A stretch of DNA of 64,000 nt, from the NCBI GenBank assembly GCA_916613615.1, contig OU744732.1, positions 33,999,950 to 34,063,949 of the forward strand, in the 5' to 3' direction. Made by a program: the position numbers and the translations under genes. The notes beneath the pieces are model-generated. The model made no database searches. It was not told the origin of the DNA and saw only the letters and a program-made list of their open reading frames with translations. Shown one piece after another: positions 1 through 64,000 of this stretch; within the stretch, counting starts at the first letter, position 1, and every line of letters starts with the position of its first letter. This DNA is from Steromphala cineraria (Eukaryota > Mollusca > Gastropoda > Trochida > Trochidae).

Positions 1-1936
1 ATCCGAAAATCATTCTTTATTTAAATAGTTTTTTGAAATGTTAAAACTTTGGAGTTTTAATTAAATAACTAAAACGGTATTTAAAGGCATTTATATGTAG
101 GAACTATATTTTGTCAATTCACTGTCGCAGCCATTTCACCGCTTATTTGCATATATCAATGCGCGCACCTTTTAAAGCTCTAAGCTCTATGTATTTAGCT
201 CGCCAAGGCTAGAAAAATACAATGTTTATTCCTATTGCAGGATATTTACGATCCCAAACCACACTCTCATAATAACCTCTATTTATCTGCCTCGTCTTAC
301 TGTCTGTGAGGGATGAACTTATTTTGACTTGGAATGGCAAGGGCCAAATGGGTAATTTTATATATTGGATGAAAAAAAATTGCCCAATAGATGTTTTTTG
401 CTATTGAGATAAGAGCAATGGCCGATGACATTTTTTAGATACTTAAAATCTTGAAAGTGCCTTTCAATTACCTGATTGGTGATATGGATATTAGACAGCG
501 GTACTATGATATTTAATATAAAAAATATATTATACAAGTCATTCGACCATGACCATGATCTTATAAATGAATAGGTTTAACTTGGAAACAAATAAGGAAA
601 TCTGGTTTTATTTAAATAAATATTAATTCAAGAAATTTGAAAACTTATTACGAATATAATTTATACATAGAAAACTCAGCAATCGTTAAATAAAATATCA
701 TGGATTAACGAACGTAGATAACGCCTCGACATTTTTTACAACGTTGACCTAACACACGAGTTTAACATATAATCAATGCTACTTCAACCTGCCTTCAAAA
801 AACACGTGACCATAAATGCAAAACGTTTAACAACATCTGCATTCGTTGTTAGTCCTAAATCAATGTGTATTTGAGCTCAATACTGGTAAGGATAGTCCAA
901 AGGTTCGGACAGTCTTCCAATTCAAATATTTCATAGATTGTGTAGTTAATTATCTATCTGAAGAACATCATTTTAAACAATCAGTGCTATTAAGAATATT
1001 TTTTATATCGATCTACAAATGCAGAATTAATTACTAATTAACTGAAATTGTTCAGGTGTAGGTGTAAGTTTTGGGCTAACTTTGGAGAGTACCATCAAAT
1101 GCTCTCAGATTCATCACAGGTTAAATATTCATAAAGATAACATATATCAACAAATCTAAATAAATATAGATCTAGCTCGTGAAAATTTCAATAACTATCA
1201 TTTCACAATCATTTAAGGATTGTATTGGTCGTGCACAATGCTAAAATGACAATCAGCAGTGTGGTCAGCAAGATCGGGCGCAGCTCGTTGACAGATTGGT
1301 GACCCGCTCATTGCTGGACAAGCGAAAGTTGATGCCCTGCCAACACTGAAATGAGAGCTAAAAGAGACGTGATGTCACCTTGGATGTATGAATTAGCTCG
1401 AGGCCTGTCTCTGTTCACCCAGTGCATACTGCAGTAACGTTTGCTGTTGGTTTGTGATTGATGACACTGTAATAGATAATCATAAAAGCGCTTTATTTGG
1501 CAGCTCATTTACAAAGCCCACGAAGTTAAAAATGAAAAAGGAAACGATATTGTACCAGGGAAAGACTATGTGAAACGTCTTGAACATGTCATTGATTTGA
1601 ACCTAGCGCTAGGTGTCCGAGGTTTAGCCTTCACTGAGAAAATCTCAGCTGTTGCCAAATACAATCGTTAAATAGGATATCAAAGGACGTGGTCAAATAT
1701 TGATATATTCTAAAGATGCAAACCCCAAGGAGTCAAGAATGAAAAAGGACTGGTATTGTACACGGGAATATTACATGAAGCACTTTGTCATTCAGCGCGT
1801 TATGTGCCTCAGGGTCGGACCTAGCTGAAATTGATTTATAGCATCTTAATGTGACCTGAGGAAAAACAAGGGGATCGATGTTCACTCACTGTGGATGTGC
1901 AGGTAAGTGTTACTGAAACTTGACTTCCTTGCTGCC
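1..1936. other. Non-coding stretch, no gene recognised
   Basis: AT-rich sequence with only short, unconvincing reading frames. The one structure seen is a decayed direct repeat: about 1523-1600 and about 1729-1795 share a pattern of AATGAAAAAGGA, TATTGTAC and a later TGTCATT. The spacing of about 206 bp suggests an old tandem duplication. Confidence 0.5.
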
Positions 1937-1940
1937 TTAA

Positions 1941-2293
1941 AGGGGCAGTAGCACGTTTTTAGGGGTAATATAAGGGGATGTCGGGAAAATGAAATTAATG
2001 GTTCCAAGTGATAGACAAATTATTTAAACTAAATGGAGCAGTAATAATTCAAATATATAATGTAAAGGTTAGCCATACGATTCCTTTTTTTACACAAAAT
2101 GAATTAAAGGAGTTCAAAAAAAATGGCCGCCAATGGATTTTGTGTAAATCTCATACTTTGTCCTCTGACTATGGGTGATTGACTTGTGTAATGAAATTTT
2201 TTATACTGTCAAAATAATACATTTATCATTAACTTACAATTATCAGTGAACAATTTAAAATATAAAATTATCAAAAAACGTGCTCCTGCCCCT
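1941..2293 (+). mobile_element. TTAA-flanked MITE, copy 1
   Basis: The body begins AGGGGCAGTAGCACGTTTTT and ends with its inverted complement (GTGCTCCTGCCCCT here). TTAA lies at 1937-1940 and 2294-2297. The interior carries the family signature GGCCGCCAATGGATTTT and CATACTTTGTCCTCTGACTA. No protein is encoded. TTAA duplication plus short TIRs resembles piggyBac-type non-autonomous elements; the superfamily is inferred. Orientation as in copies 3, 8 and 9. Confidence 0.85.
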
Positions 2294-2934
2294 TTAAAGC
2301 GCAACTCCCGGGCGATTTTGCTCCAACTTCGTTCATATATCTTCACAATGCTTAGCATGTACATTTCGAAGACGTAAAAATCGCATTGATAAGTTATAAG
2401 CGATCAATTCAATACACCTCTTTGCCATCACAATCAATATATTTCATGAAAATTGTAAAAGAAGGCGAAAAACTGTACTGTTTACGTCGCTTTTTAATGG
2501 TCGGCCATTTTGTTTTACGGAAAAGACCGGAAAAATCTCGATTGTTGCCGATGGAATGTGTGACGTCAACTGTGGAAAACACGGCCCGCAAAATGGCGTC
2601 TGTCGTATTATTAGCACTGACAGACAAATAAACACCGAGGGTTGTAGCGGCCATACCACTCTACAAATCCATGTAAAAACTTGCAAAATGTCTGTTAATA
2701 ACTCTCTGAAGCAATAGCTGAAAGGAATAACCCAAACATTGACCATAAAATTTGATAACTATCTATTAACCAACCCGGAAATGAATTCCTTCAATGGAAT
2801 CGTACAGTGAAACAATGCGATTTTCAGTTCAAATACATCTAGGAAAACATAGGTTTTTTTTACATAAATAATTTCTAATGAATGTGGGTTTGTTTATCAG
2901 TGAAATTGCGTCTTTTGTTTCTGTCTTTTTGCAG

Positions 2935-3027
2935 TTTGATTTTGCAAAATACAGCACGATACCAAAGTCCGAGTTAGAAGGACTACTTCCACAGAACACC
3001 GACAGGAAATACCAAATTATAAGAAAT
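2935..3027 (+). other. Candidate coding exon inside element X
   Basis: A 93-nt open stretch (31 codons, phase 0 at both ends) follows a good acceptor (CTGTCTTTTTGCAG) and ends at GTTAAG. It would encode a charged peptide with KYSTIPKSELEGLLPQNTDR. Its base composition is clearly less AT-rich than its surroundings. I do not recognise the protein. Confidence 0.25.
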
Positions 3028-3549
3028 GTTAAGTTTTTTTTTTACATTATACGTATAAATAAAGAAAAGTTATCAAATCAATATGTTATGAACTGCATTG
3101 CAATGTCGTAACAGGTGGACGTGAAATCGTCCAGAATATCCTTCAATAATTTACAATTTCCCTAAATATCTATAAATATCATATTACTTACCGATCATGT
3201 TACGATATATGCGAAGTCTTTATCTAATATATTATCAAAATAAAATTTAAATTGATTATATATCTGCATTTTATAAGTGTTTTTTATCAGTAATTGATAT
3301 TAAATATCAACGATTTCAGTCAATAATACTGTAGTTAAGAGTTTTGAAATTAAAAATAGTTATACATTTTTATGTCTATGTTAATAAGATGCTACTCAGC
3401 TGTAAGCTGGGAAATATAAAACAAACATTATTCAGATTTGTTTATTAAATGAATATCATATTTAATATTATTATAGAATAATTACAATATTAGAATTATA
3501 TATTAATATCAACATTTTTGCAAAAAGTAAATTCGAAATTCCTCCGCAG

Positions 3550-3612
3550 GAAGTGGATTGTGAATTTGTTTCCTCAAGTCCCCTCCATGACACAAAATGT
3601 TTATGCATGGAG
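3550..3612 (+). other. Candidate coding exon inside element X
   Basis: A 63-nt open stretch lies between an acceptor (CCTCCGCAG) and a donor (GTAAAT). It is phase 0 at both ends, so it is compatible with the candidate exon at 2935-3027. It would encode a cysteine-containing peptide with EVDCEF and DTKCLCME. No family recognised. Confidence 0.25.
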
Positions 3613-4935
3613 GTAAATAATTAACAATAAATATTTTATTTATTATAAAATATATATTAAATTTAAATATTTTGGCGCCTTCTTATAGCTAAACTTCTGG
3701 GCATATGCACATAGCATTCACATTTTTTTAAATTTCCATTTGATTGTATTGCTGTTTTGTGGACTCTATTGAGCATTTCCTGTAAAACTAATATTAAAAA
3801 TCGTTCTCTATTATGAATTAATACATGCACATACACTAGATATTGATAGAATAAAATTATTCCTTATATTCAATAAATATTTTGATAATTGTTTCAGACC
3901 TCCTGGTAAAAACATATATTTGTTAATCAATTAAATGTTTTTGAATTTCACATAAACAAGATAATGGACTGATGGAATGAAGTTATTTTGTATATCAAAT
4001 TAATACTTTTAATGTTAATTTTGGGGGGGGATATCAGATATACAGAAATAAATAAATAAATGTTTTCCAGAAAAGCTACTCCAAATATTTATACCTGTCA
4101 TTATTACTTTGAGTGATTGCTCAAGAAAATTTGACATATTTTAGTTTGAAATAAAGAAAATAAATGTGCTGTTCATTCAAATAACAAACAATTTTTAATA
4201 TGGAGCATGAACTATTTTTATATGTTATAAACATTTTTAAAAGAAAATAGTTGAGAAAAAAAACACATTTATATAGATCATTGATTTTTTTTTATAGTTT
4301 CAATTATATTTAACAAATGCCTCATATTTGTTAATCATGGAAAAATTCATATGAACATAAATAAAACATAAATCATCATTGTCCCAGAAATCACTGGATA
4401 AATATAAATTTTGTTCAGTCAAATTTATTTCCAAATGAATATTTCCATTTTATGTTTTACATAAAACTATTCTTGAAGGATCGAACATTCTCTTCCAATA
4501 AACATATTATATGTAGTTATGAAAATTAAAACCATAATAATTACTTCCTTCATTGTTTACATGAGCTTCAAAGTAAGTAAAAAATAGTAAATGTTTATTT
4601 TAGTGAGTGATGCCAGATCATGATTTTGAAATTGGACAACAAAATTTAAATTTGATAAATCATATTTACAACGTATATTGTCGTACACTAATGTAAATGA
4701 GACTATAGTCTATATGCCGTTTATCAAGAAATGCATGCGGCAACCAAAGGCAACATACTGCAAATACGGAGAGCCACGTTTCGAAGGGCGGGCAGATGAT
4801 ATTTTTTTTCAAGGCTAAATATTGAAATATTTTCACACATGCAAAAGGAATTTTAATACGAAGATGGTAAATGAAAGATTCCATACACAAACAGATGATA
4901 ACATATAAGGAAAAAAGACACAACGACTAACTCAC

Positions 4936-4978
4936 CAGAGGCAAACAGTGCAGCCCACAGGTTTTCCGAGTATTTCAT
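4936..4978 (-). other. Candidate minus-strand first coding exon inside element X
   Basis: On the minus strand an ATG opens 14 codons (MKYSENLWAALFAS) and is cut after phase 1 by a strong donor, GTGAGT. It lies just inside the right arm of element X, whose outer part carries TGACGT-type sites. No following exon could be placed with confidence. Confidence 0.22.
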
Positions 4979-5420
4979 TGTCAATATACCGGATAATTGA
5001 CATTAATTGTTTCCATAACATTTGCCAAAATAATCATATAGCTTTTCCTTCACTTAGAATATCCTTTCATACAGCAGATATTAAAATGTAATCACTAAAA
5101 CTTAGTTTGAATTGCCAATATCGACAAGAACATGATCACTGAAATAAAACGTGGTGTTGTTTACGTTAGTAATGGCGGCTACGTCACTCTTGTTTTCCAC
5201 AGTTGACGTAACTTCCGGTAAAATCTACGGAACAACACGATCGAGGCAGGAAGCTTACTATTATTTTTAAAATCGCAATTAATCAATTTTATGATTAATT
5301 TAAAAATATACTGACCTCACGTATATTCATAATATGAACTATATATTATAAAAACACGATCATAAATGTACAGTTTGGCTTGGATAAATTAGTCTAAATT
5401 ATCCGGGAGTTACGCTTTAA

Positions 5421-5744
5421 AGGGACAGTAGCCTTTTTTTTTCACTGATAATGGTATGTTAATGCTAAATGTATTATTTTAAAAGTGTAAAAATACTCAA
5501 TACACAAACCAATCATCCATAGTCAGAGAACAAATTATCAAGATCCATTTACCGCCATTTTTATGTGAACACCTTTGATTCATTTTGTGTAAGAAAAAGG
5601 GATCGCGTATGGCTGGACTTTACATTGTATATTTGATTTATTACTGCCTTATTTAGTTTAAATAATTTGTCTTTCAGTTTCAGTAACCATTTATTTTTTC
5701 CTGACATTACCTTATATTCCCCCTAAAACCGTGCTACTGCCCCT
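5421..5744 (-). mobile_element. TTAA-flanked MITE, copy 2 (inverted relative to copy 1)
   Basis: The left end is slightly decayed (AGGGACAGTAGCC) and the right end is GTGCTACTGCCCCT. TTAA lies at 5417-5420 and 5745-5748. The internal order is opposite to copy 1: CACTGATAATG near the left, CTGACATTACCTTATATTCC near the right. Confidence 0.8.
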
Positions 5745-5781
5745 TTAACATCCTTGCATGCTATTGCTTCTCGTGGTTTAA

Positions 5782-6117
5782 AGGGGCAGTAGCACGTTTT
5801 TAGGGAGAATATAAGGTGATGTCAGGAAATTGAAAGACAATGTATTTAAACTAAATGGAGTAGTAATAATTCAAATATATAATGTAAAGTTTAGCCATGA
5901 GGTTACTTTTTCTTACACAAAATGAATTAAAGGTGTTCACACAAAGTGGCTGCCAATGTATTTTATGTGAATCTTCATACTTTGTCCTCTGAATATAGAT
6001 GATTGGCTTGTGTTATGAAATTTTTGACACTGTCAAAATGATAATTTAGCATTAACTTACAATTATCAGTGAACATTTTAAGATATAAAATTATCAAAAA
6101 ACGTGCTACTGCCCCTT
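5782..6117 (+). mobile_element. TTAA-flanked MITE, copy 3
   Basis: The body begins AGGGGCAGTAGCACGTTTTT and ends ACGTGCTACTGCCCC, with TTAA at 5778-5781 and 6118-6121. It lies about 30 bp from copy 2 in the opposite orientation, so the two can form a long imperfect hairpin. Confidence 0.85.
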
Positions 6118-6121
6118 TTAA

Positions 6122-6784
6122 CGACAACTCTTTATCAAGTGTTACATGTGAATTAAAAAATTTCATTGCTCTTTTAGGACTTTGCCGAATAACTGATTAT
6201 TTGTATGACCAATTGAATAACGACAGGCTTCATTTGCTTGCCAGACAAACGTGGAAAACGTAGAAAACGTTGACATAGTGTAAACCTAGCTTTAGCGGAT
6301 AATCTTGAACAATTTCTTTGATAAAACATCTGATGATGTTAACAAATATGCGTTTCATTAAAAATATGAGTCAAAATAAATTAGTCTTCATTGTGTACTG
6401 TACATAAAAACTCAGCTCAATACTGAATGATATTTTACTTGTATACAATCTGTACAATTAAGAAGGGCATAAACTACGTTCAAATGTTGTTCAAATGTTA
6501 TAGAGTTACTAATTACAATTTTTTTTATAAAAGCAACATTCAAGCTCCTCTTAGATATATATTATATAGACAATAGAAACACATTTATGGTACAAGGTAA
6601 ATATTTATCATTGCTAACTCATAACAATGATTTTTTAGGATAAGAGTGGGTACTTTAAGTTAAAGAGCGACCCCGTTAGGGTAACATGTGCCAAATGTTT
6701 TCAATAGTGTAATTTGATCGAGAAGTATAAGCTATTACAGGATTGTATCATACTAGAGCCAATCGACGTTGCATAGTAACATGA
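6122..6784. other. Non-coding stretch
   Basis: No gene, RNA or repeat recognised. AT-rich with short spurious frames only. Confidence 0.4.
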
Positions 6785-7200
6785 GGAAGGTTTGAAGTCG
6801 TGCTTATGATCGAAAACCGGACAATGACGTGCGTCAATCACTCAAACGTAATTTTAAAAAACTTATTCAATGCAGTTTGAATGACAGTTACCGTTTGATA
6901 GGTTAAATAACAAGTATCATGTAAATTGGCCGTGCAAATATGGCTTCTGAGAACAAATATGGCTATTAAAAGATTTTGTTTATTGAAACGAGAATTACCG
7001 TTTGGGGATGAATATGTGAGATATTTTGAATTCATATAATCAATTACACTAGCTACGTTCGTTTCAACGATAAACAATATGTTTTTTAAAAAAGTGGCTC
7101 TTCGAAAGTAAATGAAGGACAGTTGCTAGGCATTGACTACGATAATAGTATTTGTTGTACGTATCCTTGTGCATTACGAGGATAGGTACCATTTGTATGA
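6785..7200 (+). repeat. Dispersed repeat family D, copy D1
   Basis: This stretch matches, in the same order, the complement of 14640-15180. Shared blocks include TTATGATCGAAAACCGGACAATGACG, the block beginning AATGACAGTTAC, a TGGCTCTT block, TTGCTAGGCATTGACTA and TACGTATCC...GTGCATTAC. D1 lacks an internal part of the coding-like segment seen in D2, so it is an internally deleted copy. Confidence 0.6.
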
Positions 7201-7928
7201 AACCCATTAAAAATGAATGATATCAAGGCTCATCTCCAATGTTACAGTAGTGGGGGAAATGTCATACAACCCACATGCGTTGGCCACGCGTGGTTACACC
7301 ATTCACTCACGCGTTGGCCATGCTTGACGATGCGTGATTTTTCGCCATTCACTTCGAAGCATAATTTCTATTACATTCAAATACCATTAGCAATATTTCA
7401 ACAATATGGTCCTTCTTATTGTTGTCTCTAATGTACATGTCACCTGTTTCCTCCATGATAGTCAGTATGCAAACAGGTCTGTCGAAAAGCTTCCTCAACA
7501 AATACAAATTTAACCTGTTTTTGACTAAATCTGTCCATAGGCAATCTTTGATGACGTTCCAAAAGGAAATGCGAAAGTTGTGTTGATTTTATGTCAAGAA
7601 GATGCATCCATAATTATTTTCTTTTCAGACTAGGGTAAGGGTTTATCTAGCAGATGTTGATAATAATTTGGAAACTTTAAAAAAGGGGCAACGGTAAAGG
7701 TCTTGGCCTTGCTTTGTACGTGTTTGTTTATTTGGAGGTATGCCACTTATTTGTAAGGACAGGGATGTTTTTAAACAATACCTTTTAAAATAATTCTATT
7801 CTGATTTAAATTTAACGTGCTTATGTTAAATTTGTTTTTTTCTATCGAAATTCGTATTCAAGATTTCCCTATACGGCAGTCTAAATTAAAAAAAGTTGGA
7901 TGTTTTTGACACAAGATAAGCGCTCTCT
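7201..7928. other. Non-coding stretch
   Basis: No gene recognised. A short GC-richer patch around 7270-7340 repeats CGCGTTGGCCA twice (near 7278 and 7309). Confidence 0.35.
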
Positions 7929-8375
7929 TCACGTTTAGGCGGACAGTGACCAATCAATTTAAATTCAGGAGGACAATAACTGATTACTTCACATTCAGAT
8001 GGACAGTGGCCGATCACTTCACATTCAGGCGGTTAGTAACTGATCACTTCACATTCAGGCTGACAGTGACTGATCACTTCACATTCAGGCAGACAGTGAC
8101 CGATCAATTTAAATTCAGGCGGACAGTGACCGGTCAATTCAAATTCAGGCGGACAATTACTGATCACTTCACACTCAGGACAGTGGCCAATCACTTCACA
8201 CTCAGGCGATCAGTGGCCGATCACTTCACATTCAGATGGACAGTGGCTGATCACTTCACACTCAGGCGGTCAGTGGCCGATCACTTCACATTCAGATGGA
8301 CAGTGGCCGATCACTTCACATTCAAGCAGTCAGTGGACGATCACTTCACATTCAGGCGAACAGTGATCAATGACA
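7929..8375 (+). repeat. 30-bp minisatellite upstream of the sulfotransferase gene
   Basis: About fourteen tandem units of 30 bp with consensus GACAGTGGCCGATCACTTCA then CATTCAGGCG; one unit is 3 bp short. The period is a multiple of three, so a 151-codon frame (7946-8401) stays open with a 10-residue repeat (DHFTFRRTVT type). I treat the frame as a by-product of the repeat. The array ends about 100 bp before the sulfotransferase start codon, so it may lie in the promoter or 5' UTR. Confidence 0.9.
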
Positions 8376-8476
8376 TACAACTAAGGAACAGGAGTTGCTA
8401 GGGGTGCTAGAATAGAATACCTTTTGTTTTGTTCTTTTAGGTACATGTTCTATCTGTTCCACTTCAGATTGACAGA

Positions 8477-8555
8477 ATGGTTCAGAAGATGAGATGCTTC
8501 CAAGTGGTTTTGGCGGCAGGTACTCTAGTATTGCTACTGTTTGCTTTACAAACAG
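8477..8555 (+). CDS. Sulfotransferase exon 1 (signal anchor)
   Basis: ATG at 8477 opens 26 codons plus one base and ends at donor GTAAG. A second in-frame ATG at 8489 is possible. It encodes the short cytoplasmic tail and the transmembrane anchor, rich in V, L, A and F. Confidence 0.8.
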
Positions 8556-8605
8556 GTAAGATCAACTTATCGAGGTATGGTGGTTTGAGTACTTCATAGG
8601 TCCTT

Positions 8606-8640
<35 letters not shown>

Positions 8641-11600
8641 TTCCTGATATCATTGTACATATACATATATGATAAGTAGTCTTGAACATGTTCAGGTTGT
8701 TTTTTTTAACATACAGAAATAAGACATAAGAAGGACGAAGACAATCACAATCACTCACTCATTCACACCTTTGTATTTACTTAAAAGTTATTCAATATAT
8801 TCTCCTTGCTAGTAGTTATCAGAAACAAGTTTGGCATAAATTGCCCATTTACTTTCAAATTCATTAAACTTTGACTTATTCCAGTATCTTATTTTATCTA
8901 TTGAATAGTAGTATTTAAGTTCATGCTTAAATTGTGATAATTTTGGAGCTATCTTCTGTAACTTGCACTTATAAATATGATATTTTGCTAGAAGTAGCAA
9001 CAAATCAAAGGTATCATCTGTATGAAATGTGGGTGAACACCCAAAAAGAATCAGCTGACAATGAAGATTTATATTTCCTGTATGCTCACAATTCCTCTCT
9101 ACCCATTGTGAAAAAGCTTGCCAGAAGTTCTTAGTAACTCTACAATTCCAAAAAAGATGAATTATTGTCTCAGGTTCTGCAGCACAGAATGTACAGAGAT
9201 TACTTTCAACCAAATGCATCTCAATCAAGTGGGTATTTACAGGTAGGATTCTGTGAAGCAGTCTGATTTGCATCCATCTCAATTTGGGATCTACTGTTGT
9301 TTTAAAAGGTTTAATAAAAATATCAAGATGATTAATATTAATTAAAGTCTCCTCTTCCCATTTCTCAATTACCTTGAGTTTTTCAACATTATCAGTTAGT
9401 TTAAAATAATATTTTTTTGATCCTTTTTTACATGCCAGGAGGTTCCTGACACATAAGCATGTTTTGCTATCTAGAGATACTTCTGTTTTGTGAATACCAA
9501 GGAGCTTTAGATATTTTTCAATAGTTTTTATAATTCCATGAAATTCAAGGAAATTTATCTTAAAATAAACATGACAAAATTCTTCAAGAGACATAAAGTC
9601 GCCATTGTCATTTAGCAGGCAGGAAATATTGATAATGTCATGTTCATGAAATGTTTTACTCTTTATTGGTTGATTCATAGGTCCTTTATGCTACACCATA
9701 ACAAAAATCAACCGCCCAATGACTTTATTATCAATATCGACCGCCAAATGATTCCATTACAAGTACCAACTGCTAAATGTTTGTATACCAATAACAACTG
9801 CCTCATGGTAACATTCCAATGTCGTCAGTCTTATTTTATGTGTTAATATCTGACTTAAGAATAGTAAAGATTATATGACCAATACAAAAACCTTCATTCT
9901 ATTTTACCTAAATTAAGTGTTTTATTATTACGTTTATGAAACAACCAATGATTATATCACCAATATTAACCGCCAAATGATTCCATTACAAGTGTCAACT
10001 GCTAACTGTTTGCATACCAATAACAACTGCCTTATGGTAATATTCCAATGTCGACAGTCTGGTGATTATATGACCAATACAAAAAACCTTCATTCTATTT
10101 TATCTAAATTAAGTGTTTTATTATTACGTTTATGAAACAACCAATGATTATATCACCAATATTAACCGCCAAATGATTCCATTACAAGTGTCAACTGCTA
10201 AATGTTTGTATACGAATATCAGCTCCCTTATGGTAATATTCCAATGTCGACAGTCTTGTGATTATATGACCAATACAAAAAACCTTCATTCTATTTTATC
10301 TTAATTAAGTGTTTTATTATTACGTTTATGAAACAACCAATGATTATATCACCAATATTAACCGCCAAATGATTCCATTACAAGTGTCAACTGCTAAATG
10401 TTTGTATACGAATATCAGCTCCCTTATGGTAATATTCCAATGTCGACAGTCTTGTGATTATATGACCAATACAAAAAACCTTCATTCTATTTTATCTTAA
10501 TTAAGTGTTTTATTTTTACGTTTATGAAACAACCAATGATTATATCACCAATATTAACCGCCAAATGATTCCATTACAAGTGTCAACTGCTAAATGTTTG
10601 TATACCAATATCAGCTGCCCCATGGTAACATTCCAATGTCGTCAGTTTTGTGATTATATGACCAATACAAAAAACCTTCATTCTATTTAATCTAAATTAA
10701 GTGTTTTATTATTACGTTTATGAAACAACCAATGATTATATCACCAATATTAACCGCCAAATGATTCCATAACAAGCATCAACTGCTAAATGTTTGTATA
10801 CGAATATCAGCTCCCTTATGGTAATATTCAAATGTCGACAGTCTTGTGATTATATGACCAATACAAAAAACCTTCATTCTATTTTATCTAAATTAAGTGT
10901 TTCATTATTACGTTTATGAAACAACCAATGATTATATCACCAATATTAACCGCCAAATGATTCCATTACAAGTGTCAACTGCTAAATGTTTGTATACGAA
11001 TATCAGCTCCCTTATGGTAATATTCCAATGTCGACAGTCTTGTGATTATATGACCAATACAAAAAACCTTCATTCTATTTATCTTAATTAAGTGTTTTAT
11101 TTTTACGTTTATGAAACAACCAATGATTATATCACCAATATTAACCGCCAAATGATTCCATTACAAGTGTCAACTGCTAAATGTTTGTATACCAATATCA
11201 GCTCCCTTATGGTAATATTCCAATGTCGACAGTCTTGTGATTATATGACCAATACAAAAAACCTTCATTCTATTTTACCTAAATTTAGTGTTTTATTATT
11301 ACGTTAATGAAACAACTAATGATTATATCACCAATATTAACCTCCAAATGATTCGTTTAGATAACAACTGCTAAATGTGTATATACCAATATCAACTGCC
11401 TTATGGTAACATTTCAATGACGAAAGTCTCATGATTCTATGACCAATATCAAAAACTTTCATTCTATGGCCTAAATTAAGCGTTTTATGATTCTGTTTAT
11501 GAAACAACAAATGATTATTTCAGCAATATTAACCGCTTAGTGATTCTACTACATCAAATGATTAGACTCCCAATATGAACCATTCAAAGATCGTATGACC

Positions 11601-13686
11601 TATATCAACCATCTTATGATTGTATGACCAATAACAACCGTCTTATGATTATATGACCAATATCAACCGTCAATTGATCATATGACCACCATCAACCGTG
11701 TTATAGTTGTATTTCAAATATCAACAAGCAAATGATTGTGTGACCTATCAACTGTCTTTTGATCGTATGACCAATATCAACCATCTTAATGTTTTATTTC
11801 CAATATCAACCATCCAATGATTGTATTACTAATATCAACCGTCCATTAATTTTATTATCAATACAAACTGCCAAATGATTGAATTTTTGTTCCAAATCCA
11901 GGCCTTTTAATAACGAATTTCAACTGTATAAGACAAACAAAATAATTTAAAGTTGTCAAACTTTAATATTCTCTATTGTTTAATTTTATAAGTAAAAGAT
12001 GTGTCGGTCACTTAACATCGAAAATTACTAGAGGGACAGAATTTATAAAACATATGAATTAGGCATTTAGCAGCAGTTTAAGAAACGTGTTAATATCTGA
12101 CTTAAGAATAGCAAAGTTTGGAAGGTTGGCAGCCTATTCTGTTTAAATTCCAACAAAATATCATTGAAGATGAAGGTTATTTTCTCTATCAGGAAAACCA
12201 ATGGGTATCATTTTTAGTTAATTTCGATTTGTCCCTCTCAATGTCGTACATATTCGCGATCCTAAAATACATGAGGAAGTATATACAATTTTAACTTTTA
12301 AGCTTTTGTTGTTACTGCATACGATTTCAAATATTTTATACATTCCCTTTGACAGGTTTTATCGTGGACTACGTGAAGGTAAGATCTTTTCTATGTCTGA
12401 ACATCTTGTCAGAGGCCAGAGTGGGGATTATGTAGGAGTACAGGATCCGATTGTAAACGATCGTCAGGCAAACGTAAGCATATGAGACAGTAGTAAAGAT
12501 GCAGAGAAACCCGGTCTTGAGTGATTCAAAACTTATTTACTGTCCTAAGACAATCAAAATTTGGAAACCAGTTATTTCCTACTTGAAGAAAGCAATTTCA
12601 TTGTTTTGTACAAATGTTTATCTTATATTTACATCATTAATGGTATTTATATGATTTCAGCATGAGCAAATGGCATCCCCCCATTACATCGAGACGTTCG
12701 GTTCAAAAAAAGGCGAAACAACGGCACAAGTAATAAAGGAACGGAGTCATAGGCTTCAAGAAGCATGCCGCAAAATAAGCCATTTAAGAAGAAATAATAA
12801 AGACGGCGTCGAATTGATGAACGGAAACGTCTACATGTGTACTGCTAACAAAATTGGATCAATGTTCTTTCAAGCATTCTTTAGAAAGTATAAATCTCTG
12901 AAAGGGTCGCCCGAGAAATCGAGGAAACACAACACTGCATTTGTGCGCGACCCCTACTCACGTCTCTATTCAGCCTATGTCGACAAGTTGTTTTCTCCAA
13001 ATCCTTTGTTCTGGAAATCATTTGGACGAAAAATCGTCAGCAAACGTCCTAACCACAGGAACGTCAAATGTGGTAGTGACGTTAGTTTTTCTGAGCTTGT
13101 TGACGAACTCATATACCGTTATGATAATGATATGTTTATCGACTCGCATTTTCAACTTTTACATGGCTATTGTCATTTTTGTGAGATTCATTACGACTTT
13201 ATTGGGAAAATGGAAACGTTTGTTCGGGATGTTGCCTACCTCAGTGACGTTGTTTTAGCCATTAAAAATAAAGGTTTTAAACAATTTTTAAACCAGAGCC
13301 TTTTTGGGGGTGCTGAGAAAATGATGGGGAATAACGCGAGGAATGTTTTCGGAGGTAGACTGAAGGGTATTTTAGAATGTAATGTAACATTAATCAAAGC
13401 ACTTCAACTAACATGGAAGAGATGGCAAATGCGTGGATTCATTGAGCCGCAGTTTTCCTTTCCGGAGAGATCAACTTCAAGTTTTCCGGAGTTCATTTCA
13501 AAGTCCTTGGAACTACACAGAGCGTCAAATAAAACAGCTTTAGCGGCTTCAAAACGTTCGTTTCTTACAGAAACATACAGCACTCTTTCCAAATACCAGA
13601 AACTGAAACTGATGGAAATGTTCAAACCACAGTTCGACATGTTTGGTTACGATCCAAAACCTGACTTCGTGTTTGGAAATCAATGA
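8477..13686 (+). CDS. Golgi-type carbohydrate sulfotransferase, 3 exons (gene-level entry)
   Basis: Exons 8477-8555, 12356-12378 and 12661-13686 join in frame to about 375 codons ending at TGA. Residues about 8-25 form one hydrophobic segment (FQVVLAAGTLVLLLFALQTG), the signal anchor of a type II Golgi membrane protein. The lumenal part has the Sulfotransfer_2 hallmarks: a 5'-phosphosulfate loop-like site (NKIGSMFF, near residue 97), a 3'-phosphate-binding motif (FVRDPYSRLYSAY, about 128-140) and HYDFIGKMETF. Proteins of this family move sulfate from PAPS to sugar chains of glycoproteins or proteoglycans. Acceptor specificity cannot be read from sequence. Length fits the CHST8-14-type family. 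The gene looks intact, although intron 1 holds a LINE and a satellite array. Confidence 0.88.
8593..9688 (-). mobile_element. 5'-truncated LINE inserted in sulfotransferase intron 1
   Basis: A 15-bp target duplication, TTCATAGGTCCTTTA, lies at 8593-8607 and 9674-9688. The element between (8608-9673) is on the minus strand, with its poly-A tail visible as a T run from 8608 to about 8639. It has no 5' part. This is the usual outcome of target-primed reverse transcription that stopped early. Confidence 0.9.
8809..9678 (-). pseudogene. LINE ORF2 C-terminal fragment (RT zinc-binding region)
   Basis: 289 open codons encode the region after the reverse transcriptase domain. The diagnostic part is RWMQIRLLHRILPVNTHL followed by a C-x2-C...H-x4-C knuckle (CTFC...HLFWNC), typical of the zf-RVT domain of L1/Tx1-like LINEs. 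Endonuclease and reverse transcriptase are absent, so it cannot move by itself. The first codons run into the target duplication and are not element-derived. It is related to the LINE at 52330-59445. Confidence 0.8.
9689..11890 (+). repeat. 196-bp tandem array in sulfotransferase intron 1
   Basis: Near-identical 196-bp units begin at 9917, 10113, 10309, 10505, 10701, 10897, 11092 and 11288 (each starts near GTGTTTTATTATTACG), with diverged units before (from 9689) and after (11480). From about 11540 the array decays into shorter units containing TATGACCAATATCAACCGTC. Each unit has a 60-70 codon frame, but the period is not a multiple of three and the frames are repeat artefacts. Neighbouring units are very similar, implying recent amplification or gene conversion. 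Confidence 0.92.
12356..12378 (+). CDS. Sulfotransferase exon 2 (23-nt microexon)
   Basis: Bounded by TTTGACAG and GTAAGA. With the last base of exon 1 it gives GFIVDYVK and returns to phase 0. It joins the membrane anchor to the stem region. Confidence 0.72.
12661..13686 (+). CDS. Sulfotransferase exon 3 (catalytic domain)
   Basis: Acceptor TATGATTTCAG at 12650-12660. The exon opens HEQMASPHYIETF and runs to TGA at 13684-13686. It carries all catalytic motifs of the Sulfotransfer_2 fold. The first ATG within it (12670) is not the likely start, because the upstream exons supply an anchor in frame. Confidence 0.92.
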   Translation, partial: HEQMASPHYIETFGSKKGETTAQVIKERSHRLQEACRKISHLRRNNKDGVELMNGNVYMCTANKIGSMFFQAFFRKYKSLKGSPEKSRKHNTAFVRDPYSRLYSAYVDKLFSPNPLFWKSFGRKIVSKRPNHRNVKCGSDVSFSELVDELIYRYDNDMFIDSHFQLLHGYCHFCEIHYDFIGKMETFVRDVAYLSDVVLAIKNKGFKQFLNQSLFGGAEKMMGNNARNVFGGRLKGILECNVTLIKALQLTWKRWQMRGFIEPQFSFPERSTSSFPEFISKSLELHRASNKTALAASKRSFLTETYSTLSKYQKLKLMEMFKPQFDMFGYDPKPDFVFGNQ

Positions 13687-13789
13687 TGGTTAATTGATTA
13701 TCTTTATATTCACTACGATGCAAAAATCAATGTTATTATTTATGTACAGCGGGGGAAATTTATACATTGTTTTGGTGTTATCATTAACT

Positions 13790-14115
13790 GCCATAGACGG
13801 TTGATATTGGTCATACAATAATTGGATGGTTGATATTGGTCATACCATGATATGACGGTTGCTATTGGTCAATAAATCATAAGAAAGTTGATATTTTATG
13901 CTCATGCAATCATTGAATTGTTGATATTCGGGGTCCAATCATTGAACTTAGTAGAACCATTAGGTTGTAATATAATCATTCATAGACGAAATCATAAAGC
14001 CTACTGTTACAGTTAATGGAGGTCAAAGAATGATTAGTCTTTTGATATTGGTCATAGAATCTTATTCGACATTTGAATGTTACCATAAGGCAGTTTCATA
14101 ACAATTGCGTTACAC
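13790..14115 (-). repeat. Inverted remnant of the intron-1 satellite
   Basis: Contains GGTTGATATTGGTCATA units and TGTTACCATAAGGCAG, which are the complement of motifs at 11390-11880 (TATGACCAATATCAACC, CTGCCTTATGGTAACA). The same satellite family therefore flanks exons 2-3 in opposite orientations. Confidence 0.75.
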
Positions 14116-14499
14116 TGAATTTGAACCTTTATATATTTCATTACCATTGGGTTTCACAATACTATTGTTAGACTGAAGATGAAGCTTTATATAGTTCATT
14201 ACCAACGGGTTTCAATTTTATCATCAGGGTATAGTACTAGATAAAACATATATAAAACTTTAACATAACTGCACACGTTTGGGCTCATGGATTACAAATG
14301 TTTTATTCATTCAGATTTTGTTTTCATTCAAAACTATGACACAAGTATTAAGATCGATTGTTATAGAACTTTTAGATGGAGCTCTTTTTAATTGATTGGA
14401 TTTATAAACAGATGGATTCTCCTTATACAGTCTTAAATCATTGTAGCATTCACACATGAATATACTATTATATATTCTAATATATGTTTAATAGACTAT
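14116..14499. other. Non-coding stretch
   Basis: No gene or recognised repeat. Two near copies of CATTACCAHNGGGTTTCA occur near 14140 and 14200. Confidence 0.35.
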
Positions 14500-15180
14500 G
14501 ACTTGCTTTAGAAAAACATTAGTATCTTTGTCGCAACGTCGCAAACGGTGAATAAAGAAGTTTTATATCCATGACATTGCCCTTATCATTCTTCATCATC
14601 TCATTCTTCTAGAATGTCCATCAAAGACGTTAATAGTAGTAGTACCTGTCCGTGTAATGCACGAGGATACGTACCATAAATACTATCATCATAGTCAAAA
14701 CGTCGCATACAATGAACAAAGAAGTTGTCATCCATATACTCCTCAGCATTATTGTCATTCCAACTTCTAAAATGACTCTCAAAGAAATCATAGTCAATGC
14801 CTAGCAAATGTTCTTCATTAACCTTTAAAGAGCCATGATTTTTAAAACTTATTGATTATCATTGAAATGGACGCGGACAGTGAAGACAATGCCGATATAA
14901 ATCAAATGTTTTACATATTCACGGTAATTATATGATCAATCCTTGTTTTCAATGAAAATCTTATGATGGTCAATTATGTTCGTGGAACCCACATTTTCAC
15001 GATCAATTTTACCTGAATTAACCTTTCAAACATTATCAACCCGTAACTGTCATTTCAACTGCCTTGAATACGTTTTCAAAATTAAGTTTTAGTGATTTTA
15101 GCGCGTCATTGTCCTGTTTTTGATCATAAACACGATTTCTTCTTCAGGTTACTTTACAACGTCAGTTGGCTCTTAAATGC
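14500..15180 (-). repeat. Dispersed repeat family D, copy D2 (longest copy)
   Basis: Read on the minus strand it runs from the GGACAATGACG block to a coding-like segment. It includes a 68-codon frame (14601-14807, minus) with GIDYDFFESHFRSW, MDDNFFVHCMRRFDYDD and GTYPRALHGQVLLLL. Related coding-like blocks occur at 14500-14600, 41945-42050 and 48190-48310. I do not recognise the protein. The frame is open but short, and the family looks like scattered remnants of one gene or element. Confidence 0.55.
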
Positions 15181-15540
15181 TATTTCCCTGCAACAACCTA
15201 TCGAACAAATGACGCTATTGATAACTGTTGACACATGTGAACCCGACACTCACGGGGTGGCTCTTTAACTAAAAGTACACTCTCTATTATTACAAATCTT
15301 TGTTTATGAGTTAGCAATGTTAAATATGTTTTCGGCACAATAATTTGTTTCTTTTGCCTTTCTATACCATGAAGTGACCTGAATGTTACTTTCCATTGTC
15401 TGTATAAATCTATATCAGCCGAAAATCTAGATCTTTTAAAGATCTTAAAATGATTCATTAAAGAACAGAACATATCGGGAGTTAATATGTATAATCCCTG
15501 AAAATTTCAGTGAGTATGTATATTCCCTGATTCACTCAGT
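15181..15540. other. Non-coding stretch
   Basis: No gene recognised. The phrase GTGAGTATGTATATTCCCTG is repeated near 15511 and 15540, just before the microsatellite. Confidence 0.35.
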
Positions 15541-15554
15541 GAGTATGTATATTC

Positions 15555-15556
<2 letters not shown>

Positions 15557-15627
<71 letters not shown>

Positions 15628-15668
15628 ATGTATGTATGTATGTATGTATGTATGTATGTGTTTGTGTG
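15557..15668 (+). repeat. Compound microsatellite
   Basis: A (TG)n run from 15557 passes into (TGCG)n and then (TATG)n up to about 15658. Confidence 0.95.
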
Positions 15669-15969
15669 TGTACACACAAACTTCATGCTCCTAGCCTTTT
15701 ACAATCGGAGTAATTGATTACTTTTAATATTGTATATAACAGAATCGTGTTTGACTTCTCTTTTGTATACAGGTTAATCCTTACTGAGTGTAAACGATTC
15801 ATCTCTGACGGATAGCCGCAATGATCCCACAATGAACACACCAAATAGCTAGACGTTACAACAAAACTAAACAGCGGTAATGTCTAATCTTTTCTTATTA
15901 CATGTGCCTTAGAGGTTTGTGTTTAAATAGAATTTGAAATACGAGGGCTTTGAAGAAATAAGTAACATG

Positions 15970-16042
15970 TATGAAACATGTCAAACGACATCTTGTACCT
16001 TCTCAGGAATAAAATCTATCAGAAGGCCCTGGATAATGTTAC
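15970..16042 (+). repeat. 5' LTR remnant
   Basis: It matches the last part of the 3' LTR (TATGAAACATGTCAAACGAC to GATAATGTTACA). It lacks the first 93 bp and an internal stretch of about 22 bp after GGAATAAA. Confidence 0.82.
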
Positions 16043-16056
16043 ATGGTGTCAGATGG
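16043..16056 (+). promoter_or_regulatory. Primer binding site, tRNA-Leu-like
   Basis: TGGTGTCAGA directly follows the 5' LTR and is complementary to the 3' end of eukaryotic tRNA-Leu (...TCTGACACCA). The match beyond 10 nt is poor. Confidence 0.6.
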
Positions 16057-16155
16057 ACAATCGACCCACTGCTACTGTTGTAAGTGACTAGTCGACGATA
16101 ACTAACGTGTATAGACACAAAACAGACATTCGTTCTTCGTGACAGTGTAAACAAA

Positions 16156-17187
16156 ATGGCGGATGAAGTAGAAGAGGCACGACCACGTGAGAATCGTTAT
16201 TACGGCGGATTCATGGATAAGGGACCATCTATGAACTGGAATTGTGATGAAGGACTCTACAATCGTTACAAACTGTGGAAACAGAAATGTGATATCATTT
16301 TCACAGGACCATTAGCTGATATGGGCGAGGTCATGAAGTGCAAGCATTTACTTTATTGGTGCGGGGAACGAGGTCTTGAACTTTTTAACAGTTGGGGCTT
16401 ATCTGCAGCTGAGGAAAGAGTATTAGAGAACTATTGGGAAAACTTTGAAGCTTTTTGCAAACCACAATCTAACGAATTAATGTCTGCATGGCAATTACAT
16501 CACAGTAAACAGGGCTCATTGACACTTGAAGAGTTTGTAGCAAAACTGAGAAGTCTAGTTAGAGATGCAGGGTATCCAGCACTACATCATGACAGATTTA
16601 TCAGGGATTACTTAGTGTTTGGAATGAACTCTGAATCTGTGAGAAAAGAATGTCTCAAAGTTGGTAATACTCTAACACTTGCTAGGGCTAGAGAATTAGC
16701 TAAGGCAGACGAGTCTGCTACAAAGCAACTACAATTCATGGGTGAACGCGACGCTAGTGTAAATGCACTAGGGGCGAGAAGGAAATTTCAAAAGAAATCT
16801 ACACATTTTATACAGGGGAATCGAAAACAAGATGACATGTGTAAACGCTGCCAGACAGGTGCCCATGGATATGACAAATGCCCAGCAAAACAGGCAAAAT
16901 GCTTTGTGTGTAAAAGAATTGGACATTTTTCAAAAGCATGCCTCTCCAAAAAAGGTAAAGACGTGAAACAAAGAATACATGAACTTCACATTGAAGATGA
17001 TGAAGAATATGATGCACCAGATCAAGAAACCTTATTTCTGGGAACTGTCAAGGCAGAGAAATTAGGTCAAAAAGAAAAAGTATCAATCAATACAGTCTAC
17101 TCAAACAAAACAAAAAGAAATCAAGCTATCATCTGGAAAACAGGTCACACAAGAGAAAGTAGTGTGCAAGGTCGACTCAGGGGCTGA
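16156..17187 (+). CDS. Ty3-type gag polyprotein
   Basis: 343 codons starting at ATG in a favourable context (AAAATGG). The N-terminal two thirds is a capsid-like region (GDMGEV/LYWCGERG part, then LEEFVAKLRSLVRDAGY). It is followed near residues 229-265 by two canonical CX2CX4HX4C zinc knuckles (CKRC...H...C and CFVC...H...C), which bind RNA. The frame is uninterrupted and overlaps the protease frame by 26 nt with a different phase, so pol needs a frameshift or the junction is damaged. Confidence 0.85.
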   Translation: MADEVEEARPRENRYYGGFMDKGPSMNWNCDEGLYNRYKLWKQKCDIIFTGPLADMGEVMKCKHLLYWCGERGLELFNSWGLSAAEERVLENYWENFEAFCKPQSNELMSAWQLHHSKQGSLTLEEFVAKLRSLVRDAGYPALHHDRFIRDYLVFGMNSESVRKECLKVGNTLTLARARELAKADESATKQLQFMGERDASVNALGARRKFQKKSTHFIQGNRKQDDMCKRCQTGAHGYDKCPAKQAKCFVCKRIGHFSKACLSKKGKDVKQRIHELHIEDDEEYDAPDQETLFLGTVKAEKLGQKEKVSINTVYSNKTKRNQAIIWKTGHTRESSVQGRLRG

Positions 17188-17518
17188 AACAAATTTTCTA
17201 CCTGTAACAGTCTACAAACGCTTGTTTCCAGAAAATCACAAGTTAGGTAAACCTACAGTAAAACTTACTGCCTATGGGGTAATACCTATCACCAACTTGG
17301 GAGCTTGTGAAGTCTACGCTCAAGGACCACATCAATCAAGTCCAGTACGTATACATGTCGAAGTTGCAGACGCAAATGGACCGACAATTGTTGGAAATAT
17401 CACTTCACAGAAATTGAACCTTCTAACTTTGAACTTTCCTATCTGCGTAGAATCTGTCGAGACAAAGGATTCAAAGGAACATTGCAAGCAACAGAACAGA
17501 CAGAAAAGGAAACCGTGA
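17162..17518 (+). pseudogene. Ty3-type protease segment of pol
   Basis: An aspartic protease signature VDSGAETNFLP is followed by the flap-like region. It shifts frame near 17480-17518 where the reverse transcriptase frame begins, so pol is broken here by an indel. Confidence 0.78.
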
Positions 17519-18589
17519 AGTTGTACGACCTCAACAGAAAACAACTGCCATTGACAAAGGAGAAGATACTCCAAGAGTACAGCAATGTGTTTTCAGGAAT
17601 CGGACGATTTCCTGGTCAACCGTACCACATCCAGCTAGATCCAGAAATAAGACCTGTACAGCATCCACCAAGACAAGTACCAGTCCACCTGCAAACAGCT
17701 TACCAAGACCAGCTATCAAAGCTTACAGAAAGCGAAATACTGAAGAAAGTTGATGACGAATACACGCCATGGATAAATTCTGTGGTTATCACAACAAAGG
17801 TTGACGGTTCTCTACGCATATGTTTAGACCCGAGAGATTTGAACAAAGCGATTCAAAGAGCTCCGTATTATGTGAGAACTATTGATGACGTCATCCCCAA
17901 AGTGAGCGGATCCACACACTTCAGTATCCTCGACGCTAGAAGCGGTTTTTGGCAGGTGGAGCTCGACGAAGAGAGCAGCAAGCTGTGTACCTTCAGTACA
18001 CCCTGGGGAAAATATCGATGGACTCGTCTTCCCTTCGGACTGAGTTGCAGTGGAGATGTTTTCCAAGAGAAGATGGATTACATCTTTGGTGGAATGAATG
18101 GGTGTACAGGTATCGCTGATGATACGTTCATCAGCGGTAAGAATGAACAGTCAGGAACATGACAGGAACATTCTGGAAATATTGGACAAGGCAAGGGAGA
18201 ACAACGTCAAGTTCAACCCAGACAAGTTCCAATTCAAAGTTCAAGAAGCAAGCTTCTTTGGATACAAATGGACTCCAGACGGAGTAAAACCAAACATGGA
18301 CAAAGTGAAATCCATCACAGCTATGGATCCTCCGAAGAATCTGACGGAATTACAATCATTCATGGGAATGATAAACTACCTGAACAGATTCTCTCCAGCA
18401 ATAGCAGAGGCATCGGAACCACTCCGACACCTCATGAAGAAGACTGTACCGTTCGTATGGAGCCGAGAACAAGACATGGCGTTTGATGAACTCAAACGAA
18501 TCATCACTGAATCACCAGTCCTTGCCTTCTATGACCCAGAAAAGCCAAACGTCATCCAATCAGATGCAAGCTTAAAAGGACTCGGATGA
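17482..18589 (+). pseudogene. Ty3-type reverse transcriptase, frameshifted
   Basis: Frame 17482-18162 holds the early RT motifs (SVVITTKVDGSLRICLDPRD, LDARSGFWQVELDE, LPFGLS) and a catalytic box GIADDTFI with both aspartates. A single-base change of phase near 18140-18160 moves the connection domain to another frame (18098-18589, e.g. KVQEASFFGYKWTPDG and FMGMINYLNRF). Polymerase motifs are present but the protein cannot be made whole. Confidence 0.85.
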
Positions 18590-19060
18590 GTCCTTTTGCA
18601 AGAAGGAAAGCCAGTGTGTTACGCCAGTCGCTCGCTAAATCCTGCAGAACAAAACTACAGCAACATAGAACAGGAACTGCTTGCCGCATCCTGGTCTCTA
18701 GAGAGATTCCATCACTACATATATGGAAAACATTTTGTGGTCGAGACTGATCACAAACCTCTCGAAAGTATCTGGAAGAAGACCATATCGACTGCTTCTC
18801 CAAGACTACAGAGACTCTTACTACGCATGTCGAAATACGAATTGGAGATCTGCTACATTCAAGGCAAGATAAATGTGGTAGCTGACGCGTTGTCGCGAGT
18901 CGCCAAGATGGCAGATCCACCAAAAGAGACAGAACCAGCAATCAGTATAGATTGTATCACAGGAACTATACCAGCCACTCCTGCTAAGCTTGATGACATC
19001 AGAAGACTCACAAGCGAAGACATCACTCTGTGTCACCTGAAAGACCTCATCCACAGTTGA
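18500..19060 (+). pseudogene. Ty3-type RNase H with internal stop
   Basis: The RNase H signature (QSDASLKGLG) is cut by TGA at 18587-18589. The same frame continues at 18596 with CYASRSLN, EQELLAASW, VVETDHKPL and VADALSRV. A second TGA at 19058-19060 separates it from integrase. Both look like point mutations in a once continuous pol frame. Confidence 0.8.
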
Positions 19061-19105
19061 TGGCCACAATGGATCAAAGACTGCCCTGAAGATCTGAAAG
19101 AATAT

Positions 19106-20161
19106 TTGACCTACCAAGACAGCCTCAGTGTTGAAAATGGACTGATACTCAAGTCACACCGCCTGATCATACCGGACAAGATGCGAAGTCAGGTGTTAGA
19201 ACTTCTGCACCTGGGACACCTAGGTGTAGAGAAATGTCGGTACAAAGCCAAAGACTCAGTATTTTGGCCTGGCATCACCAAAGACATTCAGAACATGATC
19301 TCGAAATGTCAGACATGTGAAAAGCATTCGAGACAACAACAGAAGGAACCACTCCTTCAGCATTCACTCCCCAGCTATGCATGGCAGAAATTGGCGCCGG
19401 ATCTATTCGACTACAAAGGTGTCCAGTATCTACTCGTAGCGGATTACTACAGTAAGTTTCCTATCATCCGAAATCTTATGTCTACAACGTCCACTGCTGT
19501 AATCAACAACTTGAAGTCAATATGGGCTGAGAACGGAATCCCGAAAATCTTGATAACCGACAATGGGCCACAATATGCCAGTCAAGAATTCGCAAAATTC
19601 TTCAACTCGTGGAACGTGAGACACGTGACAAGTTCACCGACCTACCCCCAGAGCAATGGGTTCATCGAGAGAATGGTCCAAACTGTGAAGAACACCCTCA
19701 GAAAGGCTGAAGCATCCGGCGAGGATCCATACCTTGCACTAATGCAGTACAGGACAACCCCTGTAGACAAGGATCTACCAGCTCCAGCAAGACTGCTCAA
19801 CAAGCGTGAGTATAGGACGCTGTTACCTACCAACGGCCGCTTCCAGAGGGAGCAGACTGATGAAGACCCTGTTGACCATCTACGTCAACGTCAGGATGTC
19901 CAGCTGAAAAACTACAACAGAAAAGCGCTACCAGCAGAGCTGCCTGACCTACATGAAGGGCAGAATCGTCAGAGTCCACACGCTGCAGGGAACATGGGAA
20001 CCAGCCACGGTGAAGAAGAAGGTAGACGCTCCACGTTCTTATCTTGTCTCGACACAGAACGGGGCAGAACTGCGTCGCAACAGAATCCACCTGAAACCGA
20101 GCGGATCCGGAGATCCGAAACCTCAACTGACTCCTGTGCAGCAAATGAACACTCCAGTTAA
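19106..20161 (+). pseudogene. Ty3-type integrase
   Basis: It has the N-terminal HHCC zinc site (HLGHLG...CQTC) and the catalytic core with D in LLVADYYSKFP, D in LITDNGPQYAS and E in NGFIERMVQT. It loses frame near 19945. The C-terminal part (VRVHTLQGTW...RRNRIHLKP, a GPF-like DNA-binding module) lies in frame 19953-20300. Confidence 0.85.
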
Positions 20162-20508
20162 GACTATCACAAACAGCAACAGGCTATCTGGTGAAGAGAC
20201 TAACCTTAGGCCTGTGACACCCAGCCAGAACTGTGTTCCTGGTACCACGGTAACCAGATCTGGTCGTACTGTGAAACTGCCTAAGAGACTGGACATGTGA
20301 CCGCAGTACATGATGATCGGTATTATGAACTGTTAAAGTTTGTTTAAAGTTTAAAAGTTTCTAGTCAAAGTTCAGGGATTGAATATGGACTATAATTTTA
20401 CAAGTTTAATAGTTCTATTTTGCTTATGCAATTAACAAGGACAATTTTGAATTTCATTATAATTATAATGTTCTGTTCATATAAATAATGATTGTGTAAT
20501 CATCTTAA

Positions 20509-20517
20509 AGAGGGAGA
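20509..20517 (+). promoter_or_regulatory. Polypurine tract
   Basis: AGAGGGAGA directly before the 3' LTR, the expected plus-strand primer of reverse transcription. Confidence 0.7.
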
Positions 20518-20705
20518 TGTGATATTATTACACAGATATGTAATTGCCCTAACACCGGTGTACCGGAAGGACCGGTCTCCCACGACACCGCACGGCAGTT
20601 GTGTACATGATATGAAACATGTCAAACGACATCTTGTACCTTCTCAGGAATAAACAGTGAAAACACAAAAGTGTTATCTATCAGAAGGCCCTGGATAATG
20701 TTACA
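20518..20705 (+). repeat. 3' LTR, 188 bp
   Basis: Begins TGTGATATTATTACA and ends GGATAATGTTACA (TG...CA). It contains GGAATAAACA as a likely polyadenylation signal. It is longer than the 5' remnant. Confidence 0.85.
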
Positions 20706-20784
20706 ACATGTAACGGGGTCATAGATTATAAAATTAATAAGGGGACTCGAGAGGTAATGTGATATGGGGTTTCACGCCGCTCTC

Positions 20785-21181
20785 CAACCTGGTTCCCTGG
20801 CCTCATTCCGCGTGCGCTACAGTTAGGCCATGGTGCTGGCTGCGCGATGGCTGCGCGCATAGCAGTGTTTCAAAATGGCGGACACACTAAGAAATGTACA
20901 TAGATATATCTCGTTCTTGCTTTACAGCCACGACATAGTGACGACGAACAGCTGTCAAGAATCCAAATTAAATTAGAAATCGAAATTGCGTTACAAATAT
21001 TTTTGGGGGCAAAGGGGTTTTGCTAAACAGAATTTTGTTTGAAGCGAAGCGATAGCCCCACCCACTCAGGCCACTGATAAACAAAGACAATGGATGGATT
21101 CGAGTATGACAGTTTGAAAATTGAAGCAAATTGTGTTTCCTAACTGTAGCGCACGCGGAACGAGGCCAGGGAACCAGGTTG
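20785..21181. mobile_element. 397-bp TIR element (MITE-like)
   Basis: About 42 bp at each end are near-perfect inverted repeats: CAACCTGGTTCCCTGGCCTC inward to CTACAGTTAGG, mirrored at 21139-21181. No coding. A related single terminus lies at 49565-49598 (GTGCAACCTGGTTCCCGG). The sequence just left (20745-20784, ATATGGGGTTTCACGCCGCT) resembles part of the SINE at 62845-63161. No clear target duplication. Confidence 0.78.
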
Positions 21182-21344
21182 CACTTGAGTCGGCTTTATG
21201 TCAGTTTCCGTTTCGGTAATTTTGGTAAATTATCTCAATTTTGATGAATTTTGGTCCGATTTTCCCGAGGTTGGTCGCAAAATTTTGCATAAATACAAGG
21301 AAAACAGTAAAATTACTTTTAAAAATATTGAACTCTGATAATGG

Positions 21345-21472
21345 ATCCTTAAAATAATGTCTATTATATCTGCTTCGTTATGTTTAAATACATTGTCTTT
21401 AAATTGGAACCTAAAATTTTCTTTTCCTGACATCACCTTATATTCCGCCTAATTAAATGTTCTACTGCCCCT
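21345..21472 (-). mobile_element. TTAA MITE fragment (right end only)
   Basis: Keeps CTGACATCACCTTATATTCC and TTCTACTGCCCCT, followed by TTAA at 21473-21476. The rest of the family sequence is missing. Confidence 0.7.
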
Positions 21473-21753
21473 TTAACAGATTAATGTTATTTACAGCTTC
21501 ATACGTTAGTGTTTTTCTTTTCCTTACGTATTCAAGTGAAAATGTCGTGTTATTTTATTTGTAAAATATATTTTGACAGAAGGTAATTTATGTGCGCTTC
21601 TTCTATTCACGCTATGAAGCTTTTTAGAGTTACCTCCCTTACTGTAGTTCACACATGCTCGCAAGCATGGCGCAGACGTTTTGAAAAATGACGTGATTTA
21701 TTAATCATATTATAAGCACAAAAAGCATTGTACTTCCGAAATGGCAGACGAAC

Positions 21754-22791
21754 ATGAAGTTTGATGTAAGGCCTAAACAATCAGCTGCCGGGGCTAAGAT
21801 GAACCAGATGCTTGAAGCCTTAAAGCCATCTCATAAAATCAATTCAGCTAGATCAGCGCCCGCTTCCAGGGTAAGCAAGCCATTGAGATTCGACGTCACC
21901 GACACGTTGGTTGAACAGACTTCGGACATCGAGGCGGAATGTGTGGCCCTAGAAGCCAAACTCGAACTTATGGAACTGATCAGCAGGCGGAAAAAGCTCC
22001 GAAGAAACGTATCTGATCTTGAACAATCCCTCAGTGCACCTGTACCAACAAGTTCGAGTTCACGCGGTGCGACTTTATCTGCGTCCCCAACTCGAGGTAA
22101 GAGAAATCGACAAATAACTGATTATGTTTGGGTCGACAACCTAGATATGATCGGCGATAGCAAGAAAAGTGTTGAACTCGGAGATGGGTTTTTGTAAGAC
22201 ATCGCGCGATCTAAAAATACCTTATGTAAAGTATCACCTGAGAGATGGACATATGCTAGTGTCGGCATCCTCAAAGAAATGATCTCTGAAGGTGGAATGG
22301 ACAGTCAGGGTATACAAGATAACCTTAAATATATTCAGGACATAAGCCGACTTTCCTCTAGATATCTCTGGACGAGTGTGCTCCTATACGACCAGGAATA
22401 TAGACTGAAGCAGGCAACAGAAGGTTTTAGATGGGGCACTGCTCTGCAAGATATAAGAGAATTTCAGTTGGTACCGAAACCGGACTCAAACACTGCACGA
22501 GCCTTACAACACATGCAGGAGCAAAGTCGCCTTACTTCCGGTCAGCAGAATAACCAGAGAAATGGACGTCGTCGTCGCCGAGGCCCGTTTGACGACTATG
22601 GTGCTGAGATCTGTCATCGGTTTAATTACGGCAACTGTCGGGAAGAATTCTGCAGGCTTTCCCACGTGTGCATTACCTGCCATAAGCCCGGTCACACCGG
22701 TCAGCAGCACAACTGGCATCCTGACCCCAACATCAACCAGAGGTCAAGCGCGGGATACAGGAAATCTTTTGATGAGTCAAAAAACGAGTAG
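21754..22791 (+). pseudogene. Ngaro-like gag, one internal stop
   Basis: Frames 21754-22197 and 22279-22791 are the same phase and are separated by TAA at 22195-22197. The sequence between continues in frame, so one nonsense mutation splits the protein. The N-terminal part is basic with a coiled-coil-like stretch (IEAECVALEAKLELMELI). The C-terminal part has a CX7CX4CX3H zinc finger (CHRFNYGNC...CRLSH) and a following CX2CX4HX4H motif. Confidence 0.75.
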
Positions 22792-22799
22792 AGTCAAAT

Positions 22800-24439
22800 T
22801 CCAACACTCTGAAGCTTGAAGCATGGAGGGACCTACTTCCGACTGACGATTTAGATAGAAACTACATTTTATCTGGTGTTGAAAATGGTTTTAAACTGGT
22901 TGAAGATGTAGATAATTTAGACATTTGTGATGTGTTTACGCCAAATCATAGATCAGCATATGATAACAAAGAAGCTGTAGAGACAGTAATTAAGGGTGAA
23001 ATTGAGCTTGGAAACTATGTTTTAACAGACTGTAAACCTACTATTGTTAGTCCTTTCGCAGCTATTCCGAAAGATGGTGACAGTAAAAAGGTACGGTTAA
23101 TACATGATGGAAGCATGCCGATTGGTTGTAACATGAACAGTTATATGGTGAATTGTGGATGTCAATATATGGACTTAAGACATGCTGTTAAATTGATCAA
23201 ACCAGGCTCGTTTCTTTCTAAGGTTGACTTAAAGGCAGCTTATCGAACTGTTGATATTCACCCAAGCAATTATGTCTTAAAGGGTCTGTATTGGAAGTTT
23301 CAGGGGCAAGAGTCAGTGCAGTTCCTTTATGACAAAAAATTACCCTTCGGTGCTTCTAAAAGTTGTAAAATCTTTCAGACTTCCTGATTATAAGTGATAC
23401 TTTAGAAGAATGTAGTGCTCAGCAGCTTAATCTGATTAGAATTCTACGACAGTTAGGGTTCTCAATAAACTGGCAAAAGGTTGATGGTCCGTCTCAAATA
23501 CTCCAGTTCCTTGGCATTGTCATAAATTCCAGCAATTGCACGCTTGCACTGCCAACAGGAAAACTCCAGGAACTATATGACATACTACAGGAATTTTCTT
23601 TGGAAACTCGAGCCAGTAAGAAGCAACTAGAGAGTCTTGTGGGTAGACTGAACTGGGCCAGTATGGTCATACAAGGAGGAAGGACATTTTTCCGCAGAGT
23701 ACTTGACCTCAAGAACTCACTGTTGTCGTCAAACGCTAAGTGCAAGCTTGATGCCGACTTTAAAGCTGATGTTTGTTGGTGGCTACACTTTATGCAGTCT
23801 TTTAATGGGGAAAAACCCTTCTTAGATCAGCGGCCAATTGTGTCTGTGGAAACAGACGCTTGTAATCTAGGATGTGGAGGATATTTTGCCGGTGATTTCT
23901 TTTATGTCAACTGGCAACATGATATGAATGTGGTAGCTTATATGCACATTAACGTTAAGGAAACATTAGCTGTCGTATTGGCTGCATGTAGATGGGGTCA
24001 TGAATGGAGAAACAGAAGGGTTATCGTGTATAGTGATAACCGATCAGCTAAGGCTTTCATTAATAAGGGAAGCTGTCATATTCCCTTGGTGATGTGTTAC
24101 TTGCGTTATTTGTGTTATTTGAAAGCTGTTTATAACTTTTCCTTAACAGTTGAATATGTGCCTGGTCATAGGAATAATCTTGCAGATGCGATTTCAAGAT
24201 TACATGAGCCTGGAAAGTTGAGTGTAGTTTATGATATGATGAGTAGTCTACAGTTGACATCATTTGAAACTGCCCATCTGTGCTATCACATGTCATGTAA
24301 CTTTATCAATTACAGATGGGGCCTCCAACTTTCGACAGATGCTACAGTCGACAGTATCTCGCCTGCAGAGTCAAGGTTGGGCACAGACTACAAAGAAAAC
24401 TTACAGTACGCAAATGAAGTGTTTCTTGAAATTTTGTGA
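22800..24439 (+). pseudogene. Ngaro/DIRS-type reverse transcriptase and RNase H, catalytic deletion
   Basis: The RT begins without its own ATG (about 22800) and runs to 23387 with VRLIHDGSMPIG, LSKVDLKAAYRTVDIHP and LPFGASKSCKIFQT. Immediately after, the frame changes and the sequence resumes beyond the expected YxDD box (IISDTLEEC at about 23391), so the second catalytic aspartate pair is deleted. RNase H follows in frame 23600-24439 (VSVETDACNLGCGGYF, VKETLAVVLA, VIVYSDNRSA). The polymerase of this copy is dead. Confidence 0.82.
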
Positions 24440-25298
24440 CACAGTGCGTATTGAACCCGTGCCTTTGTCTTCGGATGATGTTGCACTTTATATTGCATAT
24501 CTTGTTGATGTAAGAAAACTTAAGTTTGCCAGTGTTAGACAGTATTTGTGCATAATCACCAATCTCCACAAAGCAAACAACTTACAGGATCCTGTAAGTG
24601 ACTGGAGAGTGACGCATACCCTGAAAGGAGTGAAAAGAGAATTGGGTGATTCGCAAATTGGTGCTAATCCTGTTACGCCTGAGCAATTATTGCGTTTGAA
24701 AGACAGACTAGATTGTACTAATCTCCTTGGTGCATCGGTATGGGTTTCCTGTCTATTAGGTTTTTTTGGAATGCTTAGGCCAGGTAACTTTCTTTGTGGA
24801 ACAGAGTTTGACCCAGTGAAGCACATAACTGTGAGTGACGTCATTCTTAACCCCTTGGGATACATTGTCCGCCTAAAGTGGACCAAAACACTACAGTATC
24901 GTGAAAAAATACTTGAAGTATTTATGCCATCTCTGCCTAGAAATTCAATCAACCCCGCCGATGGAGTAGAACAATTGATGGCATTACACAGTGCCCTTGA
25001 TAGTGAAAAGAGCACTTCACCACTGATATGTGGTAGTGATTGTAGACAACTAGGTTATTCTATGTTTATTGATGTTGTCAACTATGTTTTGGATCTGACT
25101 GGAGAGCCTGGGGTCTTGACTGGGCATTCATTTAGGAGAGGTGGAGCCAGCTGGGCTTTTGACATTGGTATACCAGGTGAACTTATTCAAGATATTGGTT
25201 TTTGGAAAAGTAATGCCTACTTGAGGTATATTGAGATAAGATCAGAAAAGAAATTCCAAGCTCTTTCTGACATGGCATGTGGCATTAACAGGGTATGA
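24264..25298 (+). CDS. Tyrosine recombinase of the Ngaro-like element
   Basis: 344 open codons overlapping the RNase H frame in another phase. An N-terminal SAM-like core-binding domain (TTKKTYSTQMKCFLKFC...LYIAYLVDVRKL) is followed by the catalytic domain. The R-H-R-Y tetrad is complete: R172 (FGMLRPGNF), H288 and R291 (TGHSFRRGGAS) and Y319 or Y322 (NAYLRYIEIR). It cuts and joins the circular cDNA at the integration site. This is the only pol-type protein in the window that looks intact. The true start may be downstream of the first ATG. Confidence 0.85.
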   Translation: MKLPICAITCHVTLSITDGASNFRQMLQSTVSRLQSQGWAQTTKKTYSTQMKCFLKFCDTVRIEPVPLSSDDVALYIAYLVDVRKLKFASVRQYLCIITNLHKANNLQDPVSDWRVTHTLKGVKRELGDSQIGANPVTPEQLLRLKDRLDCTNLLGASVWVSCLLGFFGMLRPGNFLCGTEFDPVKHITVSDVILNPLGYIVRLKWTKTLQYREKILEVFMPSLPRNSINPADGVEQLMALHSALDSEKSTSPLICGSDCRQLGYSMFIDVVNYVLDLTGEPGVLTGHSFRRGGASWAFDIGIPGELIQDIGFWKSNAYLRYIEIRSEKKFQALSDMACGINRV

Positions 25299-25979
25299 TA
25301 CATCCTAGTAATGTTCACCTGATTCTCATATTCAAGATAACATGTTGTCCCCTTTACAATTTCAATGCGTTTAATTTGTCATTTAAAAAAATAAAAAAAA
25401 ATTAGTTACACTTCTTATTCTTAAAACTTCGTTACACTGGGCTGGGGAGTTATTATGTGCCTTGTTTTATGCGGTCCCGCATGTTGACCCTTGACATATA
25501 TATAATGCTCAACTCTGTGTAATAAAGTTTGCCAAATTTATTGAGATGTTTTTGTATTCATTTGTTATTTCTTGCAATGTTACTTGCAACATGAACTGAG
25601 GTTAAAGTGTTATTTTATTTGTAAAATATATTTTGACAGAAGGTAATTTATGTGCGCTTCTTCTATTCACGCTATGAAGCTTTTTAGAGTTACCTCCCTT
25701 ACTGTAGTTCACACATGCTCGCAAGCATGGCGCAGACGTTTTGAAAAATCCCAACCACGCCCACCCAGTAGTAATTATTGGTTTGTGGAATGTATTCACA
25801 CCCGATTTCATAAGCGGGGGAGTTATTATGTGCCTTGGTTTATGCGGTCCCGCATGTTGACCCTCGACACATATATAATGCTCAACTCTGTGTAATAAAG
25901 TTTGCCAAATTTATTGAGATGTTTTTGTATTCATTTGTTATTTCTTGCAATGTTACTTGCAACATGAACTGAGGTTAAA

Positions 25980-26686
25980 ATGTAATTTGGTATGTCTTTG
26001 AAGCATCGAACTCTTGTGCAAAACGAAACGGGAAAATGTTGAAATTTCCACTACAGAAGTTGTACTTGTATCTTGAGATGTTTGTATGTCTTACGTAACA
26101 ATAAATATTAACAATTCTGACAGGTCATTAAAATAAACAGGGGTAAAGTTTCAAAAACACTCCTTCATAAGGCATTCATAGGTTATCAACATCTTTAAGC
26201 ACATGTTTCATTTGTACCTTTGCGCCAATTTAATGCAATTACGATATTATTGTTTAAGAATCGAGTATTTTAAAAGAAATACAAGGAAATCGAAATTTGT
26301 GAGATATGACCCATTCTCTTTATCTCATCATCATGCTCAAATTCGAAATTTTGAACGAGAGACAAGCAATAAAAAAAAAAAACAGAATCGATATTTACAC
26401 ATTGACCCTTTGCAGAATGGTTTTGTTTTTAAGTTCTGAACGTGAAGAACATTAGGTGACGCTGTTAAGTGTAAATGTAAATACACTGAAGGTAAGTGAT
26501 CACATCAGGGGCATTTTCAAAGGTGAAGATCTTGTCTCCGTTCCGGGTATAAGTCCGATAAAAACCTATTGCCTTAGATCTGCTGTGTCACATTCACCAG
26601 CTCTTGGCAAGCTGTGCATTGTTAATTATAATAAGTCACGAAATGTCTATATTGTATGTCGTGTCCTGTTACGGAAGTTATAGTTC
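25980..26686. other. Non-coding stretch
   Basis: No gene or repeat recognised. Confidence 0.35.
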
Positions 26687-26690
26687 TTAA

Positions 26691-27041
26691 AGGGGCATTA
26701 GCACGTTTTTAGAAAGAAATATTTTCACCGTCAATTGTACGTAAATGCTTAATATATTATTGTAATAGTGTCCAAAAATCTCATTACACGAACCAATCAT
26801 CCATTAGTCAGAGAACACATTATAAAGATTCACATAAAGTCCATTGGCGGCCATTTTTGTGTGAACACCTTCAATTCATTTTGTGTAAGAAAAAAAGATC
26901 GCATGGCTGAAATTTGTATAATATATTTGATTTTTTTACTGCTTCATTTAGTTTATATACATTCGTCTTTTAATTGGAACCATTTAGTTTCTTTTTTCTG
27001 ATTTCACCTTATATTGGCCCTAAAAACATGCTACTGATCCT
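26691..27041 (-). mobile_element. TTAA-flanked MITE, copy 4
   Basis: TTAA lies at 26687-26690 and 27042-27045. Starts AGGGGCATTAGCACGTTTTT and ends ACATGCTACTGATCCT. Interior GGCGGCCATTTTTGTGTGAA. Confidence 0.82.
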
Positions 27042-27059
27042 TTAAAATTGACGAAATTA

Positions 27060-27430
27060 GATATGGAATTTCTTTCTGAAAAAGGATTTAATAATCGTTA
27101 CCAATTTTAAGGCAACTTATCTCAAACAATTATCATTGTTACATTTTTTATTATTTTCTTACCCTTGAAGTATCGGTATTTGGCAATTTTAAAGAGTTGA
27201 GTAAATTTAATAGGTAAATTCTTCGAAAAAAGGATTAACAGTTTGTAATCAATTTCAAGGCAATATATTTCAAACAATAATCACAGTTACATTTTTTTCT
27301 TACCCTTGAGGTAACGTTTTGGCATTTTTTCAGAGTTGAAAAAATTAAATTTGTAATTTCTTTGGAAAAAAGGATTAACAGTCGTTTCCAATTTCAAGGC
27401 AATATTTTCCAAACAATAAAAGGTATCGTT
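27060..27430 (+). repeat. About 2.5 tandem copies of a 150-bp unit
   Basis: Each unit carries GAAAAAAGGATTAACAGT, AATTTCAAGGCAATAT, TCAAACAAT and TTTTCTTACCCTTGA.GTA. The copies are moderately diverged. Confidence 0.75.
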
Positions 27431-27434
27431 AGGC

Positions 27435-27590
27435 GAACTAACCACAGGAACTTGATATCGTAAATAAAATGTAGATAGAACAAGGGTAAGAAAGACCTAC
27501 CTACAAATGTACATGTACATAGTGGGGATACTTTCTTACCCTCGATTATCCTACTTTTTATTTACGATATCAAGTTCCTTTTGAACTAAC
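27435..27590. mobile_element. Short hairpin element with 8-bp duplication
   Basis: AGGAACTTGATATCGTAAAT at 27446 is mirrored by ATTTACGATATCAAGTTCCT ending at 27579, with an inner pair GGGTAAGAAAG / CTTTCTTACCC. GAACTAAC flanks both sides (27435-27442, 27583-27590), an 8-bp duplication as made by hAT-type elements. The superfamily is inferred. Confidence 0.65.
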
Positions 27591-28740
27591 ATATTTCGAT
27601 CAAGGTTAACCTACGCAAATAAATTTCCCTAGTTCATCAATTAAAAGTTGTTCACATTAAAATGGCTAACAGCACTTTTAACTTGATACTTGTTTTTTTC
27701 TCTACGACTACGAATGAAAGGAGTAAAGAGAAGTTTTACCATCTGGAGATAATACAATTCGAATAAGCTAAAAGTGATTTGGTAAAATTTGGAGAAATCG
27801 AATTTAAAACAACAACAACCAAAAAACAACAACAAAAAACACAAAAATAAATTATTTGCTATTCGGATAAGGCACTGGTGGGTGCAATGCATAGTGCAAA
27901 CGAACTTAATCTTTCTCAGTGTCTTTATTGCTTAGGATTAAATGTCACAACTGTTTACTGACTTCCCGAATGCCTTGTCACGAATTGATATATCACGACT
28001 CTGCAGGCCTGCTTAAAGGAACGGTCCTATCGAGGTATTTTTGTGGACACAAAATTCAAGAGTACTCACTGTTTATACTAATATGTGGTTTTAACATGAT
28101 TATTTCTCACTTCAAATATTTTAATAAGTATAACATTTAAGTTGTTCTAGATTTGACAATTTGACGAAGAATATAGAAAGCATCACCTGATTAATGTTTG
28201 CTCTTAAATTTTCGTTGCCACAAACAAATACCCCGATTGGAATGTCTCATAGACATTTGAAGACATTTTCATTTACTTACTTACCTATAAATGCAATGAA
28301 GAACGTAATATCATTCTTATTGACCTGAAATCAATAATGAAAAAGCTTCGTTGACCGAAGTCAACTAGGGATATCGAAAATTTAATGAATGACTTTGTAC
28401 AAAACGGAAAAATACAACGGCTGGTCTATGACTACGTTCAGCTTTTTTTTCATTTTGTAATTTCCTTACCGAAAACAAAGAATGAATTATTCTTTTAAGA
28501 TATAGCTGCAACCTCAATAATTTCTTATACACTGCATAATCGCACGGGGTACCTGAGCAATAATGGCTGACGTTGTCGGGTTTCCGGGCTGTACGCAAAA
28601 TCTTGATATTTGCCGATATCAAAGTTCATGCGGTTTTAATGCAATGTTACATCCAATCCTTTGGATCATTTCGAATTAACTGTATGACTAGACTACGTCA
28701 AAAAATATACGAGGTAATTTGCCTTAATGTGGATCTTTAA

Positions 28741-29096
28741 GGGGCAGTAGCACGTTTTTTGATAATTTTATATTTTGAATATTTCACTGATAATTGTAAG
28801 TTAATGCTAAATGTATTATTTTGACAGTGTCAAAAGTCGCATTACACAAGCCAACCATCCATAGTCAGAGGACAAACTATGAAGATTCACATAAAATCCA
28901 TTGGCGGCCATTTTGTGTGAACACCTTTAATTCATTTTGTGTAAGAAAAAAGGAATCGCATGGCTAAACTTTACATACTATATTTGAATTATTACTGCTC
29001 CATTTAATTTAAGTACATTGTCTATCAATTGAAACCATTAATTTTCAATTACCTGACATCACCTTATATTCCCCCTAAAAACGTGCTACTGCCCCT
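28741..29096 (-). mobile_element. TTAA-flanked MITE, copy 5
   Basis: TTAA lies at 28737-28740 and 29097-29100. The left end has lost one A (TTAAGGGGCAGTAGCACG). The right end is AACGTGCTACTGCCCCT. Confidence 0.85.
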
Positions 29097-29100
29097 TTAA

Positions 29101-30022
29101 GTACTACCCAGAGTTGTATATATACAGAACGTCATACGTGTGCATTTGGGTCGTTTGTATTGAACGAGTAGATGTCATGGACGCGGAGGAACAACTATGT
29201 AAAGTATTAATGAGTCAGTGCCTCTAACTTCTCTGTCGACCTATAAAACGAACTGTGTAAGCTGTTCGAGTACCCAGGCACCAATCCGACAAACGATTTA
29301 CACTTCATTCGAGGATATGTCTAATATAACCTGAGAATAACATCCATAATTTATGATTGTATCAAATGTGTGTTTGTTTACGATGTAAAAAGGTCTTCCT
29401 TGATAGTGTTTGTATGCTGGATGATATACAATGTAATACAGGGGTGTTGTATTTCATATGAATAAATGTCATCAAAATGTCGATACACGGTTTCACGAAA
29501 TATAAAAACGTAAGGATATTAGATCAACAAAGGTAATTAAACATCACCGGTAACGTTTCACACGCCCATTTACCGGTAATATAACTCTGTTAACGCTATC
29601 AAACGTAATCGTGAGTGCTGTAAATGCGAAAGCGAATGTTTAGAGGACGACAATCCCTAAGCAAACACTTTTTTTATTTCATTTGTACCACTTTGTCAAA
29701 TTAATCTAATTATTATAATCTTATAATTATAATCTATCATTCTTAATATGTAACTTAATCTATAATGTTTTTTAAATGAGTTATGTGTATGTAGCCCTTA
29801 GTAGGTCGACAGGTTAACTACTTTAATTTTATCAATATGTGTCTAATCTGTACTGTACAATCCTTGTGACACATTATTAAGTTATTGTCTTCTTCTACTT
29901 TCTTCTGTTAATTAACTTTGAAAATCGCGTTTTGTGATTGACACTCTAAGGATAGCAATTCATCCATAGTTCATCTTCCTCACAAAGCTTAAAGAATCAG
30001 TTTCCAAACTTACTAATTTAAG
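29101..30022. other. Non-coding stretch
   Basis: No gene recognised. A simple AT-rich patch with repeated TTATAATC lies near 29700-29740. Confidence 0.35.
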
Positions 30023-30442
30023 CCTTGCTGTCGACACTTGACTTTTCTGTGCTTGCTCTCTAGCTTACTAAAAGGGAAAGTCATTGTCCAATCAGAAAGC
30101 CCTTTACAAAACTACAAAAACTGAATATAATATGGCGGCCTTTCTGTCGAATACGTCGACTGAAATATTTGTAAAGAGAGAAATCCGCCTGTAAAGTGTA
30201 AATAAAATTTTTTTTGATCATTTCACGTCTTATTAATCAGTGCAAGCATAAAAACACCTATAACAACCGAGAAAATAAGTCTTGAAAAGATTTGACAAAC
30301 TTGATTATCGCGGCCAACCAACACATACACAAAAAAAGGGCGTCGGTGATTGCCTGTAGCAAGGGAGGTAACTAGAGGTGAAAAATGATTACCGGAGTGG
30401 GCGCTGTTAGCAAACCAGAAAAGTCAAGGGTCGACAGCAAGG
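30023..30442. mobile_element. 420-bp TIR element (MITE-like)
   Basis: The left end CCTTGCTGTCGACACTTGAC (then TTTTCTG) is mirrored at the right by CAGAAAAGTCAAGGGTCGAC (then AGCAAGG). One mismatch occurs in the outer 27 bp. No coding and no clear target duplication. Confidence 0.6.
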
Positions 30443-30889
30443 GTTAGATAAGCCAGGTCCGCGACTGGTGTTTTAATCTTTTCGTAGGAAGATGTCCATA
30501 GTTGGAAAAGCCACGGGATTCGTCCCATCTTAATATGATCTAAAGTTAGGGTACATCATTTCTTGAATGCAACAAACCCTGCCTGCTGTGCACTTTTTTC
30601 TATTGAATAAACTCTCCAAATATTTGCTTGTCAGGATTAGTGTTTACTCATGAAATTAAACACACTCACATGTTTAGATATGTTTACAATTTAAACTTAG
30701 CGTGTTACACATATCCCTAAAAGCAATAACGCTGCGTCAACAAGGAAAACCTTTATTGTTATTTATAATTAAGAATTTGAATGTATTATCAGTGTCACAA
30801 AACTACTGGTATATTATCGCATCGTGTCAACCTGAAATAACTGCATTATTACATACTTACTAAGATATTACAGAAATACTTGATACTAC

Positions 30890-31420
30890 TACTGCTACTA
30901 CTAAACATTTGTATAGTGCTGATATCCAGCTCAGATAGCGCTGCTCAAAGGCGCTTTGGCTTTCCCTCGATCATTGGATATCAATCTTCATGTCACTTCT
31001 TTTACCATCTCGACTCCCGAGGGTGCAGTCATGTGACGCACAGCGTTAACGTCACTCTCAATCCTTACGAGGTACCAATTTACAGCTGGGTGGACTGGGA
31101 CACATAGTCACAGTATTTTGTCCAAGTATACTGCACGTTGCTGTACCCGCAACTAGGTGTCTGCACGTTTTCATGTTACCACCAGCTGATACCTGATTAA
31201 ACGGCATGAAATTGTCTTCGGATTTGAGGATAGTCTACACTTTCTGCTCTGGAAAACTCTTCTATTTCCAGTAAGGTTCTTGAAATTGTTTGTAGTGCGT
31301 TTTTAATTGTATTTCTTCATAATTTACCAATTAATACTAGTTTTTTTTTCACGGAGCGCGTTACGGGATTCGAACCCATCGCTGCAGAGTTAATCAACTA
31401 TCGACAGCACTGTTCGTACC
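30890..31420 (-). repeat. SINE-like sequence
   Basis: A GC-richer block in AT-rich surroundings contains CATGTGACGCACAGCGTTAACG and AGCTGGGTGGACTGGGACACA. At its right end a minus-strand RNA polymerase III B-box, GGTTCGAATCC, lies within 31366-31386. Similar blocks recur in mollusc genomes as I remember them. The assignment is inference. Confidence 0.4.
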
Positions 31421-32533
31421 AAAACACAACAAAGCGAGGATTTCGTGAGGATTAAAATATATGTAGTAGCGATTCTGCTTTACTAATAAATGGTGCAATA
31501 CAATTTCTTAGATAACGACACCATAAAAAAACAATAAAAATTGTCTATATTCAAATTAATTATACTTGATCGACGGCAAAAATGTCTGAGGGAAGGAACT
31601 TCAAGGAAGAAAAAAAATCAAATTTACTTTTGTTTAGATGATTTTTTTTTCAAACGCTTTAGGTATACTTAAAAAATAAAGAAATTCTCCCTTTTCCTTT
31701 AAGTCTTTTTTTAAAGTTTAACTCCAGTTTTTATTTGAGATATCTGAGGATCGTTTATTTCAAAATTATTATTATCAAATTATATTCCGTTATAGTTTTT
31801 ACCGCTTCATAAAATAATTATTCGTTCCTCATTTCATATTATATATACGACATAAGACTGTATCCAAATGTGTGTAACATATTGTTGCCACTCTAATCTG
31901 TTGTAACATTTACAGAGGAAATATTACTTCAGGGCGCAGTACAAGGTTCATGACACACATACTTCGTGTGGCCTTTCTTGACACCAAGAGACAATCATCC
32001 ACGCTAAATGTCTCCATATACACAATACATAAAAGTCTTCATTACAAATGAATGTAAGATAATAGTCCATGAAACTGAACATGTAAGCAAATCACAGGTG
32101 CACAACACAAATAAATGCTAGTTTCATTAACCTGAACATATTTAAGCCAATCAAAGGAACACATGCACAAGTAAATGTTATTTTAATTTAGTTAAACGGA
32201 GAATATTAACTTCGTGGAAACATATTATCTCGCCTGTAACAGTAAACGTTATTTGGCTCCAGTGAAGCATGACGATACGCTCTGGTGATTTTCTTAGAGG
32301 ACTCTGTTAAACTACATCTATGCTTCAGTTGTTGTTGATTTCGATACAATCGTATTCTGACCGATTTCTTCTCGCTTGACATGTTCAAAGTTTTTAGTGG
32401 TACGCCTTTTTGTACTTCCTGGTTTTTGCATATTCACAACCAATCCGGTTGTTTGTTGGGTGAAAGGGGACAAGGAGATATATGGTGAATACAGCGTGTT
32501 GGTCTTAAAGGGATAGGTACACACCCGAGCAAG
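31421..32533. other. Upstream region of the lipid transfer protein gene
   Basis: No gene recognised. A TATA-like GATATATGG lies at about 32475-32485, some 50 bp before the start codon. Whether it acts as the promoter cannot be judged. Confidence 0.3.
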
Positions 32534-32692
32534 ATGTTGGGGAATTATCCACCTATACTATGGATTTTGATTTTGGGATGTGTCTCTATTTCTGCACAGT
32601 TTATCAACTTTAAGAATGGATACGAATACATATACAAATACGATTCAACGGCAACTGTTAAAAGTATTGGAAACTTTCATGTACTTGCCAAG
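32534..32692 (+). CDS. Lipid transfer protein exon 1
   Basis: ATG at 32534, 53 codons, phase 0, donor GTGAGT. Encodes the signal peptide and the first N-sheet strands (Y-x-Y-x-Y pattern typical of the family). Confidence 0.8.
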
Positions 32693-35600
32693 GTGAGTGT
32701 TTTTTTGCTTTGCGAATGTCCAATTGCAAATGTAAACAAGTCATTTTTAGGATAGTGAGAGATTTTATTTCAGTAAAAGGGCCACAGGCCCATTAAACAT
32801 CAGATTGTACACATATTGTAAACATACATTTTTAGGATACAATGATATGAGAAATCCTGTTTATGCTACAAAAGTAATATTGGTAAGCAGATGTTATCCT
32901 GTGATTTCTCTTTATCAAGAAAATGCCTGCATGCTAAGTAAAAAAACTCACTAGTACTTGTTCGTAATTCAAACGTTAATTTACCCGAAATTTAGAGTTT
33001 AAAGACAACATCTTTTAAATGTACGACTTTTTTTTATCAGCATGAGCAATTTTTAAGGATTTTATAAAGGATAGTTATAAAATGAATCAATTACTTACCA
33101 TGATCTATGTCTAACTGTTATGATATATGTTATATATACGAATATGAAATATCATGTTTTACTGTTTTTACATATGTGGTGACATATACGAATATGAATG
33201 TCTTAAGGACTACATTTTGATGTTTTTAAATAATTCAACGTCATCCTTATATCAACAACAAGAAGTAAAACAAGCCTTTTGACTATTTATATTTGCCCTA
33301 TGGAAATATTAGATAATATATTCAGCAAATTTGAATTAGAAATACTTATAAATTAGAAATTGACGCAGAACAGAAAATAGATAATCTGTGCATATAGATT
33401 TACATACACAATTAAAACACAACTTTGGTATGGCGTAGGTTTTTCTTCCCAAAAAACTTAATATCCAATTTGAGTGATTCTTTTTTCCAATTATAATCAC
33501 TTATCAAAGTCCCTTATATTTACAAATGAAAATATTATTTGAAAGCCTTTTCTAGAATGTTTTTAAATAATTTCATAATTCATTTTCATAATTATCCCGA
33601 ATTATACACTTGTTTAATTTTTGGGGGTTTTTTTTGTAAAAAGTAAACATTTTCAACATACAAGTGAACATAAATCAAAGGCATACTGTAGCGATCTTCC
33701 AGATGTACAGACCTTTGCTTTAAAGGGGCAGTAGCACGTTTTTTGATAATTTTATATTTTAAATATTTCAATGATAATTGTAAGTTAATACTAAATGTAT
33801 TATTTTGGCAGAGTCAAAAATCTCATTACACAAGACAATCATCCATAGTCAGAGGACAAAGTATGAAGATTAACATTAAATCCATTGGCGGCCATTTTTG
33901 GAAAATGGAATCGCATGGCTAAACTTCACGCTATATTTTTGCATTATTACTGCTTCAATTAGTAAGAACCCTTGCCTTCTTACAATTTCTCAATCGGGCA
34001 ATTTACTTTATATTTCGCATACACTTATAAATTAATCTCTTACAATACTACCCTGGCCTGAACAAATACAGAGTTGGAAGTTAAGTAAGCTTAAATAAAC
34101 AGCCCCAAACACTCCCCATTGACACTGAAAACCACCAGCGTATTATACGGCAATGGAATACGCAGAAAGATGCATGTAATCGGTTCTCCAGTTTCGGACT
34201 CACAATGAGAAACTGGTTATTTGATTCCGTTGCGCAATCTATTTGCACTACATACCATTCAGGTCAAAAATGAGCTAAGGTCAAGGCGAAACATGGATAC
34301 TAGAAACAGCAATTTTCTTGCAACTAAAAGCATCAAAACTATGATATATTTCGATTGATAGTAGGCTACTTCTAAGATAACTAATCTTCTGAATTTAAAG
34401 CATTTTCTATCATTAAAAATTAGGTTCAATATAAAATTAATGAATTTTGTCATGATTTTATCAATATTTAGATAAATACATTTCCTGCTTTCCATAAAAT
34501 TATTGTTTATTAGATAATATCAGGGGAATGCCTTTCAGAAGTTGAAATATGTTTCATGTTACATTTCAAATTTGAATAATCACTCAACTCTTGTTCTTCC
34601 TTACAAAGATAAAATTCTTCCGTACCATAAACTTGTGTTATTCAAATTTCTGACATTTACACACTTTATAAGCTTGTAACTAGAACTAATGACACATGAT
34701 AGTTTTCCAGAATAATATCCTTGATCAACGAGTTATGTCATGAATACAATCAGTCAGTCTGTCGAGTTGTTGCTTAAATAATGATTGAATATATCAAATA
34801 AAATGTGATGAAAATTTGCTTTGAGATATTTGACCTCAAAAGAAGATACTATTGACATTAACTTTTATTTGTGAAAAAAAAGAGGAAATAAACTCTAAAA
34901 ATAGCGCAGTACTGCCCCTTTAATTTATCGCTCTGTGCTACATATTTTCAGGCGCGTATAATGCTGCCTTGACAATCCTTTATGTTTGACGAACCTTAAA
35001 GCTCCTACTTTCGTTTTCAAAGTGCGTAGTAGGCATCAAGGAAGTAAGACAGGCCCGTGCAAATATCTGTCTATATTCTCATACATGTATATTCAAGTAT
35101 GTACATAAACACACCCAGGGGACGGCGCTAGTTCAGTAGTTGTTAGAAACAGATAAACATCCTGGTTTATAAAAATTCATATTTGCATTAACGAATTTTA
35201 AAAACTGCTTTTATTGAACTCCTCACGGCTCGTGTATTTTGATTTTGAATGAGGTGTTCAACTAAGGAAAGATTTTATGCAGTATCCATTTGTCATGATT
35301 TGAAAGTATTTTGTCATTAAATAGAGGGTGACATTTAAGAAGATTTAAATATTATTATGAAAGGACTCTTTTATCATACCTTTGATCACATTTCGATCTT
35401 AGCTGAGTGAATATTATATTCAGAAAAATATATTCATATAAACTTAAACAATTCACTCTAATGTCATTCATAAAGTGTTATATATATTTTTTTAAAGTAA
35501 AAAGTAAGTCAAATCATCACGTATAATAACATCCTCATCGAATTAAGATTTTTAAATTGAACGGAACAATATTTACAAATGCGCGTTATAAAAATCACTT

Positions 35601-38600
35601 GTGGGAACGAGTTTTATGTGCAATTCGTGTGTGAACTTCAAAACTTCAAAAGTAAACATAAAAGATGGGACGTTGACAGATGCATGTACATTTCAGCTTG
35701 TTGCACGTGCAGCATGACTTTCTCGGACTCAGCACTTCATAGTGAAAAGAAATACCACCCATTGAAACTTACGCTTTCATCACCATGACAACAAAGCATG
35801 CATAGTGAATCAAGAACTTAAAAAATTATCTAGCTTTTCAGAAACCAAGTCCCGTGTCGTTTTCTTTTATTATTATTTTTTTCGTTATCAAAGCATGTTA
35901 CCATACATCAATAACAATAACCATATCAAGCGATCTACACGACAAACAATGCTCTGCTTGACAAACACTATCTTGCCCAAAGCTAAATCTTTGTTAAGCA
36001 AGTTCGTATAATGGGCTCATTTTACTTACAAATATGTCCTAATTGCTCGGAGGCATGGCAAACATGTCCGGCTCTTGTGGAAAACGTTTCAACGACTTTG
36101 GAATTTATTTAAATTTTAAAACGAATTTGAGTTTGCGTGCTTAGGACAAAATAGTACACACCACATTTTGCATTTATTTATTCAATATCTAGAAGACCCG
36201 TGACTCTCACCGTGTTTAGAATTTGTCAACGTGTTGAGAATGTGGCTCTTCCATCGATTTTCAACACAGAATTTATCTTTTAAGTCGATATACAATTGAA
36301 TTTTATCAAAATTAATTTTTCAAAAAAATAGTTTTATAAAAACATTGGATTTTAAATTAAACATGAGTGATGATTAATCTTGTATAAGTACTTTTCAGTT
36401 TTAGAGTAAACAAAATTGAAATGTAAATTGAAAAACATACATGTGATAACACCAACCGTGGTGCAAACTTGCATTTGTACCACAGTTTATGTAAGCCAAT
36501 TAATATATTTAAATAATAAATGTAACAGTTGCTGACATACAATAATCATTGTTACCGCTTCTTCCAAAGCAAACAATTACATATTCATAATCGTTGAGGA
36601 TATATAAATAGAAATGCTATTGTGTATTTTCTAGAAGCCACACCCTTCTTCCTGGATATCCCTATGGTTACAACAATTCAGGCCATAATGCATTTTGTTG
36701 ACTGTATGAGTTGTCTCATTTGTGTAAAGAGCCACTCTGTGATCTTTATCCTATTTTAATTTGCTTTTGGTATTTTAAAGGGGCAGTAGCACGTTTTTTG
36801 ATAATTTTATATTTTGAATATTTCACTTATAATTGTAAGTTAATGTTAAATGTATTATATTGACAGTGCCAACAAACTAATTAAACAAGCCAATCACCCA
36901 TAGTCAAAGGACAAAGTATAAGGATTCACATAAAATCCATTGGCGGCCATTTTTTGTGAACACCTTTAAATCATTTTGTGTAAGAAAAAGGTGTCGCGTG
37001 GCTAAACTTCATGTGATATATTTGAATTATTGCTGATTCATTTAGTTTAAATACATTGTCTTCCAGTTGGAACCATTTATTTTCATTTTCCTGACATCAC
37101 CTTACATGTATATGCCCCCTAAATACGTACTACTTCCTCTTTAATGGTATGGTTAACTATATAAATTAAAAAACTCACAAATTCATCTCAAAATGGCAAT
37201 TATACGATAAATAACAGATCATATACAGTATTGACATAGTTTAGAAAGATGAAAAAGACCAAAGAAAGGCAAATGACAAATTAGAAAATTAAATCACTCG
37301 CCATAATATGTAATAGTGTAAGCAATATTGAATTATCGTTATTTCACATTTATGCATTATATACATTATTCGTATACACCTCTTTGCCGTTTCAAATGAT
37401 GTTTTTGGTTTAAATATATCGTTCTACACAGTATTCAAATTCATTTGTGAAGATTTTTTTTAAAGATTAAATAAAGTGATCGTACGAAAACAAAATTAAT
37501 TCCATAAATTGCAAGGCAAGGTTTGAATCAAAAGGAATATGTCTTGAGTAAAGTTCTGATAAAATGTTGAAATGTAGAAATAACAATATGAATGATATCA
37601 AATTTTAATTTACTCTGTCTAAAACACGTCTTTGTACTTGAATATTGAAAGGGGCAGTAGCACGTTTTTAGGGAGAATATAAGGTGATGTCAGGAAAATG
37701 AAAATTTATGGTTCCAATTGAGAGACAATGCATTTAAACTGAATGGAGCAGCTATAATTCAAATATATAATGTAAAGTTTAGCCATGCGATTGCTTTGTC
37801 TTAACCAAAGTGAATAAAAGGTGTTTACATAAAATGGCCGCCCATTGATTTTAGTTGAATCTTCATACTTCGTCCTCCGACTATGGTTGATTGGTTTGTG
37901 TAATGAGATTTTTGACACTATCAAAATAATACATTTAGCATAAACGTTCTATTATCACTGAAAATTTTAAAATATAAAATTATCTTAAAACGTGCTACTG
38001 CCCCTTTAAAACATATCTAACAAGCCCCGTCATGTCAACGAAGATATGAATTAAGATCAATATATATTGTGAAAACTAAACACTTGAAACCCCATGGAGA
38101 ATCCTAGCCTGTTGTTAAATTTACATGCACATAAAGACATGGATATGATAACAAAAGTAATTGTACATGCATATTAAGGCATTGATATAATAATAAAGGT
38201 TCATTATATATCATTCAAATGGAAGACACACTTATAAGAACATGCTTTTATCATTGTGATAATGACACGAGGAAGTGTGTCATATGACGGCAATATAGTG
38301 TGAAGCTTTGTAATAAGGATGCGCGGTATTATCGATATATCGGTAAATTGCAATACAGGAACAATGTGATACGAATCGGTACACACTTTTAAAATTATCC
38401 AATTATTTTAAAACGAGCTATTTCCATCTAAAATTACTAACAAACACAAACAAATGTAACAAGATTTACGTAAAGTTCGTTTAAAAGTGTGAAGTTGTGA
38501 TGTGAATATAGCTCAAATATATATACAGACCAATAGTGATTGAAAAAATATCCTTTCCAAAACGGCCCATAGCTAAAAAATGATGATCGCTCTCAACGCT

Positions 38601-41600
38601 CATATTTAAACAAGATAGCATACAAATCCTTGAATTAAAGAAGTACCAATATATTGCAATGCAGAAAGGAGGAACGTTACCCATTCTTACTTTGTATTAC
38701 CCGAAGGAAAGCGAGGGTTATACACAGTCATACACGGGTTTTCGTAAAATTCATATGACACACATCCTCTTACGATAACTTCTTTATTACCAATTCTATT
38801 CCATATAATTATTTTAGAAATATCCACTTAAAGGACCTTTCCCTCGCAACGGTCGGCTACAGTGTCGTCAAAAACATTTTCTTTTAACGCCACAGGCGCT
38901 ACACAAACGTTGTTAGGCAGAAGTATCATGTGCACATGTGCTCATATTGAAAATATGTCATTACTTATTTGCACATAATAATCATTTACATGAATTCCAA
39001 ACATATTACATATATTTATCCCTAAATTGCAATTATATGATAAATTCTTGTTTTGAATGAAACTCTTATTGTAGTCATACATATTCGTAAAATCCAAATT
39101 CAGCAGTCAAATTTTCATTAAATTAACAGTCATTCTGACTGCTTTAAATAACTTTCAAAATTAGTTAGACTGATTGACGCGCGTCATTGTCCGGTTTTCG
39201 ATTGTAACCACGACTTCAACCTTTACAATGTTACTGTTTAATATCGTTTTGACTCTTAAAGGGGCAGTAGCACGTTTTTAGGTGTAATATACGGTGATGG
39301 AAGGAACATTAAAATGAATGGTTTCAATTGAAAGACAATGTATTTAAACTAAATGGAGCAGTAATAATTCCAATATATAACGTTAAGTTTAGCCATGCGA
39401 TACCTTTTTCTTACAAAAAATGAATTAAAGGTGTTCACACAAAAATGGCCGCCAATGGATTTCATGTGAATCTTCATTCTTTGTCCTCTGTCTATGGATG
39501 ATTGGCTTGTGTAATGAGATTTTTGACACTGTCAAAATAATACATTTAGCATTCACTTACAATTATCAGTGAGAAATTCAAATAATAAAATTATCAAAAA
39601 ACGTGCTACTGCTCCTTTAAATGATACAACAATCGATACTTCTTATATTTAGGATAGGAAATAACACAATTTATGAAGTTTTGCATATGTAACCCCCAAC
39701 AACTCATGGATTTAGAGTGGCTCTTAACCTTTTTCATCACAATGTTCCCATATGGGGACGTGTCCTTCAATCTCCTGTAACTTCTTTTCGTATCAATAAC
39801 ATTACGTTTTGCTTTGGCCATGTTGATATTGAAATAATTACCTACAATGTGGTAAGTAAAACCAGCTTGTGAATTTTTCATCTGCAAAATGGTGATTTCC
39901 CAAAAATGGATACAAATCCGTTTTTAGACAAAAAAAAGTTTATAAATAACTGTATACATGATATTTGAAATATTGTGAAAAATGTTAAGTAATTTTTATA
40001 TGAAAGAAAATGATGCCGCTATACTCATACAATAATAACTTTGTTAGAAAAGTAATATACAACGCAGATAAACTATTAGATAATAAAACTTCCGTGACAG
40101 AACACGATCTACAATAAAGACATCTCGTGACTTATTTACAATGTACAGTTAACCTATACTGCGCGAGTGTAACCACAGTAGACCCACGGCAATATCTCAT
40201 TACCAGACTTCGTACCAGGAACATAGACAAGATCGACACCCTATTTATTCCTCTTAGCAGATTGTTTTCACTGTACAAATCAAAATATATGGCTTCTAGA
40301 GCACTAGAGGCCAACATAAGTAGTATGTCATGGTAATGCATCAACATGAAATTGACAACAAATGAAACAAAAAAAATATTTTTTTTATGAAATACACATC
40401 CCGCTCCCGAGTACCTTGCTTTTATTACATATACAAAACACTCCCATAACGTTAAAAAATATATGACAGTGATTTATATCATCGCATATTTTCTTATATC
40501 GTGTATCCATTTAAAACAAATTATATCATAAATATAAGAAATGATCGTATATGTTCACACTAAGAATGCTATATGATATCGAATATTTTAAATCAATGTC
40601 TGGTATGCTTAAAGAGAGAGTCCCTATGGCTATTATTCCGTCATTTTATTTTTCCTTGATGTTCAAAACAAATCTGCTTTACCTACACTTTTATTGGTTT
40701 ATATATATTATATAAGAATATTACAAATTTACAAAAATAAACGATAGGAGTTATCATATTTACCTTTTATTCCCCGAGCAATGTAAAGTGTAGTCTATGC
40801 TCGTATCGCTAATGATTGATGTCATTTCACAACGTTGATAATTTTGAGTAATGCGCGCAATTCTTAAAGGGGCAGTAGCACGTTTTTTTTCAAAATTTTA
40901 TAGTTTCAATTTTTTCACTGATAATTGTACGTTAATGCTAAATGTATTATTTTGATAGTGTCAAAACTTTCATTACACAAACCAATCATCCATAGTCAAA
41001 GAACAATTAACAAAGATTCACATAATGTCCATTGGCGGTCATTTTTGTGTGTACACCTTAAATTCATTATTGAGTAAAAAAATGAATCGCATGGCTGAAC
41101 ATGATATATTTTATTTATTAATGCTTCATTTAGTTTCGATACATTGTGTTTCAATTGGAACCATTTATTTTCATTTTCCTATCATCACCTTATACTCCCC
41201 CTGAAAACGTGCTACTGCCCCTTTAAGAGACAAAATCAGTATTTTATGTTAGCTTACTTATATGCCTATAACGATGTTTGTAAATACTATGCAGTTTCTT
41301 CGAATTTCGTAATTCCTTCGGTTAGAATCCACCTAACAAACTCTTCATGGTAAAAGATGCATCACATTATCCAAACGATCGCACAGTAAAGAAGTGTTTA
41401 TGATGTTATATAGCGTTAATTGTTTCTCTGATTTTATTCATTTTGCTTGTCTCACATATCTGCCATATTAAATCAGAGACTTCGAGTTTTTCTTGAGAAG
41501 CCGTCTTTACTGATTTTTATTCGCAATCTATGTTTTTTAGCATTCCGAGAAAACAAATCTAATGTATTTTCCTTATTTATAAACAAAAATAAACAACTAA

Positions 41601-44600
41601 TTTGATGATAAAATATGAGCATATTCCCAAATGATTTATAATAAAAAGTAAAAGTTATTGCATTGTTATGCTGCGTTAATGCATTCTACATCGTAGCTCC
41701 ATTAATATGCTTCATTTCATAATGGTTTTATGAATGCGCTTTATTCCTTGAATTCCTTATCGTTGAAAGAAGGACAACTGAAATGTAAACGTGATTATCA
41801 TATTTGAAATTAAGCGTGAACAAATTATGTCATGATCGTATAAATGTATAAACAGAAAAGCCCTCTTGAATTTCGTTTCCACAAAACGCACCCTGATTGG
41901 ACAAATCTTGTGAAAAACACACTTTTCAAATGAAATAACGCTTTTAATAAACATTCTAGAAGATGAGTTGATGAAGAATGAGGAAAACAAGAGTGGATGG
42001 ATAAAGAACTTCATCATTGTCGGAAAGTGACGTTTCGACACAGTTTCTGATACTTGATAATTGTTTCTTTAAGGATAAAATGAAGATACTGCATGTTTAT
42101 TTATAAATGATGCAATTGAAAACATTTTTCCAGTGACTCCATAAAAGCCCATTTCTCCTTCATTATAGATCGGATATATCAACATCAAAGATGTGCCAAC
42201 TGGACAGGAAATCTTCGTCAGGGTGTACAACTTTCAGCTGAAGACAAAGCATTCTGATGGTAAGATTGAGTTGAGAAAATATATTATAACGAAAAGTAAA
42301 AATATATTTTGGATATTGAAGCGAAAACTCAAATAACCTGATTTGATAGACAATGACATCGAAATTATAAATTATAACCTGTAAAGTGAAATCAGGGAAG
42401 GTAACCTCGGGTAAACAAGTATAAACAAAAACATAACTTATTAATGTTCCTCCTTTGTGTTACAGATGTTATCGATCATCAGACGGATTTCTCCAAATGG
42501 TATTGATTTTTTTAAATATTGATATATTAGCATTCGCAGTATGTATATATGGATAGTAGTTTGTAAAACATTTCTGATAAATCTCAGTTTAATAAATTGA
42601 CAATCAGTAAACCAAAAAACGCACAAAAAACTTTCTCGTTGGTTGTTAACGAAAAAGGAATCGTCACAGTGAGAAGTAAAAGAAACAGATTTATATATTT
42701 TTAACATCCGGGTTTTTACTTGTTGATTTCTCCTAAAGGGGATATAACCCAACTAATGACGTGAATAACCATTATTGTGAATAATTTCAGGTTTTCCTTC
42801 GTGATAAGCCCACAAGGGGAGATAACCGCTGTGTACCACCCTGACAATGATGACGATGAAGCAGTGGCACTCAAGAAGGGAGCTGCTGCAATGTTTGCTT
42901 CCAGACTTCATCAGTCAGAAGAGGTTTTATTATCTGCTTCATTGTCCATTGATTTGTATGAAAGCATCCTGTCTCAGGGTACGAACGTTACGCTAACTCC
43001 ACTAATTTGTACCCTGGTCTCAGAAGCTAGATTCGCCCGCGCGGCCCGTCTTGGGATGTAGCCAATCAAATCGTTTTCTCGACACCTTCTCGATAAAATT
43101 TCAACGAGAAAATTCTTTGATTGGCTATATCCCAAGTCGGGCGGCGCGAGCAATCTAGCTTCTGAGGCCAGGGTACAGATTAGTGGAGTTAGCGTAACTT
43201 TCGTACCCTGAGACAGGATGGTATGAAAGATCATTAATGTGCCGTGTATATTAAAACAATTATGTAAAGTATTACTATGATAACCTTAACACTGCATAAA
43301 CTTTTGTTAATTGTCGGGTACTTTAAAGGACAATAATATTGATTTTTCTTCACGTCATCACTTTTTGCATGGCTTTCATTTAAGCAAATGTGGTTTTATA
43401 ATAAACCAATTCTTTTTATCGCATTGTCTTTTATACGGCAAATGTGACAGGTTGAGGTCAAACGCACTCATACTGGCTTCGGCTAGAGGGGTATCTCTTC
43501 GGCCGAACGAGTAGAGTGTAGGACTCTCAATCCTGAGGTCCCGGGTTCGAATCCCGCTGAACTTGAAAATATTGGATTTTCACTCCTGCTACACAAAGAT
43601 AAGAGAAAAAGGACAAATGAATTTTCATGCAAATTAGTTATCCTTTACGAATGATGTATAGTAAACATACTTTGAAAAGCATTTAGCAAACAGCAAACGT
43701 TCAATTTTGAACCTTTCTACTTGAAAATTTATGTATAAACCAAGTAAACTTTGACTATTAGATTTCATCCCGGCCGACTGATGAGGGATGGACGTACAAC
43801 GTGAGGGAACTTGGACACGAGGGTAATGTATATTTCAGTAGAAATACTTAATATTCTTATTAAAATACGACCCTGCTTTATTCATTACAAGAATTTACAT
43901 ACATTACTTTTATGATAAGATGTAAGACAAGTTACAATTTTATCTGAAATAAGAATTAATGTCTCTATTACGTAACCCTATTAACTCTAGTACCTCCGAT
44001 AATTTCAATCTTTTAAATGATCCAGTTGCTTTTCATAACCACATCTTTTAAGAATAACCTAGAATAAAGGTTTCACATTGTGAAAATGTAAGACGAAGAC
44101 GTATATCCTTAACGTTTAACTGAAAACGATAGTTTTTATACCCCTACAGTTTATATTTCTTAATTGATAACACTTTCGCAGGGTAAAATGTCCCTTCACG
44201 TCAGAGGAGACTTAACGTTAATTTTCTCTTTAAATTATTACCCTCTACCTATATAATAGGCTATGCAGACAATGTCACAGTAGACAGCAGGTCATCATCT
44301 TCATTGAACCATATCATATTTACAGAGAGATTCTTAGAACGTCACGGTTCAAATGCCTAGACATTGCCATGGAAATAATACATGTACATCCTGTTGTTTT
44401 CAGGTGAGCACAATGCAACCTACACAGTAAGAAATACCGGGGACGGTCACGTGTTTAAGAAAGTCAGACATCCGGGTCATCACCCTGTTAAACACGCAAC
44501 ATCAGAATACACGAAGGTAGGCACAATAGGTTGCCCCCAGCGAACACCTGCTTAATGTTATAAAAAAGTTGAAAGGGTACAATAGGATAACGTCGTAGGG

Positions 44601-47600
44601 GATATGTGTATAGGTTTTGTTATGATGGTAAGATAACAGTAAAATTAATATGTCTGTATTTAGATTATATTTCTGGAAGGATTATGATTTTACTGTTGCT
44701 AAGATTGTTTACAATCCAACAGTGATTTCATTTATTTCCTTGTTTGTTTCAAAACAAAATATGTCATGGGAATATCACGAAGATAGATAATTCAATTTAA
44801 CATGACAACTCTGACGTCACAAAATAACTTTACGTCATAAAATATTGGCGTCAAACAATAATTACAGTCTATGGCTAGGATTTTTAGAATTAGCGTTCAA
44901 TTTGGAATGATCTTTACTTGTTTTAAATCAAAACCTCTTTGAAATAAATGTTTAAAAGGTAAGTTGAGATATACCAAATAAATCTTTAATCCTTTTTAAT
45001 GACGTATCAGAAAATAGTACGGTCTAGTTCAAACCTTGTTGCAGACACTCCACTTTGACCGTGACCTTGGGAACATACACACCGTCCTTGTGCAAGAAAA
45101 GGTCAAGGCCCTCGATAAACCAGCAGAAGGGTATGTGTCATTAATCAGTTATCAGTCCTCGAAATCATTCTTATCTGTCTTATAATGAAATCTAACAAGA
45201 GAAGTTCTCAAAAAACATGTTTATCTCATTTCCTGGGACAGAAAAGTGATACATCATTTATACTCATTATAACAACGATTAAATCGTAAAAGAAATAGAA
45301 AATATGTCTTTTCTTGACAAATACCATGTTTATCTCATCTCGTGAGGCAGAAAAGTGATACAATATTACTCATTATAACAACGATTAAATCGTAAATAAA
45401 TAGAAAATTGTCTTTTCTTGACAAATACTATGTTTATCACATCTCCAGAGGCAGAAGAGTTATACGTTATCACACACAACTGCACCATTCTTATATAAAC
45501 GTTTTTTCTTACTTCATGAGATAAACATTGTATTTGTCAAGAAAAGACGACTGTTCTCTAAATAGTCCGACCTTTCTGCGACCTATGACCCTCCAACGTT
45601 ATACGTGCGAAGGCAGACTATTGCCGCTTGGTAAGCTGAGTTCTGATTGGTCAATTCGATACGTGGGCTGATGCGACCCTCTACTAAGCCTCTCTAGACT
45701 CAATATCAGAGTGAAACGGATGATATTGAGGCTAGGTTTACTTAGACTGAAATACTTATTTTCCAAACTTTTATCTAAACTTATTCCCTCAGGTACAATC
45801 CATTTGAAAACACCAGACCAGTGCAAGCCGTTAACAACTTTACACAGATGGGTGAGTAGTCCCGAAGGCCATCAGTTACATGATTGTCTTTCCCGATTCA
45901 GTCCCTTTATAGTAATATCTGGTATAATATCAAGACTTTCATTGAAATAACTTCAATAGAGCAATATTGACAGTTCCCGTATAAAAGAGTCTATGAGCAT
46001 CACTATGCTATAGCCATCTCCGTTGATCAACCGTAGGGTTAGAGATAAGCAGTCACATGTTTTCAATGAGCACATGTGCACATATCAATTTTGCCTAGCA
46101 ACGATGGTTATAACGCGACTCCTCGTATATTTACCATATATAACCATTGTTCCTGACGTCATTGTAGCCGGCCGTCGTAAGGGAAACAGGCCGGATTCTG
46201 GAAATTACTTAGATAATTTAAGCGGGAATAGAATAGAATAGAATAGAATAGAATAGAATAGAATAGAATATTATAGAATAGAATAGAATAGAATAGAATA
46301 GAAGCGGTGATAAATAATTTATTACCCTCGGAAGTGTGTCATGTGACATGTACAAAGATAAATGCACCTTTTACTCAGTCTAACGGGTCTGCTAATTATT
46401 TATATCTAACAGATTTAGAAAAACATTGATTATGATATCAATTGCCCAACATTTGAACAACTGTTCTTAAATAGATTTATAATTGAATGTTTAGTGTGTT
46501 GATTGTTTAGGCGCTTTGTTATCTTTAACTGAAATGAAGTTGATGATAAGACACGTGTTGTTTCATACATTACTTGATGGCAAATTATGTTCTTAACGTA
46601 ATCATGCAACCACAACCATTCTAATATTAATCATGTCCTACTGCAGACTATCCGGAGTTATCTGCCCATGGGACCGGGAAACTGGAATTTCTGATAAGAA
46701 ATAAAATTGATCACGCGCCAAAAAGACCCGATCCGAAACTAATGACGTCATCCATCCATATTAAAAATGTAAGAGATATATGTTTTCTTACTTCATATTA
46801 CTATTCATATATAACGTTTGTATATTTCATTTGTTTATAAATTCTTGTACTGTCTCATTTCTTTTGAACATGTCAAAGTAAGTTCCTCTAAATATATATT
46901 ATATCCTTTGTCATTTGTAAATGTCAAGATATATGGGACAGGTTTTTTTTTATCTAAATGAGGTATATTTTTTTCCTTTTAGGCGTTTGTAATTCCTTAA
47001 ATGTCATATGTATATGCTTTGTAAAGAATGGAGCAAAAGTCCTTGCAAAGCTCATGATATGTTCATATCTAAAGAAATTCTTTAAATGTGAATTACGTAT
47101 TTTACACTACTAACACACATTTAGTAACCGTGACTTTCCTTATCATTTATACATGTCACTTTTTGAGTGTCTTATGTAAATCATTTTAAATGATCTATGT
47201 CGTTGATTTTTCTTGTTGTGTGTTATGCATATAACAACTGAAATTGATTAAGTTAAATAATTTTGAATAATCTTTGTCGTTTTTCCTTTTTGTGTATTTT
47301 GCATATTACCACTGAAATTGATTAATTGAAATGTTTACTCAGGTGAAAGAGAAGAAGATACCTGTCCACCTGGACACCTACCTGGAGTACATCAAAGGCA
47401 ATCTCACCTGCATGAGGGAGGAACCGGAGAAAGGTAAACATAATTTGATTTCATCATTTCAAGGGGCGGCGCGTTTTTTTTGGAAATGGAGGGATGTCAC
47501 AAAATTAAAAAGCAAGACAATTTTTTAATTAAAAAAGGCAATTTCAAAATGAACATCCAATATGTGGCTAAGCTACGTAACCCAGTTCCTTACCTCAAAT

Positions 47601-50600
47601 GATTACACGGTGTTTACCCTAAAATGGTCGAATGTAGTTGATGCTTAAAAACTAACACATTTATCTTTTTAAGAGGAAATTGAGGGATGTAACGACTGTG
47701 GAAAGGATGTAACAATAGCAATACAATATTTTTTAATTCAAAAAGCAATTTAAAAATGAAATCCAATAAGGGTTTAAGCTACGGAACCGATTTCTCTGCC
47801 TCAGTTGGTGTTTACACTAAAATGGTCGTACGTAGTTTATGCTTAATACCCGACAGAGGTCAACTCGACCAAGCCTCCCAGTGGATGTCACCGACTTCTT
47901 TCATTTTACACAAAAAGAGTACATGTATAGGTCATTACAAAAACAAAATGTTGTTTGCAAATTCGCATTAGTTTTGCCGTAAGGGTTGTTTAATTTCGGC
48001 AAGTAACGTACTTCTATCAAATATACAATGTACAGCAAACTGTTTGAAAAACATTTATTTTCGCTGCTCATTGTTATTTTTTTGTAATTCTGTTGTTGAT
48101 ATAATTATAAAGTGTCGTACGTTTTCAGTTTGATAATTACTCTGAGTTACGCAACTTTCAAATTAGGTCAAATTTTAAGCAATTCAGGTGATGATCCATT
48201 TTCTGTAAGAAGTATTAAGAATAAGGAAGACAAGAGTAATTCTATGGATGAACAACTTCTTTATTGGATGGTGGCGACGTTTCGGTATAGATTCTTATAC
48301 CGGTATCAAGCATATGGGGAAAAATGAGGAATACAGCAATTTATACAGTTTGGTATGATAATGAGAAAACAATAACAGTAACAACAGTATTAAGGATGTG
48401 TGATTTCTTAAGCAATAATAATTTGTATCAAGAATGAGATATAAACATATTCTTAAGTCTCTATACAAAAAGGCAAATATTTAGCGTTCAGATCTTTTGC
48501 AACTGCAAATTAGGAAATATACCCGAACATACCCTGCTTCGCGAAAAACAAGATCCATTAAATGCTTCCTTCTACTACAGACTGTCCATAAATATTGTAC
48601 AACCAGATATTTGGTTAAAGAAAACCGTTCTCCAAGGCAACAATGTGGATTTTATGGCAAGTTCCAGATCATATATTGGTCACCCACTTACTCAAGATAT
48701 GTTATTGAGAGTTCATCCATATTTTGAAAATATCTCGGCTGTGTCCAGATATGAATGAATTTGTTAGTATTCCCATTGATGTTGAAAGGGTTAATAAATA
48801 GAAAAAATAATCTTACTAAATTTTAGAAAGCAACTCAGCGATTTTCACACAAATCAAACTCTAATGTTTTGCTTTTAAACGAACGTCGATGAAATAATAA
48901 ATCATATGAATCCAAAACAGCTCACATATTCACCCTCATATGATAAATTCTTGTTTTCATTAAAAATCATGTAACAGCATTAAATATTCAAGCCACGTTA
49001 TATCTTCAATTTACACGAATACTCTTTATATAATCTATTATACATTATTAACTAGAAACTGTCATTCTGACTACTTAAGATAATTTTCAAAAACTGATTG
49101 ACGTGTCAATGTCCGGTTTCCGATCACAACCTCAAATTCAAACCATCCGCTTGTCACTAATAAACGTCTATTGGCTCTAAAATGATAGTTTCCTGCAACA
49201 GTCAATACAACTAGTTCAAACGCTTTGTGTATTGAGACCACAATGGTGTATCTCTGATATCTCCTGATACACATCAGTGTTTGTATGTCAGTCACATCAA
49301 AATGTCAAACTGATGATTACTGCATCTCCTTTATGAACATTTAGGAACTTCCACAGAACTTTTAATTTTAACGTTTTGGTAACTGTCCAGGAGATGAAGG
49401 AAAAGACGATAAAATCTCATGTAAGGTTTTGGTACAGATCGACCTTATCACAGTATTCTCAAGACTTTGTCAGTGTTCTCTGATACAATACTGTTAAATT
49501 GACAGGGGGGGTTGTAAAAAGGTCATTGGTCAAGTGTCAAGTTTGTCAAGTCAAATCAAGTGATAGTGCAACCTGGTTCCCGGACCCTGTAGCGCAACAT
49601 ACCAAAACCCATGACGTCATCTTGGGGACCCCCAGATTTTGGTCGATTTGAAATGAAATGACCCAGATTCTTCTTAGTTATTTTGTATAAACTATATTCA
49701 ATTTGGAAACCTATTCAAAATAATGCGTCTTATAAACGTGCCACATGTATAGTGCCATTAAGTCCCAATTTCACAACACCCCTAAATGAAAGTATATATA
49801 GACAAGTCAACAAAAGTAAATTTGCTATGCGTTTTCATACATGCAAATGTGTTTCTACGGCAAGATTTGCTCACATGAGCAAACTTGCGAATGTGCAACG
49901 ATTTCCTAATATATATGCAAACATTCTCTGTATAAACAAGTATTAAGGAAGCACTGTGAAAAGGACCTAGTCTTGAAGAAACATCAGCTCTACGTTTATC
50001 GTGTAGCTTTATAATTTATATTTATACAAGGATATTTTTTTCAGAAATAAGATGTATAATCAACTATAATATAGATAATGTGTAATAATGTATGATATAT
50101 ATATATATGTACAATGAAAAGGCAATAAGAGACACAATTTTGCACTTAAACAAAGTCAATATGACACATATCTTTATTGATGTATTTTCTCGAAAAGTTG
50201 AATAAATTACTTTTATTGCGTCTGTAGTTAGAGAATGTCATAAATAACAGTACATGTTTATGAACATTTGAGATAAACAGGACCATACGACAAAAGCTCT
50301 TAGCGAAGTCTTTCTGTTATACGGTTCAGTGAATTGACGCATATATTGTTGATTTACGAATTGCGATCACAGAATAGTATCACCCGGAGTTGGATTGAAG
50401 TGACACACCTTTTCATATTAGTCATAGAAATGTGTTAAATGTATTTCTTTCTTTTTTAATGATTTGTGTAAAGATTATAAACGGGCGAATGACTTGACTT
50501 ATTCCTTTTAACTGCAAGGGGGGCATAGGGCTGCCGTAAATTGGCGAATACCTTGCATTCAGATTCAGTAAACAGATTATGACATGTACATGTATATACA

Positions 50601-53600
50601 TGTACGTGTGTGTAGGTGGTAGATTGCTTTTGATAGAGTAATGTTGATGGTGTTTACCGTTGCAATGAATAATAGCCATATTCATGTACAAAGCATTTAT
50701 AAGAGTTTTCAATAAGGGAACACAAAAATTACTTTACATAATATCTGGATGATGCTTTATTGCTTCGAGTAACTTTATTTATATTATTTTGAAAGGTTGA
50801 ATTTTACTTTTGAAGAGTTCAGGTACATAAGATTAAAAATCGAGATCAAAATGACAGAACAATGAGAAGGTTGGATTTTATTTTTAATGACTTCAGGTAA
50901 ATACATTTAATAGGCGAGATCGACATGACAGAACTATAAGAAGATTATAAGAGAAGAAATGTTACATCAATAATTTTACCTAACTTAAGCTATAATATTA
51001 TTTACATTTATGGTATGCATAAAGCGTGTAATTCAAAAATGTTTTCATTTAACCTTTTACATGTAATATTCATTGACCACATTATTACGAAATCAACTCT
51101 ACAATTTTTTTATTGACAACTATACTTTTAGATTAACATTAGCAATCCTTAACACATGACACAATCTTAATATACTTTATCACTTCATCACAGTAATCCT
51201 ACCTTCACAATAGTAAATAATTATTATGTATGATATAAAATAGTTACACTTTTAAATAAAATAAGATAATCTACAAACAAACATATTAAATATTAATATA
51301 TATAATCCTATATATTACAACATTATCATATAAACCACCAAAGAAGAAATAAAATATCAAATGCAAAACATAATTGATACACACTTACCATAAAGCAGAA
51401 AGACGTCCTTTCGAATCTTTAATGTATTTATCCATATGAATTATTTAAATAAACTGACATCAACATAAAATGAAAACAACAGAAAATTGCAAAATACAAA
51501 TTATAAAACCACATGTAACTTAGGTAACACTGAAATGAACAAGCCAATTACTCTGCACGTGCGCGGCACTTCACACCACACCACGACCCAAGCATGATAT
51601 CCGCACATTGTATCTCGGCTTAGACAGCTGACTTAGACAATTTCAATCACGGGATTCCACATACTCACCGGACCAACATCATGCAAATGAAGGTAACAAC
51701 CACACTTTTTATACATTTCCTTCTTCCTTTTTATGTCTCCCCCCGAAGGGTCGGGAGACATATTGGTTTTAGCTGAGTTCCCGTCGGCGTCGGCGTTCCC
51801 ATTTCGTTTCCGGAGCATATCTCTAAAACAATGTGACCTATCATCACCAAACTTGGTATACTGTATCTCCATATCATGTAGATGTGCCTTTTGGAAGTTA
51901 TAGATTTCTTAAAATGTAATTTTTTTTTATTTCCATGGCAACAATTTGAACTTAGTCTTTTTCAAGGTTAGTGTTCGTTTCCGGAGCAGATCTCTAAAAC
52001 TATGTGACCGATCATCACCAAACTTTGTATACTGTCTCTCAATATCATGTAGATGTGCCTTTTGGAGGTTATAGATTTTTTAAAATTTAAATTTTTTTTA
52101 TTTCCATGGCAACAATTTGAACTTTCAGTCTTTTTCAAGGGTTTCAGCATCAAATCATATAGAATTTTGAATCTTTTGTTTGCTACAATTGTGGAGTTGA
52201 TAGGTTATTTATTCAAGTTGAATTATACAGAGAACATTCATGGTGCTTTATGATAGTATTGTTTAGAGGTTTGGAGCATTTGAGGAAGGGGGAGACATCT
52301 GTTTTTACGGGTAAAAACACTTTCTAGTTACATTCTGTTTCTACTTTCACCTCCAAAACTGCAAAACTTTCTCCATACAATAATCTTTATCCACAACAAC
52401 AGATCCTTCATAACACTAACTTACTGACTAACAATCCAGATTCAACATCCACCATGACGCACGATACGATTAAAATATTATCGTCAAATTGTCAAGGCCT
52501 CAATAACAAACGTAAGCGTACAGACGTGTTTCGAAATCTTAAAAACAAGAAAGCACATATTTATTGTATCCAAGACACTCATTTTACAAAGGAGTTAGAA
52601 AATAAAATCAAAATTGACTGGGGATCAAAATACTGTTATTTTAGTTCTTATAAAAGCAATGCCAGAGGGACAGCTATACTGTTTAATAATAATAATTTTG
52701 ATTTTGTCATTGAAGATTCCAAATGTGTCGAAAAGGGAAACTACGTAGCATTGAAAATAAGCATTATGAATAAGACATTAACTTTGATAACAATATACGG
52801 GCCAAACACTGATGATCCAGACTTTTACCTCAAAATTATATCAATCATTAATGAATTGCAGTCAGATAGCTTTTCAATATGCGGAGATTGGAACTTTGTA
52901 CAAGATCCCAAACTAGATTATTTTAATCATAAAAATATTAATAATGCGAAAGCGAGAGAAACCTGGCTAGAATTTATAGAAGAAAATGATTTAGTAGACC
53001 TTGAAGAGAACAAAATTTAGAGAGCCAAAGATATACTTTGAGGCCAAAAAAGCCTATGAAACAAGCAAGACTTGATTACTTTATCATATCAAAAAACCTC
53101 GAAAGTTCAGTTCAGGATACTGCTATTGGGGCAGCATATAGATCTGATCACTCAAAAATTTGGATTCAATTGAAAATAAGTAATATAGAAAGAGGTAGAA
53201 GCTACTGGAAATTCAATAATTCTTTACTTCATGATAAGACATATGTAGATGAAATAAAACAAATAATAAATAAAACAAGAGAACAATATAAATCATACAT
53301 AGATGAAACAGGAAAATATGTTTTCAAAATAAATGATCAATTATACTTTGAAACTCTTATTAATGATTCGAGGGCATACCATAAAATATTCATCATATAA
53401 GAAAAAGGAAAAGCGTAAAGTAAAAGAGACGCTTGAAAAAGATATAGATAACCTGGACAAAGAAATAGATCCATTGACGGATATAAGTCTTAAAAACAAT
53501 ACTACAAAACAAATTAAAGGAATCAAATAAAGAATTAGAGACTATTAATAAAAGCGAAATAGACGGTATAGAAGTCTACATTAAATGCTGTGACTATAGA

Positions 53601-56600
53601 TGATGGTGAAATAGAAAGAGTAACAGAATACAAATATTTTGGTACTGTCTTGGATTCAAAACTTTCTTGGAACGAAAATACTGACAAAATTTATAAGAAA
53701 GGACAGCAACGCTTGCATTTTGTGTGGAGATTGAGACATTTTAAAATAGATCAAACTATATTGAGGTTATTTTACAGAACATTTATTCAAAGTATCTTGA
53801 CCTTTAATTTCTTGAGCTGGTACGGAAATTTGTCTGTTCAGAATAAAAACAAACTTTCAAAAATTGTTAAAACAGCTTAAAAAATTATTGGACTTCCAAT
53901 TGAAAGTATCGGCGATTTTTATGAGCAGCAAATTTCCAAGAAAACAAATAAAATTTTAAGTGACCAATCACATATTCTTTTTTCGGAATATTCTTGGCTA
54001 CCTTCAGGACGCAGACTGCGCATGCCGACTGGGAGAACAAACAGGTTTCGCTACTCTTTTATTCCAAACAGTGTTCGTTACTACAATGAGCAGTTTATTG
54101 ATTAATGTTATATATATGTTTTAGTCAAGTGAATGTGAGTGTGACTTAATCGGATGTGTTCATGTTTATTTAGACAAATCTTATGCATAATAATATTATC
54201 ATGTACATTTAGTTTGCTTTGTTTGTAACTGAAGAACTCTATATATGATGTAAAACAAATTTCCCTTGGGACAATAAAGACATTATCTTATTATCTTATC
54301 TTATACTGTTACGATCTAAAGCTAAATGGAAAGAAGGTGAGAAACCAACCAAGTTTTTTCTATCATTAGAAAATAGACATTTTTTTAATAAGGCCATATA
54401 TAAACTAGAAAATAATCAAAGTGAAATAGTAACCAAAAAGGAAGATTTGATTCATGAAACTAGATCGTTTTATCATAACCTATACCAAGCAAATCCACGC
54501 GAAAACGTTTACCTTTCAGAATTATTTAAAGACACTGAAGTCCCAAATCTGTCTAAAGAGCAAAAGGATAATTTAGAAGGTCCATTGAAATATGAAGAAG
54601 TATTATGTAGCCTTAAAAAAATGAAAAATGAAAAAAGCCCAGGGTCTTCCGGATTTACTGTCGAGTTGGTCAAATATCCATGAATACCTGATAAGGTCTT
54701 TAAATGTAGCTTATAAATTATCATTGACCCAAAAACAAGGTGTTATAACTTGTTTTTCCAAAAAAGGTAAACCAAAACACTTGCTCCAGAATTGGAGACC
54801 TATTTAGATGCTCAACGTTACATATAAAATTGGATCATCAACTATAGCAAATAGGATAAAAGCTGTCCTACCTTCTATAATAAACGAAGACCAAAAAGAA
54901 TTTATGTTCAACAGATATATTGGAGAATGTACTCGCTTAATATATGGGTGGAATTCAAAATTGGTAGGTTTTTCTGTCCGGTCCAATTTAAAAAAAAAAT
55001 AGTGTGTCTTTTAGGGATTTTTTGTTCTAGAAAATATATTTAGCCATTGACAAGTACATTTTCGTGATCAACCATTAATTTTTCCATTTAAATTTTTTAA
55101 TTTGATAACATTTTAGGGTCAAATTTGGCATATTTACTCTGTCCTGAGGTGACGGTCCTCATACAACTTATACAAAATATCATACAAATAAACATAATCA
55201 AACAAAATAATATATTTTATTCTTATAACCATTGATCATGCATGTACAAACTGCATTAAATTTTGTATTGATTTCAAAAATAAAAATTCTACAAATTGAA
55301 ACATGCCTGTCCTGAAATTTTGTGTCCTGACCGTTACCATGTAGATATTTCCTTCAATAATTTCCCCCTGGAACTGGATTGGAATTCTATTTGCTGTGTC
55401 TGATTGACAAATGCTCTTTGCGTATGACAGTTAGTGAAATAAAAGGATTCGGTACATTTTGCAAAAATATGATACCAACAAGCATGTATAAATATGATGT
55501 GTCACCCTTAAATGTCCAGACCGTTACCGTTGGATTTTGTGCATTTGTATTCTCCCTTTGTCTCAATAATAATGAGCTTTGTTGCTCAGAACTGGAAGAT
55601 GGGGAAGGCATGTCCTTTGACATCTTTAAGGGATCATTCATTGTGTTATTTTAAATTATTTACAAATTGTCCTGGCCATTACCGGTCCTGACCGTTACCT
55701 TTTTACAAAGTAACGGTCAGGACAGTTCTGGTAACGGTCAGGACAAACACATTTTTATTTGGAGAAACTTACAAAGTTATTCATAAATATTTTAAGAAAT
55801 ATTAATAATGAAATTATTTTAAGATCATAAATTGTTTAGGCTTGGGAGTTTACTGTTCAGAGTAGTTTTAATGAAGTGGTTTTAAAATAAAAGTTTTGAA
55901 GAAACGGTCAGGACAAATAAATAGTAACGGTATGGACATATGTCAAATAAATTTTCTTTTTGAAGAATATTTTCTGAGGTTAGTTAGTGAATTTTTAGTT
56001 ATCTATTGAATATTAATAGCAGAAACCACTACATATATTTCTGATAGATGTTTTTATTTTTATGAGATAATTGACAAAGAAAACTATGGTAACGGTTTGG
56101 ACAAAATGTGCAAACTGTATGGAACCATATCAGAAATAAATGCAGTTGCCTGTGTAGCTTAATCATTTGTCACAGTGTGCAGTTTGATAGTTGTTGCAGT
56201 ATCTTTCAGAATTCTATTCTTTACAAGGTATACAATGGAAAAAAAATCTTGGTATTTACACAGATGTCCTGACCGTTACCAAAAATGTCCTGACCGTTAC
56301 CCCTCATTTACTTGATTGCCAAAAACACTTTTCTTTCAATAATAATTAGGTGTCAAAATCAAGACAATGTGTATTTGTATTCTTTACAAGCTTTAATCTG
56401 TTAATATTAAAAAGTACAAATTTATTTATAAGTGTTGTTGTTGATTTCATAACAAATGTCCATACCGTTACCATGGCAGTGAACAAAATATGCAATACAA
56501 TCTAAAATTTACCATGTCTAATTCACATTTCACTTTTTGTTCAAAATAGAGTTAACAATAAAGTTAAAGAATATTTATTTGTATCTTTCATGTTATGTCT

Positions 56601-59600
56601 CTATAGTGAATTGAATTGAAGAAGACTTATGTCCAGTCCGTTACCATACATGTCCCGACCGTTACCAGTTCTGTCCCAGCCGTTACTGGAGCTAATTGAC
56701 TTCTCTAATTAATTCATGATAATACACGAAGCTCTCTTCTTTACGTAGATGTCATCTAAACGTGTTCTCGGATTAGCAGCAGATGCTTATTTGAGATAAT
56801 TTCACCTATTGAAAACTATAAACACAAAAGTTTCTGAGAAAAATGCGATTAAATTGTGTTAAACAATGAAAAGATACAAAAAAAGGACTTTAAAGATTAA
56901 TTACAACAGTTTTTACCTTCAAGTGTCATTTATACAATGTAAAAGATGTAAATGCCATCGTTGAAAGATTTTTCTTAATTTTAGTTAAAATTCTTTTTTC
57001 TGATTAAGAAACGGTAATGGTCAGGACATTTTCCTCCCGTTTAATTATGTTTCCACTAAAATTTTAATTGGTACACTTGAGCCTGACTGTTTGTATTTTC
57101 TCATAATCAAGTGTTTGCCAATTTATTTGAATAAAAAAATAATCCTTTTTGAGGAGTTTATTTTGACCATTATGAGAAATTGAAAATCCTACCAATTTTG
57201 AATTCCACCCATATGATATCATTGACTATACTGATTCTGTGCAAATTCCAGGTATTCTACTTCTTATTGACTTCGAGAAAGCATTCGATTCTGTTGACTG
57301 GAACTTCATTCAAAAGGTTCTGGAATTTTTCAATTTTATGTCATCTATTATGAGATGGATAAACACGTTTTTTAATAACATTCAATCATGTGTTGTAGTA
57401 AACGGTTTCCTCTCAAATTATTTTACATATCCAGAGGATGTAGACAAGGAGATCCTATATCTCCATATATATTTCTATTATGTGCTGAAGTCCTGGCAAT
57501 AATGATAAGAAATAATCCAAAGATTAAAGGTATAACCATTGGAGATACTGAATATCTTATTTCTCAATACGCTGATGATACCTCACTTATCTTCGATGGT
57601 ACTGAAAAATGCCCAAAGGCGACTTTAGAAACACCGAAACACTATGCTTCATTTTCAGGATTAAAAATAAATGTAAACAAAACCAAAGGTATTATGCATA
57701 GGCGCTGCGGAAATCTCAAAAAGAAAACTTTGTCTAAACTGGAATTTAGACTGGAAGAATGACTCCTTTACACTACTCGGAATCATATTTACCCACAATG
57801 TAGCAGAAATGGTAGAACGCAACTATAAAGATAAACTTAAAACCTTTAAATATATCTATGAACCAGTGGATGGCTAGAGAAATAACTCCACTAGGTCGCA
57901 ATACCATTCTTAAAAGCTTACTTTTACCACAAATCAACTATTTATTTGCAACTTTACCAAACCCAAGCGATCAAATGATAAGAGAAATTGAACAACTCTG
58001 CTGCAAGTTTATATGGAAAAACAAACCCAACAAAGTTAATCGTGACACTATCACTAACAACTATGAACAAGGCGGAATAAGGCTTCCAGATATAAGAAGT
58101 CTCATTCTATCACACAAAAATTCATAGATGAAAAGATTTAACAACTCTGCTTCAAAAATAAAGACACTGCTACAAACAAGCATTAAAGGTAATATATACA
58201 GCCTTATATATTATACAAACATGTGAAACACACATAACCGAATCTTTAATAACAACCCGAACAAATCACTTTTGGAGAGACACATTAACATCGTGGGGCA
58301 AATTTATTAACAAAAAAGGTCAAAACGCTAAAAACGCCGACGATGTCTTATCACAACCCATTTGGCAAAATGAAAATGTCAAGATAGGTGGAAGACCTAT
58401 CAATTATAAACATTACTCCTGTAAAGGGATCACTTACATAAACGGTCATATTTTGTAAAAAGAAGGGTTAAATTGGCAGTGGTATTTTCTTTTCAATATG
58501 AACGTTTATTGACTTGCCGTAATATTTTATAGCTTCTATTATCCCTTGGTAATCAAGGAAATTTGTCTTGCAACCAAAAGTATTTCTTAATTGTTCCATG
58601 GATAGGAAATTACCATGGCTATCAATAATGTCGGCGATCCAAAAGGCTTTAGAGATATATATGACATACTCATAAACAGAAAAAGCACAAAAACTCTCAA
58701 ATACCGAGATAAATGACAAAAAGATCTAAATGAATTTATAAACGAAAATACATGGGAAACCATAGAAAGATTAACATTTAAATCCTACAATAGTGCTAAA
58801 CATTCATGGCTCCAATATAGTATATTGCATAAATTTTTTCCAACAAATGAGCTAACAAAAATGAGATACAAAGAATCAAACAAATGCACATTTTGCAAAA
58901 CAGAGAATGGGTCAATTCTACATATATTTTATGATTGTAAGTTTACCAAAACTATAATATGGAAAAAATTGAAAGAATGGATACTTGAAAAAACAGGAAC
59001 CTATATCATATTTTCTAAAAAGAATATCATCTTAGGATATACTGAAAAGCGAAACTATGTTCTGAATTTGCTGACAACCATTGTGAAATACAATATATTT
59101 AAAATGAAACAACAGGAGAAATCCCAAACGTTAAACATGTACAAGAGGAAATTAAAACTGCATATTTTGTTGACCGAGTTAACGCCTCCACAAATATGAC
59201 AGCTTTATGAATTTCTGGTCAATTTGTCATTATCAAGTCTGAATTATTAGATCAGTTTTTAATATCTACTATTTACCACCCAATGTCAGATTGAACTTTG
59301 AATATAAAATTGTCTATTCATCAAATCTTGTGTACGTTGTTAATATAAATTGTTACTTTTATATACGTGTTACAAGTTTGTTATGTATGGAATTGTTGTT
59401 CTTACGTGTCCTTTTTCTGTATGGAGGTTTGAAAAATTAAAAATTAATTTTTTTTTTTTTTAATTGAAGGATAAACATGTTCTTAGTCGTCATTGTAATT
59501 GCAATAGAATATAAATGATGTTAAATCATCATTTAAGTATTAATAAGACACTCTTTAGCAAAATAAAGCCAAATTAATGATAATAATAAGAAGAAGAATG

Positions 59601-62600
59601 ATAATATAATTAAAAAATTATGTTCTGATTCTATTTGTATACATAATGTAAATGTGAACTGCAAATACTGTGGAGAGGGATTGATAAGTTGGACAACTTG
59701 TCCCAATCCTTTACTTATGTGAATGAAAATTGTTTAAAATCTATCCAAATTGAACAAAATAAAAAAATAAAAAATGAATAAAGAAATATATATGTAACTT
59801 TCAGGTTCGAAAAAGTTGGACAGCTGTTTCACGCACCTTGGATTTGCACTCCGTGACCTTTCTGACCATCAACTTTTTGATGTTGCTAAACAGTATCTTC
59901 TTCCGAAGCCAAAGTAGGTTTTATCCTTTGTTCTCTTTGACGGAAGCAATTCAGTTCAGTTAAGTGACGTAATTTGTTACAGATATCTATCGGCGTTATT
60001 TCGCAGTAGACATATTTCAGAGAGGTGTTTCGTTTTTTGTTTGTGTTTTATTGTTGTTGTTGTTATGTTTATTTGGGTTTTTGTTTTTGTTTGTTTAATT
60101 TGGTTGTATTGTAGGGGGGTTGGTGGGGGCCGGGGGCCTTGTTCTACTGATTGGTCTATTTACAAATATATATCAGCTTAGCCTGCTTCTGATATTCCTG
60201 TGAAGTTATTTGTTGAAATTCAAACGATGTAAAGTAAAAGGTTAAAGATTTTTTTAAATCAGTCTCCTAACTTTTAGGATTCTAAAGAAATTTTGACCTG
60301 CTGATTCCATTGGCATATATTAACAATGAAATGTGATAAAGATGCTGCTATCCAAATCTTCATTCTTTTTTCAGACTAAAGTGCTATTCCTACCTTTCAG
60401 ACTAACTCGCACATTCCAAGACAGAAACCACATGTTGGACGCTATAGGATCCATGACGACTGAAGTATCCCAACGAATCCTTTTGGATCTTGTACTCAAC
60501 ATCTCGAGACCGGATCCTTTCCTTGTGAAGCGTACTTTGGTCCATCTAGTTAATCTGGACGGTCCACCCATAGATGTAAGTAACTTACCTTAAAGTTACA
60601 CCTCGTAGTTTGTTGAATCATTATGTCAAACTTTATTCATAGTGTCGTTTACGAAAATTACCAACTATTGCTAAATGAATGTGGTTTTTTTCATAAAAAA
60701 TCCCACTCAATGCCAAACTTTCTTGTGCAAGAGGCCTCTCATTTCCCTGGAATGGAGGTCGTGTTCGTTGTATAACAGGGGTGGATGAATTAAATTTATA
60801 TAAAAAAACTATTGCTAAATGTATTACAGGAAGCTTTTCGGTGCTATGTAGTAAACAGTAACAGTAAGAAATTGATATTATTTGATAGGAAAGGCATAAG
60901 CATTGGTGTGATTTGGACTTGGCAATTTGATTTCTGAACATAAGAAACACTTGAACATCCAACTACTGAAATTTTCTTAAATATTTCTTAATAATAATAT
61001 AGTGTATTTCTTTAAAGGTTTCAAACGAATTTGTATCCGCTTCGTATTTGAGAAACCAAGGAATCTTTTCTAAGGGTCATTATTCTGAAACACTCAGGAA
61101 CTTCAAATATATTCAATTCTATTCAATTCTTTTATTTCGGTTTGTAGGCCATAGGCCCATGTACAATATTTAGATAACATTTCAGTATTTTAAGAGTAGA
61201 CAATTAAAGATATACAATGTTCTTTTATTACATGGCTAATGAGCTAACATTTTTCTACGAGAAAGCGCTTCTCTTATATAATTAGACAAATTTACAAGAG
61301 TATGTTTACATTTACTAGTAATTATATTGTTAAATTGAGGAACTGAATTTAACTGACCATTTACATGAATATATCTGTCTTTTATTAAATCATAGGCATT
61401 ACATTCAAACAAGAAATGAATTATAGTTTCATTCACACCACTTCCACACATTCTACAACACATATCTACATTCACCCTTCTTATATTAGCACGTAAAGGG
61501 AGAGAATTTAATCTTAAAAGACAAATATACATATATACCAAGGAATCTTTTCTATGGGTCATTATTCCTGAAACACTCAGGAACTTCAAATATATTTGGG
61601 TATGGTGACCGCATTGCATATTAGTCCAGTAATTCTAGCAAAATATTCAGTCAATTGCAACAGAAATGATTTCAACTGATTTACACTAGACTATCCCTTT
61701 ATGACATATAGAAAATCTAGGAAAATCATTTCTGTTGCAATTTGTGGTGGGTACTCTGCTAAAATTACTGGACTATATTGGCGTGCCATGGAATATCACG
61801 TTAGAATTTACGCTCTTTAACTATTAATTTACTATTTAACTGCTCTCAGCTCATAACAACAGTAAGGAGGTCAAATATATAAATATGTGCCATTTTGAAT
61901 ATTTTACGTCCGCTTCAAGGGAAAACTGTGTACAGTCCGTTTGAGACAATATCTCCCCTATGAATTATGCTCTAACTCTAAAACAGATAGTTGTAAGTGA
62001 CTGAATGCAACGCTTAAGTTTCTAGGGTAAGCACACCACCTCTGCATATTTTTGCTGTAATTTCTGGTCTCAGAATTAAAAAGTTGTTTAACAAACTATC
62101 ATTGTTTTCATGAGACATTTCACAACTTGTTACAAGGGTGTAGTCGCACCTGAGATAAAAGCCAGGTGAGGGTATGTGCAGTGTTGATTTCAATGGTTAG
62201 GGATTGTATCAAAACTCGTCAGTCTTATATTCTGCCTTGAACATGGAGTCACAGCTTTAAAAGTCACAAATCCATGGCTATGACGACAATCGGTTGAGAA
62301 AATAGAAAATATTGTTCAGCATCTGTAGTGGCATCAAAGTCAGTCCTGATACGAATTCACTCTGATGACTCTGAAGCTGTGACTCCATTTTTCAAGGCAG
62401 AATATAAGACTTTTCAAGATGGTTTATGGGTCTGGATCTATAAAAAAACACTAACTATATCTTATTAAAGAAACACAAACTCATTTTTAATGACAACGTA
62501 TTTTTCATAAGGTATACAATGTGAGATGTTTATTAAGTTGTGATTGATTTTGTTTTCCAGGACATAATAACGAAGCTAATGGCCCTCTGTTTTGACCCGA

Positions 62601-62750
62601 GTTCCTCGCCCCCAGATTTTCAGCGAGGGGAGACATACCATAGGGTCGTGCTAACTGTGGGGGTGGTTGCTAGGCGACTATGGGACGCTGGAAGAAAAGC
62701 AGAGTCAACAATCATCACAGAGAAACTAGAGAACCTGCTTGGTCTCCATG
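32534..62750 (+). CDS. Large lipid transfer protein (vitellogenin/apolipophorin/MTP superfamily), N-terminal 13 exons
   Basis: Thirteen exons join in frame to 474 codons; the gene runs past the right edge. A signal peptide (ILWILILGCVSISA) is followed by the lipovitellin-type N-sheet start (FKNGYEYIYKYDSTATVKS...GYINIKDV...VYNFQL). Exons 11-13 are the start of the helical arch (LDAIGSMTTEVSQRILLDLV, VVLTVGVVARRLWDAG, LENLLGLHG). N-glycosylation sequons NAT, NFT, NLT and NIS fit a secreted or ER-lumenal protein. Family members load or carry lipid. Which branch (MTP, apolipophorin or vitellogenin) is not decidable without the C-terminal part. The helical start looks conserved, whereas the usual cysteine after the N-sheet (G-x-C) is missing in exons 5-6. 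Confidence 0.8.
32770..32850 (-). repeat. Short LINE 3'-end fragment
   Basis: TTTTATTTCAG...GGGCCACAGGCCCAT...TGTAC resembles the 3' end of the LINE at 61113-61536 (TTTTATTTCGG...GGCCATAGGCCCATGTAC). Confidence 0.35.
32851..33719. other. Intron 1 of the lipid transfer gene, no feature
   Basis: AT-rich intronic sequence. No repeat or gene recognised. Confidence 0.4.
33724..33962 (-). mobile_element. TTAA MITE, copy 6, right part missing
   Basis: TTAA at 33720-33723 and AGGGGCAGTAGCACGTTTTT are intact. The family sequence stops at about 33962 (CTGCTTCAATTAG). An isolated family-like right end, CAGTACTGCCCCT plus TTAA, lies at 34907-34923, so about 0.94 kb may have been inserted, or the end belongs to another copy. 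Confidence 0.65.
33963..36774. other. Intron 1, no gene
   Basis: No exon or RNA recognised apart from the orphan MITE end at 34907-34923. Confidence 0.35.
36779..37140 (-). mobile_element. TTAA-flanked MITE, copy 7
   Basis: TTAA lies at 36775-36778 and 37141-37144. The left TIR is intact; the right is decayed (ACGTACTACTTCCTCT). Confidence 0.82.
37649..38005 (+). mobile_element. TTAA-flanked MITE, copy 8
   Basis: The left target has mutated to TTGA (37645-37648); the right TTAA is at 38006-38009. TIRs are intact (AAGGGGCAGTAGCACG / CGTGCTACTGCCCCT). Confidence 0.82.
38010..39039. other. Intron 1, no feature
   Basis: AT-rich; nothing recognised. Confidence 0.35.
39040..39640 (-). repeat. 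Dispersed repeat family D, copy D3, split by MITE copy 9
   Basis: 39040-39255 matches D2 (GACGCGCGTCATTGTCCGGTTTTCGATYR region), up to GACTC. The MITE follows, and then ATGATACAACAATCG resumes the family sequence. D2 reads GGCTCTTAAATGCTA across the same point, an empty TTAA site. Confidence 0.6.
39260..39616 (+). mobile_element. TTAA-flanked MITE, copy 9
   Basis: TTAA lies at 39256-39259 and 39617-39620. Inserted into repeat D3. TIRs are intact except one change at the right end (CTGCTCCT). Confidence 0.86.
39641..40863. other. Intron 1, no feature
   Basis: No gene recognised. A short TGGCTCTTAA like that in repeat D occurs near 39717. Confidence 0.35.
40868..41222 (-). mobile_element. TTAA-flanked MITE, copy 10
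   Basis: TTAA lies at 40864-40867 and 41223-41226. AGGGGCAGTAGCACGTTTTT at the left, AACGTGCTACTGCCCCT at the right. Confidence 0.86.
41945..42050 (+). repeat. Repeat D-related coding-like block (D5)
   Basis: ACATTCTAGAAGATGAG.TGATGAAGAATGA followed by an AAGAACTTC...ACGTTTCGAC block matches the complement of 14530-14625. It has an in-frame stop, so it is a remnant. Confidence 0.45.
42169..42259 (+). CDS. Lipid transfer protein exon 2
   Basis: Acceptor CATTATAG, donor GTAAG. Encodes GYINIKDVPTGQEIFVRVYN and following residues, the N-sheet strand after exon 1 across a 9.5-kb intron. Enters phase 0 and leaves phase 1. Confidence 0.8.
42466..42499 (+). CDS. Lipid transfer protein exon 3
   Basis: 34-nt exon between TGTTACAG and GTATTG. 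Encodes DVIDHQTDFSKW across the junctions. Confidence 0.7.
42791..42923 (+). CDS. Lipid transfer protein exon 4
   Basis: Acceptor AATTTCAG. Encodes FSFVISPQGEITAVYHPD, then an acidic run and LKKGAAAMFASRLHQSEE, the family's 'KRG...' helix region. The donor is weak (GAG|GTTTTATT); no better in-frame donor is seen. Ends phase 0. Confidence 0.75.
42956..43229. mobile_element. 256-bp near-perfect palindrome with 9-bp target duplication
   Basis: The element 42965-43220 starts CATCCTGTCTCAGGGTACGA and ends with the complement. The arms of about 115 bp stay complementary almost to the centre near 43090. GTATGAAAG flanks both sides (42956-42964, 43221-43229). A 9-bp duplication with long arms points to a Mutator-like foldback element. 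No coding. It lies 33 bp beyond the exon 4 donor. Confidence 0.88.
43492..43565 (+). repeat. tRNA-like sequence (pseudo-tRNA or SINE head)
   Basis: A-box-like TCGGCCGAACGAGTAGAG, an anticodon arm TAGGA-loop-TCCTG with CTC in the anticodon position, and B-box GGTTCGAATCC. The acceptor halves (TATCTCT / TGAACTT) do not pair, so it is not a working tRNA. Confidence 0.55.
43762..43822 (+). CDS. Lipid transfer protein exon 5
   Basis: Acceptor GACTATTAG, donor GTAATG. Encodes ISSRPTDEGWTYNVRELGHE, phase 0 to 1. Confidence 0.75.
44404..44516 (+). CDS. Lipid transfer protein exon 6
   Basis: Acceptor GTTTTCAG, donor GTAGGC. Begins GEHNATYTVRNTGDG; carries the NAT sequon and a histidine-rich stretch (HPGHHPVKH). 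Returns to phase 0. Confidence 0.78.
45045..45130 (+). CDS. Lipid transfer protein exon 7
   Basis: Acceptor TTGTTGCAG, donor GTATGT. Encodes TLHFDRDLGNIHTVLVQEKV and following residues. Leaves phase 2. Confidence 0.78.
45216..45552 (+). repeat. Three tandem copies of about 107 bp with an inverted tail (intron 7)
   Basis: Units start near 45216, 45325 and 45430 (CATGTTTATCTCAT...TCTTTTCTTGACAAATAC). At 45508-45550 the same sequence appears inverted (TGAGATAAACATTGTATTTG then TCAAGAAAAGAC). Confidence 0.8.
45793..45851 (+). CDS. Lipid transfer protein exon 8
   Basis: Acceptor TCCCTCAG, donor GTGAGT. Encodes YNPFENTRPVQAVNNFTQM, with the NFT sequon. Confidence 0.78.
46219..46302 (+). repeat. 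(GAATA)n microsatellite in intron 8
   Basis: About sixteen copies of the pentamer with one imperfect unit (ATTATAGAATA). Confidence 0.95.
46647..46768 (+). CDS. Lipid transfer protein exon 9
   Basis: Acceptor CTACTGCAG, donor GTAAGA. Encodes DYPELSAHGTGKLEFLIRNK and following residues. Phase 1 to 0. Confidence 0.8.
47343..47433 (+). CDS. Lipid transfer protein exon 10
   Basis: Acceptor TTACTCAG, donor GTAAAC. Encodes VKEKKIPVHLDTYLEYIKGN then LTC, with the NLT sequon. Followed by the 12.4-kb intron 10. Confidence 0.8.
47434..48189. other. Start of intron 10, decayed repeats only
   Basis: Two related stretches (near 47460-47640 and 47680-47830) share GGCAATTTCAAAATGAA.ATCCAATA, GGTGTTTAC.CTAAAATGGTCG and AGTTGATGCTTAA-type phrases, which suggests an old duplication. 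Confidence 0.4.
48190..48327 (+). repeat. Repeat D-related coding-like block (D6)
   Basis: Encodes KEDKSNSMDEQLLYWMVATF, which aligns with the D2 frame (EEYMDDNFFVHCMRRF). Short frame 48112-48327. Remnant. Confidence 0.45.
48940..49290 (-). repeat. Dispersed repeat family D, copy D4
   Basis: Shares AATTCTTGTTTTCATTAAAA, CTGTCATTCTGACTRCTT, GACGTGTCAATGTCCGGTTT and GGCTCTAAAATGATAG...CCTGCAACA with D2 and D3. Confidence 0.6.
49291..51732. other. Intron 10, mostly featureless
   Basis: Only a terminus related to the TIR element at 20785-21181 (49565-49598) is recognised. No exon or RNA seen. Confidence 0.4.
51733..52328 (+). repeat. GTCTCCCCC-type repeat with internal duplication
   Basis: Begins ATGTCTCCCCCCGAAGGGTC; near the end GGGGGAGACAT followed by GTTTTTACGGGTAAAAAC. 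Two direct copies of about 168 bp (51800-51966, 51972-52140) share CGTTTCCGGAGCA, TGTGACC.ATCATCACCAAA and TTCCATGGCAACAATTTGAA. I remember this repeat type from bivalve genomes; no search was made. Confidence 0.65.
52454..53020 (+). pseudogene. LINE endonuclease (EEP) domain, N-terminal part
   Basis: Apurinic-endonuclease-type motifs in order: ILSSNCQGLNN, IYCIQDTHF, TLITIYGPN and GDWNFV. The frame stops at 53018-53020. The end of the domain (KPMKQARLDYFIIS) continues in another frame at 53038-53400, so one indel separates them. Confidence 0.85.
53571..54301 (+). mobile_element. Nested 5'-truncated LINE fragment (Rex1/CR1-like 3' end)
   Basis: The frame from 53590 encodes the end of a different LINE polymerase (YKYFGTVLDSKLSWNENTDK, FLSWYGNL, then after one stop LPSGRRLRMPTGRTNR). 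It finishes with a short 3' UTR and the tail ACATTATCTTATTATCTTAT. TATA precedes (53567-53570) and follows (54302-54305), consistent with a short target duplication. The clade is from memory of similar fish and invertebrate elements. Confidence 0.7.
54306..54945 (+). pseudogene. LINE reverse transcriptase, first part
   Basis: Carries AKWKEGEKPTKFFLSLENRH, KMKNEKSPGSSGFTVEL, then in another frame LTQKQGVITCFSKKGKPKHL, NWRPI followed by a stop, and NEDQKEFMFNRYIGECTRLIY, where element C interrupts it. Confidence 0.8.
54942..57214. mobile_element. 2,265-bp TIR element C with 16 internal TGTCCTGACCGTTACC motifs
   Basis: The element 54946-57210 has 23-bp perfect terminal inverted repeats starting GGGTGGAATTCAAAATTGGT. 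ATAT is duplicated (54942-54945, 57211-57214). Removing the element and one ATAT restores the LINE frame across the site. Motif copies start at 55323, 55513, 55668, 55684, 56265, 56286, 56457, 56630, 56651 and 56672 (plus) and 55710, 55730, 55902, 55924, 56088 and 57013 (minus). The longest frame (55379-55654, 91 codons) resembles nothing I know, so the element looks non-autonomous. Confidence 0.85.
57215..57762 (+). pseudogene. LINE reverse transcriptase, catalytic part
   Basis: ILLIDFEKAFDSVDWNFIQK (first aspartate) in frame 57239-57502. After a one-base shift, RGCRQGDPISPYIFLLCAEV and QYADDTSLIFDG (catalytic DD) follow in frame 57388-57762. Confidence 0.85.
57763..59199 (+). pseudogene. 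LINE thumb and zinc-binding C-terminus, with inverted segment
   Basis: Frame 57858-58127 encodes LGRNTILKSLLLPQINYLFA and KFIWKNKPNKV. Frame 58825-59199 encodes LHKFFPTNELTKMRYK and the zf-RVT knuckle CTFC...HIFYDC. Between them, 58468-58645 reads as LINE protein on the minus strand (DSHGNFLSMEQLRNTFGCKT), matching the order of the LINE at 8809-9678. Confidence 0.78.
59446..59804. other. End of intron 10
   Basis: T run at about 59446-59460, then AT-rich sequence up to the exon 11 acceptor. Confidence 0.5.
59805..59913 (+). CDS. Lipid transfer protein exon 11
   Basis: Acceptor AACTTTCAG, donor GTAGGT. Encodes SKKLDSCFTHLGFALRDLSD and following residues, the first helices of the arch. Phase 1 to 2. 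Confidence 0.8.
59914..60400. other. Intron 11
   Basis: T/G-rich simple stretch near 60030-60130 (TTGTTTTTG, GTTGTTGTTG). Two TTTCAGACTA sites occur; only the second (60391-60405) gives an open exon 12. Confidence 0.5.
60401..60575 (+). CDS. Lipid transfer protein exon 12
   Basis: Acceptor TACCTTTCAG, donor GTAAGT. Encodes LTRTFQDRNHMLDAIGSMTT, EVSQRILLDLVLNIS and LVKRTLVHLVNLDGPPID, amphipathic helices of the family. Phase 2 to 0. Confidence 0.85.
61055..61595 (-). mobile_element. 5'-truncated LINE fragment between 58-bp direct repeats
   Basis: Direct repeats 61055-61112 and 61537-61595 (ACCAAGGAATCTTTTCTAAG to TTCAAATATATT) flank a minus-strand fragment, 61113-61536. It encodes LRLNSLPLRANIRR and a zinc-knuckle-like CRMCGSG...HFLFEC (frame 61236-61619), and its 3' end has AATAAAAGAATTGAATAG. 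The duplication is unusually long for a LINE. Confidence 0.75.
61622..61775. mobile_element. 154-bp TIR hairpin element
   Basis: TAGTCCAGTAATT...AGCA...CAATTGCAACAGAAATGAT is mirrored by ATCATTTCTGTTGCAATT...TGCTAAAATTACTGGACTA. TAT lies on both sides. Non-coding. Confidence 0.7.
61776..62220. other. Intron 12 stretch
   Basis: Nothing recognised. Confidence 0.35.
62221..62411. repeat. Inverted repeat pair, about 45-bp arms
   Basis: AGTCTTATATTCTGCCTTGA...TGGAGTCACAGCTT at 62221 is mirrored by AAGCTGTGACTCCA...TCAAGGCAGAATATAAGACT ending at 62411. Confidence 0.75.
62561..62750 (+). CDS. Lipid transfer protein exon 13 (last in window)
   Basis: Acceptor TTTTCCAG, donor GTAACC. Encodes DIITKLMALCFDPSSSPPDF, YHRVVLTVGVVARRLWDAGR and ITEKLENLLGLHG. 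Leaves phase 1, so the gene continues beyond the window. Confidence 0.82.
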
Positions 62751-62844
62751 GTAACCTTTACACGTCACTGCATCTACATTAAGATTAATTAGGCGATGAA
62801 GGATAACGAAAAGCATAATGGTTATAATTTAGTTATTTTCAAAG

Positions 62845-63161
62845 AGGTGAAGTGAGGTGAGGTGATCTGGGGTTTATCGCCGCTTTCAAGAGTGTTTCAC
62901 TTATATCGCGGCTGCTAGAATTATTGCAGGGGGAAAGCCTACAACAGCATTGTGGCCATGCATTGCGGCGAAACCTACGAGCATCGGCTGGAACTAGCAA
63001 CCATGGGTTGTTACTACACTGAAAATCAGTATAGCATTGCACTCAAACCTGACTGCGTATAGAACAGTCCTCTACTGCAGACAAAGTTGCCAAGCCCCTG
63101 GCGGGATTCGAACCACAGACCTCCTGATCGAACCACTGCGCTATCCCATCCCCCATTTTCA
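62845..63161 (-). repeat. tRNA-headed SINE
   Basis: On the minus strand the head GGGATAGCGCAGTGGTTCGA...GTGGTTCGAATCCCGCC (63090-63161) has A- and B-boxes. The body follows leftward to the GTGATCTGGGGTTTATCGCC stretch. A related fragment lies at 20745-20784. Confidence 0.65.
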
Positions 63162-63313
63162 AAGATGACAGTTCCTTATATTTCTTATTCGTGAAGAGCC
63201 TATTGGCACACAGGCCCCCGGGTCATTGAGCAATCATCCCTTAAAAAAAATAAAAATAAAAATAAAAATTTGAGATGACCCCCAGATTTGACAGCCTTCG
63301 TAGATACGTTATG

Positions 63314-63453
63314 GATAACACACGCATACGAGGGTGTTATAGCAAACAGAGGCCTTTGCCCTAGGGACGACCCGAGTGCGCGTCAGCGCACGAGGGTCGT
63401 CCCGTAGGCAAAGGCCTCTGTTTGCTATAACACCCGAGGATGTGTGTGTTATC
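63314..63453. repeat. 140-bp near-perfect palindrome
   Basis: GATAACACACGCATACGAGG...AGGCCTTTGCC...GCGC / GCGC...GGCAAAGGCCT...GTGTTATC; loop GTCA near 63384. Few mismatches over about 68-bp arms. Probably a foldback element; target duplication unclear. Confidence 0.85.
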
Positions 63454-63519
63454 TATCTTATATACCGAAATAATCACTTATTTAACTTAAAAGCGAAAAC
63501 AAAATTAACAAATTAATTT

Positions 63520-64000
63520 CATTAAATTTGAGGAGAGCAGAAAAGACGTCAATAGTCAATAACCTATTACTAACCAATCCCCTGTGGCCTAGTGGTACAG
63601 TCTTGGACTACAGTTTCAAAGGTTGAGGGTTCGAATCCCTAATGTTCTACTTTTTTACATTTTACATTTAGAAATTTTTCTTGAACGCTATAGCTAGAGG
63701 ATGAGGTTGTTGCAAATTTCATATATCGAAAATAAAATCACATTTCTAACATTTAAGGTGAACAGTGAAAATAAACTTTTAAAGTTTGAGGAGAGCAGAA
63801 TAGATATCAACAGTCAATCCCTTCACACTTACCAATCCTTTGTGGTCTAGTGGTATAATCTTGGACTACGAAGTGAGTGTCTCTGTGTTCGAATCCCCCA
63901 TTTTCTGCCACGAAATGTTTTATCTTGGACATTTTGCCAGAACGCTATAGCATAAGCATATTAAGGGCGTTATTAATTTTTGTTACAGAGATACACCACA
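63520..64000 (+). repeat. Two tandem units with tRNA-like promoters
   Basis: Units 63520-63780 and 63781-64000 share TTTGAGGAGAGCAGAA, AATAGTCAAT, TGTGGYCTAGTGGTA...CTTGGACTA, a B-box (GTTCGAATCCC) and GAACGCTATAGC. Acceptor stems do not pair, so these look like SINE-type or decayed tRNA repeats. Confidence 0.65.

What the first reader, a model, noticed from the sequence alone, without database searches (positions are those of the whole stretch)
54942..57214. TIR element C carries sixteen copies of a 16-bp motif in both orientations
Seen: 23-bp perfect TIRs, ATAT duplication, and sixteen near copies of TGTCCTGACCGTTACC (ten plus, six minus), often in pairs 16-21 bp apart. The variants keep TGTCC and CCGTTACC and change the three bases between. 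Inference: the motifs are binding sites for an element-encoded protein or a zinc-finger factor. I cannot assign this arrangement to a known transposon superfamily. It may be a non-autonomous member of an undescribed family.
Basis: partly seen in the sequence, partly recalled or inferred. Interest (0 to 1): 0.82.

Follow-up and report, generated by a model that had tools for sequence, protein, structure and literature searches.

The report
Jumping genes with fixed-geometry binding-site arrays
This is a gene-less jumping element, present in many copies in a mollusc-like genome, that carries a strictly spaced array of short binding-site-like motifs; related families keep the motif and much of the spacing even where the DNA in between no longer looks alike, which makes the protein that reads this layout worth finding.

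Summary
Observation confirmed and extended. The window holds a 2,265-bp element with perfect 23-bp TIRs and sixteen TGTCC-N3-CCGTTACC sites (0.38 expected). Flanks of the sites are unrelated to each other; sites fall in nine clusters at a ~188-bp rhythm, often paired at 21 bp. The host assembly (1.27 Gb) holds 151+147 TIR matches and 719+727 exact motifs (control 29). Of 31 elements read, 27 have identical 4-bp target duplications, including AGGT, ATGT and GACT. No coding relative was found, in an incomplete search.

New: sister families with their own TIRs and motif variants keep the layout, C and D at both ends: first site 374-379 bp from the left end, then about 190/155/16/25/21/170 bp; a 21-bp triplet 336-341 bp before a last inverted site 177-186 bp from the right end. 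12 (C) and 11 (D) of 14 sites coincide, although the DNA between is largely or wholly unrecognisable. Within families the motif changes about two- to fourfold less than its surroundings.

Best reading: non-autonomous DNA transposons whose arrays dock a trans-acting DNA-binding protein in a geometry-constrained, perhaps nucleosome-compatible, complex. Superfamily unproven (4-bp duplication fits Sola2); protein unknown.

The parts
54942..54945 (.). left copy of the 4-bp target duplication, ATAT
   Evidence: 4-bp nature from other copies
54946..54968 (+). left terminal inverted repeat, GGGTGGAATTCAAAATTGGTAGG
54946..57210 (.). whole element, 2,265 bp; longest frame wholly inside is 97 aa, without a relative
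55140..55157 (.). degenerate half-sites (TGTCCTGA plus at 55140, GACCGTCAC minus at 55149), near the next beat of the rhythm
   Evidence: no site listed there in the sister families
55308..55315 (+). half-site TGTCCTGA just before the first full site
55323..55338 (+). site 1 TGTCCTGACCGTTACC, 377 bp from the left end
55513..55528 (+). site 2 TGTCCAGACCGTTACC
55668..55683 (+). site 3 TGTCCTGGCCATTACC
55684..55699 (+). site 4 GGTCCTGACCGTTACC
55709..55724 (-). site 5 TGTCCTGACCGTTACT
55730..55745 (-). site 6 TGTCCTGACCGTTACC
55900..55915 (-). site 7 TGTCCTGACCGTTTCT
55923..55938 (-). site 8 TGTCCATACCGTTACT
56088..56103 (-). site 9 TGTCCAAACCGTTACC
56265..56280 (+). site 10 TGTCCTGACCGTTACC
56286..56301 (+). 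site 11 TGTCCTGACCGTTACC
56457..56472 (+). site 12 TGTCCATACCGTTACC
56630..56645 (+). site 13 TGTCCAGTCCGTTACC, first of the right-end triplet
56651..56666 (+). site 14 TGTCCCGACCGTTACC
56672..56687 (+). site 15 TGTCCCAGCCGTTACT
57013..57028 (-). site 16 TGTCCTGACCATTACC, 182 bp from the right end
57188..57210 (-). right terminal inverted repeat
57211..57214 (.). right copy of the target duplication, ATAT
52328..59199 (+). old LINE (endonuclease, reverse transcriptase, zf-RVT pieces) into which the element inserted; the reverse-transcriptase frame closes across the empty site

Best explanation
The element is one copy of a non-autonomous TIR DNA transposon family (4-bp target duplication, no gene) in a clan of at least four such families in this genome. 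Its 16-bp motifs are docking sites for one sequence-specific DNA-binding protein, most likely the transposase or an accessory protein of an autonomous partner that moves these elements in trans. The layout is fixed because the protein must assemble a nucleoprotein complex of set geometry: neighbouring sites 21 bp apart (two helical turns, same face), clusters about 188 bp apart with 139-174 bp of free DNA between (one double gap of 325), which would fit a nucleosome core between bound clusters. Shown: multi-copy mobile family, 4-bp duplication, motif and layout conservation across families, family-wide concerted motif variants. Inferred: that a protein binds, that it serves mobilisation, that nucleosomes occupy the gaps.
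For: Copies: 151+147 TIR matches, control 0; 719+727 exact motifs, control 15+14. Full copies are about 96-98% identical to the window copy. Identical 4-bp flanks in 27 of 31 elements read, seven different sequences. Motif edges are sharp: in-register flank identity 0.2996 against 0.3026 in the null; 90 comparisons between different inter-site stretches give mean z 0.17 and one above 3. Rhythm: R 0.96 at 188 bp, 0, 0 and 1 of 2000 nulls; spacing CV 0.069 with the largest gap dropped, 0 of 100,000; site level 1 of 3000. Substitutions: motif 31 of 4279 against 504 of 32,996 elsewhere in 17 copies not chosen by motif; family D core 139 of 2265 (0.061) against 1999 of 18,770 (0.107), middle bases 0.028, CpG 0.072 against 0.246. 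Layout: 12 of 14 (A-C), 11 of 14 (A-D), 11 of 12 (C-D) sites at the same end distance and strand; null means 0.52-0.75. The same stretches do not align A-D in 6 of 6 tests, and A-C and C-D only in part. Family-wide variants: last base A in 18 of 22 sites of C, fifth base A in 17 of 19 and 18 of 20 sites of two D copies.
Against: No autonomous element, transposase or binding protein found. The four TIR pairs longer than 3 kb in the capped list (100 of 298 places shown) are the element with extra DNA; of the two longest, L040 has no frame of 100 aa and L039 none above 145 aa; the extra DNA of L023 and L041 was not examined for frames. Sites fill the whole element rather than only its ends, unlike textbook subterminal repeats (recalled). 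The twofold drop in core substitutions is modest; in family D motif cells are gapped more often than others (0.063 against 0.029), and two of 13 loci show little or no reduction (L063 0.060 against 0.069; L070 0.087 against 0.069). One pair of flanks (55513 and 56286) is 30 of 60 identical. The ~10-bp AT periodicity in the gaps, a possible nucleosome signal, is weak (15 of 300 shuffles as high), and no chromatin data exist here. Family C rests on one locus and B on two.
Confidence: 0.62

Rival explanations
1. The sites bind a host chromatin or transcription factor (zinc finger, Myb- or RFX-like), and the element is a mobile insulator or regulatory platform, as gypsy is with its Su(Hw) sites. 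Selection then acts on expression or on silencing escape, not on the transposition complex itself.
For: Same conservation evidence. Precedent: 12 zinc-finger sites in the 340-bp gypsy insulator (PMC2374998, passages). The motif contains TAACGG and GGTAAC, which I recall as Myb and RFX half-sites; no call tested this.
Against: The motif changes in concert within each family (last base A in C, fifth base A in D), as expected for a factor co-evolving with the element; a host factor should hold one consensus. Both element ends have their own conserved layout tied to the TIRs.
Confidence: 0.2
2. The array is a decayed satellite-like tandem array (about 160-190 bp units, as in bivalve pearl/HINE elements) in which one box, like a CENP-B box, is still conserved. 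The rhythm is a relic of unit duplication, not a working geometry.
For: Unit length is satellite-like; 160-180 bp monomers make up 51% of the monomers in oyster tandem arrays, many of them in mobile elements (PMC7492417, passages). Stretches of the family D locus L038 about 190-380 bp apart are still 65-69% alike over 278-449 bp, and its middle has more units than the window element.
Against: No similarity between units of the window element, sites in both orientations, and spacing kept within a few bp across families where sequence is gone. A relic should drift in length. This may explain the origin of the middle of the array but not its maintenance.
Confidence: 0.13
3. The shared layout is only common ancestry and the motif similarity is drift or gene conversion without function.
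For: A and C keep detectable similarity in two or three of 6 stretches and C and D in one, so they do share an ancestor.
Against: A and D show none in 6 of 6 while 11 of 14 sites coincide; motif substitution rates are lower within two families.
Confidence: 0.05

Closest known systems
CACTA (En/Spm, Tgm, Tam1) elements with subterminal repeats bound by TNPA-like proteins (PMC2613891, passages)
   Same: Short motif repeated in the element, family-specific motif variants, non-autonomous derivatives moved in trans by a separate DNA-binding protein plus a transposase.
   Different: Here the TIRs start GGGT/GAGT and not CACTA, the duplication is 4 bp and not 3, the sites run through most of the element at a ~188-bp rhythm, and the layout is kept across families.
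Sola2 DNA transposons (PMC3627910 and PMC10741241, passages)
   Same: 4-bp, often AT-rich duplications, ATAT among those reported; TIRs; Sola2 is present in bivalve genomes (PMC10294476, passages).
   Different: No transposase here to test; no motif array is mentioned in the passages I read.
Pearl/HINE elements of bivalves (PMC7492417, passages)
   Same: Gene-less mobile elements of bivalves with repeats of about 160-180 bp.
   Different: HINE are Helentron-type with sub-terminal inverted repeats and homologous tandem monomers; here true TIRs, a 4-bp duplication, and units that share only a 16-bp motif.
gypsy insulator with 12 Su(Hw) sites (PMC2374998, passages)
   Same: A mobile element carrying an array of one protein's sites in AT-rich DNA.
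   Different: 340 bp in a retrotransposon 5' region; no ~188-bp rhythm described in the passages read.
EBV oriP dyad symmetry element and EBNA1 (PMC3798644, passages)
   Same: Paired sites 21 bp apart centre to centre.
   Different: A viral latent origin; analogy of spacing only, no relationship.

Membership tests
Non-autonomous TIR DNA transposon | terminal inverted repeats with target-site duplication in many copies | tested here: met
   TIR 151+147, control 0; identical 4-bp flanks in 27 of 31 elements read
Non-autonomous TIR DNA transposon | no transposase gene | tested here: met
   longest frame wholly inside is 97 aa, without relatives or Pfam match
Sola2 | 4-bp, AT-rich target duplication | tested here: met
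   ATAT 17, ATGT 3, AGGT 2, TTAT 2, AAAT 1, ATAA 1, GACT 1 of 31; 4 of 31 not identical. A feature shared with other superfamilies
Sola2 | Sola2 transposase in the autonomous partner | tested here: inconclusive
   no autonomous relative among the loci whose frames were listed (L039, L040, L071, L073, L074); genome searches for relatives of families C and B and for the generic site pair did not complete
CACTA | TIR starting CACTA and 3-bp duplication | tested here: not met
   TIR GGGTGG or GAGTC; 4-bp duplication
piggyBac / Kolobok | TTAA target duplication | tested here: not met
   no TTAA among 31
Tc1/mariner | 2-bp TA duplication | tested here: not met
   AGGT, GACT, AAAT duplications
Pearl/HINE (Helentron) | sub-terminal inverted repeats and homologous tandem monomers; no target duplication of this kind (last part recalled) | tested here: not met
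   perfect TIRs, 4-bp duplication, no similarity between units
CENP-B-box satellite (recalled) | tandem homologous monomers carrying a conserved box | tested here: not met
   no homologous monomers in the window element; the CENP-B box itself was not searched

The most novel reading that the evidence does not exclude
These elements carry a chromatin-scaled transposition code: a motif-binding protein occupies linker positions between phased nucleosomes, and the element ends are recognised as a nucleoprotein array of about 188 bp per repeat, so that selection preserves the lengths between sites to a few base pairs long after the sequence has been erased. The protein's specificity and the motif co-evolve family by family.
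Probability: 0.27. Interest if true: 0.88.

Novelty: new variant of a known kind. Interest (0 to 1): 0.74.

Why it matters
Arrays of protein sites in transposons are known, but a site layout kept to within a few base pairs between families whose intervening DNA is no longer alignable gives an unusual natural readout of geometry under selection without sequence under selection. It makes two questions testable: what protein moves or uses these gene-less elements, and whether a transposon's end recognition is built around nucleosomes. The several motif variants offer a natural series of co-evolved site and protein pairs.

Tried and rejected
Two-bp TA or AT duplication (mariner or ISL2EU type): possible from the window alone, rejected by AGGT, ATGT, TTAT, AAAT, ATAA and GACT duplications. 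Decayed tandem repeat as the whole explanation: rejected. Hairpin between clusters at 56540-56610: it stood out in the self-comparison but folds no better than shuffles (z 0.11). The first alignment of 25 copies mixed both strands and its motif figures are void; it was redone with strands turned; the duplication tally does not depend on it. Relatives in viral contigs, GTDB contigs and plasmids: patterns of the TIR, of two adjacent sites and of an inverted pair gave nothing or lone hits; the single exact motif gave 11 viral stretches, and each of the 12 viral loci holds one match only; the blastn table was cut at 40 lines and showed three of these loci; the plasmid search gave one 43-bp match; the two GTDB TIR hits hold a single TIR-like site each, in DNA of 50% and 60% GC. 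A predicted-protein search with the longest frame found nothing. Longer TIR pairs as autonomous elements: not supported (frames of L023 and L041 not examined). In one search loci L064 and L076 are the same place and were counted twice. Among the 31 elements, L028/L054 and L055/L056 have the same flanking letters and may be duplicated segments; without one of each pair 25 of 29 duplications are identical.

Literature: none of four DNA strings (motif and TIR, both strands) is in the papers held. One search, for evenly spaced arrays in non-autonomous DNA transposons, found no paper holding four of its six terms. The listings (titles and starts of abstracts, capped) showed me nothing of this layout, but I read passages of eight papers only. 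Most subscription papers are not held, so novelty is claimed only against these searches.
Full report
What is there. Window 54946-57210 is a 2,265-bp element with perfect 23-bp terminal inverted repeats, flanked by ATAT on both sides. It lies in an old LINE: joining the flanks without the element and one ATAT gives a reverse-transcriptase peptide that reads through in frame. The joined peptide scores 41.9 bits for RVT_1, the right flank alone 25.4 and the left flank none. It has 263 relatives, of which 120 are listed, and the 15 that I aligned run across the junction without a gap. The surroundings are mollusc-like: the best named relatives of a sulfotransferase gene in the window are from bivalves and other molluscs (the top five hits are unnamed). 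The species is not known.

The motif. Sixteen copies of TGTCC-N3-CCGTTACC lie in the element and none elsewhere in the window at up to 2 mismatches (16 found, 0.38 expected; 22-31 bits against 10.4 for the next best place). Nine of 16 columns never vary, and the three middle columns hold 14 of the 22 departures. The copies have sharp edges: flanks in register are no more alike than chance (0.2996 against 0.3026; 237 of 300 nulls as high), and 90 comparisons of different inter-site stretches give mean z 0.17 and one above 3. One pair of flanks, 55513 and 56286, is 30 of 60 identical. So the array is not a recently decayed tandem repeat. Half-sites occur at 55140 and 55308 (two exact TGTCCTGA against 0.07 expected from the rest of the window).

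The rhythm. Sites fall in nine clusters with centres 176.5-213.75 bp apart and one double gap of 362. The Rayleigh statistic is 0.96 at 188 bp; 0, 0 and 1 of 2000 random placements reach it for three minimum spacings. Free DNA between clusters is 174, 139, 154, 149, 161, 155, 157 and 325 bp. With the largest gap dropped, a broken-stick null never gives so even a spacing in 100,000 trials, and a site-level null does so once in 3000. Within clusters 21 bp is the usual step (4 of 7). The free lengths are close to a nucleosome core (147 bp, recalled); that is an inference, and the only sequence hint, a ~10-bp AT periodicity, is weak (15 of 300 shuffles as high).

The family. The host assembly answered late. 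It holds 719+727 exact motifs against 15+14 for the reversed pattern and 151+147 TIR matches at up to two mismatches against none. Eleven loci of this family on one contig, found by motif, and twenty chosen by TIR were read; one, L030, has a single TIR. Full copies are about 96-98% identical to the window copy. Of 31 elements with both TIRs, window copy included, 27 have identical 4-bp flanks: ATAT 17, ATGT 3, AGGT 2, TTAT 2, and one each of AAAT, ATAA and GACT; 4 do not match. The non-palindromic ones exclude a 2-bp duplication, which the window alone could not. The four TIR pairs longer than 3 kb in the list (100 of 298 places shown) are this element with extra DNA inside: L023 and L039-L041. 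L040 has no frame of 100 aa and L039 none above 145 aa; frames in L023 and L041 were not listed. No coding relative was found.

Constraint inside families. In 17 copies that were not chosen by motif (16 chosen by TIR plus the window copy), the motif has 31 substitutions in 4279 cells and the rest 504 in 32,996. With all 25 near-full-length copies the core rate is 0.0074 against 0.0149, the middle bases 0.0035, and at CpG 0.0167 against 0.0678. The TIRs show almost none, but most of these copies were chosen by TIR. In family D, compared at 3-20% divergence in 13 loci (one place counted twice), the core is 0.061 against 0.107, the middle bases 0.028, CpG 0.072 against 0.246. Against this reading, motif cells in D are gapped more often (0.063 against 0.029), locus L070 shows a core rate (0.087) above its surroundings (0.069), and L063 hardly differs (0.060 against 0.069).

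Sister families. Nine of the 100 motif places listed were outside family A copies. The five loci holding them (L034-L038) hold 5 to 17 near copies of the motif each, many of them 21-22 bp apart, though blastn finds no more than one 60-bp match to the element, in L038. Family C (L071, 3,916 bp) has TIR GAGTCATTCTCAAAATT and ATAT flanks. Family D (L038, L072 and others) has TIR GAGTCAAACTGCTGAAGA; three of the four D loci with both TIRs found have ATAT flanks, and the fourth, L063, does not match. Family B (L034, L035) has a left end GGGTCAATTTC, and its right end was not found. L037 was not placed.

The layout, in bp from the left end, is 377 | 190 155 16 25 21 170 23 in A (counted from site 1; the scorer also calls a weak site 202 bp in); 377 | 191 156 15 24 22 173 21 in C; and 379 | 191 156 15 25 21 173 21 in D copy L038. 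At the right end it is 21 21 341 | 182 in A, 21 21 340 | 186 in C and 21 22 337 | 186 in D copy L038. D copy L072 departs in the left cluster (374 | 347, 46) and has 21 22 336 | 177 on the right. B has 373 and nearly the same total to the inverted pair (387 against 386 in A) but other inner steps (169 22 171 25). With the same scorer, 12 of 14 A sites match C, 11 of 14 match D (L038), and 11 of 12 C sites match D within 6 bp and on the same strand; circular-shift nulls average 0.52-0.75, and 4, 3 and 13 of 5000 reach the observed values, near-zero shifts included. That scorer also gives 41 hits in 61.6 kb of other window DNA, so single weak sites may be chance. The middles of the elements differ between families.

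Yet the stretches between these sites do not align between A and D in 6 of 6 tests (largest global z 1.95). A and C are recognisable in two or three of 6, and C and D in one. The families therefore share an ancestor, and the lengths have outlived the letters. The motif differs by family in a concerted way: last base A in 18 of 22 C sites; fifth base A in 17 of 19 and 18 of 20 sites of two D copies.

Mechanism. I read the array as docking sites for one protein that serves mobilisation in trans, with geometry fixed by the complex it builds. Precedents are TNPA-like proteins on subterminal repeats of CACTA elements (PMC2613891, passages), the 21-bp pairs of EBNA1 (PMC3798644, passages) and Su(Hw) sites in gypsy (PMC2374998, passages). 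Multi-copy mobility, motif constraint and layout conservation are shown; the protein, its role and the nucleosomes are inferred. The middle of the array probably grew by duplication of ~190-bp units: the D copies have more units, and stretches of L038 are still 65-69% alike.

Placement. 4-bp AT-rich duplications, ATAT among them, are reported for Sola2 elements (PMC3627910, passages), Sola elements carry 4-bp duplications and variable TIRs (PMC10741241, passage), and Sola2 occurs in bivalves (PMC10294476, passages). This is compatible, not proof. CACTA, mariner, piggyBac/Kolobok (TTAA, PMC9587614, passages) and HINE are excluded by ends, duplication or repeat type. I rate it a new variant of a known kind: a gene-less TIR transposon clan with a geometry-conserved internal site array.

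Noticed in passing
window 9726-11885 and 13796-14095: A second motif array: about 8.5 copies of a 196-bp unit (94% matches), then 29-bp sub-repeats, with 21 near copies of TATGACCAATATCAACC (17 plus, 4 minus, up to 3 mismatches), the minus ones on the far side, and a 20-bp inverted pair at 11394/14095; a sulfotransferase-like gene (PF03567, 12655-13686) lies between.
   Followed up: partly
window 1937-6118, 26699-29100, 33719-41229: Many inverted copies of TTAAAGGGGCAGTAGCACGTTTTT, apparently a TTAA-type miniature element family.
   Followed up: no
window 7927-8366: 14.8 copies of a 30-bp unit, in a frame open for 163 codons.
   Followed up: no
window 21697-25298: DIRS-like retrotransposon frames (a weak RVT_1 match and an integrase SAM-like domain of the phage-integrase kind); gypsy-like frames at 16102-20300.
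   Followed up: no
G000 C32:17.85-18.14 Mb: Several family D copies lie within 300 kb of each other, 72-78% identical to the query over their longest matches, an unusual local cluster.
   Followed up: no
L036 3518-4133 (L071 3418-4033): A tandem repeat of about 168 bp with an open frame sits inside the family C element.
   Followed up: no
search hits P0027 and P0062: Proteins named as from the bacterium Thiolapillus sp. are 54-59% identical to this host's LINE reverse transcriptase, so those records may hold animal DNA.
   Followed up: no
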